A stretch of DNA of 51,938 nt from a virus, in the IMG/VR virus record IMGVR_UViG_3300042346_000514, positions 1 to 51,938 of that record. One strand, given 5' to 3'. The translations under genes and the position numbers were made by a program. This document shows, piece after piece, positions 1-51,938 of the stretch; position 1 is the stretch's first letter; each line of letters starts with the position of its first letter. The notes beneath the pieces are model-generated. The model did not search any database, was not told where the DNA came from, and was given only the letters and a program-made list of their open reading frames with translations.

Positions 1-600
1 ATCTACTCTGTTGCTAAACCTGGTTGCCAATGGGGTACTGTTACTTCTGGCGTATTCGATCTAGATACCGATTCTAATGGTCGTTGGTCAGTTGAACGTT
101 TCAAAGGTCTAATCTATCAGATCGAAAGAGAAGCTAACGTAATTGCGAAAGAAACTCGTAGAGGGAAAGGTAACGTTCTTATCGTTTCTTCTGACGTAGC
201 TTCTGCTCTAGCAATGGCTGGTGTTCTATCTTACACCCCAGCTCTAAGCGCTGATCTACAAGTTGACGATACTGGTAACACTTTCTGCGGTATGCTACAT
301 GGCCGTATTAAAGTTTACATCGACCCATACTTCGGCGGTATGTCTGCTGGTACTGAATTAGTTACCGTTGGTTATAAGGGTACTTCTCCTTATGACGCAG
401 GTATATTCTACTGCCCATATGTTCCTCTACAAATGGTTCGTGCAGTTGATCCTGGTACTTTCCAACCTAAGATCGGCTTCAAGACTCGTTATGGTATGGT
501 TGCAAACCCATTTGCTGAAGGTACAAATGTTGGCGCTGGCGTTCTAAATGCTCGCAGCAACGTTTATTATCGTATCTTCGCTGTTAGAAATATCATGTAA
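1..600 (+). CDS. 23: Major capsid protein gp23, C-terminal part
   Basis: The frame is open from the first base and ends with TAA at 598-600, giving about 199 residues of the C-terminal half; the start lies upstream of the window. Stretches shared with T4 gp23 include ETRRGKGN, SALAMAGVL, GRIKVYIDPY, GYKGTSPYDAG, YCPYVPLQMVRAV and FQPKIGFKTRYGMVANPF. In T4 this protein is cleaved by the prohead protease and builds the hexamers of the icosahedral shell. Codon choice is less AT-rich than in the rest of the window, as expected for a very highly expressed gene. A strong terminator follows directly. Identification is secure. Confidence 0.98.
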   Translation: MYSVAKPGCQWGTVTSGVFDLDTDSNGRWSVERFKGLIYQIEREANVIAKETRRGKGNVLIVSSDVASALAMAGVLSYTPALSADLQVDDTGNTFCGMLHGRIKVYIDPYFGGMSAGTELVTVGYKGTSPYDAGIFYCPYVPLQMVRAVDPGTFQPKIGFKTRYGMVANPFAEGTNVGAGVLNARSNVYYRIFAVRNIM

Positions 601-625
601 GGTATTCCTAATCAGGGAAAAATAT

Positions 626-652
626 AAAGGGAGCTTCGGCTCCCTTTTTTTA
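626..652 (+). terminator. Intrinsic terminator after gp23
   Basis: A perfect 9-bp stem (626-634 with 639-647) closes on a TTCG tetraloop and runs into a T tract ending near 651. The stem core is GGGAGC/GCTCCC. It ends the capsid transcript. The stop codon of the converging minus-strand kinase gene lies inside it (650-652), and A-rich flanks on the left mean it may also act for the opposite strand. Confidence 0.93.
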
Positions 653-1195
653 TTTAAAAATAGAATTCAATTTTTCCAATATCTTATTTTGGTCGTTTTC
701 GTCTTTATTTTCAAAAACCGTAATATAATCCATATATTCAAAATTAGATCTAATATTAGAAATCTTAGTTTTTCTACCTTTCAAGAAAGTTTCAGATTGA
801 TCGCTTCCTCTGACTTTATACCGTTCTTCCATAACGGTTTGTGGAACTGTTAATATTAATAAATTAACTTCGTTTAATTCTTTCGAGAGGTTCATCAAAT
901 AATCAAAAAATTTAAAGTTAGTTAACCTATCACCTTCGAATAAAATATTAGAATTTGTACCATTGATAAATTCTACGACAGAAGGTTGTACAGCCATTGA
1001 TAATTTATCCGTCCCAGCAAAAATTTCACCTTCTTCGTATTTGCCTATAATATGTAAATCTAATTCTTCAGAATATAAAGAATTTACTAATTTAATATCT
1101 TCTCGTTTTTCCCAAAAATATTGATCTATAAATTTTCTCATCAAAGTTGTTTTTCCCGTTCCTGGTTCTCCAGAAATAGCTACAATTTTTCTCAT
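650..1195 (-). CDS. P-loop kinase of the base-modification island
   Basis: This 181-residue protein has a Walker A loop GEPGTGKTT at residues 9-17, followed by GTDKLSMAVQP and FEGDRL blocks. I associate these with small phage P-loop kinases encoded beside hypermodified-base enzymes. It is the last gene of a minus-strand operon, two bases after the HAD gene. By analogy with known 5-hydroxymethyluracil DNA kinases it could phosphorylate a hydroxymethylated base to activate it for substitution, but it could instead act on a free small molecule such as inositol or on a nucleotide. The kinase fold is certain; the substrate is inference. Confidence 0.75.
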   Translation of the reverse strand: MRKIVAISGEPGTGKTTLMRKFIDQYFWEKREDIKLVNSLYSEELDLHIIGKYEEGEIFAGTDKLSMAVQPSVVEFINGTNSNILFEGDRLTNFKFFDYLMNLSKELNEVNLLILTVPQTVMEERYKVRGSDQSETFLKGRKTKISNIRSNFEYMDYITVFENKDENDQNKILEKLNSIFK

Positions 1196-1197
1196 AA

Positions 1198-1572
1198 TTA
1201 ATCCGGTAATTTATTTTCTTTTTCAGTTAAGTTGTGTACTAGATGAATAATATTAACCCAAGGAGCAACTTTTTTTATTTCTTCTATTTGAATTTCATCG
1301 TCTTCAAAATGAATATCAATTACAATACCATTTTCTTTCAAAAAATTTAAGGTATTTCCTTTATGAATACCAGAACTCTTCCTAGTTTTTTCTTCAAATT
1401 CTAAATCGTTAAAATATACTTTATTATATATTTTTCTATTAAAGAGCATTTGTAAAGTTTTTTCCTTTTCTTGGAAAGAACGTCCAGTGATAATAATATC
1501 ATCTGGACCTGGACACACCCCAGTAAATTCTTTATTGATATAGATTACTCCATCAATATCATAACTATTCAT
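1198..1572 (-). CDS. Small HAD-superfamily phosphatase
   Basis: The product has 124 residues and carries the HAD motifs in order: DIDGV at residues 5-9 (nucleophile Asp and acid/base Asp), an ITGR motif near residue 28, a Lys in HKGN near residue 71, and FEDDE near residue 90 as the acidic metal site. There is no room for a large cap domain. It sits between the inositol-phosphate-synthase homologue, one base away, and the kinase. A simple reading is that it removes the phosphate from the synthase product, for example inositol-1-phosphate to inositol. Alternatives are a nucleotidase or polynucleotide 3'-phosphatase. Confidence 0.7.
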   Translation of the reverse strand: MNSYDIDGVIYINKEFTGVCPGPDDIIITGRSFQEKEKTLQMLFNRKIYNKVYFNDLEFEEKTRKSSGIHKGNTLNFLKENGIVIDIHFEDDEIQIEEIKKVAPWVNIIHLVHNLTEKENKLPD

Positions 1573-1573
1573 T

Positions 1574-2785
1574 TTACATACCTACTAGGCGAAGATAATC
1601 CATTCCGCCTTTATTATATTCTTCCCAAGCAAAACTTATAGCAGAATCTTTATCCAATTGACGTTTAGTAATATCGGTTAATTGTCTATTTGCAAGAGCC
1701 TTACATTCATTGTAAGAATCTTCATATGTTAATTGTTTTGGTGGTGATTTTTGCGTAAAAGCTGAAGGCCCGCGCAGACAACCTATAATACCCATTTCTC
1801 TAGCGACTTTCAAATAACGTAGAGCATCAATAACAACTCCAGAAGAATTTTCTGAATCTTGAACTGATAATTTAATATCTAATGTTACTGGAGAATCACC
1901 AAACCCTCTCATATGCATAGAAAAATAAGCTACTTTATTATCTTTAAGATAAGGGATAAAAGTAGAAGGACCAGCAAATAATGCTTCTTCATTGACAGGA
2001 ATTCCTCTGATATCGTTTTGCGCTCTAATAACATTTTCCTTAGAAACTTTCTTATGTTTTAGTCTAGTTTGAACCATCATATTATTAAAATCGCAATTTC
2101 CACCAACATTCAATTGTTGATGAAAATCAACTTGCATACCTCTACTAAACGCCAATTCTTGAAGCATTTGTGATAAAACAGAAGCTCCGAATTGTGATTT
2201 CATATCAGAACCAATGTAAGGGATATTAGCTTCGACAAACTTAGTTTCCCATTCCGGATGGTTTACTGTTAAAACTGGAATACAATTTAAGAAAGAAATT
2301 CCATGTTCAATACACTTATTAGCCCAATATTCTGTAGCTTGTTGAGAACCGACAGGAAGATAATTAATTATAATTTCTGCCTTACATTCAAGTAAAATTT
2401 TATCAATATCTGAAACGTCTTCATTAGAAATTCTAAAACCATATTTTTCTGGTTGAGTTGACATATATTCAGATACTCCATCAAATAATGGACCCATTTC
2501 TACTATAGGGCCATCTGGTACATCTGAACAAAATATTCTAGCGCAATTTGGATGAGCAAAAATAGCTTCTCCTACCGGCCTTCCGACCTTACGGCGATCA
2601 ACATCAAAAGCAGCTACAATTTGTATATCGGCTGGATGATATCCACCAATTCTTGAGAACATAACTCCTGGAATGGAAGACCCTTCATTATCTTCGTCAT
2701 GATCTTTATAATATTCTAATCCTTGATATAGAGCAGAAAAACAATTCCCTACACCAACTACAGCAACTTTAATTTTTTTTGACAT
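1574..2785 (-). CDS. Myo-inositol-1-phosphate synthase family protein
   Basis: The 403-residue product begins with a Rossmann NAD-binding segment (VAVVGVGNC) and carries the family blocks GSDMKSQFGAS, NVGGNCDFNNM and PSTFIPYLKDNK, the equivalents of the GDDxKSQ, NxGGNxDF and PSD..PWLxDxK blocks of prokaryotic synthases. The family converts glucose-6-phosphate to inositol-1-phosphate in an NAD-dependent reaction. I place the start at 2785 because AGGA lies eight bases before it; an upstream in-frame ATG at 2800 has no ribosome site and lies almost on the predicted transcription start. It is first in its own promoter-led unit. A role in making a DNA-base adduct is inferred from the neighbouring dioxygenase. 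A related NAD-dependent sugar reaction is the main alternative. Confidence 0.85.
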   Translation of the reverse strand: MSKKIKVAVVGVGNCFSALYQGLEYYKDHDEDNEGSSIPGVMFSRIGGYHPADIQIVAAFDVDRRKVGRPVGEAIFAHPNCARIFCSDVPDGPIVEMGPLFDGVSEYMSTQPEKYGFRISNEDVSDIDKILLECKAEIIINYLPVGSQQATEYWANKCIEHGISFLNCIPVLTVNHPEWETKFVEANIPYIGSDMKSQFGASVLSQMLQELAFSRGMQVDFHQQLNVGGNCDFNNMMVQTRLKHKKVSKENVIRAQNDIRGIPVNEEALFAGPSTFIPYLKDNKVAYFSMHMRGFGDSPVTLDIKLSVQDSENSSGVVIDALRYLKVAREMGIIGCLRGPSAFTQKSPPKQLTYEDSYNECKALANRQLTDITKRQLDKDSAISFAWEEYNKGGMDYLRLVGM

Positions 2786-2811
2786 AAATAATCCTATCAT
2801 TTTAAAAGTAA

Positions 2812-2840
2812 ATTATACTATACTTTAATCAAAAAATAAA
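2812..2840 (-). promoter_or_regulatory. Sigma70-like early promoter for the synthase-HAD-kinase unit
   Basis: Read on the minus strand, TTTATT (2840-2835), a 17-base spacer and TATAAT (2817-2812) form a near-consensus promoter. Initiation is expected around 2805, about 20 bases before the chosen start codon. The element overlaps the 3' end of a decayed gene. Confidence 0.7.
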
Positions 2841-3227
2841 CTCATATCGTTTTTATTAATATAATTAATTTTTATAGCCTTTTCTATTACTAACGTTAAT
2901 CTTTCATAAGAAGATTTTCCTGAAAAATATTCACAAGTTATTTTACATATAGATTTTTCCTTTCGATATCAACTGATTTTATATTTTTAATATTTACACA
3001 TATTCCGATTTAGATCCAGATAAATGTATCAACGATTGATAATCCATTGCAAACGAAGTAGCTTCTTTCATAGCATGATTTATTTTTATTATATAATAAA
3101 ACAGGCACGCCGTAAAGATTTGCTTCATCAGGTACCACTTTAATTAGGATTTTATCATTGATTGTACCGCTCCCATAATCAATTTTTCGGAATATGGCGT
3201 TTATTTTTAATCTATTATAACTATTTT
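2825..3227 (-). pseudogene. Decayed gene with several frameshifts
   Basis: This 400-base stretch between the transferase and the synthase has no intact gene, but reads like protein when the minus-strand frame is switched. In order: a 60-codon open piece containing KIDYGSGTINDKIL and VVPDEANLYGVPVLLYN; a shifted piece with NHAMKEATSFAMDYQSLIH ending at a stop; a piece with CVNIKNIKSVDIERK; and a last piece with CKITCEYFSGKSSYERL ending at TAA 2825-2827. Together they suggest a lost protein of about 130-140 residues, family unknown to me. No start codon with a ribosome site is visible. Read errors could also explain the shifts. Confidence 0.6.
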
Positions 3228-4451
3228 TTATAAAGGATTAATCCATTTCGGCGTGGTTAATATATCAGTTTTAAAAGTTGAAGAATTATTTTTTATATAA
3301 GGAACTTCTATATTATCATCTGTCCATAATTCTTTTACAATATTTTTATTAATATCTTCTTCAATTATATCATAAACGTTAGGCATATCGTCATATAATT
3401 CATTCATATTTAATAATAAACCAAGTTCTCCAAAAATTGAATTATACCAATTATTATATACGCATCCTTTTATATACCCTGGTTGATCTCTTAAAGCTTT
3501 TCTAAATCTAGACCAATCAATTTCCGGCCAATTTTCTCTGTAATATAAATATCTACTTACCGCATCTCCGGACGAATGTCCTGGATATTCTTTAGAACCG
3601 TTTTCGTTAAAAAGTCTTTTATACTGACACCAAATTGATTCTTTCCTAAAAGAATCAATTCTAAACCCAGAAAAAATTTCTGCTTTTGAAGTATATTCCA
3701 TCAATAATTCTTTTGCCCAAAGAATGTCTTTTTCTTCGCAAACATAATTACCATATTTGCCTACTAATTTATTTGTATTATTAGTATAAAAACATAAACC
3801 GTTCCAAATTGATTGTAATGAAGAATCGTTATTCGGCGAATAGCCGTCTAACATTATATCGTTTGGATCTATAGGTAAATCTAATAGATCATGAAGCGCT
3901 TGCATAGTTATCCAACCAGTCATTCTCCCATATTTATACAAAGATAATATTTCTGAATAAAGAGCTTTAAAATTTGCCTTTTCATTATCGTAAACTAAAA
4001 TTTTATTAAATTTAGATTCAAAAGTGTCTTTACCTAACCATGATTTTATTGACTCTACTTGTTTAGAAAAATGTCCTTTATTATATCTAGCGTCAGTACC
4101 GTATGTAGTTCTTTTCCAATTTTTAGAATTCCAATTTTCTATTTCTTTTATATTAAACTCGTGAATATTTCTGAAAGTTTCGGAATAAGCGAAAGCTTGC
4201 GGAGTTCTGTATGTCATACCAAATAATAAAGAAAACCAAGCTTTTTCTTCAAAATTATAATTTTCGCATAAAGTTTTACAATAGTGCGTGTGGTCTAAAT
4301 CGTTAGAAAGAACTCTCCATTTAAAATATCTATTGAACAATTCAATTCTATTTTCTGGAATTTTCCAATCTAAAAACTCTACATTAGGGTTACTAAGTCT
4401 ATAAAATAAAAAATTATTTTTAGATCTTTCTATTTCAATAAATTTACTCAC
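3228..4451 (-). CDS. Probable DNA-base transferase (aGPT-pyrophosphorylase/ADDT-like)
   Basis: The 407-residue product is rich in Trp and Tyr. Its notable blocks are GMTYRTPQAFAYSETF near residue 80, YGRMTGWITMQALHDLL near 180, and SIWCQYKR...GHSSGDAVSRYLYYRENW near 310-340. These remind me of phage enzymes that replace an activated hydroxymethyl group on a base with an amino acid or amine (alpha-glutamyl/putrescinyl-thymine pyrophosphorylases), but this is recognition by feel plus context and not a motif proof. It follows the TET/JBP dioxygenase with the downstream GTG start (4451-4449) overlapping the upstream stop, so the two are probably translationally coupled. A longer in-frame start at 4493 exists but lies well inside the dioxygenase gene. 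Confidence 0.5.
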   Translation of the reverse strand: MSKFIEIERSKNNFLFYRLSNPNVEFLDWKIPENRIELFNRYFKWRVLSNDLDHTHYCKTLCENYNFEEKAWFSLLFGMTYRTPQAFAYSETFRNIHEFNIKEIENWNSKNWKRTTYGTDARYNKGHFSKQVESIKSWLGKDTFESKFNKILVYDNEKANFKALYSEILSLYKYGRMTGWITMQALHDLLDLPIDPNDIMLDGYSPNNDSSLQSIWNGLCFYTNNTNKLVGKYGNYVCEEKDILWAKELLMEYTSKAEIFSGFRIDSFRKESIWCQYKRLFNENGSKEYPGHSSGDAVSRYLYYRENWPEIDWSRFRKALRDQPGYIKGCVYNNWYNSIFGELGLLLNMNELYDDMPNVYDIIEEDINKNIVKELWTDDNIEVPYIKNNSSTFKTDILTTPKWINPL

Positions 4452-5808
4452 AAATAAAATCCTCAAAAGATATTTTATTAAAAGTGTTATCATATAAAGA
4501 TTTGTGATATTTAATCGCTAAATCTTTACCGTTTTCTCTTTTCAATAAAAAATCTAACCATTCTTTTGAATCCCACATAGAAGGGGAAATACCGTTCCAT
4601 AAAGGTCTCCATTCTGTATGATTTTTATTCAACCTTCTAGATTCTATAAACTCAAACCTCGCTTCTTCGTATTCTTTTGAACCAAGTTCTAGCATTTTTT
4701 CTCTAAAATAACAAACAACAGAATATCTTTCTGCGCCTTTTTCATCTAAAACGATAGGAGTGTTTCCGTGAATACCGCCGTGATTATTAATTAATAATAA
4801 ATCTCCAGGGCGAATATTAACTGCTACTCTAAATTCTGGAAGAATTAAATAACCTCCAGAATATTTTTTTCCATTTGTTAATACTGACAGATTACTAAAC
4901 CCTTCTTGTAAATCTCCAGCATCTCTATGAGCAGCGGTTCTGAAAGACTTATTTACTGTAATTGTCGTAAATACTGTATCAGTAACATGAAACGCTGGAT
5001 CTATTTTGTCCACGCAAGATTTTTGAACTCCCCAACGCCTGGGAAGAAGTTGAGAAAACGCATTTGATAATTTTTGTAGAAATGGATAAGATTTTTGGAA
5101 TTTTTCCATGTTTCTTTCAGTATAAGCAGTAGCTCTACCGTAAGGAATTCTAGGATATCTATCAAACCATCCAGCAACTCCAGAGAAAACTGGTGCTGCG
5201 TAATTTGTGTCTGATATTAATTTTCTAACTCTCTCCGCTTCGGATTTTTTTTCTTTTTCTGAGAGATCTTTAACTTCTTCTACCCATTCATCAAAATTAA
5301 AGTTTTCAGCTTTTGCTTTTGAAGTTAACCAAACGCAACCTCTGGTGGAAACTTGTTCCTTTGCGTTTTTATGTTTATTCTTTATTTCTTCTATAATATC
5401 TTCGTCATATAAACCTGGAGATGGTGGATTTGTGAAATAATCCAATATATCTAATTGATATTCAGTAACCCAATCCCTTCCTTGTAGTTTATCTCCCCTT
5501 GGACCAGCTGCAAGCCCTCTATTTTGAGATTGACCAGCAGCCCCCTTTAACCCTTCTAGGGCGTTTAATTGTTCTTCTTCAGTAAAGAAATTTTTTCTAA
5601 AAATAAAAATAACTTTATCTTCATCAATCCCTTTTGGACAAGACGAGCAGCTTTGATCTCCGCATTCGGTTCTTTCTTCTATTCCACAAGAAGGCGGAGC
5701 AAAAAAATTACAATCTTCATTAATAAGTTCATCGTAATGAGATTCGTCCAAAAATTGACCCAGTAAATGCTCACAATCTATTTGTTCTTTTGCTACTATA
5801 GTTCTCAT
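4444..5808 (-). CDS. TET/JBP-family 2OG-Fe(II) DNA base dioxygenase
   Basis: This 454-residue protein has the TET/JBP catalytic signature in its C-terminal half: the HRD iron site (H294, D296), GGYLILPEFRVAV then RPGDLLLI leading to HGNTP (distal iron His, H347), and RYSVVCY with the 2-oxoglutarate-binding Arg (R361). Family members hydroxylate the methyl of thymine or 5-methylcytosine in DNA. The N-terminal 60 residues hold six cysteines (12, 33, 41, 49, 54, 57), possibly a metal-bound knuckle, followed by a NRGLAAGP block. It leads the minus-strand island behind its own promoter and is the key evidence that the island modifies DNA bases. Which base is oxidised cannot be told from sequence. 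Confidence 0.88.
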   Translation of the reverse strand: MRTIVAKEQIDCEHLLGQFLDESHYDELINEDCNFFAPPSCGIEERTECGDQSCSSCPKGIDEDKVIFIFRKNFFTEEEQLNALEGLKGAAGQSQNRGLAAGPRGDKLQGRDWVTEYQLDILDYFTNPPSPGLYDEDIIEEIKNKHKNAKEQVSTRGCVWLTSKAKAENFNFDEWVEEVKDLSEKEKKSEAERVRKLISDTNYAAPVFSGVAGWFDRYPRIPYGRATAYTERNMEKFQKSYPFLQKLSNAFSQLLPRRWGVQKSCVDKIDPAFHVTDTVFTTITVNKSFRTAAHRDAGDLQEGFSNLSVLTNGKKYSGGYLILPEFRVAVNIRPGDLLLINNHGGIHGNTPIVLDEKGAERYSVVCYFREKMLELGSKEYEEARFEFIESRRLNKNHTEWRPLWNGISPSMWDSKEWLDFLLKRENGKDLAIKYHKSLYDNTFNKISFEDFICE

Positions 5809-5834
5809 ATCTACCTCTGTAAAATTACAAAAAT

Positions 5835-5862
5835 ATTATACCTCGAAAATTATTTTTGTAAA
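5835..5862 (-). promoter_or_regulatory. Sigma70-like promoter for the dioxygenase operon
   Basis: On the minus strand TTTACA (5862-5857), a 16-base spacer and GAGGTATAAT with the -10 at 5840-5835 stand just upstream of the dioxygenase start at 5808. The AGG before TATAAT is shared with the promoters before gp55 and gp45. Confidence 0.65.
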
Positions 5863-5865
5863 TAC

Positions 5866-5872
5866 CTAAATA
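5866..5872 (+). promoter_or_regulatory. Probable T4-type late promoter before gp3
   Basis: CTAAATA stands 21 bases before the gp3 start codon and differs from the T4 late -10 word TATAAATA by its first bases only. T4 gene 3 is a late gene, which supports the call. It is divergent from, and interleaved with, the early promoter of the dioxygenase operon. Confidence 0.5.
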
Positions 5873-5893
5873 CTTTTATTTAGAATAATTTTT

Positions 5894-6427
5894 ATGACAT
5901 CAACAAGAAATCCACAAAATACTAATTATTTACAACCTACAAAATTCCAAGTAATTTTTCCAAGAATTTCTTCTGCAACATATTTTTGTCAAGATATAGC
6001 TATTCCTGGAATATCTTCAAGTCCAGCAAGACAAAATAATCCATTCGTTGATTTATATAGACCTGGAGATAAATTGGATTATAGCTCATTTATTATGGAA
6101 TTTATAGTGGATGAAGAATTATGGGCTTGGGAAATTATTCATGATTGGATGCGAGGATATTCTTTTCCTCACGATTTTGATGAATATAGAAACTTAAATA
6201 AATTGTCCGAATTTAGTTTACCTGGATTAAATAGAAAACCTCAATATTCTCAGGGAGAATTAACAATACTATCAGCTCTTAATAATGCAAAATTCAAAAT
6301 AAAATTTATTGATATGTTCCCTGTATCTTTATCCTCTGTTAAATTCAGTACAACAGCAAGCGCAGACAAACCTATGACAGCAACAGCGGAGTTTAAATAT
6401 CAGCTATATAATATAGAAAGGGTTTAA
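5894..6427 (+). CDS. 3: Tail completion / tail-tube terminator protein gp3
   Basis: At 177 residues the size matches T4 gp3 (about 176). It has the tail-tube-like pattern of that family: FQVIFPRISS near the start, AIPGIS, then FIVDEELWAWEIIHDWMRG, and a C-terminal INxxF-like segment KIKFIDMFPVSLSSVKF. Its place between gp23 and uvsY is where gp3 lies in cyanophage-type genomes. The protein caps the tail tube and sheath and allows head joining. A tail tube protein (gp19) shares the fold, but the gene order and the VDEE..W..I..W motif favour gp3. Confidence 0.8.
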   Translation: MTSTRNPQNTNYLQPTKFQVIFPRISSATYFCQDIAIPGISSSPARQNNPFVDLYRPGDKLDYSSFIMEFIVDEELWAWEIIHDWMRGYSFPHDFDEYRNLNKLSEFSLPGLNRKPQYSQGELTILSALNNAKFKIKFIDMFPVSLSSVKFSTTASADKPMTATAEFKYQLYNIERV

Positions 6428-6443
6428 TAGTGGAGTTTATATT

Positions 6444-6884
6444 ATGGTTAAATTGGAAGAGCTTTTGGAATTATGGAATCAAGATTCTAGCGTAGATGAA
6501 TCAAATATCGGAGGGGAACTGCTAAAAATACCTCAATTACATTCAAAATATTTGAAAGTATTGAATGAACATAAATTAGCATCAATTCGTTGTAAATTCG
6601 AATACGATAAGATGAAGAATATAAAAACCGAATATTATCTAGGTCATTTAGATAAAGAAACTCTTGATGAGTATGGATGGGAGCAATTTGATATTAGGGT
6701 TGGTACAAAAAATAACGTTGAAAGATATATTGCCTCCGATGATCAATTAATAAAAATAATACAGAAAAAATCTTATCATGAACAGGTCGTTTACACTTGC
6801 GAACAAATTTTAACCGAATTAAAAAACAGGTCTTGGCAATTAAAAACTTTCGTTGACTATCAAAAATTCTTATCTGGTGCATAA
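6444..6884 (+). CDS. uvsY: UvsY recombination mediator
   Basis: The 146-residue product has the UvsY layout: LEELLELWNQDS at the start, a central helical region with YYLGHLD, and a C-terminal half with LKNRSWQLKTFVDYQKFLSG. UvsY loads the UvsX recombinase onto gp32-coated single-stranded DNA. A GTGGAG ribosome site precedes the ATG. The stop overlaps the uvsW start as TAATG. The uvsY-uvsW pairing is standard in T4-like phages. Confidence 0.95.
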   Translation: MVKLEELLELWNQDSSVDESNIGGELLKIPQLHSKYLKVLNEHKLASIRCKFEYDKMKNIKTEYYLGHLDKETLDEYGWEQFDIRVGTKNNVERYIASDDQLIKIIQKKSYHEQVVYTCEQILTELKNRSWQLKTFVDYQKFLSGA

Positions 6885-8392
6885 TGGCTGATATATTATT
6901 ACAAAAGAAAAATGAATCCTATATCACCATATCAGCGGAACAATCTACTTTACAAGAACTTCAAGATTCTTTTACTTTTTTTGCTGAAGGATATAAATTT
7001 AATCCGAAATATAAATCCAAAATGTGGGATGGAAAAATAAGATTATTGAAAATAACTAATAGAAATAGGGGAGAAATATATTTCGGTTTAATTAATCAAA
7101 TAATTTCTTTCTGTAAATCTAGAGATTATACTGTAGAACTTGATGAATCTTTAAAATCGAAAAGTAGTATAACTGAAAAAGATTTAGACGAATATTTAGA
7201 TCATATAAGAGAAGGGCTTAAAAACGCTAATATTGAAATTAGAGATTATCAATACATAGGGTACACTTCTTCGATTTTAAAAAAACGTCAACTAGTATTA
7301 AGCCCAACATCTTCGGGTAAATCTTTGAATATATATTTAATATGTAAATATTTTTCCGATAAAGGGCTTAAAGGTTTAATAGTAGTTCCGACCGTATCTC
7401 TTGTTCATCAAATTACCGATAATTTCAGAGAATATTCTGAACATAACGGATGGAACGCTGAAAGTAATATTCATAACATTTATACAGGCCAAGAAAAAGA
7501 TACCAACAAATTAATTACAATTTCTACTTGGCAATCTCTACATAACATAAAAAATGAAAAATTTTTTCACCAATATGATTATGTTATTGTTGATGAAGTT
7601 CATACAGCTAAAGCAGTTTCTCTAACAAATATTTTAGAAAAATGTATCAATGCTTCTTATAGAATAGGTTTTACTGGAACGTTGGATGGATTAAAAGTTA
7701 ATGAAAAAACTTTGATAGGTTTATTTGGTCCAATTAATAAATTGATAACGACCAAAGAGTTGATGGATCGTAAACAAGTTGCGGCATTTAATATAAAATG
7801 TTTAGTTCTAAAATATGATAAAGAAACTTGCAAAACTTTAAAAAAATACAAATATCAAGACGAAATAAAATATCTTATAACTAATGTTAAAAGAAATAAT
7901 TTTATAAAAAATTTAGCCTTTTCTATGGAAAAGAATACTATAATTCTATTAAATTTCGTAGAGACTCATGGCAAAGTCATATATGAACTATTATTAAATT
8001 CAAAACATCGTAACGGGCGTAATATATACTTTATACATGGAGGGGTTGACGGAGAAGAAAGAGAAAGGATTCGTAAAATAATGGAAACTGAAACTAATGC
8101 TATTGTTGTAGCATCTAGTGGAACTATGAGTACCGGAGTTTCTATAAAAAATTTACATAACATAATTTTTGCAATTTCTGGAAAAAGTCGAATACGGAAC
8201 CTACAATCTATAGGAAGAGTCTTAAGATTACATGAAGACAAAGATTCTGCTACATTATATGATATAGCAGATAATTTATCAATAGGAAAACACCAAAACT
8301 TTTCATTGATACATTTCTTAGAAAGAATAAAAACTTACAACCAAGAACAATTCGATTATAAACTAATAAACGTGGATTTTACTCAAGGATGA
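6884..8392 (+). CDS. uvsW: UvsW RNA-DNA and DNA helicase
   Basis: This 502-residue superfamily 2 helicase matches T4 UvsW in length. Visible motifs are the Walker A loop SPTSSGKS near residue 142, DEVHTAK (motif II) near 238, GFTGTLDG (motif III) near 259, and SIGRVLRLHED (motif VI) near 440. The N-terminal part before residue 120 is the small DNA-binding domain of the family. UvsW unwinds R-loops and branched recombination intermediates and turns origin-dependent replication into recombination-dependent replication. Confidence 0.95.
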   Translation: MADILLQKKNESYITISAEQSTLQELQDSFTFFAEGYKFNPKYKSKMWDGKIRLLKITNRNRGEIYFGLINQIISFCKSRDYTVELDESLKSKSSITEKDLDEYLDHIREGLKNANIEIRDYQYIGYTSSILKKRQLVLSPTSSGKSLNIYLICKYFSDKGLKGLIVVPTVSLVHQITDNFREYSEHNGWNAESNIHNIYTGQEKDTNKLITISTWQSLHNIKNEKFFHQYDYVIVDEVHTAKAVSLTNILEKCINASYRIGFTGTLDGLKVNEKTLIGLFGPINKLITTKELMDRKQVAAFNIKCLVLKYDKETCKTLKKYKYQDEIKYLITNVKRNNFIKNLAFSMEKNTIILLNFVETHGKVIYELLLNSKHRNGRNIYFIHGGVDGEERERIRKIMETETNAIVVASSGTMSTGVSIKNLHNIIFAISGKSRIRNLQSIGRVLRLHEDKDSATLYDIADNLSIGKHQNFSLIHFLERIKTYNQEQFDYKLINVDFTQG

Positions 8393-8394
8393 AT

Positions 8395-8751
8395 ATGAAC
8401 TCTATAAAAATGATTAGATTAAAAGGCGGCGAAGATATTATTTGCTTTACTGAAACCGATAAAACAAAGGTTAAAGTTAAATATCCTTTGAATGTTTATA
8501 TAAATTTCAATACAAAAACCATGACTCAAGAATTGATTATGAATTTTTGGCTTCCTATTAATATTGTTGAAGAAAATACTGCAGTATTACCAATGAATGA
8601 AATTTTATTGATTTTAGATGTAAAAGAAGAATTTAAAGAATATTATCTTAATTTTTTGGACGATTACGATTGTAATGAAAAATCAGAAGATAAAGATGAA
8701 TTTAAATTGATGTTAGAAAACTTAGATGCTAAGCATAATAAATTACATTAA
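8395..8751 (+). CDS. Small conserved phage protein, Sm-like type (paralogue of 20162)
   Basis: The 118-residue product begins with MNSIKMIRLKGGEDIICF and has a beta-rich N-terminal half followed by an acidic tail. The LxxGEDIIC opening and the following KVKYPLNV strand recur in the protein at 20162-20458. Such proteins are common in T4-like marine phages and resemble a small Sm-like barrel; no function is known to me. I start at 8395 because AAGGA sits five bases before it, while the ATG at 8389 would overlap that site. It follows uvsW almost without gap. Confidence 0.7.
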   Translation: MNSIKMIRLKGGEDIICFTETDKTKVKVKYPLNVYINFNTKTMTQELIMNFWLPINIVEENTAVLPMNEILLILDVKEEFKEYYLNFLDDYDCNEKSEDKDEFKLMLENLDAKHNKLH

Positions 8752-8761
8752 CCTCAAAGGG

Positions 8762-8780
8762 GTACATAGTTATTCTGTAC
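8762..8780. repeat. Inverted repeat upstream of the gp55 promoter
   Basis: GTACA at 8762-8766 pairs with TGTAC at 8776-8780 around a 9-base loop, followed by a short T-rich run. It may be a weak terminator for the preceding gene or a protein-binding site. Confidence 0.4.
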
Positions 8781-8792
8781 TATTTTCAAAAA

Positions 8793-8823
8793 AAAGTAAA
8801 GCCCTCTCAAAAAACTTTACTTT
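8793..8823. promoter_or_regulatory. Inverted repeat over the -35 of the gp55 promoter
   Basis: AAAGTAAAG (8793-8801) and CTTTACTTT (8815-8823) are perfect inverted copies separated by 13 bases. The right arm contains the whole -35 hexamer of the gp55 promoter, so a dimeric repressor bound here, or an RNA hairpin from read-through transcripts, would bear directly on gp55 expression. Confidence 0.5.
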
Positions 8824-8844
8824 ATATTATATTTAAGGTATAAT
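8816..8844 (+). promoter_or_regulatory. Sigma70-like promoter for gp55 operon
   Basis: TTTACT (8816-8821), a 17-base spacer and AGGTATAAT with the -10 at 8839-8844 stand 38 bases before the gp55 ATG. The hexamers and spacing are identical to those at 15727-15755 and 25913-25941. Confidence 0.75.
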
Positions 8845-8881
8845 TGAATATTGTAAAAATTTTAATGGAATGGAATAGAAT

Positions 8882-9406
8882 ATGGAAAATCATTATATTA
8901 ATAATTTGGATTTCTTAGCTGCTTTAGTTGAATATAAAAAATTATCAGAAGAATCTAAATTGAATAATTCTCCTAAACCAAAAATACCGAATTATATTGG
9001 TGAGTGTTTTTTGAAACTCGCTTATAACTTATCAAAGAAACCTAATTTTTGTATGTACACATATAAAGACGAAATGATTTCTGATGCCATAGAAAATTGT
9101 ATAATGTATTTTGAAAATTTTAATCCTGATAAATCTTCTAATCCATTCGCTTATTTTACTACGGTTTGTTGGTGGGCTTTTGTTAGAAGAATTGATAAAG
9201 AGAAAAAACAACAGTATGTGAAATACAAAGCTACAGAAAATTTTGGAATTTTAGATGAAGAAGAATTATTAGAACTCGGGGATGGTACTATAAATCAAAT
9301 TCAAATATATGATAATTTATATGAATTTATTGAAAAGTATGAAAGCGCAGTTAAAGAAAAAAAAGGAATTGCTAAAAAACGTAAGGGAATTGAAAATTTT
9401 ATATAA
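8882..9406 (+). CDS. 55: Late-promoter sigma factor gp55
   Basis: The 174-residue product follows T4 gp55 through YINNLDFLAALVEYK, LAYNLSKKPNF, YKDEMISDAIENCIMYFENF, NPFAYFTTVCWWAFVRRI and DKEKK. gp55 is the minimal sigma factor that recognises the TATAAATA late -10 element and works with the sliding clamp gp45 on replicating DNA. It is placed first in a predicted early transcription unit, which fits its need to be made before late transcription. A basic tail (KKRKGIENFI) ends the protein, near where the clamp-contact end lies in T4. Confidence 0.93.
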   Translation: MENHYINNLDFLAALVEYKKLSEESKLNNSPKPKIPNYIGECFLKLAYNLSKKPNFCMYTYKDEMISDAIENCIMYFENFNPDKSSNPFAYFTTVCWWAFVRRIDKEKKQQYVKYKATENFGILDEEELLELGDGTINQIQIYDNLYEFIEKYESAVKEKKGIAKKRKGIENFI

Positions 9407-9419
9407 GGAGAAATCTTGA

Positions 9420-11219
9420 ATGAATATACTTATAAAAAGGGCTATTGTTATATTTGTGACCGTTTTTTTGGTCGTGAGTATATACAATAGTTCAACAAAT
9501 AATCAAACTGGTATGGAAGGATATAATCCGTCTTATACAAGATTTATATCGACAGTTAATAATGATGGAATACTTAAAGTAGTTTTAAAAAATATTAACG
9601 GAGGAATTACTCAAATTCGAGTGGTAGCTAAAACTGGTGAAGAGTATATGGTAAATGCTCCAGCAAACGACCCTCAACTAATCAATGATCTATTAAAGCA
9701 TAAAGTTGACGTTTCTGTTCCTTTACCAGAATCTAGGAATATATTTTTTGAAATCTTTATAAATTCTATTCCTGTATTATTACTAATAGCAGTTTGGATT
9801 TATGTTCTTAATAGGCAAAACCCAAATAGATTTGGGGCTGGAAAATCTAATGCCAAATTACTAGTCGCTGACCCAAATAATACCACCAAATTTGATGATG
9901 TTGCTGGATGCGACGAAGCTAAAGAGGAAGTTAGAGAGATCGTTGATTTCTTGAAAGATCCTGAAAAATTTAATCGACTCGGCGGTAAAATTCCAAGAGG
10001 GATTCTTTTAACAGGAGAACCAGGTTGCGGTAAGACTCTATTAGCTAAAGCTATTGCTCATGAAGCTGGAGTTCCTTTCTATTCTATTTCTGGCTCAGAC
10101 TTCGTTGAAATGTTTGTTGGCGTCGGCGCTTCTCGAGTTAGAAATATGTTCGAGGAAGCTAAAAAGAATTCTCCTTGCATTATTTTTATTGATGAAATTG
10201 ATGCTATTGGTAAATCTAGAAGTAATGCTGTGGTAGGTAATGACGAAAGAGACCAAACTCTAAATGCTCTATTAGTAGAGATGGATGGGTTTGATACTAA
10301 AACCGGAGTTATTATAATCGCTGCCACAAATAGACCAGAAATTTTAGATCAAGCATTACTAAGACCAGGAAGGTTTGATAGAGAAGTTACAGTATCATTG
10401 CCTGATGTAGTTGGAAGAAAACAGATTCTAGAAGTACATTCTAAGGGTATTCCGTTAGGCGAAGATGTGGATTTTTCTTTTATTGCTAGAGGAACTTCTG
10501 GATTCTCTGGAGCTGAATTATCTAATATAGTAAACGAAGCTTCTATCCTAGCTTCTAGAGAAGGTCTTGAATTTGTTGAAATGAAACATTTCGAAAAGGC
10601 TAAAGATAAATTATTGATGGGTGTAGAGAGAAAATCTTTCTTAATGTCAGAAGAAGAAAAGAAGATGACAGCTATTCACGAAGCTGGACATGCTGTTGTT
10701 GGATATTTTATGCCTGAACACGATACTATCTATAAAGTTTCTATTATTCCTCGAGGAAGAGCTTTAGGTATTACTATGTTTTTACCTGAAAAGGATACCG
10801 TTTCTATTTCCAGAAAAAAGTTAGAAGGTCAAATTGCTTCTTTGTACGGCGGTAGAATAGCAGAAGAATTATTTGCTGGATTTGATTCTATCACTACTGG
10901 AGCAAGTAATGATATTGAACGCGCAACTGAACTTGCTTCTAGAATGATAACTGAATGGGGAATGAGTAAGAAACTTCCTCCTATTAAATATGTAGAAGAT
11001 GGTAATGGGTTTATGGGCGGCGGAGTTCAATTTAAATCGGGTATGGAAGAATCTGCCGGATTAGTCCAAAAAGAAATTGAATCTTTGATTAATAAAAATT
11101 ATTCTACTGCTGAAAAATTGTTAAAGAAAAATTGGGACAAAGTTTTGAATATTGCTGATTTATTGATGGAAAAAGAAACTATTGATTTCAGCGAAATTGA
11201 AGCAATTATGACATCTTAA
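9420..11219 (+). CDS. ftsH: FtsH-type membrane AAA+ metalloprotease
   Basis: This full-length 599-residue FtsH has every expected part: a first membrane helix near residues 5-22, a short periplasmic domain, a second helix near 108-130, Walker A GEPGCGKT (199-206), the FVG pore motif (232-234), Walker B IIFIDEID (254-261), the second region of homology ending RPGRFDR (315-321), the zinc motif HEAGH (420-424) and the third zinc ligand Asp in TGASND near 498. Bacterial FtsH degrades misfolded membrane proteins and some regulators. The gene lies between gp55 and gp47 with AAGGAG before the start. No residue loss is seen, so it should be active in the host inner membrane. Confidence 0.96.
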   Translation: MNILIKRAIVIFVTVFLVVSIYNSSTNNQTGMEGYNPSYTRFISTVNNDGILKVVLKNINGGITQIRVVAKTGEEYMVNAPANDPQLINDLLKHKVDVSVPLPESRNIFFEIFINSIPVLLLIAVWIYVLNRQNPNRFGAGKSNAKLLVADPNNTTKFDDVAGCDEAKEEVREIVDFLKDPEKFNRLGGKIPRGILLTGEPGCGKTLLAKAIAHEAGVPFYSISGSDFVEMFVGVGASRVRNMFEEAKKNSPCIIFIDEIDAIGKSRSNAVVGNDERDQTLNALLVEMDGFDTKTGVIIIAATNRPEILDQALLRPGRFDREVTVSLPDVVGRKQILEVHSKGIPLGEDVDFSFIARGTSGFSGAELSNIVNEASILASREGLEFVEMKHFEKAKDKLLMGVERKSFLMSEEEKKMTAIHEAGHAVVGYFMPEHDTIYKVSIIPRGRALGITMFLPEKDTVSISRKKLEGQIASLYGGRIAEELFAGFDSITTGASNDIERATELASRMITEWGMSKKLPPIKYVEDGNGFMGGGVQFKSGMEESAGLVQKEIESLINKNYSTAEKLLKKNWDKVLNIADLLMEKETIDFSEIEAIMTS

Positions 11220-11220
11220 T

Positions 11221-12300
11221 ATGAAGTGTGCAATACTCGGAGATACCCATTTTGGAGTAAGAAATGGGTCAAGATCTTTTAATGAATATTTTGAAAAATT
11301 TTATAGTAAGGTATTTTTCCCTTACTTATTAGAAAACGATATTAAACGAGTAATACAATTAGGGGATATTTTTGATAATAGAAAACAAACCCATCTACAA
11401 GGTTTGTTTGAGTGTAAAAAATATTTTTTCGATAAATTCGAAGAATATGATATAGAACTACTTGTTCTTATTGGTAATCACGATTCTTTCTTTAAAGATA
11501 CTATATCTATAAATTCCCCTAAATTGTTGTTGCAGGAATATTCTAAAATTAAAATTATCGAAGATCCTTCGTTTGTTGAAATAGTTCCTAATACAGAAGC
11601 TTTGATTCTTCCATGGATTTGTAAAGACAATTATTATTCTTCCATGGATAAAATTAAAACGAGCAAGACTGACGTTTGTTTTGCTCATTTAGAACTTAAA
11701 GATTTTGCTATGTATAAAGGAATTATTTGCGAAGAGGGTATGGACGCGAATATTTTCGATGGATTTGAATATGTTTTTACGGGTCATTATCATCATAGAT
11801 CGAATAAAAATAACATATATTATCTAGGAACTCCTTATGAGTTGACTTGGCAAGACGATTCTGATCCGAAAGGGTTTCATATATTCGACCTACATAATAG
11901 ACAACTAGAGTTTATTAAAAATCCTTATAAAATGTTTAATAAGGTGTATTATGATGATTCTTTAAACGAAGTAGAAATAAAAAATCAAATAGAAAATTTT
12001 GAACTAGACAAATATTCAAATTCTTATATAAAAGTTATAGTACAAAATAAGAAAAATCCTTATTTGTTTGACCTTTTTATAGATTCTATATATAAAATAA
12101 ATCCAATAGATTTAGTCATCATAGAAGATGTTTCTGACGTTTTGAACGAAGAACTCAACGACGTTGATGAAAGCGAAGATACCTTGACTATATTAAACAA
12201 ATATATAGATAATATCAAAACCCAAGATATAGATTCGAATAAACTTAAAAATATATTAAGTTCCTTATATAATGAAGCGGTAAATTTAGATTCAGTATGA
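11221..12300 (+). CDS. 47: gp47 recombination nuclease subunit (SbcD/Mre11-like)
   Basis: The 359-residue protein has the calcineurin-like phosphoesterase motifs in order: GDTHFG (7-12), GDIFDNR near 48, GNHD near 83, a FAHLELK segment near 155 and GHYHHRS near 186. It is the nuclease half of the gp46/gp47 complex that resects DNA ends for recombination-dependent replication. It starts one base after the ftsH stop and its own stop overlaps gp46 as ATGA, so the two subunits are translationally coupled. Confidence 0.95.
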   Translation: MKCAILGDTHFGVRNGSRSFNEYFEKFYSKVFFPYLLENDIKRVIQLGDIFDNRKQTHLQGLFECKKYFFDKFEEYDIELLVLIGNHDSFFKDTISINSPKLLLQEYSKIKIIEDPSFVEIVPNTEALILPWICKDNYYSSMDKIKTSKTDVCFAHLELKDFAMYKGIICEEGMDANIFDGFEYVFTGHYHHRSNKNNIYYLGTPYELTWQDDSDPKGFHIFDLHNRQLEFIKNPYKMFNKVYYDDSLNEVEIKNQIENFELDKYSNSYIKVIVQNKKNPYLFDLFIDSIYKINPIDLVIIEDVSDVLNEELNDVDESEDTLTILNKYIDNIKTQDIDSNKLKNILSSLYNEAVNLDSV

Positions 12301-14021
12301 TTTTATTTTCCAAAGTCCGAATGAAAAATTTCTTCTCAGTAGGGAATTCCCCTATTGAGATTAACCTAGATAGTCATAGAAAAACTCTCGTAATAGGCAA
12401 AAACGGAGCATCAAAAAGTTCTTGTATTTTAGATTCTATCGTTTTTGCTTTATATGGAAAACCTTTTAGAAAAACGAATAAACCCAATATAGTTAATTCA
12501 ATCAATAAAGGTGAATTATTAGTTGAATTGTATTTTTCTATAGGTAGTAGGGAATATAAAATAGTACGAGGAATAAAACCTAATATATTTGAAATATATT
12601 GTAATAATGTTCTGGTAAATCAAGACGCAAAAAATAAAGACTACCAAGAATATTTGGAAAAATATATTCTTAAGGTAAACTACAAATCTTTTATTAACGT
12701 TGTAATTCTTGGTTCGGCTAGATATAATCCATTTATGCAGATGCCAGCTGCCGATAGAAGAACAATTATAGAAGAATTGCTGGATATACAAATATTCTCT
12801 TCAATGAATGTTTTAGTAAAAGAAAAACTATCAAAAATAAAAGAAGAAACGAATAAATTAAAATATTCTATTGATTTAACTAAAGAAAAAATAGAATTAC
12901 AAAAACAAAATATAGAAGAATATAAACAAAATAAAAAAGAACAAATTCAAGAAAAGAAATCGGAAATAGAAAAATCAAAACTCCAAATAAAATCTTTAGA
13001 AAACGATATAGTCCTTATACAAAAACATATAGACGTTTTAAAAGAAAAGATTACTGATAAAAATTCTATAGAAAGTAAAAAACAAAAATTGATTTCTATA
13101 GAAACTAAATTGGAATCTAATCTGAAAAGAATAAAGAAAGAAAAAGAATTTTATAACGACCACGATAATTGCCCTACTTGTAAGCAATCCATCGACGAAA
13201 ATTTTAAGAGTACACAGATAAATTTAGGGGAATCTAAACAACAAGAGTTAAAATCTGGTTTAGAAAAATTAGATGAAGAAGTTAATAAAATACAAACAAG
13301 ATTGAATATAATAGAATCTGTAAATAATAATATCTTAAGTCATCAATCCGAAATAGTTAAAATTAACGCTTCTATAATAGCAATACAAAAATACATAAAA
13401 AAAGAAATGAGTTCTATATTAGAACTTACTGAGAATTTTTCTAATATAGAAACTAATAATGATAAATTGAAATTGCTGATTGAAGAATTAAAGTCTTTAA
13501 TATCTGATAAAGAAGAATTATCCAATACCAAAAAATATTACGATTTTTCTGCTGTTCTTTTAAAAGATGGAGGAATAAAAACAAGGATAGTTAAACAATA
13601 TCTTCCTATTATGAATAAATTGATTAATACATATTTATCTAAAATGAATTTTTTCGTAAATTTTAATATAAACGAAAATTTTGAGGAAGTTATTAAAAGT
13701 AGGCATAGAGATGAATTCAAATATGAAAATTTTTCCGAAGGAGAAAAATTAAGAATAGATCTATCTATATTATTCGCCTTCAGGCAAATAGCTAAAATGA
13801 AAAATTCAGTAAATACGAATCTTTTGATTATGGATGAAATATTGGATGGTTCTTTAGATCTGGAAGGAGCGGATCAGTTTTTTGATTTAATAGATACTTT
13901 AGACCAAAAAACTAATATAATTGTAATTTCTCATAGAGGAGATCAGATTGGAGATAAATTTGATAGAACTCTGAAATTTGAAAAAAAGAAAAACTTTACT
14001 AAAATGACTGAACTAGGGTAA
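12297..14021 (+). CDS. 46: gp46 recombination ATPase subunit (SbcC/Rad50-like)
   Basis: The product has 574 residues: an N-terminal ATPase half with FSVG and a P-loop, long Lys/Glu-rich coiled coils, a CPTC zinc hook near residue 292, the signature FSEGEKLRIDLS near 478 and Walker B LLIMDEILDGSLD near 512. It partners gp47. The P-loop reads GKNGASKSS, with Ser where the family has the invariant Gly before Lys. The other ATPase motifs look intact, so activity may be altered but is not clearly lost. Confidence 0.95.
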   Translation: MILFSKVRMKNFFSVGNSPIEINLDSHRKTLVIGKNGASKSSCILDSIVFALYGKPFRKTNKPNIVNSINKGELLVELYFSIGSREYKIVRGIKPNIFEIYCNNVLVNQDAKNKDYQEYLEKYILKVNYKSFINVVILGSARYNPFMQMPAADRRTIIEELLDIQIFSSMNVLVKEKLSKIKEETNKLKYSIDLTKEKIELQKQNIEEYKQNKKEQIQEKKSEIEKSKLQIKSLENDIVLIQKHIDVLKEKITDKNSIESKKQKLISIETKLESNLKRIKKEKEFYNDHDNCPTCKQSIDENFKSTQINLGESKQQELKSGLEKLDEEVNKIQTRLNIIESVNNNILSHQSEIVKINASIIAIQKYIKKEMSSILELTENFSNIETNNDKLKLLIEELKSLISDKEELSNTKKYYDFSAVLLKDGGIKTRIVKQYLPIMNKLINTYLSKMNFFVNFNINENFEEVIKSRHRDEFKYENFSEGEKLRIDLSILFAFRQIAKMKNSVNTNLLIMDEILDGSLDLEGADQFFDLIDTLDQKTNIIVISHRGDQIGDKFDRTLKFEKKKNFTKMTELG

Positions 14022-14026
14022 AATAC

Positions 14027-14629
14027 ATGAGCATGATAACCATTGATACTGACGAAGTTTTGTTGGACCGAGCTATTAAATTAGAGTATGAACCGTATTC
14101 TCTGGTTCCTGAAGACGATCCTATTTTAAAACAAGAAGCTGCTTTATTTCGTTTTGATGAAGATATTAACGCGCAGGAATTATCTATCAGATTAATAGAG
14201 ACTTTGAGAAAACATAGAGCTTATGGATTAGCTGCTCCTCAATGCGGAATTCCTTATAAAGTTTTTGTTATGGGATTTGGAGAAGAATATATTACGATGT
14301 TTAATCCAGAGATAATATATACTTCAGAAAAAACGGTTCACTTAGAAGAAGGTTGTTTAAGTTTTCCTTTTATGATTTTATCTATAACTAGACCAAAAGA
14401 AATAAAAGTTAAATTCAGTAATGAGTCTGGAGAAATTCAAGAGATGTTTTTAGATGGTATTTCTGCTAGGGTCGCTCAACACGAAATAGATCATTTAAAC
14501 GGGATTACGTTTAATACACTAGCAAAACCTTTGGCTTTAAAAAGTGGATTGAAAAAAAGGGAAAAGTATGTGAAAAGATTTGCTATAAATACGGCGATTA
14601 AGCAAACTATTGGACAAAGGGCGTCGTAA
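14027..14629 (+). CDS. def: Peptide deformylase
   Basis: The 200-residue product carries the three deformylase motifs: GLAAPQCG near residue 65, EEGCLSF near 105 with the metal-binding Cys, and QHEIDHLNG near 148 with both metal-binding His and the catalytic Glu. It removes the formyl group from new proteins. Marine T4-like phages often carry short deformylases. The N-terminal 40 residues (YEPYSLVPEDDP) are the type seen in those phage forms. The start follows an AGGG site a few bases after gp46. Confidence 0.93.
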   Translation: MSMITIDTDEVLLDRAIKLEYEPYSLVPEDDPILKQEAALFRFDEDINAQELSIRLIETLRKHRAYGLAAPQCGIPYKVFVMGFGEEYITMFNPEIIYTSEKTVHLEEGCLSFPFMILSITRPKEIKVKFSNESGEIQEMFLDGISARVAQHEIDHLNGITFNTLAKPLALKSGLKKREKYVKRFAINTAIKQTIGQRAS

Positions 14630-14665
14630 TTTTACTATATATTATTTTATAAAGAGGGTTGGTTA

Positions 14666-15463
14666 ATGAAAATTCAGATTTCTGCTGATGAAATGAAAAA
14701 GAAAAGTCTTTTTGTGGGGATGCCTTGTTATGGAGGTATGATGACAGGAATGACTGCAAAAAGTCTATTAGACCTTCAGAGCGTATTATCACAATACGGA
14801 GTTGAAGTTAGGTTTAGTTTCCTGTTTAATGAATCGCTTATCCAAAGGGCAAGAAACTATATTGCAGATGAGTTTCTTAATAGGACTAATTGTACTCATT
14901 TGATGTTTATTGATGCTGACGTCGCATTTAACCCTCAAGATGTTGTTGCTCTGTTAGCTCTAGATAAAGAAATTATTGGTGGACCATATCCAAAGAAAAG
15001 TATTGAATGGAACCAAATTCATAGAGCAGTACAAAGGAATCCAAACCTTCCTGCGCAAGAATACGAAAAGCTTGCTGGTAGTATGGTTTTCAATCCAGTC
15101 GGCGGTACTGAAAAGTTCTGTATAACTGAACCTTTACCTGTTATGGATTTAGGTACGGGGTTTATGCTTATCAATAGAAAAGTTTTTGAGAAATTCCAAG
15201 AAGCTAATCCTAAGCAAATGTACAAACCAGATCATGTTGGTACTGCTCATTTTGGAGGCGATAGAGAAATTTGCGCATTTTTTGATTGTGTTATTGATGA
15301 AAAGTCAAAGAGATATTTGTCTGAAGATTATTTCTTCACTCAAAAATGTAGGGAACTTGGAATTGATTCTTGGTTATGCCCTTGGATGCAATTATCTCAC
15401 ACAGGAACTTATATTTTCAGCGGTAATCTTCCAGCAATTGCTCAACATTTAGGTGAACTCTAA
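14666..15463 (+). CDS. GT-A-like glycosyltransferase family protein of T4-like phages
   Basis: The 265-residue protein opens with SLFVGMPCYGGMM and contains RARNYIADEFL and LMFIDADVAFNP, with the DxD-type metal motif of GT-A enzymes near residue 89. Later come MDLGTGFMLINRKVF and YLSEDYFFTQKCRELG. It stands alone among replication genes, away from the sugar cluster, so it may act on a different acceptor; hydroxymethylated DNA made by the phage dioxygenase is one possibility. Acceptor and donor cannot be read from sequence. Confidence 0.7.
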   Translation: MKIQISADEMKKKSLFVGMPCYGGMMTGMTAKSLLDLQSVLSQYGVEVRFSFLFNESLIQRARNYIADEFLNRTNCTHLMFIDADVAFNPQDVVALLALDKEIIGGPYPKKSIEWNQIHRAVQRNPNLPAQEYEKLAGSMVFNPVGGTEKFCITEPLPVMDLGTGFMLINRKVFEKFQEANPKQMYKPDHVGTAHFGGDREICAFFDCVIDEKSKRYLSEDYFFTQKCRELGIDSWLCPWMQLSHTGTYIFSGNLPAIAQHLGEL

Positions 15464-15464
15464 A

Positions 15465-15710
15465 ATGAAACATTCTCATTATTATAAAAAAGTTCCTGGT
15501 AAATATATTGATGTTTATAGGGTACTAGATTTATTTGAGGTGACAGATCCTTGTATCCAGCATGCAGTAAAAAAATTATTGGTTGCTGGAAAACGAGGAG
15601 TTAAGGGTCTTGATAAAGACGTTCAAGAAGCTATTGACTCATTGACTCGATGGCAAGAAATGCGAATAGAAGAAGAAAATGATAAGTTGGAAGAATTTTT
15701 TCTTCTATAA
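15465..15710 (+). CDS. Small conserved phage protein
   Basis: The 81-residue product reads HYYKKVPGKYIDVYRVLDLF, then VTDPCIQHAVKKLLVAGKRG, and ends with an acidic helix. This pattern is widespread in phage and some bacterial genomes as an uncharacterised small protein. I start at the ATG 15465, which has AGGTGA ten bases upstream; an in-frame GTG at 15453 lies within the preceding gene and is less likely. Function unknown. Confidence 0.7.
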   Translation: MKHSHYYKKVPGKYIDVYRVLDLFEVTDPCIQHAVKKLLVAGKRGVKGLDKDVQEAIDSLTRWQEMRIEEENDKLEEFFLL

Positions 15711-15726
15711 TACTGAGTGAGCGAGC

Positions 15727-15755
15727 TTTACTCTTTTTCCGTTTTGAGGTATAAT
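15727..15755 (+). promoter_or_regulatory. Sigma70-like promoter for the gp45 operon
   Basis: TTTACT (15727-15732), a 17-base spacer and GAGGTATAAT with the -10 at 15750-15755 precede the gp45 ATG by 29 bases. A clear GAGGTGA ribosome site follows. Confidence 0.75.
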
Positions 15756-15784
15756 ATTTTTTCGTTATATATGAGGTGAAATAA

Positions 15785-16462
15785 ATGAAATTGTCTAATG
15801 AAACTTTAACAGTCCTGAAGAATTTTTCTACGATTAATTCTGGGATTTTATTTAAGGCGGGTAACGTAATTTCTACGGTATCTCCACAAAAGAACATTCT
15901 TGCTGATGCGCAAGTATCCGAAAATATTCCCCAAACTTTTGGGGTTTATGATCTAAATAATTTTCTATCAGTGATCTCTTTGTTTAAAGAAGGGGCCGAA
16001 TTAGAATTTGATTCTAAGCATGTTTTTATTAAAGGTTTGGGCGGTCGATCTAAGATTAAGTATCGCTTTACTGATCCATCAATGATTGTTGCTGCTCCGG
16101 ATAAGCGTCCAAACCTTCCATCAGTTGATGTTGAATTTAATCTTACCGAAGAAGATTTTAATTGGATTCTACGTTCGGCTAATGTTCTAGGTTCTCCTAA
16201 TATCGCAATCGAAAGCGATGGAGTTGAGGTTAATATTTCAACTTTCGATTCCAATGATGATTCTGCTCATACAAATTCAGTTTCTCTTTCTTCGGTAGCT
16301 GCTACAGGAAGTCCTTATAAACTGATTTTTAAAACTGAAAACCTGAAGATGCTTCCTGGAAACTATAAGGTAGAGATTTCTTCGAAGGGTATTGCTAAGT
16401 TTATTGGTGAAACTAATAACCTAGTTTATTTTGTTACCCTTGAAACTTCCTCTACATACTAA
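15785..16462 (+). CDS. 45: Sliding clamp gp45
   Basis: The 225-residue product aligns by eye with T4 gp45 over MKLSNETLTVLKNFSTINSGI, VYDLNNFLSVISLF, DPSMIVAAP, LPGNYKVEISSKGIAKF and LETSST. The protein is a trimeric ring that tethers the polymerase to DNA and activates late transcription through gp55. It leads the clamp, DsbA-like, clamp-loader and RegA unit behind its own promoter. Confidence 0.96.
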   Translation: MKLSNETLTVLKNFSTINSGILFKAGNVISTVSPQKNILADAQVSENIPQTFGVYDLNNFLSVISLFKEGAELEFDSKHVFIKGLGGRSKIKYRFTDPSMIVAAPDKRPNLPSVDVEFNLTEEDFNWILRSANVLGSPNIAIESDGVEVNISTFDSNDDSAHTNSVSLSSVAATGSPYKLIFKTENLKMLPGNYKVEISSKGIAKFIGETNNLVYFVTLETSSTY

Positions 16463-16473
16463 GGAGATATTTT

Positions 16474-16755
16474 ATGAGCAAGACCGTAGCTTCTACATTT
16501 GGAACTTTTACTCAACAAGAACTTGATGTCCTTAAAAAAGGGCTTAAAGAACTATCTGACGTTATGTCTATGATGGATAGTCAGAGAGAAGTATTGAAGG
16601 ATATTATTAATTCAGTTCATGATGAATTGAAAATTCCAAAGAAAATAATTCGTAAGATGGGGGTAACTTACCATAAGAAGAATTATAATGAAGTTGTAGC
16701 TGAGCAAGAAGAATTTGAATTGTTATATGAAGGAATAGTACAAGAAAACTCTTAA
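16474..16755 (+). CDS. dsbA: DsbA-like dsDNA-binding late transcription protein
   Basis: The 93-residue helical protein resembles T4 DsbA in its second half: VLKDIINSVHDELKIPKK, then LxYHKKNYNEV-type spacing and EEFELLYEGIV. T4 DsbA (89 residues) binds double-stranded DNA at late promoters and helps gp55-dependent transcription. Here it sits between gp45 and gp44, next to the clamp that activates the same step. Identification is by pattern and size, so a different small helical protein remains possible. Confidence 0.6.
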   Translation: MSKTVASTFGTFTQQELDVLKKGLKELSDVMSMMDSQREVLKDIINSVHDELKIPKKIIRKMGVTYHKKNYNEVVAEQEEFELLYEGIVQENS

Positions 16756-16809
16756 TTTTTTGTTGGCCATGGATGGCTATTTTGATTATTTTTATATTAT
16801 GAGGTTTTT

Positions 16810-17751
16810 ATGTTAGATGATGATAAATTTGCATGGGAAGAAAAATATCGACCAAAGAGCGTTTCTGAATGTATCTTGCCGGATGATATTAAAAGTACAT
16901 TTCAGGCTTATGTGGATAATAAAAACATTCCAAACCTATTTCTTTTTGGAAGAGCTGGAGTTGGTAAAACTACTGTAGCTAAGGCGATGTGTGAAGAAAT
17001 TGGTTGTGATTATTTATTTCTTAACGGAAGTTCTGAAAACGGTATTGATACTTTCCGAAATAAAATCACCAATTATGCTTCTTCAGTTTCTCTTTCTGGA
17101 GGTAAGAAGGTAATTATCATAGATGAATCAGACGGATTAACTAAAAATCTATTTGATGCTCTTAGGGCTGGCGTAGAATCATTTCATAAAAATTGTACTT
17201 TCATTCTTACAGGAAATTACAAGAATAAAATTCCGGCTCCAATGTTTTCTAGATTTACCGAAGTAGATTTCACTATAAACAAAACGCAAAAGAAATCTAT
17301 TATCACTCAATTCTTCAAGAGGGTATGTAATATACTAGAACAAGAAAACGTTGAGTATGATAAGGAAACTCTAGCGGTACTAGTAAACAAATATTATCCA
17401 GATAACAGAAAAACTTTAGTAGAACTCCAAAGATATTCTTTAAATGGTAAGATTGATACTGGTATTCTTTCTCAAGTTGGTGATATTCAACTCAAGGATC
17501 TAATTAAACATTTAAAAGAAAAGAATTATTCAGGAACTAGAGAATGGGTAGTTAATAACCTAGATAATGATCCTAATACAATTTATCGTAAAATTTACGA
17601 CGGTTTGTATGATTTTTTGAAGCCTTCTTCTATTCCTCAGGTAGTTTTAGTAATAGCAAAATATCAATATCAAACTGCTTTTGTTGCTGATCCAGAAATT
17701 CAATTATTGGCGTTTTTAACAGAAATTATGATTGATGCGGAGTGGAAGTAA
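16810..17751 (+). CDS. 44: Clamp loader large subunit gp44
   Basis: The 313-residue AAA+ ATPase starts with WEEKYRPKSVSECILP, then has Walker A FGRAGVGKTT near residue 49-58, Walker B VIIIDESDG near 101-109, sensor 1 TGN near 132 and the arginine finger motif SRF near 143. Four copies with one gp62 load the clamp. A GAGG site precedes the start. The stop overlaps gp62 by one base. Confidence 0.95.
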   Translation: MLDDDKFAWEEKYRPKSVSECILPDDIKSTFQAYVDNKNIPNLFLFGRAGVGKTTVAKAMCEEIGCDYLFLNGSSENGIDTFRNKITNYASSVSLSGGKKVIIIDESDGLTKNLFDALRAGVESFHKNCTFILTGNYKNKIPAPMFSRFTEVDFTINKTQKKSIITQFFKRVCNILEQENVEYDKETLAVLVNKYYPDNRKTLVELQRYSLNGKIDTGILSQVGDIQLKDLIKHLKEKNYSGTREWVVNNLDNDPNTIYRKIYDGLYDFLKPSSIPQVVLVIAKYQYQTAFVADPEIQLLAFLTEIMIDAEWK

Positions 17752-18146
17752 TGGATTTATTTAAAGATTTACTTCCATCTATTCTGAAAAATAAAGAACA
17801 CTTATTAAATTCAGAGGATACAGAAAAAGAATATACACCTTTTGTTGTTAATAAATCATTATCTCAACATATTGATTGTATTTTCTTATCCAACGAAATG
17901 AATATGAATCATCATTTAGACAATAAACTTCAATATGATTTTTATTTTCATTCAGTTAAACCATATAAACGGAATTACGAAAAATGGTTTAAGTATAAAG
18001 AAACTAAAGAAATAGAACAAATAAAAGAATATTATAATTGTTCATCTATAAAAGCTAAGGGGATATTATCTGTATTAACTCCGGAACAATTAAAAATCAT
18101 TCAATCTAAATTAGATAAGGGTGGAAAAGCTATAAATAATAAATAA
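17751..18146 (+). CDS. 62: Clamp loader small subunit gp62
   Basis: The 131-residue product has PFVVNKSLSQHIDCIFLSNEMN, then HHLDNKLQYDFYFHSV, and a C-terminal EYYNCSSIKAKGILSVLTPEQL. This is the short gp62 form of cyanophage-type T4-like phages, well below the 187 residues of T4. The ATG at 17751 overlaps the gp44 stop as TAATG, matching the coupled translation known for T4 44/62. Confidence 0.85.
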   Translation: MDLFKDLLPSILKNKEHLLNSEDTEKEYTPFVVNKSLSQHIDCIFLSNEMNMNHHLDNKLQYDFYFHSVKPYKRNYEKWFKYKETKEIEQIKEYYNCSSIKAKGILSVLTPEQLKIIQSKLDKGGKAINNK

Positions 18147-18179
18147 TTATATTGTTTATTATTTTTGGAGATAATTTTT

Positions 18180-18590
18180 ATGAAGGACGATATTTTTGGC
18201 GGATATGGAGTAGAAGTAAAATTAGATAATGAAGAAGCATTTTTGAAAATAAAGGAAACGTTAACAAGAATAGGCGTTGCTTCTAGAAAAGAAAAAACTT
18301 TATTTCCTAGTTGTTATATTTTACATAAAAGAGGTTTATATAGGATTGTTCATTTTAAAGAACTTTTTGCTATTGATGGAAGACCATCTGATATTTCTGA
18401 AAACGATTTAGCTCGAAGAAATACAATTACAAAACTTTTACAAGATTGGGAATTATTAAAGATTGTAGATGAAAATGTAATAAAAAATAATTTAGTAGAT
18501 TTAAGTCAAATTAAAATCTTAACTTATAAAGAAAAGTCAGAATATGAAATTAAACATAAATATTCTATTGGTAATAAGAAAAATAATTGA
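18180..18590 (+). CDS. regA: RegA translational repressor
   Basis: The 136-residue product matches T4 RegA through KETLTRIGVASRKEKTLFPS, CYILHKRGLYRIVHFKEL, DGRPSDISENDLARRN, LLQDWELLKIV and KYSIGN. RegA binds the start regions of many early messages, its own included, and blocks translation. I start at ATG 18180 with GGAG ten bases upstream; the upstream in-frame TTG at 18165 would place the start before that site. A TATAAATA word lies at 18131-18138 in the end of gp62 but may be chance. Confidence 0.93.
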   Translation: MKDDIFGGYGVEVKLDNEEAFLKIKETLTRIGVASRKEKTLFPSCYILHKRGLYRIVHFKELFAIDGRPSDISENDLARRNTITKLLQDWELLKIVDENVIKNNLVDLSQIKILTYKEKSEYEIKHKYSIGNKKNN

Positions 18591-18594
18591 TTTA

Positions 18595-18602
18595 TATAAA
18601 TA
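18595..18602 (+). promoter_or_regulatory. Possible T4-type late promoter before hsp20
   Basis: An exact TATAAATA follows the regA stop and begins the 132-base untranslated stretch before hsp20. Such words also arise by chance in AT-rich DNA; the non-coding position favours a real site. Confidence 0.5.
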
Positions 18603-18608
18603 GTTATA

Positions 18609-18687
18609 CCCATCGGGATGGGCTTACAGACGCCGAATAAGGTAAGTAAAATATTTTCGGCAATTCTTCTGCCTTCGGGAGAAGAAA
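18609..18687 (+). other. Structured leader before hsp20
   Basis: Three hairpins lie in a row between the TATAAATA word and the hsp20 ribosome site. They are CCCAT/ATGGG (18609-18613 with 18618-18622), GCCGAA/TTCGGC (18632-18637 with 18656-18661), and a 9-bp stem with one bulged G capped by TTCG (18664-18673 with 18678-18686). The last is not followed directly by a T tract, so it is not a typical terminator. The stretch could be a structured 5' leader, an RNA-stabilising element or a small RNA. Confidence 0.55.
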
Positions 18688-18722
18688 TTTTAATATAAAC
18701 TCGCTTAATAAGGAGAAATAAT

Positions 18723-19175
18723 ATGACACACGCATATGGCAAAAGCCTTCTACCATCAACTGTTGGATTTGATCGTTTACTTACTACTATCGATGAATTT
18801 GATAGAATGTTCGGAAACGTAAAAACTCCGACTTATCCCCCATACAATATTGTTAAATTTGATGATGATAATTACGAAATCCAAATAGCTGTAGCTGGAT
18901 TCGATAAAAACGATATTGTAATAGAAACAAATAGAGACGTTCTTACTGTTAACGGGGTTTCTCAAAAATCAGAAACCGAAGTTAATTATTTACATCACGG
19001 TTTAGCTGCTAGAGATTTCAGACATACCTTCAGATTATCTGATACTGTCATCGTAAATTCTGCAGATATAGTAAATGGTGTTTTGAAGATCAGTCTCGAA
19101 AACGTAATTCCTGAGGCAAAAAAACCCAGGAAAATTCCTATCGGAAAACTCGAACAGACTCTCTTGGTAGAGTAA
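18723..19175 (+). CDS. hsp20: Hsp20 small heat shock protein (IbpA-like)
   Basis: The 150-residue product has an IbpA-like order: GFDRLL and FDRMF near the start, PPYNIVKFDDDNYEIQIAVAGF opening the alpha-crystallin domain, LHHGLAARDFRHTFRLSD in its middle, NGVLKISLENVIPEAKKPRKIPI at its end. It is an ATP-independent holdase; in cyanophage relatives hsp20 is a common core gene. An AAGGAG site precedes the ATG. It is set apart by a structured leader upstream and a strong terminator downstream, so it is probably expressed on its own. Confidence 0.95.
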   Translation: MTHAYGKSLLPSTVGFDRLLTTIDEFDRMFGNVKTPTYPPYNIVKFDDDNYEIQIAVAGFDKNDIVIETNRDVLTVNGVSQKSETEVNYLHHGLAARDFRHTFRLSDTVIVNSADIVNGVLKISLENVIPEAKKPRKIPIGKLEQTLLVE

Positions 19176-19180
19176 AATAT

Positions 19181-19210
19181 AATAAAGGGGGGAAACCCCC
19201 TTTATTTTTC
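19181..19210 (+). terminator. Intrinsic terminator after hsp20
   Basis: An 11-bp perfect stem with a G5/C5 core (19181-19191 with 19196-19206) closes on GAAA and is followed by TTTC. The 3' side of the stem is also the -35 of the next promoter. Confidence 0.93.
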
Positions 19211-19229
19211 TTGTGATTTATTATATAAT
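19201..19229 (+). promoter_or_regulatory. Sigma70-like promoter for the deaminase-polymerase unit
   Basis: TTTATT (19201-19206), a 17-base spacer and TATAAT (19224-19229) stand 29 bases before the ATG at 19259. The -35 lies in the descending arm of the hsp20 terminator. Confidence 0.7.
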
Positions 19230-19258
19230 AGTCGTTCTATTTGAACTTGAGGTATTTT

Positions 19259-19642
19259 ATGAGCAATATTAAATTTATGTATGTCCGGAATCCTTGGAAA
19301 AAACGCGACATCACGATTGTTTCTGATATAGTAGAATCGGAAGGGAAAGTATTTGTAAAAACTGGTTGGGCGTTTAGATCCAATCACGATAAATTTGTAA
19401 AAAAAGAAGGAAGGAATCTTGCCCTAAAAAGACTGAATTCTTCTGATGAAGATTATAGCGAAGTTTTAGAAATTGGAAAGAAAAATTATTATGATATAGC
19501 TTTAGTCATTTTAAGTCATATCTATAACAAATATTCTACTCCTAGAAAATATTTAAATGATATTTCTTGGGAAATACAGTATTGCTTAATGAACTCTAAT
19601 ATTTCATCAAAAAAAGAAGTTAATGAAACCCAAGCTGATTGA
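19259..19642 (+). CDS. Uncharacterised protein
   Basis: The 127-residue product is basic at its N-terminus (FMYVRNPWKKRDITIVSD), with a FVKTGWAFRSNHDKF strand region and a helical C-terminal half with ALVILSHIYNKY. I do not recognise a family. The ATG at 19259 has GAGG eight bases upstream. It is the first gene of a predicted early unit leading to dCMP deaminase and DNA polymerase and overlaps the next gene by 20 bases. Confidence 0.65.
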   Translation: MSNIKFMYVRNPWKKRDITIVSDIVESEGKVFVKTGWAFRSNHDKFVKKEGRNLALKRLNSSDEDYSEVLEIGKKNYYDIALVILSHIYNKYSTPRKYLNDISWEIQYCLMNSNISSKKEVNETQAD

Positions 19643-20165
19643 TTATTATATTGATATTGCGCATAGAACCTCGCGATTATCTAGCGCTGAAAAATTGAAA
19701 GTAGGTGCTATTCTAGTTAAAAACGATAATATAATTTCTTTTTCTTGGAATGGCACCCCTAGAGGATGGGATAATAATTGCGAAGATAAAGTTTGGATGA
19801 ATGAAGATTCTGGACCTTGGATCGAACCTGAATATATAGAAAAGACTTGGCCTTTCGTAGAATATAGCACCGAAAAATTTGCTAACGAAAAGGAACCTGC
19901 TATTATAGGTAGATATTATCTAAAGACGAAACCTTACGTTAGTCATGCAGAAGAAGCTATGTTAATGAAGATCGCTTCTTCCGATCAATCTTCAGAGGGT
20001 GCTTCTTTGTTTTGTACTCATTCTTGCTGTATGAGTTGCGCTAAATTAATATATGGAGCTAAAATAAAAGATTTCTATTATACACAAGAATATAGAAGCC
20101 CTGATGGTATACAATTTTTGAAAGAGTGTGGAATTAAAACATATAAAATAGAGAGGAAAATATGA
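19623..20165 (+). CDS. cd: dCMP deaminase
   Basis: The 180-residue product has the zinc deaminase motifs HAEEAM (catalytic HAE) near residue 112 and SCCMSCAKLIYGA near 137, and an extended insert with NGTPRGWDNNCEDKVW typical of dCMP deaminases. The enzyme makes dUMP from dCMP to feed dTTP synthesis. In the usual PCxxC motif the Pro is replaced by Cys, giving CCMSC; both zinc Cys remain. It overlaps genes on both sides. Confidence 0.9.
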   Translation: MKPKLIDYYIDIAHRTSRLSSAEKLKVGAILVKNDNIISFSWNGTPRGWDNNCEDKVWMNEDSGPWIEPEYIEKTWPFVEYSTEKFANEKEPAIIGRYYLKTKPYVSHAEEAMLMKIASSDQSSEGASLFCTHSCCMSCAKLIYGAKIKDFYYTQEYRSPDGIQFLKECGIKTYKIERKI

Positions 20166-20458
20166 ATATTAAGAGTTTGAAATTAGTTACTGGAGAAGAT
20201 ATTATTTGCGAATATTCTTCGTCTAATGGTATTGTAACGATGAAAAATCCTGTACAAGCGACTTTGGTTCCTAGCAGAACATCAAACCAACCAAATTTTG
20301 GGTTTGCCCCGTTCCCATTGACTTCTAACGATAAAGAGATTACAATAGAAGAAAAATATATTCTATTTGTTTGTGAACCGGCAGAAGAATTTGTAGTACA
20401 ATATAATTCTATCTTCGGTTCCGGTATTGTAACGCCACCAAAAGGTATAATTCTATAA
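20162..20458 (+). CDS. Small conserved phage protein, Sm-like type (paralogue of 8395)
   Basis: The 98-residue product opens with NIKSLKLVTGEDIICEY and has VTMKNPVQATLV and a ILFVCEPAEEFVVQY segment near the end. It shares the LxxGEDIIC opening and beta-strand order with the protein at 8395-8751. Conserved in T4-like aquatic phages, function unknown; an RNA-binding barrel is a reasonable guess only. Its ATG overlaps the dCMP deaminase stop. Confidence 0.7.
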   Translation: MNIKSLKLVTGEDIICEYSSSNGIVTMKNPVQATLVPSRTSNQPNFGFAPFPLTSNDKEITIEEKYILFVCEPAEEFVVQYNSIFGSGIVTPPKGIIL

Positions 20459-20476
20459 AAATAATTAGGGGGATTA

Positions 20477-23047
20477 ATGAGTGATTTTTACACAAATGCT
20501 AAACAATATGGAGACAACATTCTTTATATTGGTTACAAGAATGGAAAAAAGATAAGGACAAAAATACCTTATTCCCCTTCTTTATTTGTTCCTACAAACG
20601 AAACTTCTCCATATAAAACCATATATGGAGAAAACCTAAAAAAAGTAAAACCTGGTTCTATAAACAAAGCAAAAGAATTTATCAAACAATACGAAAACGT
20701 TGGTAATTTTAGAGTTTATGGTAATACTAGATACGAATATTGTGCGATTTCAGATTTGTTTCCTGATGAAGTTGAATGGGACATCAATAAAATAAGAATA
20801 GCTATTATAGATATCGAAGTAGATTCCGATCCTGAATCCGGCGGTTTTGCTAGTGCAGAAAATCCATTTCAACCTATTACTTCTATCGCTCTAAAATTCT
20901 TTGGAGAAAATAAGTATTATGTTTTTGGATATTACGATTTTGTTGCTCCCGATAATGTTCATTACATTAAGTGTCAAGATGAATATACATTAATGAAAAA
21001 ATTCATTGATGTTTGGTCGGTAAATTATCCTGATATTATTTCTGGATGGAACGTAGAAGGGTTTGATATTCCTTATATTATTAACCGTTTCAATAGGATT
21101 GTTTCTGAACAAGAAACTCGTAAACTTTCTCCATGGAATATCATTCAAGAGTTTAAGAGTAGAAAGTTTAATCCTAAGTTCAAAAGGTTCGAAGAAGAAT
21201 TTACTTTTAAGATTATCGGTATTGCTACCCTTGATTATATTGATCTCTATAAAAAATATCAGCCAGGTGGTAATTCTCAAGAATCTTATAAACTAGATAA
21301 TATCGCTGAAGCTGAGATCGGAGAAAAGAAGATTAGTTATGATGGATCTCTGCATAAGTTATATCAAGAAAATAAACAAAAATTCTATGAATATAATATT
21401 CAAGACGTTGCTTTGATTGAAAAACTGGACGAGAAGTGTAAATTATTTTCTTTGGCTTTGACTCTTTCTTATAATTCAAAAACCAATCCAGATGATATTT
21501 TCCAACAAACTAAAATGTGGGATTCTTTGGTCTACGATTATCTTAAGAAGAAAGATATTCAACTTCCTCAAAAAGTAATTGGAGAAGGCGAAGATTATGA
21601 GGGAGCTTATGTAAAACCAACTAAACCTGGAATGCATAAGTGGGTTGTTACTCTTGATGCTACGAGCCTATACCCTAGTATCATTATGGGTAAAAATATT
21701 AGTCCTGAGACCTTAGTGGATCCTTCAGACTATACTGCAGAAATGCGCGCCATTCTTTCTCAGGCAGTTTGCGTTGACAACCTTCTTCAGAAGAAGTTAG
21801 ATTTATCCAGATTAAAAGATAATAACGTAACTTTAACCCCTAATGGTCAGTTCTTTAGGACTGATAAGAAAGGTTTCCTTCCGGAAATGGTCGAGGTTAT
21901 GTTTGAAAAACGTCAAATTTATAAGAAAAGAATGATTGAACTTCAAAAAGATTATGAAAGAATAAGTAAAGATAATCCAAAAGATCCAGAGTTAAATCAA
22001 ATTTCTTTTGATATCGCTAAGTTTAATAATCTACAAAATGCGATGAAACTTTGTCTAAATTCTCTTTATGGTTGCCTTGGTACGAAGTATTTTAGATTCT
22101 TTGACGTTAGACAGGCGGAAGCTATTACTTTAGAAGGTCAGTTGTCCAATCGTTGGGTTGCTAATAAGATTAATGATTATTTGAATAAGATTCTTAATAC
22201 AGATAAAGATTATGTCATTGGCGGAGATACTGATTCTTTATTTCTATCTTTACACGGTTTAGTTAAAAAGATATGTCCTCCTACTATGTCGGCTGATAAG
22301 ATTGTTCAATTTTTACTAAAATCCGCTAATGATAAAATTCAACCGGAAATTGATATATTTTGTAATGAGTTAACTGAATATGTTAATTCTTATGATAATA
22401 AGTTAAAGTATAAGTTGGAAAAGATTTGTTCTAATTCAGTATTTGTTGCTAAAAAAAGATATGCGCTTAATGTTTATTCTAATGAAGGCGTAATCTATAA
22501 TGAACCTAAGATCAAAGTAACCGGACTTGAAATTGTAAAATCTTCCAGTCCAGCTGTAGTTAGGAAAGCTCTAAAGAATTGCGTGAAGATGATACTAGAT
22601 GAAGATAAATCTGAGTTACAGCAATTCGTTTCTGAATTTAGGGATAAATTTAATAATTATTCAATAGAAGAAATATCTTTTCCTAGAGGAATTAATGGAA
22701 TAAACAAATATTACGATTCGGTTTTAATATATAAAAAAGGTACTCCTATTCACGTTAGGGGTTCTATTATATTCAATGAGGTTATTAAAGAGAATAAATT
22801 GGATTTTAATTACGAATATATTAAAGATGGGGATAAAATTAAATTTTGTTATTTAAAGATGCCTAATCCGATTAAAGAGAATGTCATTTCTTTTCCTGAG
22901 AAGTTACCTAAAGAACTTGACTTATTCAAGTATGTAGATTATGATATGATGTGGGATAAAGTTTTCCTAGAGCCTTTGAAGTCAATTACAGAAATTATTC
23001 ACTGGGATTTAGAGAAAAAGAATTATCTTGAAGATTTTTTTAGTTAG
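20477..23047 (+). CDS. 43: DNA polymerase gp43 (family B)
   Basis: The 856-residue product has the exonuclease motifs IIDIEVD (Exo I) near residue 110, WNVEGFDIPYI (Exo II) near 194 and YNIQDVALI (Exo III) near 303, and the polymerase motifs LDATSLYPSII (A) near 395, LCLNSLYGCLG (B) near 530, GGDTDSLF (C) near 581 and KKRYAL near 657. It is slightly shorter than T4 gp43 (898). It replicates the phage genome with gp45 and gp41. The start has GGGGG seven bases upstream, an unusually G-only ribosome site. Confidence 0.97.
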   Translation: MSDFYTNAKQYGDNILYIGYKNGKKIRTKIPYSPSLFVPTNETSPYKTIYGENLKKVKPGSINKAKEFIKQYENVGNFRVYGNTRYEYCAISDLFPDEVEWDINKIRIAIIDIEVDSDPESGGFASAENPFQPITSIALKFFGENKYYVFGYYDFVAPDNVHYIKCQDEYTLMKKFIDVWSVNYPDIISGWNVEGFDIPYIINRFNRIVSEQETRKLSPWNIIQEFKSRKFNPKFKRFEEEFTFKIIGIATLDYIDLYKKYQPGGNSQESYKLDNIAEAEIGEKKISYDGSLHKLYQENKQKFYEYNIQDVALIEKLDEKCKLFSLALTLSYNSKTNPDDIFQQTKMWDSLVYDYLKKKDIQLPQKVIGEGEDYEGAYVKPTKPGMHKWVVTLDATSLYPSIIMGKNISPETLVDPSDYTAEMRAILSQAVCVDNLLQKKLDLSRLKDNNVTLTPNGQFFRTDKKGFLPEMVEVMFEKRQIYKKRMIELQKDYERISKDNPKDPELNQISFDIAKFNNLQNAMKLCLNSLYGCLGTKYFRFFDVRQAEAITLEGQLSNRWVANKINDYLNKILNTDKDYVIGGDTDSLFLSLHGLVKKICPPTMSADKIVQFLLKSANDKIQPEIDIFCNELTEYVNSYDNKLKYKLEKICSNSVFVAKKRYALNVYSNEGVIYNEPKIKVTGLEIVKSSSPAVVRKALKNCVKMILDEDKSELQQFVSEFRDKFNNYSIEEISFPRGINGINKYYDSVLIYKKGTPIHVRGSIIFNEVIKENKLDFNYEYIKDGDKIKFCYLKMPNPIKENVISFPEKLPKELDLFKYVDYDMMWDKVFLEPLKSITEIIHWDLEKKNYLEDFFS

Positions 23048-23055
23048 GTTATATT

Positions 23056-24234
23056 ATGAAACTATTTTCAGATAATGATGATTATTTTCCAATTGATGTT
23101 AATAAAATTAAAAGTGATGCAATAAAGGAGTACAAAAATATGAGTGTATTGGAAAAATTAAAGAAGAATACTACAATTAAAGATTCTTCAGTGTTAGCAA
23201 AGTCTATGTTCTTTAATGAAAAAGAATATGTTTCGACTTCGATTCCTGTGTTGAATATTGCTTTGTCTGGTAAAGTAGACGGAGGGTTTACTTCCGGATT
23301 AACTATGTGGGCTGGCGTATCTAAAATGTTCAAAACTGGATTCTCTTTGCTTATGGCAAAGGCTTATATGGACAAATACCCAGATTCCATCTTAATGTTT
23401 TATGATTCTGAGTTTGGTTCTCCTCAAAGTTATTTTAAATCTTTTGGTATTAATTTAGATAGAGTTTTTCACGTTCCTATTGTAAATATTGAAGAATTGA
23501 AGTTCGATATTATGCAACAAATTTCTAATATAGAAAGGAAAGATAAAGTTATTATTTTGATTGATTCTATCGGAAACTTAGCCTCTAAGAAAGAAGTTGA
23601 TGACGCTTTGGATGGAAAATCTGCCGCTGATATGACCAGAGCAAAACAGATCAAAAGTTTATTTAGAATGATTACTCCGCATTTAACTTTAAAAGATATT
23701 CCCATGGTAGTTATTAATCATACATATAAAACTATGGAACTTTATGCAAAAGACGTAGTCGGCGGAGGAACTGGTAGTTATTATTCAGCGGATAATATTT
23801 ACATTCTTGGCCGTCAACAAGAAAAAGAAGGTACTGAACTCTCTGGATATAACTTTATCATTAATGTGGAAAAGTCTAGATATGTTAGAGAAAGGTCTAA
23901 AATTCCTATTAATATTTCTTTTGATAACGGAGTTAGTAAATGGTCCGGATTAATGGATATTGCTATTGACCTAGGACATTGTATTAAACCTAAAGTTGGA
24001 TGGTATTCTAAAGTTAATAAAGAAACTGGAGAGGTAGAAGATAAACTGTATCGTTTAAAGGATACAAATAATAAAGATTTTTGGGAACCAATTTTAAATA
24101 GTAAGGTGTTTCAGGATGACGTATACAACAATTACGGCATTTCTTCTCGCTCTATTATTTCTGACGATGATATTGCTGAAGAATTTTCTAAAGACGTGGA
24201 AATCGAAGAATATGAAGGAGAAGAATATGTTTGA
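23056..24234 (+). CDS. uvsX: UvsX recombinase (RecA-like)
   Basis: The 392-residue product has the phage RecA-core P-loop AGVSKMFKTGFS, FYDSEFGSPQSYF, Walker B VIILIDSIGNLAS, a VINHTYKT segment and VVGGGTGSYYSADNI, all in the order of T4 UvsX. It catalyses strand exchange, loaded by UvsY, and primes recombination-dependent replication. The C-terminal acidic tail (EEYEGEEY) is as expected. The next gene begins inside its last codons. Confidence 0.95.
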   Translation: MKLFSDNDDYFPIDVNKIKSDAIKEYKNMSVLEKLKKNTTIKDSSVLAKSMFFNEKEYVSTSIPVLNIALSGKVDGGFTSGLTMWAGVSKMFKTGFSLLMAKAYMDKYPDSILMFYDSEFGSPQSYFKSFGINLDRVFHVPIVNIEELKFDIMQQISNIERKDKVIILIDSIGNLASKKEVDDALDGKSAADMTRAKQIKSLFRMITPHLTLKDIPMVVINHTYKTMELYAKDVVGGGTGSYYSADNIYILGRQQEKEGTELSGYNFIINVEKSRYVRERSKIPINISFDNGVSKWSGLMDIAIDLGHCIKPKVGWYSKVNKETGEVEDKLYRLKDTNNKDFWEPILNSKVFQDDVYNNYGISSRSIISDDDIAEEFSKDVEIEEYEGEEYV

Positions 24235-24514
24235 TTATAAAGAAGGTGTGGATTTTAAATTACTTGTTTCGGAGAGCGATAGCGAGGCTGTGAATATAGA
24301 ACTCAGTTCCGGTCCTTTTCAAGGAGTCGTTTATAGTTACGGCAAAGTTACTACACAAGAAATAAAAGATAAGGAAGAAGCGTATCTTACTTTTGAATAT
24401 GACTTAATTGATTCCAATGGTATGGAAGATTTAGAATCTGATGATAATTTTAAAAACCATATTGGTGATATATTAGTTTCTATTATAATGAAAAATCTTC
24501 CAGAGGGAGAATAA
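24227..24514 (+). CDS. Small acidic conserved phage protein
   Basis: The 95-residue product has FDYKEGVDFKLLVSE, GPFQGVVYSYGKV, AYLTFEYDLIDS and NHIGDILVSIIMKNLPEGE. It lies between uvsX and gp41, where marine T4-like phages carry an uncharacterised small gene. The ATG at 24227 has AAGGAG ten bases upstream; longer in-frame openings from 24116 lie inside uvsX and are rejected. Function unknown. Confidence 0.7.
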   Translation: MFDYKEGVDFKLLVSESDSEAVNIELSSGPFQGVVYSYGKVTTQEIKDKEEAYLTFEYDLIDSNGMEDLESDDNFKNHIGDILVSIIMKNLPEGE

Positions 24515-24517
24515 TGA

Positions 24518-25912
24518 ATGAGAATTGAACATGCTATAATAAAGCATTTAATTTATGATGAAGATTATACAAGAAAAGTAATACCATTTATCAAAGCAGA
24601 ATATTTTTCTGATAGAAACGAAAGACTTATCTACGAAGAAATTAATGATTTCGTTTCTAGATATAATATAAGCCCTACGCACGAGGCGTTAATTATTCAA
24701 ATAAGCGATAAACAGTTATTTGATGAGGACTTTAAAAATTGTATTTCTATTCTAGAGGAACTAAATTCTTCAAAAGAAGATTTATCTAAACATGAATGGT
24801 TGATTGATAAAACCGAAAAGTTTTGTCAAGATCAAGCCATATACAATGGAGTGGTTGAATCTATCTCCATTTTGGATGGTAAGAATAAAGCTCTCGATAA
24901 GGGAGCTATTCCTAAGATATTATCAGATGCGTTAGGAGTATCGTTTGATCAAAATATAGGTCACGATTTCATAGAAGATTTTGAATCTCGTTATGAATAT
25001 TATCATAGAAAAGAAGATAGAATTCCTTTCGATTTAGAATACTTCAATAAAATTACTAATGGAGGATTGCCTAAAGGAACTCTAAATTTACTTATTTCGG
25101 GTACTAATGTAGGTAAAACTCTAACTAAATGTCATTTCGCTTCTCATTATTTACAAATAGGGAAAAACGTTTTGTATATAACTTTGGAAATGTCTGAAGA
25201 AGAAATTGGTAAAAGAATAGATGCTAATTTAATGAACGTAACTATGGACGATCTAATGTCTATGTCCAAAGATATGTTCGATAAGAAAATAAATAAACTC
25301 AGAAATAATACTATAGGTAAATTGATAATTAAACAATATCCAACAGCTTCTGCTAGTGTTGTTCATTTTAGAAATTTATTGAATGAATTAAATTTGAAAA
25401 AGAATTTTATTCCAGATATAGTAATCGTGGATTATATGAATATTTGTTCTTCTTCTAGAATAAAATCTAATTCTAATGCTAATTCTTATACTCTAGTTAA
25501 AAGCATCGCTGAAGAATTACGAGGACTGGCGGTAGAATTTAAGATACCTATTTTAAGTTCTTCTCAGTTTAATAGAGGCGGCGGAGCTAGTTCGGACCCT
25601 AACATGGAAGATGTTTCTGAGTCTCATGGAACTAGTATGACCGCAGATTGGATTGTCGCTCTAATTTCAACCGAAGATTTAGAGTCGATGAATCAAATCA
25701 TGATAAAACAAATAAAGAGTAGGTATTCTGATAAGAGTATCAATAAACGATTTGTTGTAGGTATTGATAGAGCTAAAATGCGTTTATATGACGTGGAAAA
25801 TTCCGCACAAACGGGAATAGTAGATTCCGGTCAACCTAAGATCGAAAAAGCATTTAATTCTAATCAATCTCAAAAATTTGATAAAAGTAAATTTGAAGGA
25901 TTCAAAATGTAG
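24518..25912 (+). CDS. 41: Replicative DNA helicase gp41 (DnaB-like)
   Basis: The 464-residue DnaB-family helicase has an N-terminal helical domain, a linker, then GLPKGTLNLLISGTNVGKT (Walker A), LYITLEMSEEEIGKRID, DIVIVDYMNICSS (Walker B), the SSSQFNRGGG motif and SHGTSMTADWIVAL, as in T4 gp41. It forms the hexameric helicase at the fork. No gp61 primase gene appears in the window. Confidence 0.95.
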   Translation: MRIEHAIIKHLIYDEDYTRKVIPFIKAEYFSDRNERLIYEEINDFVSRYNISPTHEALIIQISDKQLFDEDFKNCISILEELNSSKEDLSKHEWLIDKTEKFCQDQAIYNGVVESISILDGKNKALDKGAIPKILSDALGVSFDQNIGHDFIEDFESRYEYYHRKEDRIPFDLEYFNKITNGGLPKGTLNLLISGTNVGKTLTKCHFASHYLQIGKNVLYITLEMSEEEIGKRIDANLMNVTMDDLMSMSKDMFDKKINKLRNNTIGKLIIKQYPTASASVVHFRNLLNELNLKKNFIPDIVIVDYMNICSSSRIKSNSNANSYTLVKSIAEELRGLAVEFKIPILSSSQFNRGGGASSDPNMEDVSESHGTSMTADWIVALISTEDLESMNQIMIKQIKSRYSDKSINKRFVVGIDRAKMRLYDVENSAQTGIVDSGQPKIEKAFNSNQSQKFDKSKFEGFKM

Positions 25913-25941
25913 TTTACTTTTCAATGAGTTTGATTTATAAT
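25913..25941 (+). promoter_or_regulatory. Sigma70-like promoter leading into the sugar cluster
   Basis: TTTACT (25913-25918) directly after the gp41 stop, a 17-base spacer and TATAAT (25936-25941) form the third exact copy of the early promoter pattern. Initiation would fall at about 25947-25949, on the start codon of the next gene. Confidence 0.7.
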
Positions 25942-25947
25942 AGTCTA

Positions 25948-26376
25948 ATGAAAACTCATCTAAAAATTCTGAAAGATCTAAAAACTCTGGCGCATTCCGG
26001 GACTCATCCTAAAGTCTGGATTGCGTCCTCTCTTGTCCATAGAAATAAGTCAATTTCTTATGGAGTCAACCAAATGAAAACTCACCCGTATCAAAGAAGA
26101 TATGGTAAGAACGAAGAATCTATATATTGGCATGCAGAAACTTCTGCAATTTATACCGCCGATAAGAAATTAAATTTTGATAAGTTTGAAAACTCTATTC
26201 TATACGTGGCTAGAGTCAAATACAATTCTACTGAAAAAAGCGAGTTTGTTTCCGGATTAGCTGCTCCCTGTGAAGGTTGTTTGAGGTGTATCAAAGATTA
26301 TGGCATAAAAACGGTTATATATACCTTAGATTATATTGAAGGTTGTAATGAAAATTTTGGAGTCATAATATTATGA
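25948..26376 (+). CDS. Zinc-dependent deaminase-like protein
   Basis: The 142-residue product has the deaminase fold signs WIASSLVHRNKSISYGVNQ, HAETSAI (zinc His and catalytic Glu) near residue 68 and PCEGCLRCI (zinc Cys pair) near 112. It is distinct from the dCMP deaminase at 19623 and lacks that enzyme's insert; free cytidine or a nucleotide base could be the substrate. I prefer the ATG at 25948; the ATG at 25924 lies between the promoter hexamers. No ribosome site is visible, so the message may be leaderless. Confidence 0.75.
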   Translation: MKTHLKILKDLKTLAHSGTHPKVWIASSLVHRNKSISYGVNQMKTHPYQRRYGKNEESIYWHAETSAIYTADKKLNFDKFENSILYVARVKYNSTEKSEFVSGLAAPCEGCLRCIKDYGIKTVIYTLDYIEGCNENFGVIIL

Positions 26377-27089
26377 AACAAGCTGCTATTATTATCCCTA
26401 CTACTGGAGCAGAAACAGTATGGAAAGCTGTAGAATCTGCCCTCGCTCAGACATATGAAAACACTAAAGTTTATTTGGTAACAGATGGAATTGAATACAC
26501 TAGCAAAGTTGTCGCAAAAAGCCTTTTTCAAAATTATGGAAAAAAATTTGTAGAATATTATTTGCCCGAAAATACCGGAGCAAATGGTCAAAATGGTCAT
26601 AGGATTTATTCTGCCTTTTCGTTTTTAGTTGATGCGGATTATATATTATATCTAGATCAAGATTGCTGGTTTGATGAACATCACGTTGAAAAATGTATTG
26701 ATGAAATAGAATCTAAAAATCTAGATTGGTGTTATTCTCTGAGAAAAATAGTATCAAAAGAAGGGGAATATATTTGTAATGATGATTGTGAAAGCTTAGG
26801 TAAATATGCTCCAGTATTTAATTACAATCTTTGCGATACCAGTACATATTGTATTAAAAGAGAAGTTGCTATGTTAGTGGCTCCATACTTCGTAGGTGGA
26901 TGGGGTCATGATAGAAGATATTTTGAAGTGTTATCGAATAATTTCCAGAAGTTCGAATCTAGCGGGGAATATACATTAAATTATAGATTAGGTGGGGATA
27001 ATAATTTAACTGGAGATTTTTGGATTTCTTGGAATAAAGAAGTAGAAAAGAAGTATAACGGTAAATACCCTTGGAGGAATAATGGCTAA
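26373..27089 (+). CDS. Family 2 glycosyltransferase
   Basis: The 238-residue product opens with AAIIIPTTGAETVWKAVESAL and has YLVTDG, a ENTGANGQNGHR segment and DYILYLDQDCWF with the metal-binding DxD, typical of GT2 GT-A enzymes. It is the first gene of the 20-kb sugar cluster, overlapping the deaminase stop. The sugar transferred cannot be told. Confidence 0.85.
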   Translation: MKQAAIIIPTTGAETVWKAVESALAQTYENTKVYLVTDGIEYTSKVVAKSLFQNYGKKFVEYYLPENTGANGQNGHRIYSAFSFLVDADYILYLDQDCWFDEHHVEKCIDEIESKNLDWCYSLRKIVSKEGEYICNDDCESLGKYAPVFNYNLCDTSTYCIKREVAMLVAPYFVGGWGHDRRYFEVLSNNFQKFESSGEYTLNYRLGGDNNLTGDFWISWNKEVEKKYNGKYPWRNNG

Positions 27090-27423
27090 AGTTGTGATTG
27101 AATGCGAAAACCCTGGAAAAATTTCAGATGGCTTTCATACATTTGATGAATTATATACACATAGAATTATGTTGTTTATTTGTTTAATGAAGTGTAATAA
27201 AAATATTTCTTGGAGATCAAGAAAGCATGATGATGGATCTTCATATGAAGGTTGGTTTATAGCGGGTATGAAGCTTCCATCAGGGACTATTACATATCAT
27301 ATTGCTGATCAATTTTGGGGAATGCTTGATTCCATAGAAACTCTGGAAAAGTCTCCTACTTGGGATGGACATACTAGCGAAGATGTTATTAGAAGATTAA
27401 ATAATTGGGGGATGAGTATATGA
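27082..27423 (+). CDS. WDGH-domain phage protein
   Basis: The 113-residue product has DGFHTFDELYTHRIMLFICL, then WRSRKHDDGSSYEGWFIAGM, YHIADQFWGML and TWDGHTSEDVIRRL. This is the small phage protein family named for its WDGH motif; function unknown. GGAGG precedes the ATG, within the preceding glycosyltransferase gene. Confidence 0.85.
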   Translation: MAKVVIECENPGKISDGFHTFDELYTHRIMLFICLMKCNKNISWRSRKHDDGSSYEGWFIAGMKLPSGTITYHIADQFWGMLDSIETLEKSPTWDGHTSEDVIRRLNNWGMSI

Positions 27424-28202
27424 GTATTATTAAACAAATTCAACCTTTCATTTTTTCCTGGAAAGGTCAATATGAAAACGCAAAAAGATTAGAATCTCAG
27501 TTATCTGAAATTTTTGATAATGTTGTTGTAATTAATTCAGATGATGATAATGTTCCTGATAACTGGATTAATATAGGAAATGAATGTTATTTCTCAGATC
27601 AATTTAGAAAAGCTCTTGAAGTTTTTAATCAAGGGGATTATGAATTTCTCTGGCATATTCAAGCCGATGCTTCTTTTGATAATTTTGAAGATATAGTTAA
27701 ATCTGCTGATAAAGCTTATGATGAATATAAATTTGGAGTATATGCTCCTAACGTGGATGATACTTTTTATGTATCAGAAAAGACTGATGTATTTCCTTTA
27801 GACAATAATTTAAAGGTAGTAGCCACAACAGATAATACTTGTTGGATTTTCCATAGAGATATGGCTAACGATATGATTGATAATTTAGATTTAATGAAAG
27901 AAAATCAACTAGGTTGGGGCTGGGATTTATTGATTTGCGCTTTTTCTCATTTAAGAAGAAGAATGGTTATTCGAGATTATAATTATACTATTTCTCATCC
28001 TGCTTCTACTGGATATAAAAAAGAACAAGCCGAAACTGAAATGCAAACGATGTTCAATAAATGTAATGACGATTTAAAACGAGTTATTTATTTTATTAAA
28101 GCTAACCCTATTGTATTATCGGAATTATACAATATTAAACCGCCACAAAATAATATAAAAGATCAAATTTATATTTATGATACAGAGGCTGCTGTTAGAT
28201 GA
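27420..28202 (+). CDS. Putative glycosyltransferase
   Basis: The 260-residue product has a GT-A-like N-terminus: FIFSWKGQYENAKRLESQL, VVVINSDDD, EFLWHIQADASF with a DxS in place of a clear DxD, and later GWGWDLLICAFSHLRR. It overlaps the preceding stop as ATGA, so the upstream in-frame TTG at 27405 is not needed. Its position between a GT2 and a GT10 gene supports a role in glycan assembly. Confidence 0.6.
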   Translation: MSIIKQIQPFIFSWKGQYENAKRLESQLSEIFDNVVVINSDDDNVPDNWINIGNECYFSDQFRKALEVFNQGDYEFLWHIQADASFDNFEDIVKSADKAYDEYKFGVYAPNVDDTFYVSEKTDVFPLDNNLKVVATTDNTCWIFHRDMANDMIDNLDLMKENQLGWGWDLLICAFSHLRRRMVIRDYNYTISHPASTGYKKEQAETEMQTMFNKCNDDLKRVIYFIKANPIVLSELYNIKPPQNNIKDQIYIYDTEAAVR

Positions 28203-29050
28203 ATATTTGTTATATTGATTTTTGGCCTGGATTTGATCCAAATTCAAATTGGTTTAATTTGATGTTCAGAGAAGTATTGAACGATCAAGAAATAAACTTC
28301 AATTCTTCTGTAGAAGAAGCCGATATTATATTTGCCTCTGGGTTTGGAAACGAAAGAAATAAAGTAAAAAATTTAAAAGCAGTTAGAATTTTCTACACTG
28401 GAGAAAACGAAAGACCTGATTTATATTTTGCTGATTATTCTTTAAGCTTTGATTATTATTCTTATGGAGGAAGAAATTTCAGATTACCTCATTGGTATCT
28501 TTATATTAATTGGTGGAACGAACCCAATTTTCCTCATGCTACTATATCTATGGACCAATTAAACCATAAATGGGATCCGGAGGAAATTTATAATAGAAAT
28601 GATTTTTGTTCTATTATGATAGGAAATCCTGTAAAGAATAGAATCGAAGTTGCTGAGAAACTAAATTCTTATAAACCAGTTCATGGATATGGAAAAGTTT
28701 TTGGAAATCCTTATGACGGCGATAAAGTAAAATTACTAGAAAAATATAGATGGAATATTTGTTTTGAAAATTCTATTTACTATGGATATATAACAGAAAA
28801 ACTATTACAAGCAAAAGTTGCCGGATGTATACCTCTATATTACGGCGCGAACGTATCTTCGGATTTTAATTCAAATTGCGCATTTAATGCTGGATTTGAT
28901 ATGACTAATTTAGATTCTGTCTTTAAATTTGTTTATGATCTAGAAAACGATAAAGATAAATTCATCAAGACCGCATCAGAACCGTTATTTAATGTAATGC
29001 CTACTATGGATTCGTTATATAAATTTTTATCTAAAATTATTAGGAAGTGA
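28199..29050 (+). CDS. Family 10 (fucosyl-type) glycosyltransferase
   Basis: The 283-residue product shows the GT10 signature: YTGEN near residue 64, an acceptor segment LPHWYLYINWW, VHGYGKVFGNP, then NICFENSIYYGYITEKLLQA and GCIPLYYGA, the GDP-fucose-binding region of alpha-1,3-fucosyltransferases. The cluster also encodes GDP-mannose dehydratase and GDP-fucose synthase, so donor and transferase are supplied by one phage. It overlaps the previous stop as ATGA. Confidence 0.87.
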   Translation: MNICYIDFWPGFDPNSNWFNLMFREVLNDQEINFNSSVEEADIIFASGFGNERNKVKNLKAVRIFYTGENERPDLYFADYSLSFDYYSYGGRNFRLPHWYLYINWWNEPNFPHATISMDQLNHKWDPEEIYNRNDFCSIMIGNPVKNRIEVAEKLNSYKPVHGYGKVFGNPYDGDKVKLLEKYRWNICFENSIYYGYITEKLLQAKVAGCIPLYYGANVSSDFNSNCAFNAGFDMTNLDSVFKFVYDLENDKDKFIKTASEPLFNVMPTMDSLYKFLSKIIRK

Positions 29051-29051
29051 A

Positions 29052-30377
29052 ATGAATAAGAAAGAGAATATTTTAAAGTTGATAGAAGAATATGTTAATG
29101 AAAACCTACTTAATAAAAAATGGGAAGCAGGAAAGGATTTTATAGGATATGCCGGACCTTATTTCGATTCTTCCGAATTCGTAGCTGCTGTAGATAGTTT
29201 ACTCGGCGGATGGTTAGCTATGGGGGAAGTTGGATTAAAATTTGAAAGAAGATTTCCTAAATTTTTCGGTAAGGAATACGGCATTTTAACTAATAGCGGT
29301 TCAAGTTCAAATCTTCTCATGATGACCGCTTTGACTAGTCGTAGAGGTCATAATTTACCGAAAGGTACTAAAGTATTAGTCCCGATTGCTGGGTTTCCTA
29401 CTACATTAAATCCAATTATTCAGATCGGTTTCGAACCTGTATTTGTTGATATAGAATTAAATACTTTAAATCTTGATCTGAATAAAGTAGAGGAAGTATT
29501 ATCCGAAAACCCTGATATTAAGGTTATAACTTTTGCTCATGTATTAGGAAATCCCCCTGATATGAATAGGTTGATGCAGCTTGTTGATAGATATAACCTG
29601 ATTCTTCTTGAAGATTGTTGTGATGCTTTAGGTTCTAGTTATGATGGGAAAGAATTAGGAAGTTTCGGCGAAATGTCTTCATGTAGTTTTTATCCAGCTC
29701 ATCATATCACTATGGGAGAAGGAGGATTCGTATCTTGTAATACAAAGGAACAAGAAATTATCCTAAGAAGCTTTAGAGAATGGGGTAGGGGTTGTTATTG
29801 CGCAGGACCAAAGGCCAATAAACTGAAATGCGGAACTTGTAAAGTTCGTTTTAATAATTGGTTGCCTGCATTACCTGATGAAGTTTTCGATCATAAGTAT
29901 GTTTACGACGAGATTGGATATAACCTAAAACCTTTGGAGTTACAAGCTGCTATCGGTATTGAACAGATTAAGAAAATTCCTGAAATTACTAATATCAGGA
30001 AAAATAACTATAATTCATTATTCAATATATACGAAAAATATGAAGAATTTTTCTATATTCCCAGAGCAACTGATTTAAGTGATCCTAGTTGGTTTGCTTT
30101 TCCTCTGACTATAAAAGAAAATTCCCCTTTTACGAGAGGCGATATTGTAAATTATTTTGAGGATAATCTAATTCAAACTAGGCCATATTTTGCTGGAAAT
30201 ATTATTTTACAGCCTGGATACAATCATTTAATGGATTTAAATGAAGCTAAGAATAATTATCCTAAAGCTACATACTCAACTATGAATACATTTTTCCATG
30301 GAACAAGTCCTGTAGTTACAACTGAGCAAATTTCGTATATCGGGAATGTTTTAGATAATTTTATGAAACAATATTAA
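29052..30377 (+). CDS. PLP/PMP-dependent sugar 3-dehydrase (RfbH/AscC E1-like)
   Basis: This 441-residue DegT-fold protein has NSGSSSNLL, GFPTTLNPIIQIGFEPVFVD and LLEDCCDALGSSYDG. At the cofactor site it reads FYPAHHITMGEGG, with His (217) where aminotransferases have the PLP-binding Lys. That is the mark of the 3-dehydrases of 3,6-dideoxyhexose synthesis. Cys190, Cys248 and Cys250 fit the C-X57-C-X-C spacing I recall for the iron-sulfur site of E1, with Cys260/Cys263 as candidates for the fourth ligand. It would remove the 3-hydroxyl of an NDP-4-keto-6-deoxysugar. The reductase partner is not seen here. Confidence 0.85.
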   Translation: MNKKENILKLIEEYVNENLLNKKWEAGKDFIGYAGPYFDSSEFVAAVDSLLGGWLAMGEVGLKFERRFPKFFGKEYGILTNSGSSSNLLMMTALTSRRGHNLPKGTKVLVPIAGFPTTLNPIIQIGFEPVFVDIELNTLNLDLNKVEEVLSENPDIKVITFAHVLGNPPDMNRLMQLVDRYNLILLEDCCDALGSSYDGKELGSFGEMSSCSFYPAHHITMGEGGFVSCNTKEQEIILRSFREWGRGCYCAGPKANKLKCGTCKVRFNNWLPALPDEVFDHKYVYDEIGYNLKPLELQAAIGIEQIKKIPEITNIRKNNYNSLFNIYEKYEEFFYIPRATDLSDPSWFAFPLTIKENSPFTRGDIVNYFEDNLIQTRPYFAGNIILQPGYNHLMDLNEAKNNYPKATYSTMNTFFHGTSPVVTTEQISYIGNVLDNFMKQY

Positions 30378-30388
30378 AGGTAAACTAA

Positions 30389-31072
30389 ATGATTATATTA
30401 GCATCAATACACACTGAAAATTTTAAACTCCTATCAGATATTACATGGGAATCGAATAAAATCAAATATTGCGAAAAACACGATTACCTTCCTTTATCTA
30501 AAATTGGAGGGTTTTATGGTATTCCTATTGGATTCGAGAAAATTGCATTTCTATTAGATATTTTGAATAATATTTCTGAATGTAGTTGGATTTGGTGGAC
30601 TGGAGCAGATAGTCTTGTCACAAACTTTAATATAAAGATTGAAGATAAGATTGAAGAAGCGTTACGAGACGATCCGAATAAACATATCATAATGACTGGA
30701 GATTTTAATTACAAAATTAATTGCGATTCTATTTTGTTGAAAAATTCAGAAGAAACTAAACATTGGCTGAAGAGTATTCTTGATAGTCTACCTGTATATG
30801 GAAACCATATGTTTGCAGAGCAACAATATATGTTAGATTCTTTTGATCAATTTTCAGATATTATTAAATTGATGCCTCAGAATTTTATGAATAGCTATGA
30901 CTTCAAACATTATGGAGATGATGAAAATGGAGTAAGTTTAGCCGCTAAGGACGTAAACGGTGAGAGAGGATTATGGGAAAGCGGCGATTGGTTTATTCAT
31001 TTCCCTGGAACTGGTTGGGATAATAGACTAAATCTAGCTAAAGAATATTTTGATAAAATTATTTATGAATAA
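30389..31072 (+). CDS. Family 34-like glycosyltransferase
   Basis: The 227-residue product has YGIPIGFEKIAFLLDIL, SWIWWTGADSLVTN with an AD-type metal motif, a DSILLKNSEETKHWL block, AEQQYML and GDWFIHFPGTGWDNR, the order found in GT34 galactosyl/mannosyltransferases. It stands alone without overlap, with an AAAGGTAAA site upstream. Confidence 0.75.
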   Translation: MIILASIHTENFKLLSDITWESNKIKYCEKHDYLPLSKIGGFYGIPIGFEKIAFLLDILNNISECSWIWWTGADSLVTNFNIKIEDKIEEALRDDPNKHIIMTGDFNYKINCDSILLKNSEETKHWLKSILDSLPVYGNHMFAEQQYMLDSFDQFSDIIKLMPQNFMNSYDFKHYGDDENGVSLAAKDVNGERGLWESGDWFIHFPGTGWDNRLNLAKEYFDKIIYE

Positions 31073-31694
31073 AGAACAATTAATTGAGTTTGAAAATAAA
31101 GTTGCAGCAAAATTTAATAACGCTGAAATAAAAGCGCCTATACATTTATATCACGGAAATGAAGAAGAAATGATGAAAGTCTTTCAGAAGATTGACGTGG
31201 TTAATGATTGGGTTTGTTGTACTTGGAGAAATCATTATCAATGTCTCTTGAAAGGAGTACCAGAAGATCTTTTGATGGAAAAGATTATTGCTGGTAAAAG
31301 TATGGTAATGAATCTGGCTGATTATAAAATTGTTTGTTCTAGTATCGTCGGCGGTATTCCTAGTATCGCCGTAGGTATAGCAGAATCAATTAAACGTAAA
31401 AGAGAGAAATCTAGGGTTTGGTGTTGGGTTGGAGATATGAGTGCAGAAACAGGAGCTTTTCATGAAGCATATAAGTATTCTGTAAATCATAATCTTCCAA
31501 TTACTTTTATCATAGAGAATAATGGATTGAGCGTAACTTCCCCGACTGATGAAGTTTGGGGAAGGTCTTTTCCTTGGTACGTTCCTTTATATCATCAAGA
31601 TGTGAATTGGTACGAAGGCGAGAATTTAATAGCCTATACATACAAGAATGAAAAATATCCACATGCCGGAGCTGGAGTTAGGGTGAAATTTTGA
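31065..31694 (+). CDS. TPP-dependent enzyme, E1-alpha-like subunit
   Basis: The 209-residue protein has the thiamine-diphosphate motif GDMSAETGAFHEAYKYSVNH...ENNG (GD...NN) in its second half and a GGIPSIAVGIAESIK block before it. It corresponds to the cofactor-binding half of dehydrogenase E1 or transketolase, much shorter than bacterial E1-alpha (over 300). It overlaps the GT34 gene and is followed by the matching beta half. In a sugar cluster the pair may transfer a two-carbon unit to or from a ketosugar. Confidence 0.82.
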   Translation: MNKEQLIEFENKVAAKFNNAEIKAPIHLYHGNEEEMMKVFQKIDVVNDWVCCTWRNHYQCLLKGVPEDLLMEKIIAGKSMVMNLADYKIVCSSIVGGIPSIAVGIAESIKRKREKSRVWCWVGDMSAETGAFHEAYKYSVNHNLPITFIIENNGLSVTSPTDEVWGRSFPWYVPLYHQDVNWYEGENLIAYTYKNEKYPHAGAGVRVKF

Positions 31695-32224
31695 GTCAAG
31701 AAATTTATAAAGAAGAATTAAAACGGGCTATGAGTTGGTTATCAGACCAATCTGATACTATATTTCTAGGTCAATCCGTTTTATATGAAGGGACAGGGTT
31801 ATACGATAGTTTATCTCATCTACCAAAAGAAAAGAGAATGGAATTTCCAGTCGCTGAAAATTTTCAATTAGGGTTTAGTATTGGATTAGCGATTAATGGG
31901 TTTGTTCCTATTTCCGTATATCCTAGATGGAATTTTCTATTAAGCGCAACAGATCAAGTCGTAAATCATTTAGATAAATTATTTTTTATGAGCGACGGTC
32001 AATATAACCCAAAGGTTATTATAAGAGTTGCTGTCGGTTCTGTTATTCCTGTAGATCCTCAAGATCAACATAAAGGAAATTTTTCAGAAGCATTTTCTTT
32101 GATGTGTAAGAATATTGACATTGTAGAAGCTTTTACTCCAGAAAAAATATTCGAAGCGTATAAGTATGCATACAACAATAACAAAAGCACTATAATTGTG
32201 GAATCTTCGGACTATGGCAAATAA
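31691..32224 (+). CDS. TPP-dependent enzyme, E1-beta-like subunit (pyrimidine domain only)
   Basis: The 177-residue product matches the transketolase/E1-beta pyrimidine-binding domain: MEFPVAENFQLGFSIGLAING with the catalytic Glu, and VPISVYPRWNFLLSATDQV. The usual C-terminal domain of E1-beta or transketolase is absent. The start is a TTG overlapping the alpha stop (TTGA), with AGGGTG upstream. It should form the active site jointly with the alpha-like subunit. Confidence 0.8.
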   Translation: MSQEIYKEELKRAMSWLSDQSDTIFLGQSVLYEGTGLYDSLSHLPKEKRMEFPVAENFQLGFSIGLAINGFVPISVYPRWNFLLSATDQVVNHLDKLFFMSDGQYNPKVIIRVAVGSVIPVDPQDQHKGNFSEAFSLMCKNIDIVEAFTPEKIFEAYKYAYNNNKSTIIVESSDYGK

Positions 32225-33005
32225 AATATTATTACTAGGATCTAATGGGTGTATAGGAAATTATTTAAAAAAATCTCTTGAATACAAAGTAAAATCAATA
32301 AGTAGAAAACAATGTGATTTAACTGATAGAGAAGCAGTATTCAAATTATTTAAAAAAGAAACTCCTGATGTTGTTATAAATTGCGCAGCTAATGTAAATC
32401 TATCTATGGATAATTTTTCAGTTCAATCTTATTTCGATAACTTAAATATATTTTATAGCATTTACAACGCGAAGGAAAATTTCGGTAAATTAATAAACTT
32501 CGGTTCTGGGGCTGAATTTGATAGATCTATATCAATAGATAACAGAAAAGAAGAAAATATTGTTGATATAAAACCTTCTGATCATTATGGGCTTAGTAAA
32601 AACCTTATATCTAACGTTTGTTTAAATACAGAAAATTTCTATACATTAAGATTGTTTGGATGTTTACATAATACTAGTAAGAAAGGGCTCTTTAATAAAA
32701 TAGTAAATTCTAAAGAAATCACAATAGAAGATAGATATTTTGACTTTTTAAATTTGGAAGATTTAATTCCAGTATTAAACCTGTATATAGATACAGACCC
32801 AGTTTATAAAGACATGAATTTAGTTTATAAAGAAAAATTCCTTTTAAGCGACTTAGTTTCTAAATTCATAAATTTTCATGATATAAAAACCGAGGTTATA
32901 TATAATAAAGTAAATAAAAACTATACAGGTTCTTCTGAGAGGTTGGATAGTTTAAATATTAAATTGAAAGGTATAGAAGCTGGATTGAGGGATTATATAT
33001 TATGA
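32214..33005 (+). CDS. NAD(P)-dependent sugar epimerase/reductase (RmlD-like)
   Basis: The 263-residue short-chain dehydrogenase starts with KILLLGSNGCIGNYL, then has CDLTDREAVFKLFKKETPDVVINCAA and the YGLSK catalytic motif near residue 124. The QCDLTD..DVVIN pattern resembles RmlD-type 4-ketoreductases. It could finish the deoxysugar made by the dehydratase and dehydrase nearby. It overlaps the E1-beta gene by 11 bases. Confidence 0.8.
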   Translation: MANKILLLGSNGCIGNYLKKSLEYKVKSISRKQCDLTDREAVFKLFKKETPDVVINCAANVNLSMDNFSVQSYFDNLNIFYSIYNAKENFGKLINFGSGAEFDRSISIDNRKEENIVDIKPSDHYGLSKNLISNVCLNTENFYTLRLFGCLHNTSKKGLFNKIVNSKEITIEDRYFDFLNLEDLIPVLNLYIDTDPVYKDMNLVYKEKFLLSDLVSKFINFHDIKTEVIYNKVNKNYTGSSERLDSLNIKLKGIEAGLRDYIL

Positions 33006-33949
33006 AAGTTGTTTATGTTACTGGTTGTTTGGGTTTTATTGGTTCTTATGTAACTCTTTCTTGTTTACAAAAAGGATGGTACGTTATAGGCGTTGATAAA
33101 ATAACATACGCAGCCAATCCAAATATACTTAAATCGTTAAAGTTATTTAAAAATTTTAAATTTATACAATCGGATATTAACGATTTAGATAGATTATATG
33201 ATTGCGACTATATAATCAATACCGCAGCAGAATCCCATGTGGATAATTCAATAATTAGTTCTGATGAATTTTTACATAGTAATATAAATGGAGTTCATCA
33301 TTTACTTGAATTAATAAAACAAAAACATAAATTTAAAATGCCCGTCTTACTTCACTTTAGTACAGATGAAGTGTATGGAGATATTGTAGATGGAGCACAT
33401 AAAGAAACTGATTTATTAAAACCTTCCAATCCATATTCAGCAACTAAAGCTTCTGCTGATATGTTAATTATTGCCTGGGGAAGAACTTTTAATGTCCCTT
33501 ATGTTATAGTAAGGCCGAGTAATAATTATGGAATAGGTCAGTATGTAGAAAAATTAATTCCAAAAACTTGTAAACATCTTAAACTCGGTAGAAAAATACC
33601 AGTTCATGAAGGTGGACAACCAAGAAGAACTTGGCTACATGCTTCTGATACAGCATCGGCTATTATAAAAATAATTGAATCTGGTCAAGTAAACGAAATA
33701 TTTAATATCGGAGGAAATTACGAAGATAAAAATATAAACGTACTTACTAAATTGATAAAACTATATTATAATAATGAAAACGAAGATATCGAAAAATATG
33801 TAGATTTTGATTACAGTAGGCCAGGACAAGACGTTAGATATTCTATAGATGATTCTAAATTAAAAGCTCTTGGTTGGACTCCTGAAGCTGATTTTGATGA
33901 ACATTTAGAGAAAATCGTTTTATTTGAAAAGAATAATTTTATTTGGTGA
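33002..33949 (+). CDS. NDP-glucose 4,6-dehydratase (RmlB-like)
   Basis: The 315-residue product has VTGCLGFIGSYV, GVDKITYAANPNIL, TAAESHVDNSI, HFSTDEVYGD and YSATKASADM with the Tyr-x3-Lys pair, then RPSNNYG and RRTWLHASDTA. These are the marks of dTDP-glucose 4,6-dehydratase and its CDP relatives. Its 4-keto-6-deoxy product would be a plausible substrate for the 3-dehydrase at 29052. Confidence 0.9.
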   Translation: MKVVYVTGCLGFIGSYVTLSCLQKGWYVIGVDKITYAANPNILKSLKLFKNFKFIQSDINDLDRLYDCDYIINTAAESHVDNSIISSDEFLHSNINGVHHLLELIKQKHKFKMPVLLHFSTDEVYGDIVDGAHKETDLLKPSNPYSATKASADMLIIAWGRTFNVPYVIVRPSNNYGIGQYVEKLIPKTCKHLKLGRKIPVHEGGQPRRTWLHASDTASAIIKIIESGQVNEIFNIGGNYEDKNINVLTKLIKLYYNNENEDIEKYVDFDYSRPGQDVRYSIDDSKLKALGWTPEADFDEHLEKIVLFEKNNFIW

Positions 33950-33953
33950 ATTT

Positions 33954-34847
33954 ATGAATGAATTACAAGTTATAAATGACAAAATTTCTGGGTTATTTGA
34001 CTCCGGAAACCCTTTTTCTATAATTAGAATAGGTAATATGGAAGGCTATTTTATTGACTGTTTTTATAGACAAACAGCTCCTTTAGAAGAATTCCATTAT
34101 TGGCTATCTCTAACTTCTGGTGTATATCCAATGGATCCTAGATATCTAACTACTATTTGGTTAGATGAAAATATAAAAGCTATCGACAATGCTGACGTAT
34201 TAGGGTTTGTTGATGTTTCCGGAGAAGTAGAAAGAAATAAACTTTTTGTAGAGGCTCATTGTAAAGATAAATTTAGCGTCTATGGCGTTAAAAAAATAGA
34301 AATTTTAGATCCAGGCGTTATATTAAATAAGGAAATTATTTCGAATCCTTGGACGAAAAACCTAAAGGGGAAAAAGGTTCTTGTTGTATCTTCTCATTAC
34401 GATAGCATTAAACTACAATGGAATAAGATGAAAGATATATGGGGAGATTACTTAGAAGAAATTGCTCCATTCGATTTAGTTGATGTTATTCGTTCCCCTT
34501 TCCATCCTCAAATGGATGATAGACAATTCGAAAATTGTTATAGTTGGGACCAAAGCCTGAATCATATGAAAAAACAAATTGATCAATATGATTACGATGT
34601 TCTTTTAGTTGGTGCTGCGGCATATTCTCCTGGATTAGCTAATCATGCAAAAGAAAACGGTAAGATTGGGATTACTTTATGCGGAGCTATTCAGTTGTAT
34701 TTTGGTATTCTAGGTTCTAGATGGACGACTCAGGAATACTATAAAGATTGGCTTAAATTGTTCAACGATAATTGGATTTATACATTAGAATCAGATCTAC
34801 CTAAAAACAAAAACGTATTTGATAGATTCGAAAAAGCATATTGGTGA
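33954..34847 (+). CDS. Putative GT-D-fold glycosyltransferase
   Basis: The 297-residue product has SIIRIGNMEGYF near the start and DYDVLLVGAAAYSPGLANHAKENGKIG-type text near the end, followed by LCGAIQLYFGILGSRW. The RxGxxE opening and late GA..PGLANHAK block recall GT-D (DUF1792-like) transferases. I start at 33954, just after the previous stop; an upstream in-frame ATG at 33924 overlaps the dehydratase. Confidence 0.55.
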   Translation: MNELQVINDKISGLFDSGNPFSIIRIGNMEGYFIDCFYRQTAPLEEFHYWLSLTSGVYPMDPRYLTTIWLDENIKAIDNADVLGFVDVSGEVERNKLFVEAHCKDKFSVYGVKKIEILDPGVILNKEIISNPWTKNLKGKKVLVVSSHYDSIKLQWNKMKDIWGDYLEEIAPFDLVDVIRSPFHPQMDDRQFENCYSWDQSLNHMKKQIDQYDYDVLLVGAAAYSPGLANHAKENGKIGITLCGAIQLYFGILGSRWTTQEYYKDWLKLFNDNWIYTLESDLPKNKNVFDRFEKAYW

Positions 34848-34850
34848 TTT

Positions 34851-35768
34851 ATGGAAGGATTTAAGTTTTTAATTGGTAAGTATGATCTTTCCAATAAAAA
34901 TAATGTAATTGATATTATAAACTATTACAATAGTAATAATAAGTTCTATGAATCTTTTAGTTATTTGAATAATCTAGGGTATTATTACGAAAATATAAAT
35001 GATATTTACTACAATACCCTAGTAAAATATCTATCTGAAGATAGAAAAGAATCAGCAGATAAAAATACTCCTATTATTATAACTTGGACTATTTCTCCTA
35101 AAAACGTACCCTTTCTTCATATGACTGACCCTCAAGTAAGATTGAGGGAAAATCTTTTAGGTCTTTGTGCTTGGATATTAGACAAAAGTTTCGAAAATAT
35201 ATTGATAGTCGAAAGTTCCGAATTTAAATTAAATACAAATAAATTATTTGATATAGGTAAAGAATTCGGTAAACAAATTGAATTTATATCTTTCCTAGGT
35301 TCTGATAATGTAAGTAAATTTGGAAAAGGTTATGGCGAAGGAGAAATCCTTGAGTATGCTTTTAATAATAGTATGACATTAAAAACGAATAAATTTGATA
35401 AATTCGTAAAGATGAACGGTAAGCAATATGTACCGTTCTACGAATATCTTTTTATGAATAATAGAGGTTCATTTGAATATTTTAATCTACATTACATAGC
35501 GAATAAACTAGCTATTGATACTAGATTTTATTGTATCAATACTTCATATTATAAAGAAAAATTATTCTATGCGTATAAAGAAGTTAATGATCACGAAAAT
35601 AATTATTTAGAACACGTTTTTTATGAAACTGTTAAAGATAGAATAAATTATTATGTTCCAAGGGAACCTATCGTATTAGGTAAACAAGGTTCTGTGGATA
35701 AAAATTACGGTAATTATCCTGAGATTGTACACAATCTTTGTAATAGACTATTGAATGAAATTGTATGA
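34851..35768 (+). CDS. Uncharacterised sugar-cluster protein, possible glycosyltransferase
   Basis: The 305-residue product has NILIVESSEFKLNT near residue 120, FGKGYGEGEILEYAFNNS near 160 and KFVKMNGKQYVP near 185. The GKGYGE..EYA and following K.NG.. pattern occurs in capsule-cluster transferases I have seen without a firm name. It follows the GT-D-like gene by three bases and overlaps the next. Confidence 0.5.
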   Translation: MEGFKFLIGKYDLSNKNNVIDIINYYNSNNKFYESFSYLNNLGYYYENINDIYYNTLVKYLSEDRKESADKNTPIIITWTISPKNVPFLHMTDPQVRLRENLLGLCAWILDKSFENILIVESSEFKLNTNKLFDIGKEFGKQIEFISFLGSDNVSKFGKGYGEGEILEYAFNNSMTLKTNKFDKFVKMNGKQYVPFYEYLFMNNRGSFEYFNLHYIANKLAIDTRFYCINTSYYKEKLFYAYKEVNDHENNYLEHVFYETVKDRINYYVPREPIVLGKQGSVDKNYGNYPEIVHNLCNRLLNEIV

Positions 35769-36586
35769 ATGAAGTAAATATCTACGGATGTGGTTTTATT
35801 GGAAAAGAATATCATAAAAAATATTCAGGTATAATAAACGAGAAAGATGATTTAATTCCAAAAAGTAATAATATATTATACTTCATTTCTACGGTAGATA
35901 ATTATAACGTATTTGAAGATCCTTTGATTGATATAGAAACTAACCTAATAACTTTGATGAAAAGTTTAAATGAATGTAAAATCAAATATGGTAAAGATTT
36001 TACATTCAATTTTATAAGCAGCTGGTTTGTTTATGGAGATTGCCCTTTACCGGCAAAAGAAAGTTATTCTTGTTCTCCGAAAGGGTTTTATTCAATAACT
36101 AAAAAAGCAGCAGAAGATTTACTCATATCCTATTGCGAAACTTTTGAAATTAATTATAGAATTCTTAGGTTATGTAACGTTTTAGGTAGATCGGATAATA
36201 AAGTATCAAAAAAGAAAAACGCTTTTCAGTTTATACTAAATCAATTAAAGTCTGGAGAACCAGTTAGTCTATATAATGGAGGACATTTTTATAGAGATTA
36301 TATGCATGTAGAAGATGTTGTATCTGCTATCAATACTGTAATTAATACATCTGTTCCTAACCAAATATATAATATAGGTTCTGGAGATAAAGTAGAATTT
36401 CTAGAAATGGTAAATTTCGCTAAAGATAAATTAAATAGTAAAAGCGAAATCATTAATATATTTCCCTCAGAATTTCATACTAAAGTTCAATCTAAAGATA
36501 TGATACTTGATGTAGAGAAATTGAATAATTTACAATTCCAGAGAAAGTATAAAAATATAGAAGAAATTATAGAACAATTAATTTGA
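35765..36586 (+). CDS. NAD-dependent epimerase/dehydratase
   Basis: The 273-residue short-chain dehydrogenase begins VNIYGCGFIGKEYH, a shortened nucleotide-binding loop, and has FISSWFVYGD, YSITKKAAEDLL with the catalytic Tyr and Lys, RLCNVLGRSD, and YRDYMHVEDVVSAI. This is the UDP-sugar epimerase type. Exact substrate unknown. It overlaps the preceding stop. Confidence 0.82.
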   Translation: MNEVNIYGCGFIGKEYHKKYSGIINEKDDLIPKSNNILYFISTVDNYNVFEDPLIDIETNLITLMKSLNECKIKYGKDFTFNFISSWFVYGDCPLPAKESYSCSPKGFYSITKKAAEDLLISYCETFEINYRILRLCNVLGRSDNKVSKKKNAFQFILNQLKSGEPVSLYNGGHFYRDYMHVEDVVSAINTVINTSVPNQIYNIGSGDKVEFLEMVNFAKDKLNSKSEIINIFPSEFHTKVQSKDMILDVEKLNNLQFQRKYKNIEEIIEQLI

Positions 36587-36593
36587 GGTTATT

Positions 36594-37265
36594 ATGAAAA
36601 TTGCATTATGTTTATCTGGTCAACCCAGAAGTTTTGAAAAGGGATTTGAGTATTATAAAAAGAATTTGTTAGATGTTTATGATGTTGACGTTTTCCTTCA
36701 TACTTGGTATTACGACTTTTTCGATTATAGTAAGTTAATAGATTTATATAAGCCAAAAACTATTAAAGTACAAAAACCTTTGAATATTAATCTCCAAAGG
36801 TTTTCTCAATATTGTAATTATAATATATTTTCTTTATTTTATGGAATCAAACAATCTCATTCTCTATTACAAGAAGTAGAAAATAACGAAGAATTTAAGT
36901 ATGATTGGGTCGTAAGAAGTAGATATGATTATGCCTTAAATATCTCGCCAGATTTTTCTAAATTAGATCCAAAGAAATTATATGTTCCTAGATCTTTGAG
37001 AGATGATATTTGTAACGATCAAATTTCAATATCATCTTCTAATGATGCTGAATTATATTCGCTTACGGTAAAAAACTTATTCCATTTTGTTGATTCTGGT
37101 TGTAGTTTTGCTGGAGAAGATTTATTAGCAAGAAATTTAAAATTCTATAATCTTTGGAATAGAGTCGAATATATAGATATGAATGATCCGTTTCCTCCTG
37201 ATAATTATGGTTGTATGTCTCATAGTTTGATTAGGGACGATTTTGAATTTTGGGTCAATAAATAA
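36594..37265 (+). CDS. 'LCLSGQPR' family sugar-cluster protein, copy 1
   Basis: The 223-residue product starts with MKIALCLSGQPRSFEKG, then DVFLHTWYYD, and has YDWVVRSRYDYAL in the middle. A second member lies at 44999. The opening and the VxRSRYD block suggest a GT-A-like transferase domain, but no donor or acceptor is known to me. GAGG precedes the ATG. Confidence 0.6.
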   Translation: MKIALCLSGQPRSFEKGFEYYKKNLLDVYDVDVFLHTWYYDFFDYSKLIDLYKPKTIKVQKPLNINLQRFSQYCNYNIFSLFYGIKQSHSLLQEVENNEEFKYDWVVRSRYDYALNISPDFSKLDPKKLYVPRSLRDDICNDQISISSSNDAELYSLTVKNLFHFVDSGCSFAGEDLLARNLKFYNLWNRVEYIDMNDPFPPDNYGCMSHSLIRDDFEFWVNK

Positions 37266-37280
37266 ATTTAGAGGTATATT

Positions 37281-38294
37281 ATGAAGAAGGTATTGATTTT
37301 TGGTGTGACTGGACAAGACGGTTCATATCTATCCGAAATTTTATTAGAAAAAGGATATGAAGTTCATGGAGTAAAAAGAAGATCTTCTTCTTATAATACC
37401 TCTAGAGTAGATCATATTTACAAAAATAAAAATTTTAAATTACATTATGGAGATGTAACTGATTCTCTAAATGTAACTCGTTTGATACAAACGATTAAAC
37501 CAGACGAAATTTATAACCTTGCAGCTCAATCTCATGTAATGGTTTCTTTTGAAATTCCAGAGTATACAGGTAACGTTGATGCCTTGGGTACTTTAAGGAT
37601 TTTGGAATCTATACGTCTATTAGGAATGGAAAACTCAATAAAGTTTTACCAAGCTTCTACCTCAGAACTATATGGCCTAGTTCAAGAAATCCCTCAATCA
37701 GAAACTACTCCTTTCTATCCAAGAAGTCCTTATGGCGTTGCTAAACTATATGGATTCTGGATTCTTAAGAATTATAGAGAAGCTTATAATATTTTCGCCT
37801 GTAACGGTATTCTTTTCAATCATGAATCACCAAGAAGGGGAGAAACTTTTGTTACTCAGAAAATTGTTATGGGGTTAAATCAAATCCGTAAGAAGCAATC
37901 TTCTTGTTTATATCTTGGTAATCTAGATGCTTTAAGGGATTGGGGTCATGCTAAAGATTATTGTAGGGCAATGTATTTAATGCTTCAACAAGATAAACCT
38001 GATGACTACGTTATAGCAACGGGTAAACAATATTCAGTTAGGCAGTTTGTAAATTTTTGTTCTTCGTATTTTGGTATGAATATTGTCTGGGAAGGAACTG
38101 GATTAGAAGAAGTTGGTATTGATAAAAATAGCGGAAATGTTGTAGTAGCAGTAGATCCTAAATATTTCAGACCAACTGAGGTTTCTACTTTATTAGGGGA
38201 TCCTACTAAAGCAAGAACACTATTAAATTGGAAACCCGAATATACATTTGAAGATTTAGTTGTGGAGATGTGTATAAATGAATTATCAAGATAA
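37281..38294 (+). CDS. gmd: GDP-mannose 4,6-dehydratase
   Basis: The 337-residue product has [40 protein letters not shown], the NLAAQSHV block, [20 protein letters not shown] with the catalytic Tyr/Lys, and [17 protein letters not shown], all diagnostic for Gmd. It makes GDP-4-keto-6-deoxymannose and is followed by GDP-fucose synthase with a 17-base overlap. Confidence 0.96.
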
Positions 38295-39204
38295 AATTTA
38301 CGTTGCTGGACATAATGGATTAGTAGGTTCAGCTATAATAAGAAGATTGACTGAGTTAGGTTATAAGAATATTGTAACCAAAACTAGTAAGGAACTTGAT
38401 TTAAGAGATCAAGATGCAGTAAGGAAATTCTTTTTTTGGCATAGACCAGATTACGTTTTCGATGCTGCTGCTAAGGTTGGCGGAATATATGCTAACGATA
38501 CTTATTCTGCAGAATTTATATATGATAATATTATGATTCAAACTAATTTGATTCATAATTCTTATATGTTTGGAGTAAAGAAATTTATTTTCCTAGGAAG
38601 CGTTTGTATCTATCCTAAATTCGCAGAAACTCCAGTAAAAGAAGAAAGTTTATTGACTGGTAAATTGGAACCAACCAATGATGCTTACGCTATAGCTAAA
38701 ATTTCAGGAATTAAAATGTGCGAGGCATATAATAAACAATATGGGTTTAAATCTGTTTCTATAATGCCAGCTAACCTATACGGACCTAATGATAATTTCC
38801 ATCCTATGAATGGACATGTAATTCCAGCAATGTTCACTAAATTCAATTCAGCAAAAGATAAAGTTGAATTTTGGGGAGATGGAACTGCTATGAGAGAATT
38901 TTTATATGCAGATGATATGGCAGATTCTTGTATATTCCTAATGAATTCAGAATTAGAAAACGGAGAGTTAATAAATGTTGGTTCAGGTTATGACGTTTCT
39001 ATTAAAGAATTAGCTTCTACTATTTCAGAAATAGTAGATTTCAAGGGAGAAATAGTTTGGGATACTTCTAAACCAAACGGAACTCAAAAAAGACCTTTGG
39101 ATTTCTCTAAAATTAAATCTTTAGGATGGACCCCTAAATATTCTTTGAAAGAAGGGTTAGAAAAAACATATGACTGGTTTAAACAGAATAAGGTGAGGAT
39201 GTAA
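38278..39204 (+). CDS. fcl: GDP-L-fucose synthase
   Basis: The 308-residue product has [62 protein letters not shown] with the catalytic Tyr/Lys, and [14 protein letters not shown]. This is the 3,5-epimerase/4-reductase completing GDP-L-fucose. With Gmd and the GT10 enzyme it forms a complete transfer route from GDP-mannose. Confidence 0.96.
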
Positions 39205-39458
39205 TGGAAACTATTGGAAATTTGATTGATAAGTTGAGTGTTGTAAACCTTCGAATATGGATGGCTGAAGATATTAAAAGAATTCCTGATGCGTCAGATA
39301 AACAAATCGCTGATGCAACTAGACTAACTAATATCTGCAATCAACAAAGAAACGATCTCATTCAGGAAATTGATGAGAAAATTAATTATTTGGTTAAAAA
39401 TAATACTACCCAGAAATTATATAAACAAGGTAGTACCAAAATGTATGGAAAGGATTGA
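39204..39458 (+). CDS. DUF4254-like small protein
   Basis: The 84-residue helical protein reads TIGNLIDKLSVVNLRIWMAED and CNQQRNDLIQEIDEKINYL. The pattern matches the small DUF4254-type proteins often found inside phage and bacterial glycan clusters, where their role is unknown. It overlaps fcl by one base. Confidence 0.75.
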   Translation: METIGNLIDKLSVVNLRIWMAEDIKRIPDASDKQIADATRLTNICNQQRNDLIQEIDEKINYLVKNNTTQKLYKQGSTKMYGKD

Positions 39459-39463
39459 TTATT

Positions 39464-40687
39464 ATGAAAGAATTATTTACTATTGGAAAATTATACGTTT
39501 CTGATTTTCTAGAGGAAAACGAAACTCCTAGATGTGAACCTGTTGAAATGAAGATGATGTTTGATGAATCTAGATTAGCTACTAGATTAAGCGAAAGCGC
39601 TCCACCAGAAGCAATGTATGGTAAATATTGGTATCGTTCCGGTATTAATCAGACTATGAAAAAAGAACTTAAATCTATCGTAGAATCTGTTAATTCTATT
39701 AAAAAATTGAAAAAGGGTTCTTTGTGGTTAGATATAGCTTGTAATGACGGAACTCTATTAAGCTATGTAGAAGAAGATTTAATTAGAGTTGGAATCGATC
39801 CTGTAGAAGATTCTTTTGTTAAAGAATCCAAAAACCATGCAGATTTAATAATTCAAGATTATTTCAACAAGACTTCATATCTAAATTCTTTATATGGGGA
39901 AGAAAAAGCTTCTGTAGTAACTACTATAGCAATGTTTTACGACCTAGAAGATCCAGATAAATTTTTACAAGACGTTTATGATGTTATGGATAATAATGGT
40001 TTGTTTGTAGTACAAATGAGCTATACTCCTTTAATGATTGAACAAATGGCTTTTGATAATATTTGTCATGAACATCTTTATTATTATAATCTAACCAATA
40101 TTAAACATTTATTCGAGAAAAATGGATTTAGAATAATGGATTGTCAGTTAAATGACATTAATGGAGGTTCTTTTAGAGTATATGCCGTAAAGGATGTTTG
40201 CGATGATACTACATTTTCAACTCAACCATACAGGGATGTTTGTTCTTTCAGAATAAATTCTTTGTTAGAATACGAAGTAGCAAAAGGATATAATACTCCT
40301 GAAATTTGGGAAGATTTTTATAAACGATTACTTGAATTGAAAGATCAAGTAAGGGAATTTATCGTAAATGAAAAATCAAAAGGTAAAAGTATTTGGGGGT
40401 ATGGAGCGTCCACAAAAGGTAATACTCTACTTCAATATTTCGGTTTAGATAATACTTTGATCGACGGAATTGCTGAAAGAAGTCCTTATAAATTCGGGTT
40501 AAAAACTGTAGGAACTAATATTCCAATTTATTCTGAGGAATATATGAGGGAACAAAACCCTGATTACCTATTAGTTTTACCTTGGCACTTTATTAACGAA
40601 TTTACGGAAAGAGAACAAGATTATTTAAATTCCGGAGGTAAATTTATTGTACCTTGTCCGAAATTTAAAATAATTGAAAAAGTATGA
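39464..40687 (+). CDS. Deoxysugar C-methyltransferase-like protein
   Basis: The 407-residue product has an N-terminal segment, a class I SAM domain (LWLDIACNDGTLLSYV, then FDNICHEHLYYYN), and a C-terminal part with SIWGYGASTKGNTLLQYF and PDYLLVLPWHF. This is the layout of TylC3/NovU-type NDP-sugar C-methyltransferases. The usual N-terminal zinc cysteines are not evident; only one Cys (in PRCEPVEM) is near there. It suggests a C-methyl-branched sugar. Confidence 0.85.
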   Translation: MKELFTIGKLYVSDFLEENETPRCEPVEMKMMFDESRLATRLSESAPPEAMYGKYWYRSGINQTMKKELKSIVESVNSIKKLKKGSLWLDIACNDGTLLSYVEEDLIRVGIDPVEDSFVKESKNHADLIIQDYFNKTSYLNSLYGEEKASVVTTIAMFYDLEDPDKFLQDVYDVMDNNGLFVVQMSYTPLMIEQMAFDNICHEHLYYYNLTNIKHLFEKNGFRIMDCQLNDINGGSFRVYAVKDVCDDTTFSTQPYRDVCSFRINSLLEYEVAKGYNTPEIWEDFYKRLLELKDQVREFIVNEKSKGKSIWGYGASTKGNTLLQYFGLDNTLIDGIAERSPYKFGLKTVGTNIPIYSEEYMREQNPDYLLVLPWHFINEFTEREQDYLNSGGKFIVPCPKFKIIEKV

Positions 40688-41538
40688 AGAAAATAATATT
40701 CTTCAATAATTTCCATAACGGGGATCTGTTCATTTGTAAATCTTTTGTAAAATTTATAATGAACAATTTCCCCGCTGAATATTTCTATATTCACGGAAGG
40801 CATCCTTCTATACTCCAGGATATTAAACTTAATGTCATTTCTGGTAATATAAATCTTCCAGACAAGTTATTAGAGATCAATGATGAAATTTATATAAATT
40901 CTTGGATTGGTAATTACCTTGGACATTTTTATTATTCTGGATGTAATCTTAAATTATTATATGAAATGTTCAGCGATTTAGTAGGAAAATTAAACGTAAT
41001 ATATAACTCAGATGTAAAGTTGAATCCTAATCCAGAAGAATATTTTCCTTATATTGAATATAAAGATTACAATATAAACGGAATAGATAAATTCTTATTA
41101 GAAAATTCTCAGGAAAAAATATTATTTTCAAACGGACCAGCTTTATCAGATCAGAATTTTAATAATAGTAATTTACAAGAAATTATAACGGAATCTGCTA
41201 AAGCTAATCCAGAAAAAATATTCATTGTAACTGAAAAATTTTATGCTACAGAATCCAATATAATATTCACGGAAGATATGACTGGATGTTTTCCTGATGT
41301 AAACGAAATAGGATATCTTTCAAAATTTTGTTCTAAAATAATTGGCAGAAGTTCTGGTCCGTTTACTTTCTGTATGCATAAAGATAACTTAAACGACGAA
41401 ACTAAAAATATTTTATGTTTTGGAAATAATCCTGTTAACGTTATTCCTTTTGAAATGAAAGTTAAATGTAACTATAAATATGTTATTGATGATAACGAAA
41501 ACAATTTGAAGAAAGAAATACTAGAGTTTATATTATGA
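40684..41538 (+). CDS. Putative GT-B (family 9-like) glycosyltransferase
   Basis: The 284-residue product opens with KIIFFNNFHNGDLFICKSFV, a pattern of heptosyltransferase-like GT-B proteins, and later has ILFSNGPALSD and a SKIIGRSSGPFTF block where GT9 enzymes bind donor. The assignment is weak but fits its neighbours. It overlaps both adjacent genes. Confidence 0.5.
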   Translation: MKKIIFFNNFHNGDLFICKSFVKFIMNNFPAEYFYIHGRHPSILQDIKLNVISGNINLPDKLLEINDEIYINSWIGNYLGHFYYSGCNLKLLYEMFSDLVGKLNVIYNSDVKLNPNPEEYFPYIEYKDYNINGIDKFLLENSQEKILFSNGPALSDQNFNNSNLQEIITESAKANPEKIFIVTEKFYATESNIIFTEDMTGCFPDVNEIGYLSKFCSKIIGRSSGPFTFCMHKDNLNDETKNILCFGNNPVNVIPFEMKVKCNYKYVIDDNENNLKKEILEFIL

Positions 41539-42515
41539 AAAGTATAATGTTCCATTTAAATAATCTAACTTTCAGAGGTACAACTACCGCTGTTATAGAT
41601 TATGCAAGATACAATCAATCTATATTAAATAATAAAAGTATTATAGCGTATCCTAAACATCTTCTTGGTCCTAATGATGAAATCAATTCGACCAGAAGAT
41701 TCGAAATTGCCGAATTTTTCCTGAATAATTTTGATACAATAGAATACGAAAATAAAGAAGAACTTAAATCCGAATTAGATAATAGAGGTTGCGAATACGT
41801 TCATTACCTAAAAGCTGGAATGTTTGATAATGATTATCTAGAAGGAAAAATAAATCTAATACATTGCGTTTTTAATCATTATCAACCTCATGGTCATAGA
41901 TACGTTTATATATCTAATTGGTTAAAAAATCATGCAACTGCTAATGATCCTACTTTTAATTATGTTCCTCATATAGTTAATTTACCCGAAACTCAAACCG
42001 AAAATTTAAGAGAACGTTTGGGTATAAGTAAAGATAAAATCGTAATTGGAAGGCATGGAGGATTTCATGAATTTGATATTATTTTCGCGCAGGAAATAGT
42101 TAAACATATACTTTCCACTGACGACTCTTTTGTGTTTTTATTTTTAAATACACAACCTTTTGTTTATCATCCTAATGTAATATATTTGGATTCTATATTT
42201 GATCCTCAAGATAAAACTAATTTTATTTTAGCTTGTGATATTATGCTTCAAGCTAGATCATTAGGAGAATCATTTGGTTTATCTATATGCGAAGGTTTGT
42301 TTCATAATAAACCAGTCCTTTCTTTTGGAGGAGGACCGGATAAGCATAATGTAGAATTAACAGAAAAATATAATTTGATATATAATAGTCCTAATGAATT
42401 GTATGAAAAGTTAATGGCTCTGAAAAACGGAACCGATATAGATTATAAGTCTATAGTTGAGCAATTTTCCCCAATAAATGTTATGAATAAATTTGATAGA
42501 GTATTTTTGAAATAA
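41535..42515 (+). CDS. Family 4-like glycosyltransferase
   Basis: The 326-residue GT-B protein has FRGTTTAVIDYARY at the start, YVYISNWLKNHA mid-way, IVIGRHGGFHEFD, and the donor site RSLGESFGLSICEGLFHNKPVL with the spaced Glu pair of GT4. It overlaps the previous stop as ATGA. Confidence 0.78.
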   Translation: MKSIMFHLNNLTFRGTTTAVIDYARYNQSILNNKSIIAYPKHLLGPNDEINSTRRFEIAEFFLNNFDTIEYENKEELKSELDNRGCEYVHYLKAGMFDNDYLEGKINLIHCVFNHYQPHGHRYVYISNWLKNHATANDPTFNYVPHIVNLPETQTENLRERLGISKDKIVIGRHGGFHEFDIIFAQEIVKHILSTDDSFVFLFLNTQPFVYHPNVIYLDSIFDPQDKTNFILACDIMLQARSLGESFGLSICEGLFHNKPVLSFGGGPDKHNVELTEKYNLIYNSPNELYEKLMALKNGTDIDYKSIVEQFSPINVMNKFDRVFLK

Positions 42516-42516
42516 T

Positions 42517-43632
42517 ATGAATATAATAAAAAGAACCCATAGTATATTTGATGAAGAATTAGAACTAAAAGAAAAATTAAGTTTAATTAATTTTCCCATC
42601 AGATCAGGATGCGAATCTTCTAAAGATAATAAAGACGATATTTTTGTTGATATGAATTTTGGTATGGCTGATGATGGAATTATTCAATTAACGAATTTAA
42701 TTCCATTAAATGTATTATACTCAGATTATCATAATCCAGGATCTATTGGAAAGATATGGAAAGATCATCATAAAAAGTTTTCTTCTTTCATTAAACAAAG
42801 ATATTATAAAAAGATACTCGAAGTTGGAGGATCTAGCGGTTCTTTGGTTAAGAATTTTATCGAGGAAGATAAAAACTTTTCATGGACTATTATAGAACCT
42901 TCTCCTAATAAAGAAAAAATTGATTCCAGAGTAAATTTTATAGAAGGTTTTTTTGAAACTTGTGATATAGAAAAGGATCGGTTTGATACAGTAATACACT
43001 CTCATGTATTTGAGCACGTTTATAATCCAATTAATTTCTTAAATAAAATAGAATCTATTTTGGATTATGGAGATAATCATTACATATCTATTCCTAATAT
43101 GAGGCATTGGCTACATTACGGGTTTACTAATACTTTATTTTTTGAACATACTTTTTATGTTGATGAGTTTGTTCTAGAGGCTCTTTTGAATAAAGCTGGA
43201 TTTGTAGTAACAAACAAGGAAGTTGATAGTCATTCCATTTTCTTTAGAGCAGAAAAATCAAAGAATATAATAAAAAAGAATATAGATTTTTCTTACGTTG
43301 AAAAACTATTTGATGAATACATTAGCGGTATAAAATCAGATTGTAGATTAATGAAGAATAATATCGGAGAAGAAAAAGTATTTTTATTTGGCGCTCATAT
43401 ATTTGCTCAAATTATATTGAATCTAGGGATATCGGAAAACCAAATTATTAATATTTTGGACAACGACCCAACTAAACACGAAAAACGTTTGTATGGTACC
43501 AATTTAATCGTTAAACCTGTTGAAATTTTAAGGGAAATATCTTCTCCAAAAATTATTTTACGAGGGGGTATATATACAAATGAAATTAAAGAATCCATTT
43601 TAGAAGTTAATCCAACAGCAATTTTCCTATGA
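42517..43632 (+). CDS. SAM-dependent methyltransferase with C-terminal Rossmann part
   Basis: The 371-residue product has ILEVGGSSGSLVKNFI (SAM motif I), WTIIEPSP (motif II), VIHSHVFEHVYNP and SIPNMRHWLHYG, then a second domain VFLFGAHIFAQIILNLG and IINILDNDP. The two-domain plan matches the C-methyltransferase at 39464, so it may be a second sugar methyltransferase of that group. Confidence 0.75.
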   Translation: MNIIKRTHSIFDEELELKEKLSLINFPIRSGCESSKDNKDDIFVDMNFGMADDGIIQLTNLIPLNVLYSDYHNPGSIGKIWKDHHKKFSSFIKQRYYKKILEVGGSSGSLVKNFIEEDKNFSWTIIEPSPNKEKIDSRVNFIEGFFETCDIEKDRFDTVIHSHVFEHVYNPINFLNKIESILDYGDNHYISIPNMRHWLHYGFTNTLFFEHTFYVDEFVLEALLNKAGFVVTNKEVDSHSIFFRAEKSKNIIKKNIDFSYVEKLFDEYISGIKSDCRLMKNNIGEEKVFLFGAHIFAQIILNLGISENQIINILDNDPTKHEKRLYGTNLIVKPVEILREISSPKIILRGGIYTNEIKESILEVNPTAIFL

Positions 43633-44999
43633 GTAATAAATTAATAATATTTGATCTTGATGGTGTTTTGATTGATAGTAGAGATAAACATTACGAGGCA
43701 TTAAATAGATCCATATCTAATGTAGATAAAAAATATATTATTAGTTGGGAAGAACATTTAAGTTTATATGATGGTTTACCTACGTCAAGGAAACTTGCAT
43801 TATTAACTGAAAAGAAAGGATTGCCTGTAGATAAATATCAACAAATATGGGAAGATAAACAAAAATCTACTATTGATATTTTTTCTGAATTAACTCCTGA
43901 TTATGAATTAATTGAATATTTCAGAAAAATACAAAGTGAGGATATTAAAATTGCTGTCGCTTCTAATAGTATTAGGAATACAGTAAAAATTATTCTATTA
44001 AAACTCGGTATATTAGAATATGTTGATTATTTCGTTAGTAACGAAGATGTTCTTAGGAATAAACCTTTTCCAGAAATGTATTGGAAATGTATGACAGCTT
44101 TAAATGCTATTCCTAAAAATACAGTTATTTTCGAAGATAGTCATATAGGTAGACAAGGAGCTATAGATAGCGGGTCAACTTTAATTCCAGTAGAAAATAG
44201 ATATGATGTAAAAGAATCTAAAATAAACGAAGCTATTCGTTTATTAAATAAAATAGAAAAAACGAATGTTCCATGGAGATCAGAAAAAATGAATGTACTT
44301 ATACCTATGGCTGGTTCTGGAAGTAGATTTGCCTCTGCCGGATATACTTTTCCAAAACCTTTGATTGAAGTTAATGGAAAGCCAATGATTCAAGTAGTTG
44401 TAGAAAACTTGAATATAGAAGCTAATTATATCTTTATTGTACAAAAAGAACATTACGATAAATATAACCTGCAATATTTACTAAACTTAATTGCTCCAAA
44501 TTGTACAGTAGTACAAGTTGATGGATTAACGGAAGGAGCAGCTTGTACTACTCTATTAGCAAAAAAGTTTATTGATAACGATGAACCTTTATTAATGGCT
44601 AATTCAGACCAATTTGTAGAATGGAATAGCAACGAATGCTTATACGCATTTAATGCAGAAGAAATTGATGGCGGTATCGTTACGTTTGAAGCAACTCATC
44701 CAAAATGGTCTTACGCTAAAATCGGAGAAGATGGATTTATTTCAGAAGTTGCTGAAAAGAAACAAATAAGCAGTGACGCTACCGTTGGAATATATTTCTG
44801 GAAAAAAGGCTCAGATTACGTTAGATACGCCGAGCAAATGATAGAAAAGGATATCAGAACAAATAAAGAATTCTATGTTTGCCCTGTGTTCAACGAAGCG
44901 ATTCAAGATGGAAAGAAAATCAGAGCTAAACAAATTGATAGAATGTGGGGTATTGGTACTCCAGAAGATCTAAATTATTTTCTAGAGCATTATAATTAA
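43629..44999 (+). CDS. HAD phosphatase fused to sugar nucleotidyltransferase
   Basis: The 456-residue fusion has a HAD domain with IIFDLDGVLIDS at residues 6-17, VASNS near 116 and IFEDSHIGRQGA near 172. From about residue 220 a nucleotidyltransferase follows, with MAGSGSRFASAGYTFPKPL and LLMANSDQF. Together they could dephosphorylate one sugar phosphate and activate another as an NDP-sugar. An internal ATG at 44289 begins the second domain, so a separate product is possible. Confidence 0.85.
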   Translation: MSNKLIIFDLDGVLIDSRDKHYEALNRSISNVDKKYIISWEEHLSLYDGLPTSRKLALLTEKKGLPVDKYQQIWEDKQKSTIDIFSELTPDYELIEYFRKIQSEDIKIAVASNSIRNTVKIILLKLGILEYVDYFVSNEDVLRNKPFPEMYWKCMTALNAIPKNTVIFEDSHIGRQGAIDSGSTLIPVENRYDVKESKINEAIRLLNKIEKTNVPWRSEKMNVLIPMAGSGSRFASAGYTFPKPLIEVNGKPMIQVVVENLNIEANYIFIVQKEHYDKYNLQYLLNLIAPNCTVVQVDGLTEGAACTTLLAKKFIDNDEPLLMANSDQFVEWNSNECLYAFNAEEIDGGIVTFEATHPKWSYAKIGEDGFISEVAEKKQISSDATVGIYFWKKGSDYVRYAEQMIEKDIRTNKEFYVCPVFNEAIQDGKKIRAKQIDRMWGIGTPEDLNYFLEHYN

Positions 45000-45727
45000 T
45001 GAAAGTAGCATTATGTCTTTTTGGACAACCTCGTTTTATTGATAATGAATTTGGTCAAGAATCTCATAAACATCATATATATAAACAATCCGAGGTAGAT
45101 GTATTCGCTCATTATTGGTTTGATAAAGAATCTACTGTATTCAATTCGTCAGATTGGTCTACTCATCATAACAATTATGTACACCCAAAATCTGACGAAT
45201 TAATTCAAAAGTTTTATACACCAAAAGTATATCTCGAAGAAAAACCAAAAGAAAAATTCGACTATGAAGAATTAAAAGAAACTTGTTCCAAATTATCGTT
45301 TTTTAGTGAAAATAATTTTTATAACCTACGATCTCATCTATACTCTTTCGAGAAGTCTTTGTCTTTGTTAGAATCTCATGTATCAAAAACAGGGGAAACT
45401 TATGATTATATTGTATCTTCTAGATATGATAATAAAATAGAATTTTTTCCTGATTTAAATAAATTGACTAAAGAAAGAGTTTATATAGATTCTAGATGTA
45501 ATTATAATTTCACCGACGCTATTCTTTTATTCGATTTTAATTTTTTAAGCTATTTTAAACCTTATACCAATTTTAAAAAACTAACTTCAATTGTACCGGC
45601 CTTTACTTCAGAAGAATATAAAAAATATAGTTTTCTTCTAAATAGAAGTAGAGATTCATTTTCTCATATAGATGATTTGCACGCAAGGTTACTTAGAGCT
45701 AGAGATGATTTTGTTGGTCAGTGGTAA
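44999..45727 (+). CDS. 'LCLFGQPR' family sugar-cluster protein, copy 2
   Basis: The 242-residue product starts MKVALCLFGQPRFIDNE, then DVFAHYWFD, and has YDYIVSSRYDNKI mid-way, the same blocks as copy 1 at 36594. The stop of the HAD fusion overlaps the start as TAATG. Likely a transferase, acceptor unknown. Confidence 0.6.
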   Translation: MKVALCLFGQPRFIDNEFGQESHKHHIYKQSEVDVFAHYWFDKESTVFNSSDWSTHHNNYVHPKSDELIQKFYTPKVYLEEKPKEKFDYEELKETCSKLSFFSENNFYNLRSHLYSFEKSLSLLESHVSKTGETYDYIVSSRYDNKIEFFPDLNKLTKERVYIDSRCNYNFTDAILLFDFNFLSYFKPYTNFKKLTSIVPAFTSEEYKKYSFLLNRSRDSFSHIDDLHARLLRARDDFVGQW

Positions 45728-45746
45728 CCATATTGGAGATTTAATT

Positions 45747-46358
45747 ATGAAAGTGACAACAAAATTTAAACCGTTCGTACCTAACGATGTTCCTTCTCAA
45801 TGTTTTGATTATATTGATAGAACCAATCCTACTATAGTTCAAATAGGAGCTAATGATGGTATTGTTGGAGAAGAATACGGGTTTCATGAATTTCTATCAG
45901 AATTAGATAATTATAATCTTTTTCTAATAGAACCTCTTAAAAAATATCATGATAATTTGAGTAGCGTGTATTCAAAATATACAAGCGCGACTAAAAAGAT
46001 AACCTATTGTAATCATGCTATAACATCAGAAGATGGTTTATTACAAATGGTAGATTTGGGAGGTTGTTCTCAAATTATAAATGGAATAGGTATAACAGTC
46101 CAAAGTAAATCTTGGAAGTCTTTTATTACAGATAATAATATTAAAAATATTGATCTTATTATTATGGATTGCGAAGGTTTTGAATTTAATATATTACAGG
46201 AAATTAATTTTGATGAAATTTCTCCTAAAGTTATTAGATACGAATATGCTCATATTCCAAATAAAGAAGAAACGGATAATTTTTTAATGAGTAAAGGTTA
46301 TCAGATTTCTTTTTGTGAAACTGATCCTCCTTTCAATAAAATTGCTGTAAAATTATGA
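45747..46358 (+). CDS. FkbM-family methyltransferase
   Basis: The 203-residue product has PTIVQIGANDG (SAM motif I), LIEPLKKYHDNL, ALTSEDG-type text read as AITSEDG, and LIIMDCEGFEFNIL, the marks of FkbM enzymes, which often O-methylate sugars. GGAG before ATG 45747 sets the start; an earlier in-frame ATG at 45672 is inside the previous gene. Confidence 0.83.
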   Translation: MKVTTKFKPFVPNDVPSQCFDYIDRTNPTIVQIGANDGIVGEEYGFHEFLSELDNYNLFLIEPLKKYHDNLSSVYSKYTSATKKITYCNHAITSEDGLLQMVDLGGCSQIINGIGITVQSKSWKSFITDNNIKNIDLIIMDCEGFEFNILQEINFDEISPKVIRYEYAHIPNKEETDNFLMSKGYQISFCETDPPFNKIAVKL

Positions 46359-46813
46359 AAATAATATCTCATAGAGGAAATTTAACTGGTCCGGAAGAAC
46401 AATACGAAAATCATCCAGATAGAATTGACTATTGTATAAGTTTAGGTTTAGATGTAGAAGTTGACGTTTGGGATTTAAATGGTCAATGGTTCCTGGGTCA
46501 TGATTATCCTCAAAGGAAAATAAACTTCGAATTCCTTGAAGAAAGAAAAGATAATCTTTGGATTCATTGTAAAAATGCAAAGGTTATGGAATATTTCTTT
46601 AATAGAAAATTTCAAGGGAATTATTTTTGGCATGAAACAGACAAGTATACAATTACAAGTAAAGGGTATATTTGGACATATCCGACAGAACATTATACAG
46701 AAACTTACCAAAATCAAATAATATTAGATTTTAATAATATATCAAAAGAAAAATTTGAACAGTATCAAAACACTAATATATTCGCCCTTTGTTTAGATTA
46801 TATAAATATATAA
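46355..46813 (+). CDS. Glycerophosphodiesterase-like barrel protein
   Basis: The 152-residue product begins MKIISHRGNLTGPEEQYENHP and continues LGLDVEVDVWDL, FLGHDYP and LWIHCKN. The SHRG, ExDVW and GHD blocks resemble the catalytic start of glycerophosphodiester phosphodiesterases (HRG, ExD, HD), but the protein is too short for the full barrel. It is the last gene of the sugar cluster and its stop lies inside the first of three TATAAATA repeats. Confidence 0.65.
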   Translation: MKIISHRGNLTGPEEQYENHPDRIDYCISLGLDVEVDVWDLNGQWFLGHDYPQRKINFEFLEERKDNLWIHCKNAKVMEYFFNRKFQGNYFWHETDKYTITSKGYIWTYPTEHYTETYQNQIILDFNNISKEKFEQYQNTNIFALCLDYINI

Positions 46814-46824
46814 ATATATAAATA
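46801..46824 (+). promoter_or_regulatory. Triple tandem late promoter word
   Basis: TATAAATA is repeated three times with no spacer (46801-46808, 46809-46816, 46817-46824). This is the -10 element read by gp55. It stands 25 bases before the gene at 46850. The first copy is part of the end of the preceding gene. Confidence 0.65.
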
Positions 46825-46849
46825 AACCATTTATAAAATAAAACCAATT

Positions 46850-47668
46850 ATGAATAAAGCTGTTTTTTTAGTAGGCGGTCCTGGATCAGGAAAAGATATT
46901 CTATTAAAAAATACTCTACATAAATTCAATTTAGTAGAATTTAAATTAGAACAGATTATACCCATTCTGGAGGGTAGTAAAAGTTATAATTTAAATAATT
47001 CTTCTATAGTAATATCAACGAATGCTTATGATTTCGATTCTATCGAATATACAAAAAAATTATTTGAAAACAATAATTATAAAACTTGTATGATTTTCGT
47101 TGATGTTAACGAGTCTACTAGCAAAGAAAGGTTATCTAATAGACAGAATATAACAGAATCGGTTAGAGTTAAAAAATTAAAAGAATCTAAATCTAATATC
47201 AAAAAATTCTATAACCTTTTTGATAATTTTATCATTTACGAAAATAATTATTCTGATGTAAATTCTTCAAGATTAATTGATGTTAATATATTTTGTGAAT
47301 TTTTTATAAATTTTGAATATAATTTATTTGAAGCTGAGGAATTATCTACGAAACTGATAAAAAGATATTCTCCTAAAGGAAAAATGAAGAAGAATATGGC
47401 CGATAGTCAGGGAAAATTGAGTCCTATGACTGCCGATAATATAAGCTATCAAGATTATCCTGTAAGAGATCCAGGGTTTCCGACGCCGACTGGAGGAATT
47501 GGAGATATAACTAGATCAGAAGGGGTTGAATACGAACCTAATTATTCTTCATTTAGTTCTTTCTCTAGATCTACTGTTCCTACGGAAATATATCCTACTC
47601 CAAATCAAATAAAAACAATAAATACCATAAAAAAGATAGCAAAAAATTCTTGGAGAAAAAAGAAATGA
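46850..47668 (+). CDS. P-loop kinase-like protein with low-complexity tail
   Basis: The 272-residue product has a Walker A loop VGGPGSGKD at residues 8-16 and zeta-toxin/kinase-like text CMIFVDVNESTSKERLSNR near 90, then a Pro/Ser/Tyr-rich tail (PGFPTPTGGIGDITRSEG). Proteins of this plan occur in T4-like marine phages among structural genes. No substrate is known to me. It lies directly after the triple late promoter, so it is probably late and may be virion-associated. Confidence 0.7.
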   Translation: MNKAVFLVGGPGSGKDILLKNTLHKFNLVEFKLEQIIPILEGSKSYNLNNSSIVISTNAYDFDSIEYTKKLFENNNYKTCMIFVDVNESTSKERLSNRQNITESVRVKKLKESKSNIKKFYNLFDNFIIYENNYSDVNSSRLIDVNIFCEFFINFEYNLFEAEELSTKLIKRYSPKGKMKKNMADSQGKLSPMTADNISYQDYPVRDPGFPTPTGGIGDITRSEGVEYEPNYSSFSSFSRSTVPTEIYPTPNQIKTINTIKKIAKNSWRKKK

Positions 47669-48315
47669 TATATTCTTTGAAAGAAAAATTACTTTTAAAT
47701 TATATAGAAAATGATTACATAGAAGAAGAACAAAGATATACTCCGCTGAGAAGGTTCGTTGATTCTCTCGGATTAGATCATACAAAATTAACAAGAAAAC
47801 AAATGAGGAAATGGTCCTCTACTAAAAGATATAAAAATTTTCTTGCATTAAGAAAAATAAAAAGAATAGCTGATGAAGCTAATGTCAAGGAAAACGTAAT
47901 ATCTACTAATCAATATCATTTTATATCTGGATTTTATTCTGAAGATATTTACTCTGATATAATATCGGAAGAAGAAGTAATTAGTTTTTTAGCTGCGCTT
48001 GATAATTTAAACGAAGGTAGAATAAAAATTTCAAGACCAAGGTCTTTATCTTTGAAACCGCGTCGCCCTAGAGGAAAATATAAATCCTTAGCGCAAAGGA
48101 AATCTGCTGTACAAAGCGCAGCAACGCAAATAATTAATAAAGGAGGCACAGTTTCTTATGGAGCAAGCGGTCCTTTATACGCAGGAAAATCTAAACATAC
48201 AATACATTCTACAAAAGCTTTAGGAGCAAATCAATTAGCTCTTAGATCCAAAAGGCCATACAGTAGTAAATATGGTTTTAAATTACATAGAAATGTAATT
48301 GATTTACCGAGGTAA
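47665..48315 (+). CDS. Uncharacterised basic protein
   Basis: The 216-residue product has an N-terminal helical half (LGLDHTKLTRKQMRKWS) and a strongly basic second half with RPRSLSLKPRRPRGKYKSLAQRK split by short gaps, ending HRNVIDLPR. The charge suggests nucleic acid binding or packing inside the head. I do not recognise a family. It overlaps the previous stop as ATGA. Confidence 0.6.
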   Translation: MIYSLKEKLLLNYIENDYIEEEQRYTPLRRFVDSLGLDHTKLTRKQMRKWSSTKRYKNFLALRKIKRIADEANVKENVISTNQYHFISGFYSEDIYSDIISEEEVISFLAALDNLNEGRIKISRPRSLSLKPRRPRGKYKSLAQRKSAVQSAATQIINKGGTVSYGASGPLYAGKSKHTIHSTKALGANQLALRSKRPYSSKYGFKLHRNVIDLPR

Positions 48316-48319
48316 ATAA

Positions 48320-48484
48320 ATGGAAAATAAATTAAATCCAAAAGTACAAAAAATATTGGATAAATCAAAAATCATGAAAGGGAAAACTATGACAGGGGAA
48401 CCTGCTGATGAGGTTGAAGTTTATTCTAGGAATAATGTAAAAGATGAGTCTCCAATATCAAATACTCATTCCCAAAAACTATAA
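48320..48484 (+). CDS. Small uncharacterised protein
   Basis: A 54-residue frame opens five bases after the previous stop and closes before the next late promoter. It is basic at the start (KLNPKVQKILDKSKIMKGK) and acidic and polar after. It is collinear with its neighbours and fills the gap, with GAGG ten bases upstream of the ATG, which supports it as a real gene. Confidence 0.5.
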   Translation: MENKLNPKVQKILDKSKIMKGKTMTGEPADEVEVYSRNNVKDESPISNTHSQKL

Positions 48485-48495
48485 AATGTGTAATA

Positions 48496-48503
48496 TATAA
48501 ATA
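48496..48503 (+). promoter_or_regulatory. T4-type late promoter before structural gene
   Basis: An exact TATAAATA in the 60-base gap before the structural gene at 48545, 41 bases from its ATG and followed by a T-rich leader and an AGGAAA ribosome site. Confidence 0.65.
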
Positions 48504-48544
48504 TATAATAATACTTTCTTTTAACTTTTTATAGGAAAACCGAT

Positions 48545-49066
48545 ATGTCACAATGGGGCAATAAAGATTACGCAAATAATATTCCGAAGTATTTAAATAC
48601 AAATTATCCTGGTAATACTAATGTATATTTAGTAAATTCTTCTAGACTAGCAAATGTTGTATATCCTGCTGGAGTAGGAGAAAATGTAGGGATTCATACT
48701 GGTTGGGTAAAAGTATTTCAAGGAACTGGATTCATTAAAAGCATTGCAGTTTCTAACGTAAGTCCTACTAGAGTATATACTAATACTTTTCTTACTATTG
48801 TTGGAGCTAATACTTCTCCAGCTAATGCTCAACTATTAGTGACCGGAGCTGCAGGTAACAACCTTACTATTATTTTAAATACTGGCGGAGCTGGATTTAA
48901 TACTGCACCAACTATCACAGCAGCTGGCGCTAATAACAACACTTTAGTTTTCTCAGTAACTCCTGGCGGTAGAATGGGCAGAGTTCAATACGAAACTATG
49001 GTTGCTATGTCAACTCCAAGCGTAACTGATGCAAACTCTGGATTACCATATTTTACTGGATATTAA
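48545..49066 (+). CDS. Virion structural protein of marine T4-like phages
   Basis: The 173-residue product begins MSQWGNKDYANNIPKYL and has GVGENVGIHTGWVK, many Asn/Thr/Gly-rich beta strands, and near the end MGRVQYETMVAMSTPS. The SxWGNxD opening and RVQYETxVAM ending are typical of a structural protein widespread in cyanophage-type genomes. It is directly behind a late promoter. Position in the particle is unknown. Confidence 0.78.
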   Translation: MSQWGNKDYANNIPKYLNTNYPGNTNVYLVNSSRLANVVYPAGVGENVGIHTGWVKVFQGTGFIKSIAVSNVSPTRVYTNTFLTIVGANTSPANAQLLVTGAAGNNLTIILNTGGAGFNTAPTITAAGANNNTLVFSVTPGGRMGRVQYETMVAMSTPSVTDANSGLPYFTGY

Positions 49067-49069
49067 TAA

Positions 49070-49468
49070 ATGAAAACGTTTAAAGAATTTATTTCAGAGA
49101 TAAGCTACAACGTTCCTGTTGTTTCTATTGATAAAAATCAAGTAGATTTAGACGACGAAAATACAGTTAATGAACTGAATAAAAATTTGTCTATTGCTCT
49201 ATCTAAAGATTTTTCCAATTCAGGCGAAGGATTAAATGCAGCGAAAAAGATTTTAACTATGTATGGTATTGAACTTCCAGAAATAGATTTTAAAAATAAA
49301 AAAGAAGGAAGCGTTTCAATTCCTGTTTCTCAATATAAAAGTTCTGGAGAAAATCATTTTGATGTAACCGCTCCCTTTACAGAAAAGAACGAAAAACATA
49401 AATTCACTTTCAATTATAGTTTGAAAGACGGTAAATATGACGTTTCTGCTGAGGTTACTGTTCTGTAA
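49070..49468 (+). CDS. Predicted internal head protein with capsid-targeting-like N-terminus
   Basis: The 132-residue product begins MKTFKEFISE, close to the T4 capsid-targeting sequence MKTYQEFIAE of internal proteins, which is cut by the prohead protease after I/L-x-E. Here ISE lies at residues 8-10. The rest is an acidic alpha/beta protein without a family I know. It follows the structural gene by three bases. Packaging in the head is inferred from the N-terminus. Confidence 0.6.
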   Translation: MKTFKEFISEISYNVPVVSIDKNQVDLDDENTVNELNKNLSIALSKDFSNSGEGLNAAKKILTMYGIELPEIDFKNKKEGSVSIPVSQYKSSGENHFDVTAPFTEKNEKHKFTFNYSLKDGKYDVSAEVTVL

Positions 49469-49474
49469 TTTTTA

Positions 49475-49861
49475 ATGATTGACAATTTAAATAATGATAA
49501 TTTTTTGATATTCGCGGCGAAATATTATGTTTCGCCGCATTATATTGAGCAGGAATTCTTTTATGATTTGAAAAGAATTAAATATACTAAACGATTACTT
49601 CAAAAATATAGATTATCGAAAGATCTTAAGGAACGTTTAATATTAAATCATATAATTTTAGTTTATAATGTATTTGAGACTGAAGCTTGTACAAGAATAT
49701 TATTTTTTAAAATGAAACCAGAAGATTATTCAGCTTTGAAAACTTTTCTTGTTTATTTGAGATATATGCCAGAAATAGTCAAAGGGGTTGATGGTAAAAA
49801 TATTATATCAGATGATATAAAAATAGATCCTTATATAGAAAAGGTTTTAAAAGAAATATGA
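49475..49861 (+). CDS. Conserved phage protein (DUF7207-like)
   Basis: The 128-residue helical protein has NFLIFAAKYYVSPH, FFYDLKRIKYTKRLL, LKERLILNHIILVYNVF, and SALKTFLVYLRYMPE. This pattern recurs in many T4-like phages next to virion genes; function unknown. The stop overlaps the next start as ATGA. Confidence 0.75.
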   Translation: MIDNLNNDNFLIFAAKYYVSPHYIEQEFFYDLKRIKYTKRLLQKYRLSKDLKERLILNHIILVYNVFETEACTRILFFKMKPEDYSALKTFLVYLRYMPEIVKGVDGKNIISDDIKIDPYIEKVLKEI

Positions 49862-50088
49862 AACTAAAAAAATTAAGAAAATTAATAAAAGAATTTAAAT
49901 CCATAAAAGAAGAAGGATTTGCTGGAAGTGGAGTAGGAGGAGTTGCTGGTATAGGTGTTGCTGTTGGTGGAGATAAGTCTCAAGCTGAACCAGGAGTTCT
50001 TCCAAAAGATCAACCTAAATTCAAAAAGAAAGCTGTTCCAAAATCTCCAGTAATGAATACTTTCAGAAGAAATCCACCAAAAATTTAA
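49858..50088 (+). CDS. Small Gly-rich virion-type protein
   Basis: The 76-residue product is very basic at the start (KLKKLRKLIKEFKSIKEEG), then Gly/Ala/Val-rich (GFAGSGVGGVAGIGVAVGG), then basic with Pro. IKE at residues 16-18 before EGFAG could be a prohead protease site. Cyanophage relatives carry like small proteins near head genes. Function unknown. Confidence 0.6.
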   Translation: MKLKKLRKLIKEFKSIKEEGFAGSGVGGVAGIGVAVGGDKSQAEPGVLPKDQPKFKKKAVPKSPVMNTFRRNPPKI

Positions 50089-50098
50089 GAGGAATACA

Positions 50099-50518
50099 AT
50101 GATTACGTTTAAAGAAATAAAAGAAGAACTATCAGAAGATATGGTAGATCCAAATATTGCTAGAGCTAAAGGGGCCGAATTAATTGCTCGTTGTAGAGCA
50201 GCTTCAACTGCAGCTCATTTTGCTCATCTAATAACTCCAAGTTTTGCGCAACATATGGCTCTAAATACTTTCTATGATGAAGTTGTTGATTTGGCTGATG
50301 CAGTTGCTGAAGGTATTATCGGTAGATACGGTAAATTCGAAGCGTTTCCTAACGTAAGAGAAGCTTCTACTGATGGCCTAACTATCGTTGGTAATTTAAC
50401 TAAATGGATAGATTCTAACAGAGGATTGATTGCAGAAAACTCTGAAATTCAAAACGATATTGATTCTATTCTTTCTCTATGTAATTCTACTGCGTATAAA
50501 TTAAGAGAACTAAAATAA
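50099..50518 (+). CDS. DUF5856-like helical protein with capsid-targeting-like start
   Basis: The 139-residue product opens MITFKEIKEELSED, again close to a capsid-targeting sequence, then has a ferritin/Dps-like helical body: AELIARCRAASTAAHFAHL, SFAQHMALNTFYDEVVDLAD and AEGIIGRYG. The FAQHMAL..FYDE block is typical of the DUF5856 group of phage proteins. Obvious ferroxidase residues cannot be assigned. GAGG precedes the start. Confidence 0.72.
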   Translation: MITFKEIKEELSEDMVDPNIARAKGAELIARCRAASTAAHFAHLITPSFAQHMALNTFYDEVVDLADAVAEGIIGRYGKFEAFPNVREASTDGLTIVGNLTKWIDSNRGLIAENSEIQNDIDSILSLCNSTAYKLRELK

Positions 50519-50525
50519 ATAGTAG

Positions 50526-51440
50526 ATGAATGATCTAAGCGAAGATTTTAAAGAAAGATTAAAAAGAAAAAAGGAAGGGTTGGATTCTAAGTCTAACCCT
50601 TTATCTTTATTCAAGTCAATTTCGGAAGAAATGGATTCCGAAATTGAAAATAATAAAATTTTAAAATTTAAAAAAACTTTATCAGAATCTCGTAAATCAA
50701 TCGAAGTAAAACCGCAAACCGATTTATCTTCGTTCTTTTCTGGTTTGATAGAAATAAGAGAAGAAGAAAAGGTTATAGAACATAAGAAAGAAGAACTAAT
50801 TAACTTCTTTTCTAATTTATCGGAAAAACAAGAACCTCTTGAACAAGAATTTTCTGAAGTTCATTACGAGGAAGAACCAGAAATTATTTCAATTCCAGAA
50901 GTAGTTGAAATAATTCCCGAAGAACCGTCACCAAAACTTGATTTAATATCTGCTGCAGTTAAATCTATTTCTAAAGAAGAAGAATTAAAATCTAAAGAAC
51001 CTATTCCTGAAGATTATACTAATCTACTATCAAACCCAGAAGTACAAAAAACAGACCCTACAATAAAAGCTCTTCAGACAAAACTGAAGTTTTTAGAAGA
51101 GTGGGTATCTAAAATATCTATGACTGGTCCTGGCGGAGGATCAGGTTCTATATTAGATTTAGATAAACCAACAAAAACAGTTTATACTGATTACACTTTA
51201 GACAGAAAAGATTATTACGTTGGAGTAGATTGTCCAGCGGAATGTCATATTACATTACCTTTAATTGGAAATAATGTATATAATGGAAGAACTGTTGTAG
51301 TGAAAGACGAATCAGGGAATTGTGCAAATAATCCAATCCATATATTAGGAGATATAGATAATGATGTAGGAGGAGCTATATTAAAAATAAATAATGGAGC
51401 GCTACAATTTATATACAATAATGGTTGGAAAATAATATGA
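50526..51440 (+). CDS. Virion protein with acidic N-terminal arm and beta C-terminal domain
   Basis: The 304-residue product has about 190 residues of Glu/Lys/Ser-rich, probably helical or disordered sequence (EVVEIIPEEPSPKLD), a short coiled-coil stretch (KALQTKLKFLEEWVSK), a Gly linker, then a beta domain with TDYTLDRKDYYVGVD, CHITLPLIGNN, TVVVKDESG and ALQFIYNNGWKII. The last domain is of the type at the ends of tail and neck fibre proteins. It overlaps the next gene as ATGA. Confidence 0.65.
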   Translation: MNDLSEDFKERLKRKKEGLDSKSNPLSLFKSISEEMDSEIENNKILKFKKTLSESRKSIEVKPQTDLSSFFSGLIEIREEEKVIEHKKEELINFFSNLSEKQEPLEQEFSEVHYEEEPEIISIPEVVEIIPEEPSPKLDLISAAVKSISKEEELKSKEPIPEDYTNLLSNPEVQKTDPTIKALQTKLKFLEEWVSKISMTGPGGGSGSILDLDKPTKTVYTDYTLDRKDYYVGVDCPAECHITLPLIGNNVYNGRTVVVKDESGNCANNPIHILGDIDNDVGGAILKINNGALQFIYNNGWKII

Positions 51441-51938
51441 CATATCTTTTTACTGAAAGTCCAGTAGGAACTAGGGACGCTTTTGGTCGTCAAAGAGTAT
51501 CAAATCCACTCACTCTGTTTGATAGTTCCCATAGATACAGAGATAATAACCTGTGGTCAACTGCTAATACTGGCACTGCTTCTGCTACTTTTATTCTCAA
51601 AGAAGGTCTGGTTAATCTAACAGTGAATAATGCTTCTGGAGCAGAGGTTATTCGTGAGACTACAAAAGTATTTTCGTATCAGCCAGGTAAATCTTTGCTT
51701 GTATTGAATACCTTTGTTCCTGCCACACCGAAAGCGAACTTGAGACAGAGAGTTGGGTATTTTGGTGTTGACAATGGAATGTATTTTGAGATTAATGGAA
51801 CGACACCTTATTTTGTAGAAAGGAGTTTATCCACTGGAACTCAAACAGAAGTATCGCAATCAAATTGGAATGGTGATAAGTTAAATGGAACTGGTGAGTC
51901 TGGTATTACATTAGATACTACCAAAGCACAAATCATTT
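51437..51938 (+). CDS. Structural protein, N-terminal part, cut by the window end
   Basis: The frame starts with ATG overlapping the previous stop and stays open to the end, giving 167 residues. It reads SPVGTRDAFGRQRVSNPLTLFDSS and HRYRDNNLW, then VFSYQPGKS and RQRVGYFGVDNGMYFE. The FGRxRVSxPxTLFDS block marks a large structural protein found in T4-like marine phages and other virus groups, probably part of tail or fibre. The rest lies beyond the window. Confidence 0.75.
   Translation, partial: MTYLFTESPVGTRDAFGRQRVSNPLTLFDSSHRYRDNNLWSTANTGTASATFILKEGLVNLTVNNASGAEVIRETTKVFSYQPGKSLLVLNTFVPATPKANLRQRVGYFGVDNGMYFEINGTTPYFVERSLSTGTQTEVSQSNWNGDKLNGTGESGITLDTTKAQII

Follow-up and report, generated by a model that had tools for sequence, protein, structure and literature searches.

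The phage and its sugar island

The window, by which the whole stretch of DNA analysed is meant (51,938 bases), is a fragment of a T4-like virus which encodes PolB, UvsX, UvsW, a DnaB-type helicase, SbcCD and a clamp loader. The closest relatives of its PolB belong to cyanophages, at only about 43% identity. A sugar island, placed after the helicase, extends from about 26 to 48 kb, and the genes at its start are common to the relatives L005-L007. The features of the island are the following:

26373-29050, + strand: start of the island, with a GT2, a WDGH-domain protein, an unknown protein and a GT10 fucosyltransferase (28199-29050) (Pfam; also in L005-L007)
29052-30377, + strand: predicted RfbH/E1-type PMP-/[2Fe-2S]-dependent NDP-4-keto-6-deoxyhexose 3-dehydrase, 441 aa (NCBIfam, PDB; residues H217, C190, C248, C250, C263)
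30389-31072, + strand: glycosyltransferase, GT34-like (Pfam PF05637, 55 bits)
31065-31694, + strand: alpha part of a predicted minimal thiamine diphosphate (ThDP) enzyme, PDH E1-alpha-like, 209 aa, motif G123-D124...N153 (Pfam E1_dh, 55.7 bits)
31691-32224, + strand: beta part of the same predicted enzyme, PDH E1-beta-like pyrimidine domain, 177 aa, Glu E56 (NCBIfam PRK09212, 54 bits, partial)
32214-33005, + strand: short-chain dehydrogenase (SDR), probably a ketoreductase acting on the C4 branch or on C4 itself (Pfam Epimerase, RmlD_sub_bind)
33002-33949, + strand: NDP-glucose 4,6-dehydratase, RmlB-like, dTDP-type by HMM (TIGR01181)
within 33954-48315, + strand: a GT-D-like protein, an SDR, a GDP-mannose 4,6-dehydratase (37281), a GDP-fucose synthase-like protein (38278) and unknowns (Pfam, NCBIfam)
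within 33954-48315, + strand: a C-methyltransferase (39455), a HAD+nucleotidyltransferase fusion (43629) and an FkbM methyltransferase (45672) (Pfam, NCBIfam)

The 4,6-dehydratase at 33002 and the SDR at 32214, which the earlier note had listed as a 4,6-dehydratase and a ketoreductase, are both real according to Pfam and NCBIfam. The former scores 301 bits with the dTDP-type model TIGR01181 and 78 bits with the CDP-type one, both under the cut-off, and a relative of it accompanies most viral RfbH loci. No RfbF-like ORF (CDP-glucose cytidylyltransferase) was found among the ORFs scanned in the window and thus, with a dTDP-type 4,6-dehydratase, the gene set is not that of CDP-abequose or CDP-ascarylose synthesis.

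The island also holds a second sugar route (37281-40687 and 28199-29050), formed by the GDP-mannose dehydratase, the GDP-fucose synthase-like protein and the GT10 fucosyltransferase, together with a C-methyltransferase of the Methyltransf_14 type. The fusion at 43629-44999 joins a beta-phosphoglucomutase-like HAD domain to a sugar nucleotidyltransferase domain, and a stretch 70% identical to it sits near RmlB in loci L022 and L081. The closest relatives (L005-L007) carry, at about 17726 and near a GDP-fucose synthase, a second dehydrase-like gene which is 26% identical and possibly ColD-like. Outside the island, a phage FtsH-like AAA+/M41 protease with a hydrophobic N-terminal segment is encoded at 9420-11219, and a reverse-strand gene at 4444-5808 belongs to a phage family of unknown function, weakly similar to queuine tRNA-ribosyltransferase.

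The dehydrase and its key residues

The ORF at 29052-30377 is, as far as its sequence and modelled fold can tell, a genuine iron-sulfur, His-type sugar 3-dehydrase of the RfbH/E1 type, in agreement with the earlier note, which had described a phage Fe-S 3-dehydrase of the dideoxyhexose type. It scores 452.5 bits with the NCBIfam RfbH model NF011936 (cut-off 423) over residues 3-440, and its best sequence match in the PDB is the Yersinia E1 3bcx (6e-105, residues 4-437 aligned). An AlphaFold model built from 34 phage sequences (mean pLDDT of 90) also has 3bcx_A as top structural match, with TM-scores of 0.87 by query and 0.91 by target; the cysteine loop (about 251-270) is of low pLDDT, with blocks of 48-53, though the overall fold matches E1.

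The replacement of the cofactor Lys by His, already claimed from the sequence, is borne out: in the PDB alignment H217 falls on the catalytic H220 of E1, which is mutated to Lys in 3bb8, and the position is His in all 168 viral homologues, which excludes an intact Lys. Likewise, the spacing C190-X57-C248-X-C250 is as it had been given, and the three cysteines align with C193, C251 and C253 of E1 in 3bcx. The fourth cluster cysteine, C263, had been missed; it aligns with C261 of E1, with a spacing of X12 versus X7 in E1. None of the 168 viral homologues departs from the window at H217, H218, C190, C248, C250 or C263; C260 is not conserved among them.

Reductase and electron supply

The absence of the reductase partner from the window was confirmed by a domain search, in which no NAD_binding_1 or Fer2 domain was found even at E<=1. 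Moreover, a search of 50 records of related viruses, the longest of 328 kb, gave no E3-type reductase. In bacterial dehydrase loci, a ferredoxin-motif scan found no E3 in the operon, and reductase-like genes were located elsewhere in 10 of the 13 genomes scanned. SpnQ, a relative of E1, is served by ferredoxin or flavodoxin reductase pairs of a general kind (PMC8987622). Since SpnQ manages with such general pairs and the related viral records are equally devoid of E3, the missing reductase is unremarkable, and a dedicated E3 is not strictly defining of the E1/RfbH family. By analogy, host ferredoxin or flavodoxin carriers are the likely electron source for the phage dehydrase.

The minimal ThDP enzyme

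The ORFs at 31065-31694 (with an alternative upstream TTG start at 31050 in the ORF listing) and 31691-32224 overlap and lie directly upstream of the SDR, the GT34-like gene separating them from the dehydrase. Judged from their residues, both together are predicted to form a minimal ThDP enzyme with intact catalytic residues. Both features expected of ThDP enzymes (alphaKADH2 superfamily), a catalytic Glu in the pyrimidine domain and the GD...N motif, are present: G123, D124 and N153 of the alpha part are identical in 105 of 105 viral homologues, and E56 of the beta part is kept in 104 of 104. The beta part aligns only with residues 21-174 of PDH E1-beta and has no C-terminal domain; the C-terminal regions present in PDH E1 are missing from the pair as a whole.

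That the pair came from cyanobacteria was also considered and found to be unsupported, a weak match being present in one of 292 genomes. In Synechococcus phage S-SM2 (L229, 8977-10185) the PDH-type alpha and beta parts are apparently fused in a protein of 402 aa, annotated as transketolase; no Fe-S dehydrase was detected in the stretch of its sugar cluster that was read.

Association of the dehydrase with ThDP enzymes

Eighty viral loci were collected with the dehydrase as query. The genes that follow the dehydrase were read and compared with Pfam, and HMMs built from the ThDP genes so recognised were used for the counts. A ThDP enzyme was found within 6 kb and on the same strand in 71 of the 80, in four architectures: the PDH-like pair (22 loci), a split transketolase-like pair of about 202+159 aa (20), a one-piece acetolactate-synthase/YerE-like enzyme of about 586-605 aa (16) and its split counterpart of about 342+247 aa (13). 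When the loci were reduced to a non-redundant set at 90% identity, each with flanks of 4 kb, 54 of 56 carried one. The viral relatives often have a different ThDP enzyme at the place equivalent to that of the window pair, and in many loci the ThDP genes are placed between the dehydrase and the SDR; in most loci with the PDH-like pair the SDR comes after them, as does the SDR at 32214. An acetolactate-synthase-like neighbour also occurs next to some dehydrase genes of bacteria and archaea, in roughly 30 of 77 loci that could be read.

As a ThDP enzyme accompanies the dehydrase in almost every related phage, phages with both genes probably make branched eight-carbon sugars, and not plain 3,6-dideoxyhexoses. 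The earlier note had proposed a 3,6-dideoxyhexose; the part of that proposal concerning a 4-keto-3,6-dideoxy intermediate stands, given the 4,6-dehydratase and the dehydrase, but the plain end product does not, the ThDP pair having been passed over. A pathway ending at an unbranched sugar of the abequose, ascarylose or tyvelose type, reached through the dehydrase and the SDR at 32214 while the ThDP pair serves elsewhere, is held to be improbable. The dehydrase, the 4,6-dehydratase and the SDR would be enough for it if a reductase were supplied, and nine of the 80 loci (two of the 56 non-redundant ones with full flanks) have no ThDP enzyme nearby; it is the frequency and position of the ThDP genes in the remaining loci that argue against it, as does the occurrence of the same gene set in known branched-sugar pathways (PMC12247030, PMC4753412).

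A control set of 80 viral loci was anchored on the GDP-mannose 4,6-dehydratase of the same island. Here a ThDP enzyme was present in all six loci with the dehydrase versus three of the 74 without it (Fisher p = 3e-7). Among loci anchored on the RmlB of the window, it was present in 40 of the 45 that have the dehydrase and in 26 of the 30 that do not, the enzyme of these 26 being mostly a split transketolase and some of the loci being incomplete contigs. Consequently, ThDP enzymes accompany this 4-keto-sugar pathway in general, even where C3 deoxygenation is no part of it. In L162, L163, L169, L172 and some 17 further loci anchored on RmlB the split transketolase pair lies directly upstream of RmlB, with no Fe-S dehydrase in the stretch fetched; such loci possibly specify a branched 6-deoxy sugar which retains the C3 hydroxyl.

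These same dehydrase-less RmlB loci lend something to a second alternative, in which the product is not 3-deoxygenated: the ThDP pair would branch another keto-sugar, such as GDP-4-keto-6-deoxymannose, or the dehydrase would be a SpnQ-like 4-aminotransferase. The GDP-mannose 4,6-dehydratase at 37281 lies in the same island and its 4-keto product could be the acceptor, and SpnQ is known to transaminate when no reductase is present (PMC8987622). This alternative is rated as unlikely, and slightly more so than the unbranched sugar, because the ThDP genes are so rare in GDP-mannose-dehydratase loci devoid of the dehydrase, and because E1 and ColD gave no transamination in SpnQ-like conditions (PMC8987622).

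Loci anchored on the PDH-like pair (n=72) have an Fe-S dehydrase within 6 kb in 38 cases. A His-type, cluster-less ColD-like dehydrase is near the pair in 18 of the 72, 14 of which have no Fe-S form, and its position beside the pair again predicts a 4-keto-3-deoxy acceptor.

Partner swapping and phylogeny of the dehydrase

On a tree of 77 dehydrases (a quick tree, with SH-aLRT as the only support), the ThDP family changes at least 29 times, or at least 24 when the two acetolactate-synthase-type forms are merged; if only starred branches are counted, at least 14 changes are still needed for the PDH type, at least 15 for the one-piece type and at least 7 for the transketolase. The ThDP partner has thus often been replaced by unrelated enzymes and rarely lost, as if the acceptor stayed the same and the branch-adding step could be exchanged. 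That the ThDP genes should instead be auxiliary genes of central metabolism (pyruvate dehydrogenase, transketolase, acetolactate synthase) boosting the host, and present in the island by chance, is very unlikely: automatic annotation does assign the acetolactate synthase of viral contigs to amino-acid metabolism (PMC8226683), but the mini-subunits have no PDH E1 C-terminal regions, three unrelated families alternate next to one sugar gene, and ThDP genes are almost missing from GDP-mannose-dehydratase islands without the dehydrase.

The phage dehydrases form one nearly virus-only clade, apart from the bacterial ones, which holds 33 of the 36 viral sequences sampled; a recent host origin is therefore not favoured. 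The only cellular member of the clade, and the nearest cellular match (63%), is on a Pirellula MAG contig (JAIPFP010000127.1; L312, 529-3892). This contig carries a three-gene block of dehydrase, SDR and RmlB, 71-83% identical to phage, with other, non-phage-like ORFs downstream, and the block may be due either to phage-to-host transfer or to mis-assembly.

Proposed pathway to a branched sugar

It is considered fairly likely that the dehydrase provides the C3-deoxygenation step of a phage pathway to a C4-branched 3,6-dideoxy octose of the yersiniose type. In the pathway proposed, in which the substrate, the donor (pyruvate), the place of the branch, the sequence of reactions and the final acceptor are inferred, a host-made NDP-glucose (probably dTDP or CDP) would be converted by the 4,6-dehydratase at 33002 into NDP-4-keto-6-deoxyglucose. 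The dehydrase at 29052 would then strip the C3 hydroxyl via a PMP adduct, yielding NDP-4-keto-3,6-dideoxyglucose, its own [2Fe-2S] cluster being supplied with electrons by ferredoxin or flavodoxin of the host. The ThDP pair at 31065-32224 would decarboxylate pyruvate and join the two-carbon unit to the C4 ketone, forming a tertiary alcohol which bears an acetyl branch, and the SDR at 32214, as the probable ketoreductase, would turn this acetyl into a hydroxyethyl. Finally, one of the glycosyltransferases of the island would pass the branched sugar, in the cytoplasm, to an acceptor. The branch may sit at C4 or at C3, and the nucleotide is uncertain, the dTDP-type HMM being the best but below its cut-off. 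Against this pathway stand the GT34-like gene that comes between the dehydrase and the ThDP pair, the ThDP enzymes of RmlB loci devoid of the dehydrase, and the GDP-mannose 4,6-dehydratase as another potential source of the acceptor.

The product of E1 is CDP-4-keto-3,6-dideoxyglucose (PMC12247030, PMC4753412, PMC8987622), onto which YerE puts a pyruvate-derived activated acetaldehyde in the synthesis of yersiniose A (PMC12247030, PMC4753412). Keto-sugar branching is known or proposed for PDH-type alphaKADH2 pairs in aldgamycin, kibdelomycin and paulomycin synthesis (PMC12247030, PMC4753412) and for split transketolases in antibiotics (PMC12247030); a ketoreductase may act afterwards on the acetyl branch so formed and reduce it (PMC12247030, PMC4753412). 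All three ThDP families with known or proposed roles in keto-sugar branching (yersiniose, paulomycose, miharamycin) adjoin the same dehydrase in phages, and the clustering of a ThDP carboligase-type enzyme with an Fe-S 3-dehydrase that marks the yersiniose type is seen both in the window and in nearly all of the non-redundant viral loci.

Possible purpose of the sugar

The earlier note had suggested that such a sugar is suited to changing phage receptors. In a hydropathy scan of about 25 island proteins none resembled a flippase, polymerase or ligase of the integral membrane type. No island protein has a convincing transmembrane segment, although the same scan gives a clear score for the FtsH of the phage. 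Since the island encodes no evident membrane protein, neither export nor a change of receptor brought about solely by phage genes is supported, and the latter is not favoured. Glycosylation of virion proteins, which is known in mycobacteriophages according to work cited in PMC12619734, suits an island with several glycosyltransferases at least as well.

Novelty and implications

The phage dehydrase is not new by itself, as RfbH genes have previously been reported in viruses: rfbH/ascC/ddhC have been listed as virome metabolic genes (PMC10653327), and an RfbH gene is annotated in Synechococcus phage S-H68. The open-access literature yielded no report of a phage pathway to branched-chain sugars (octoses), nor of the dehydrase coupled to exchangeable sugar-branching ThDP enzymes in phages. 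We lean, by a little, towards the wider view that a widespread aquatic phage lineage possesses a modular branched-sugar system, in which one conserved dehydrase would supply the 4-keto-3-deoxy acceptor and the carboligases (PDH-type, split transketolase, YerE-type and split YerE-type) would have been swapped repeatedly to alter the branch.

If so, a series of new octoses is to be expected in phage glycans, and phages would rank among the makers of the most unusual sugars in chemical terms, by a pathway whose C-C bond-forming step can be swapped. Many viral genes annotated as acetolactate synthase, transketolase or pyruvate dehydrogenase would be sugar-branching enzymes, and their annotations would need re-reading. 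Furthermore, the split transketolases proposed for keto-sugar branching comprise only 13 Streptomyces sequences, none of them characterised in vitro (PMC12247030). The phage pairs are small candidates with intact catalytic residues, adjoining the predicted acceptor-forming enzyme, and make the branching question testable.

Comparison with known systems

With E1 of Yersinia pseudotuberculosis (CDP-6-deoxy-L-threo-D-glycero-4-hexulose 3-dehydrase) and the RfbH of Salmonella type, the phage dehydrase has in common the fold, the catalytic His, the four cluster cysteines and homology over the full length. Unlike them, it has the X12 spacing of the last cysteine, a partner 4,6-dehydratase of the dTDP type (by HMM) and no E3 gene, and falls in a nearly virus-only clade. 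SpnQ (dTDP-4-keto-2,6-dideoxyglucose 3-dehydrase), likened here by description, is also an Fe-S, His-type enzyme with no dedicated E3 (PMC8987622), but its substrate is already 2-deoxy.

The phage ThDP pair is likened, again by description, to AviB1/AviB2, Pau11/Pau12 and KbDH-alpha/beta, which are PDH E1-alpha/beta-like, lie in deoxysugar clusters and have a proposed role in attaching a C2 branch derived from pyruvate (PMC4753412; PMC12247030). It differs from the descriptions of these antibiotic pairs in the size of its subunits (209 + 177 aa), the beta part corresponding to the first 175 residues or so of PDH E1-beta.

Finally, the yersiniose A pathway (E1/E3, YerE and a ketoreductase) resembles that of the phage in the clustering of a 4,6-dehydratase, an Fe-S 3-dehydrase, a ThDP carboligase and a reductase (PMC12247030, PMC4753412). 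The window differs from it in being phage-encoded, in the absence of E3 and in having a two-piece PDH-type ThDP enzyme in the place of YerE, a position at which some of its viral relatives carry, as in the yersiniose pathway, a one-piece YerE-like enzyme of the acetolactate-synthase type.
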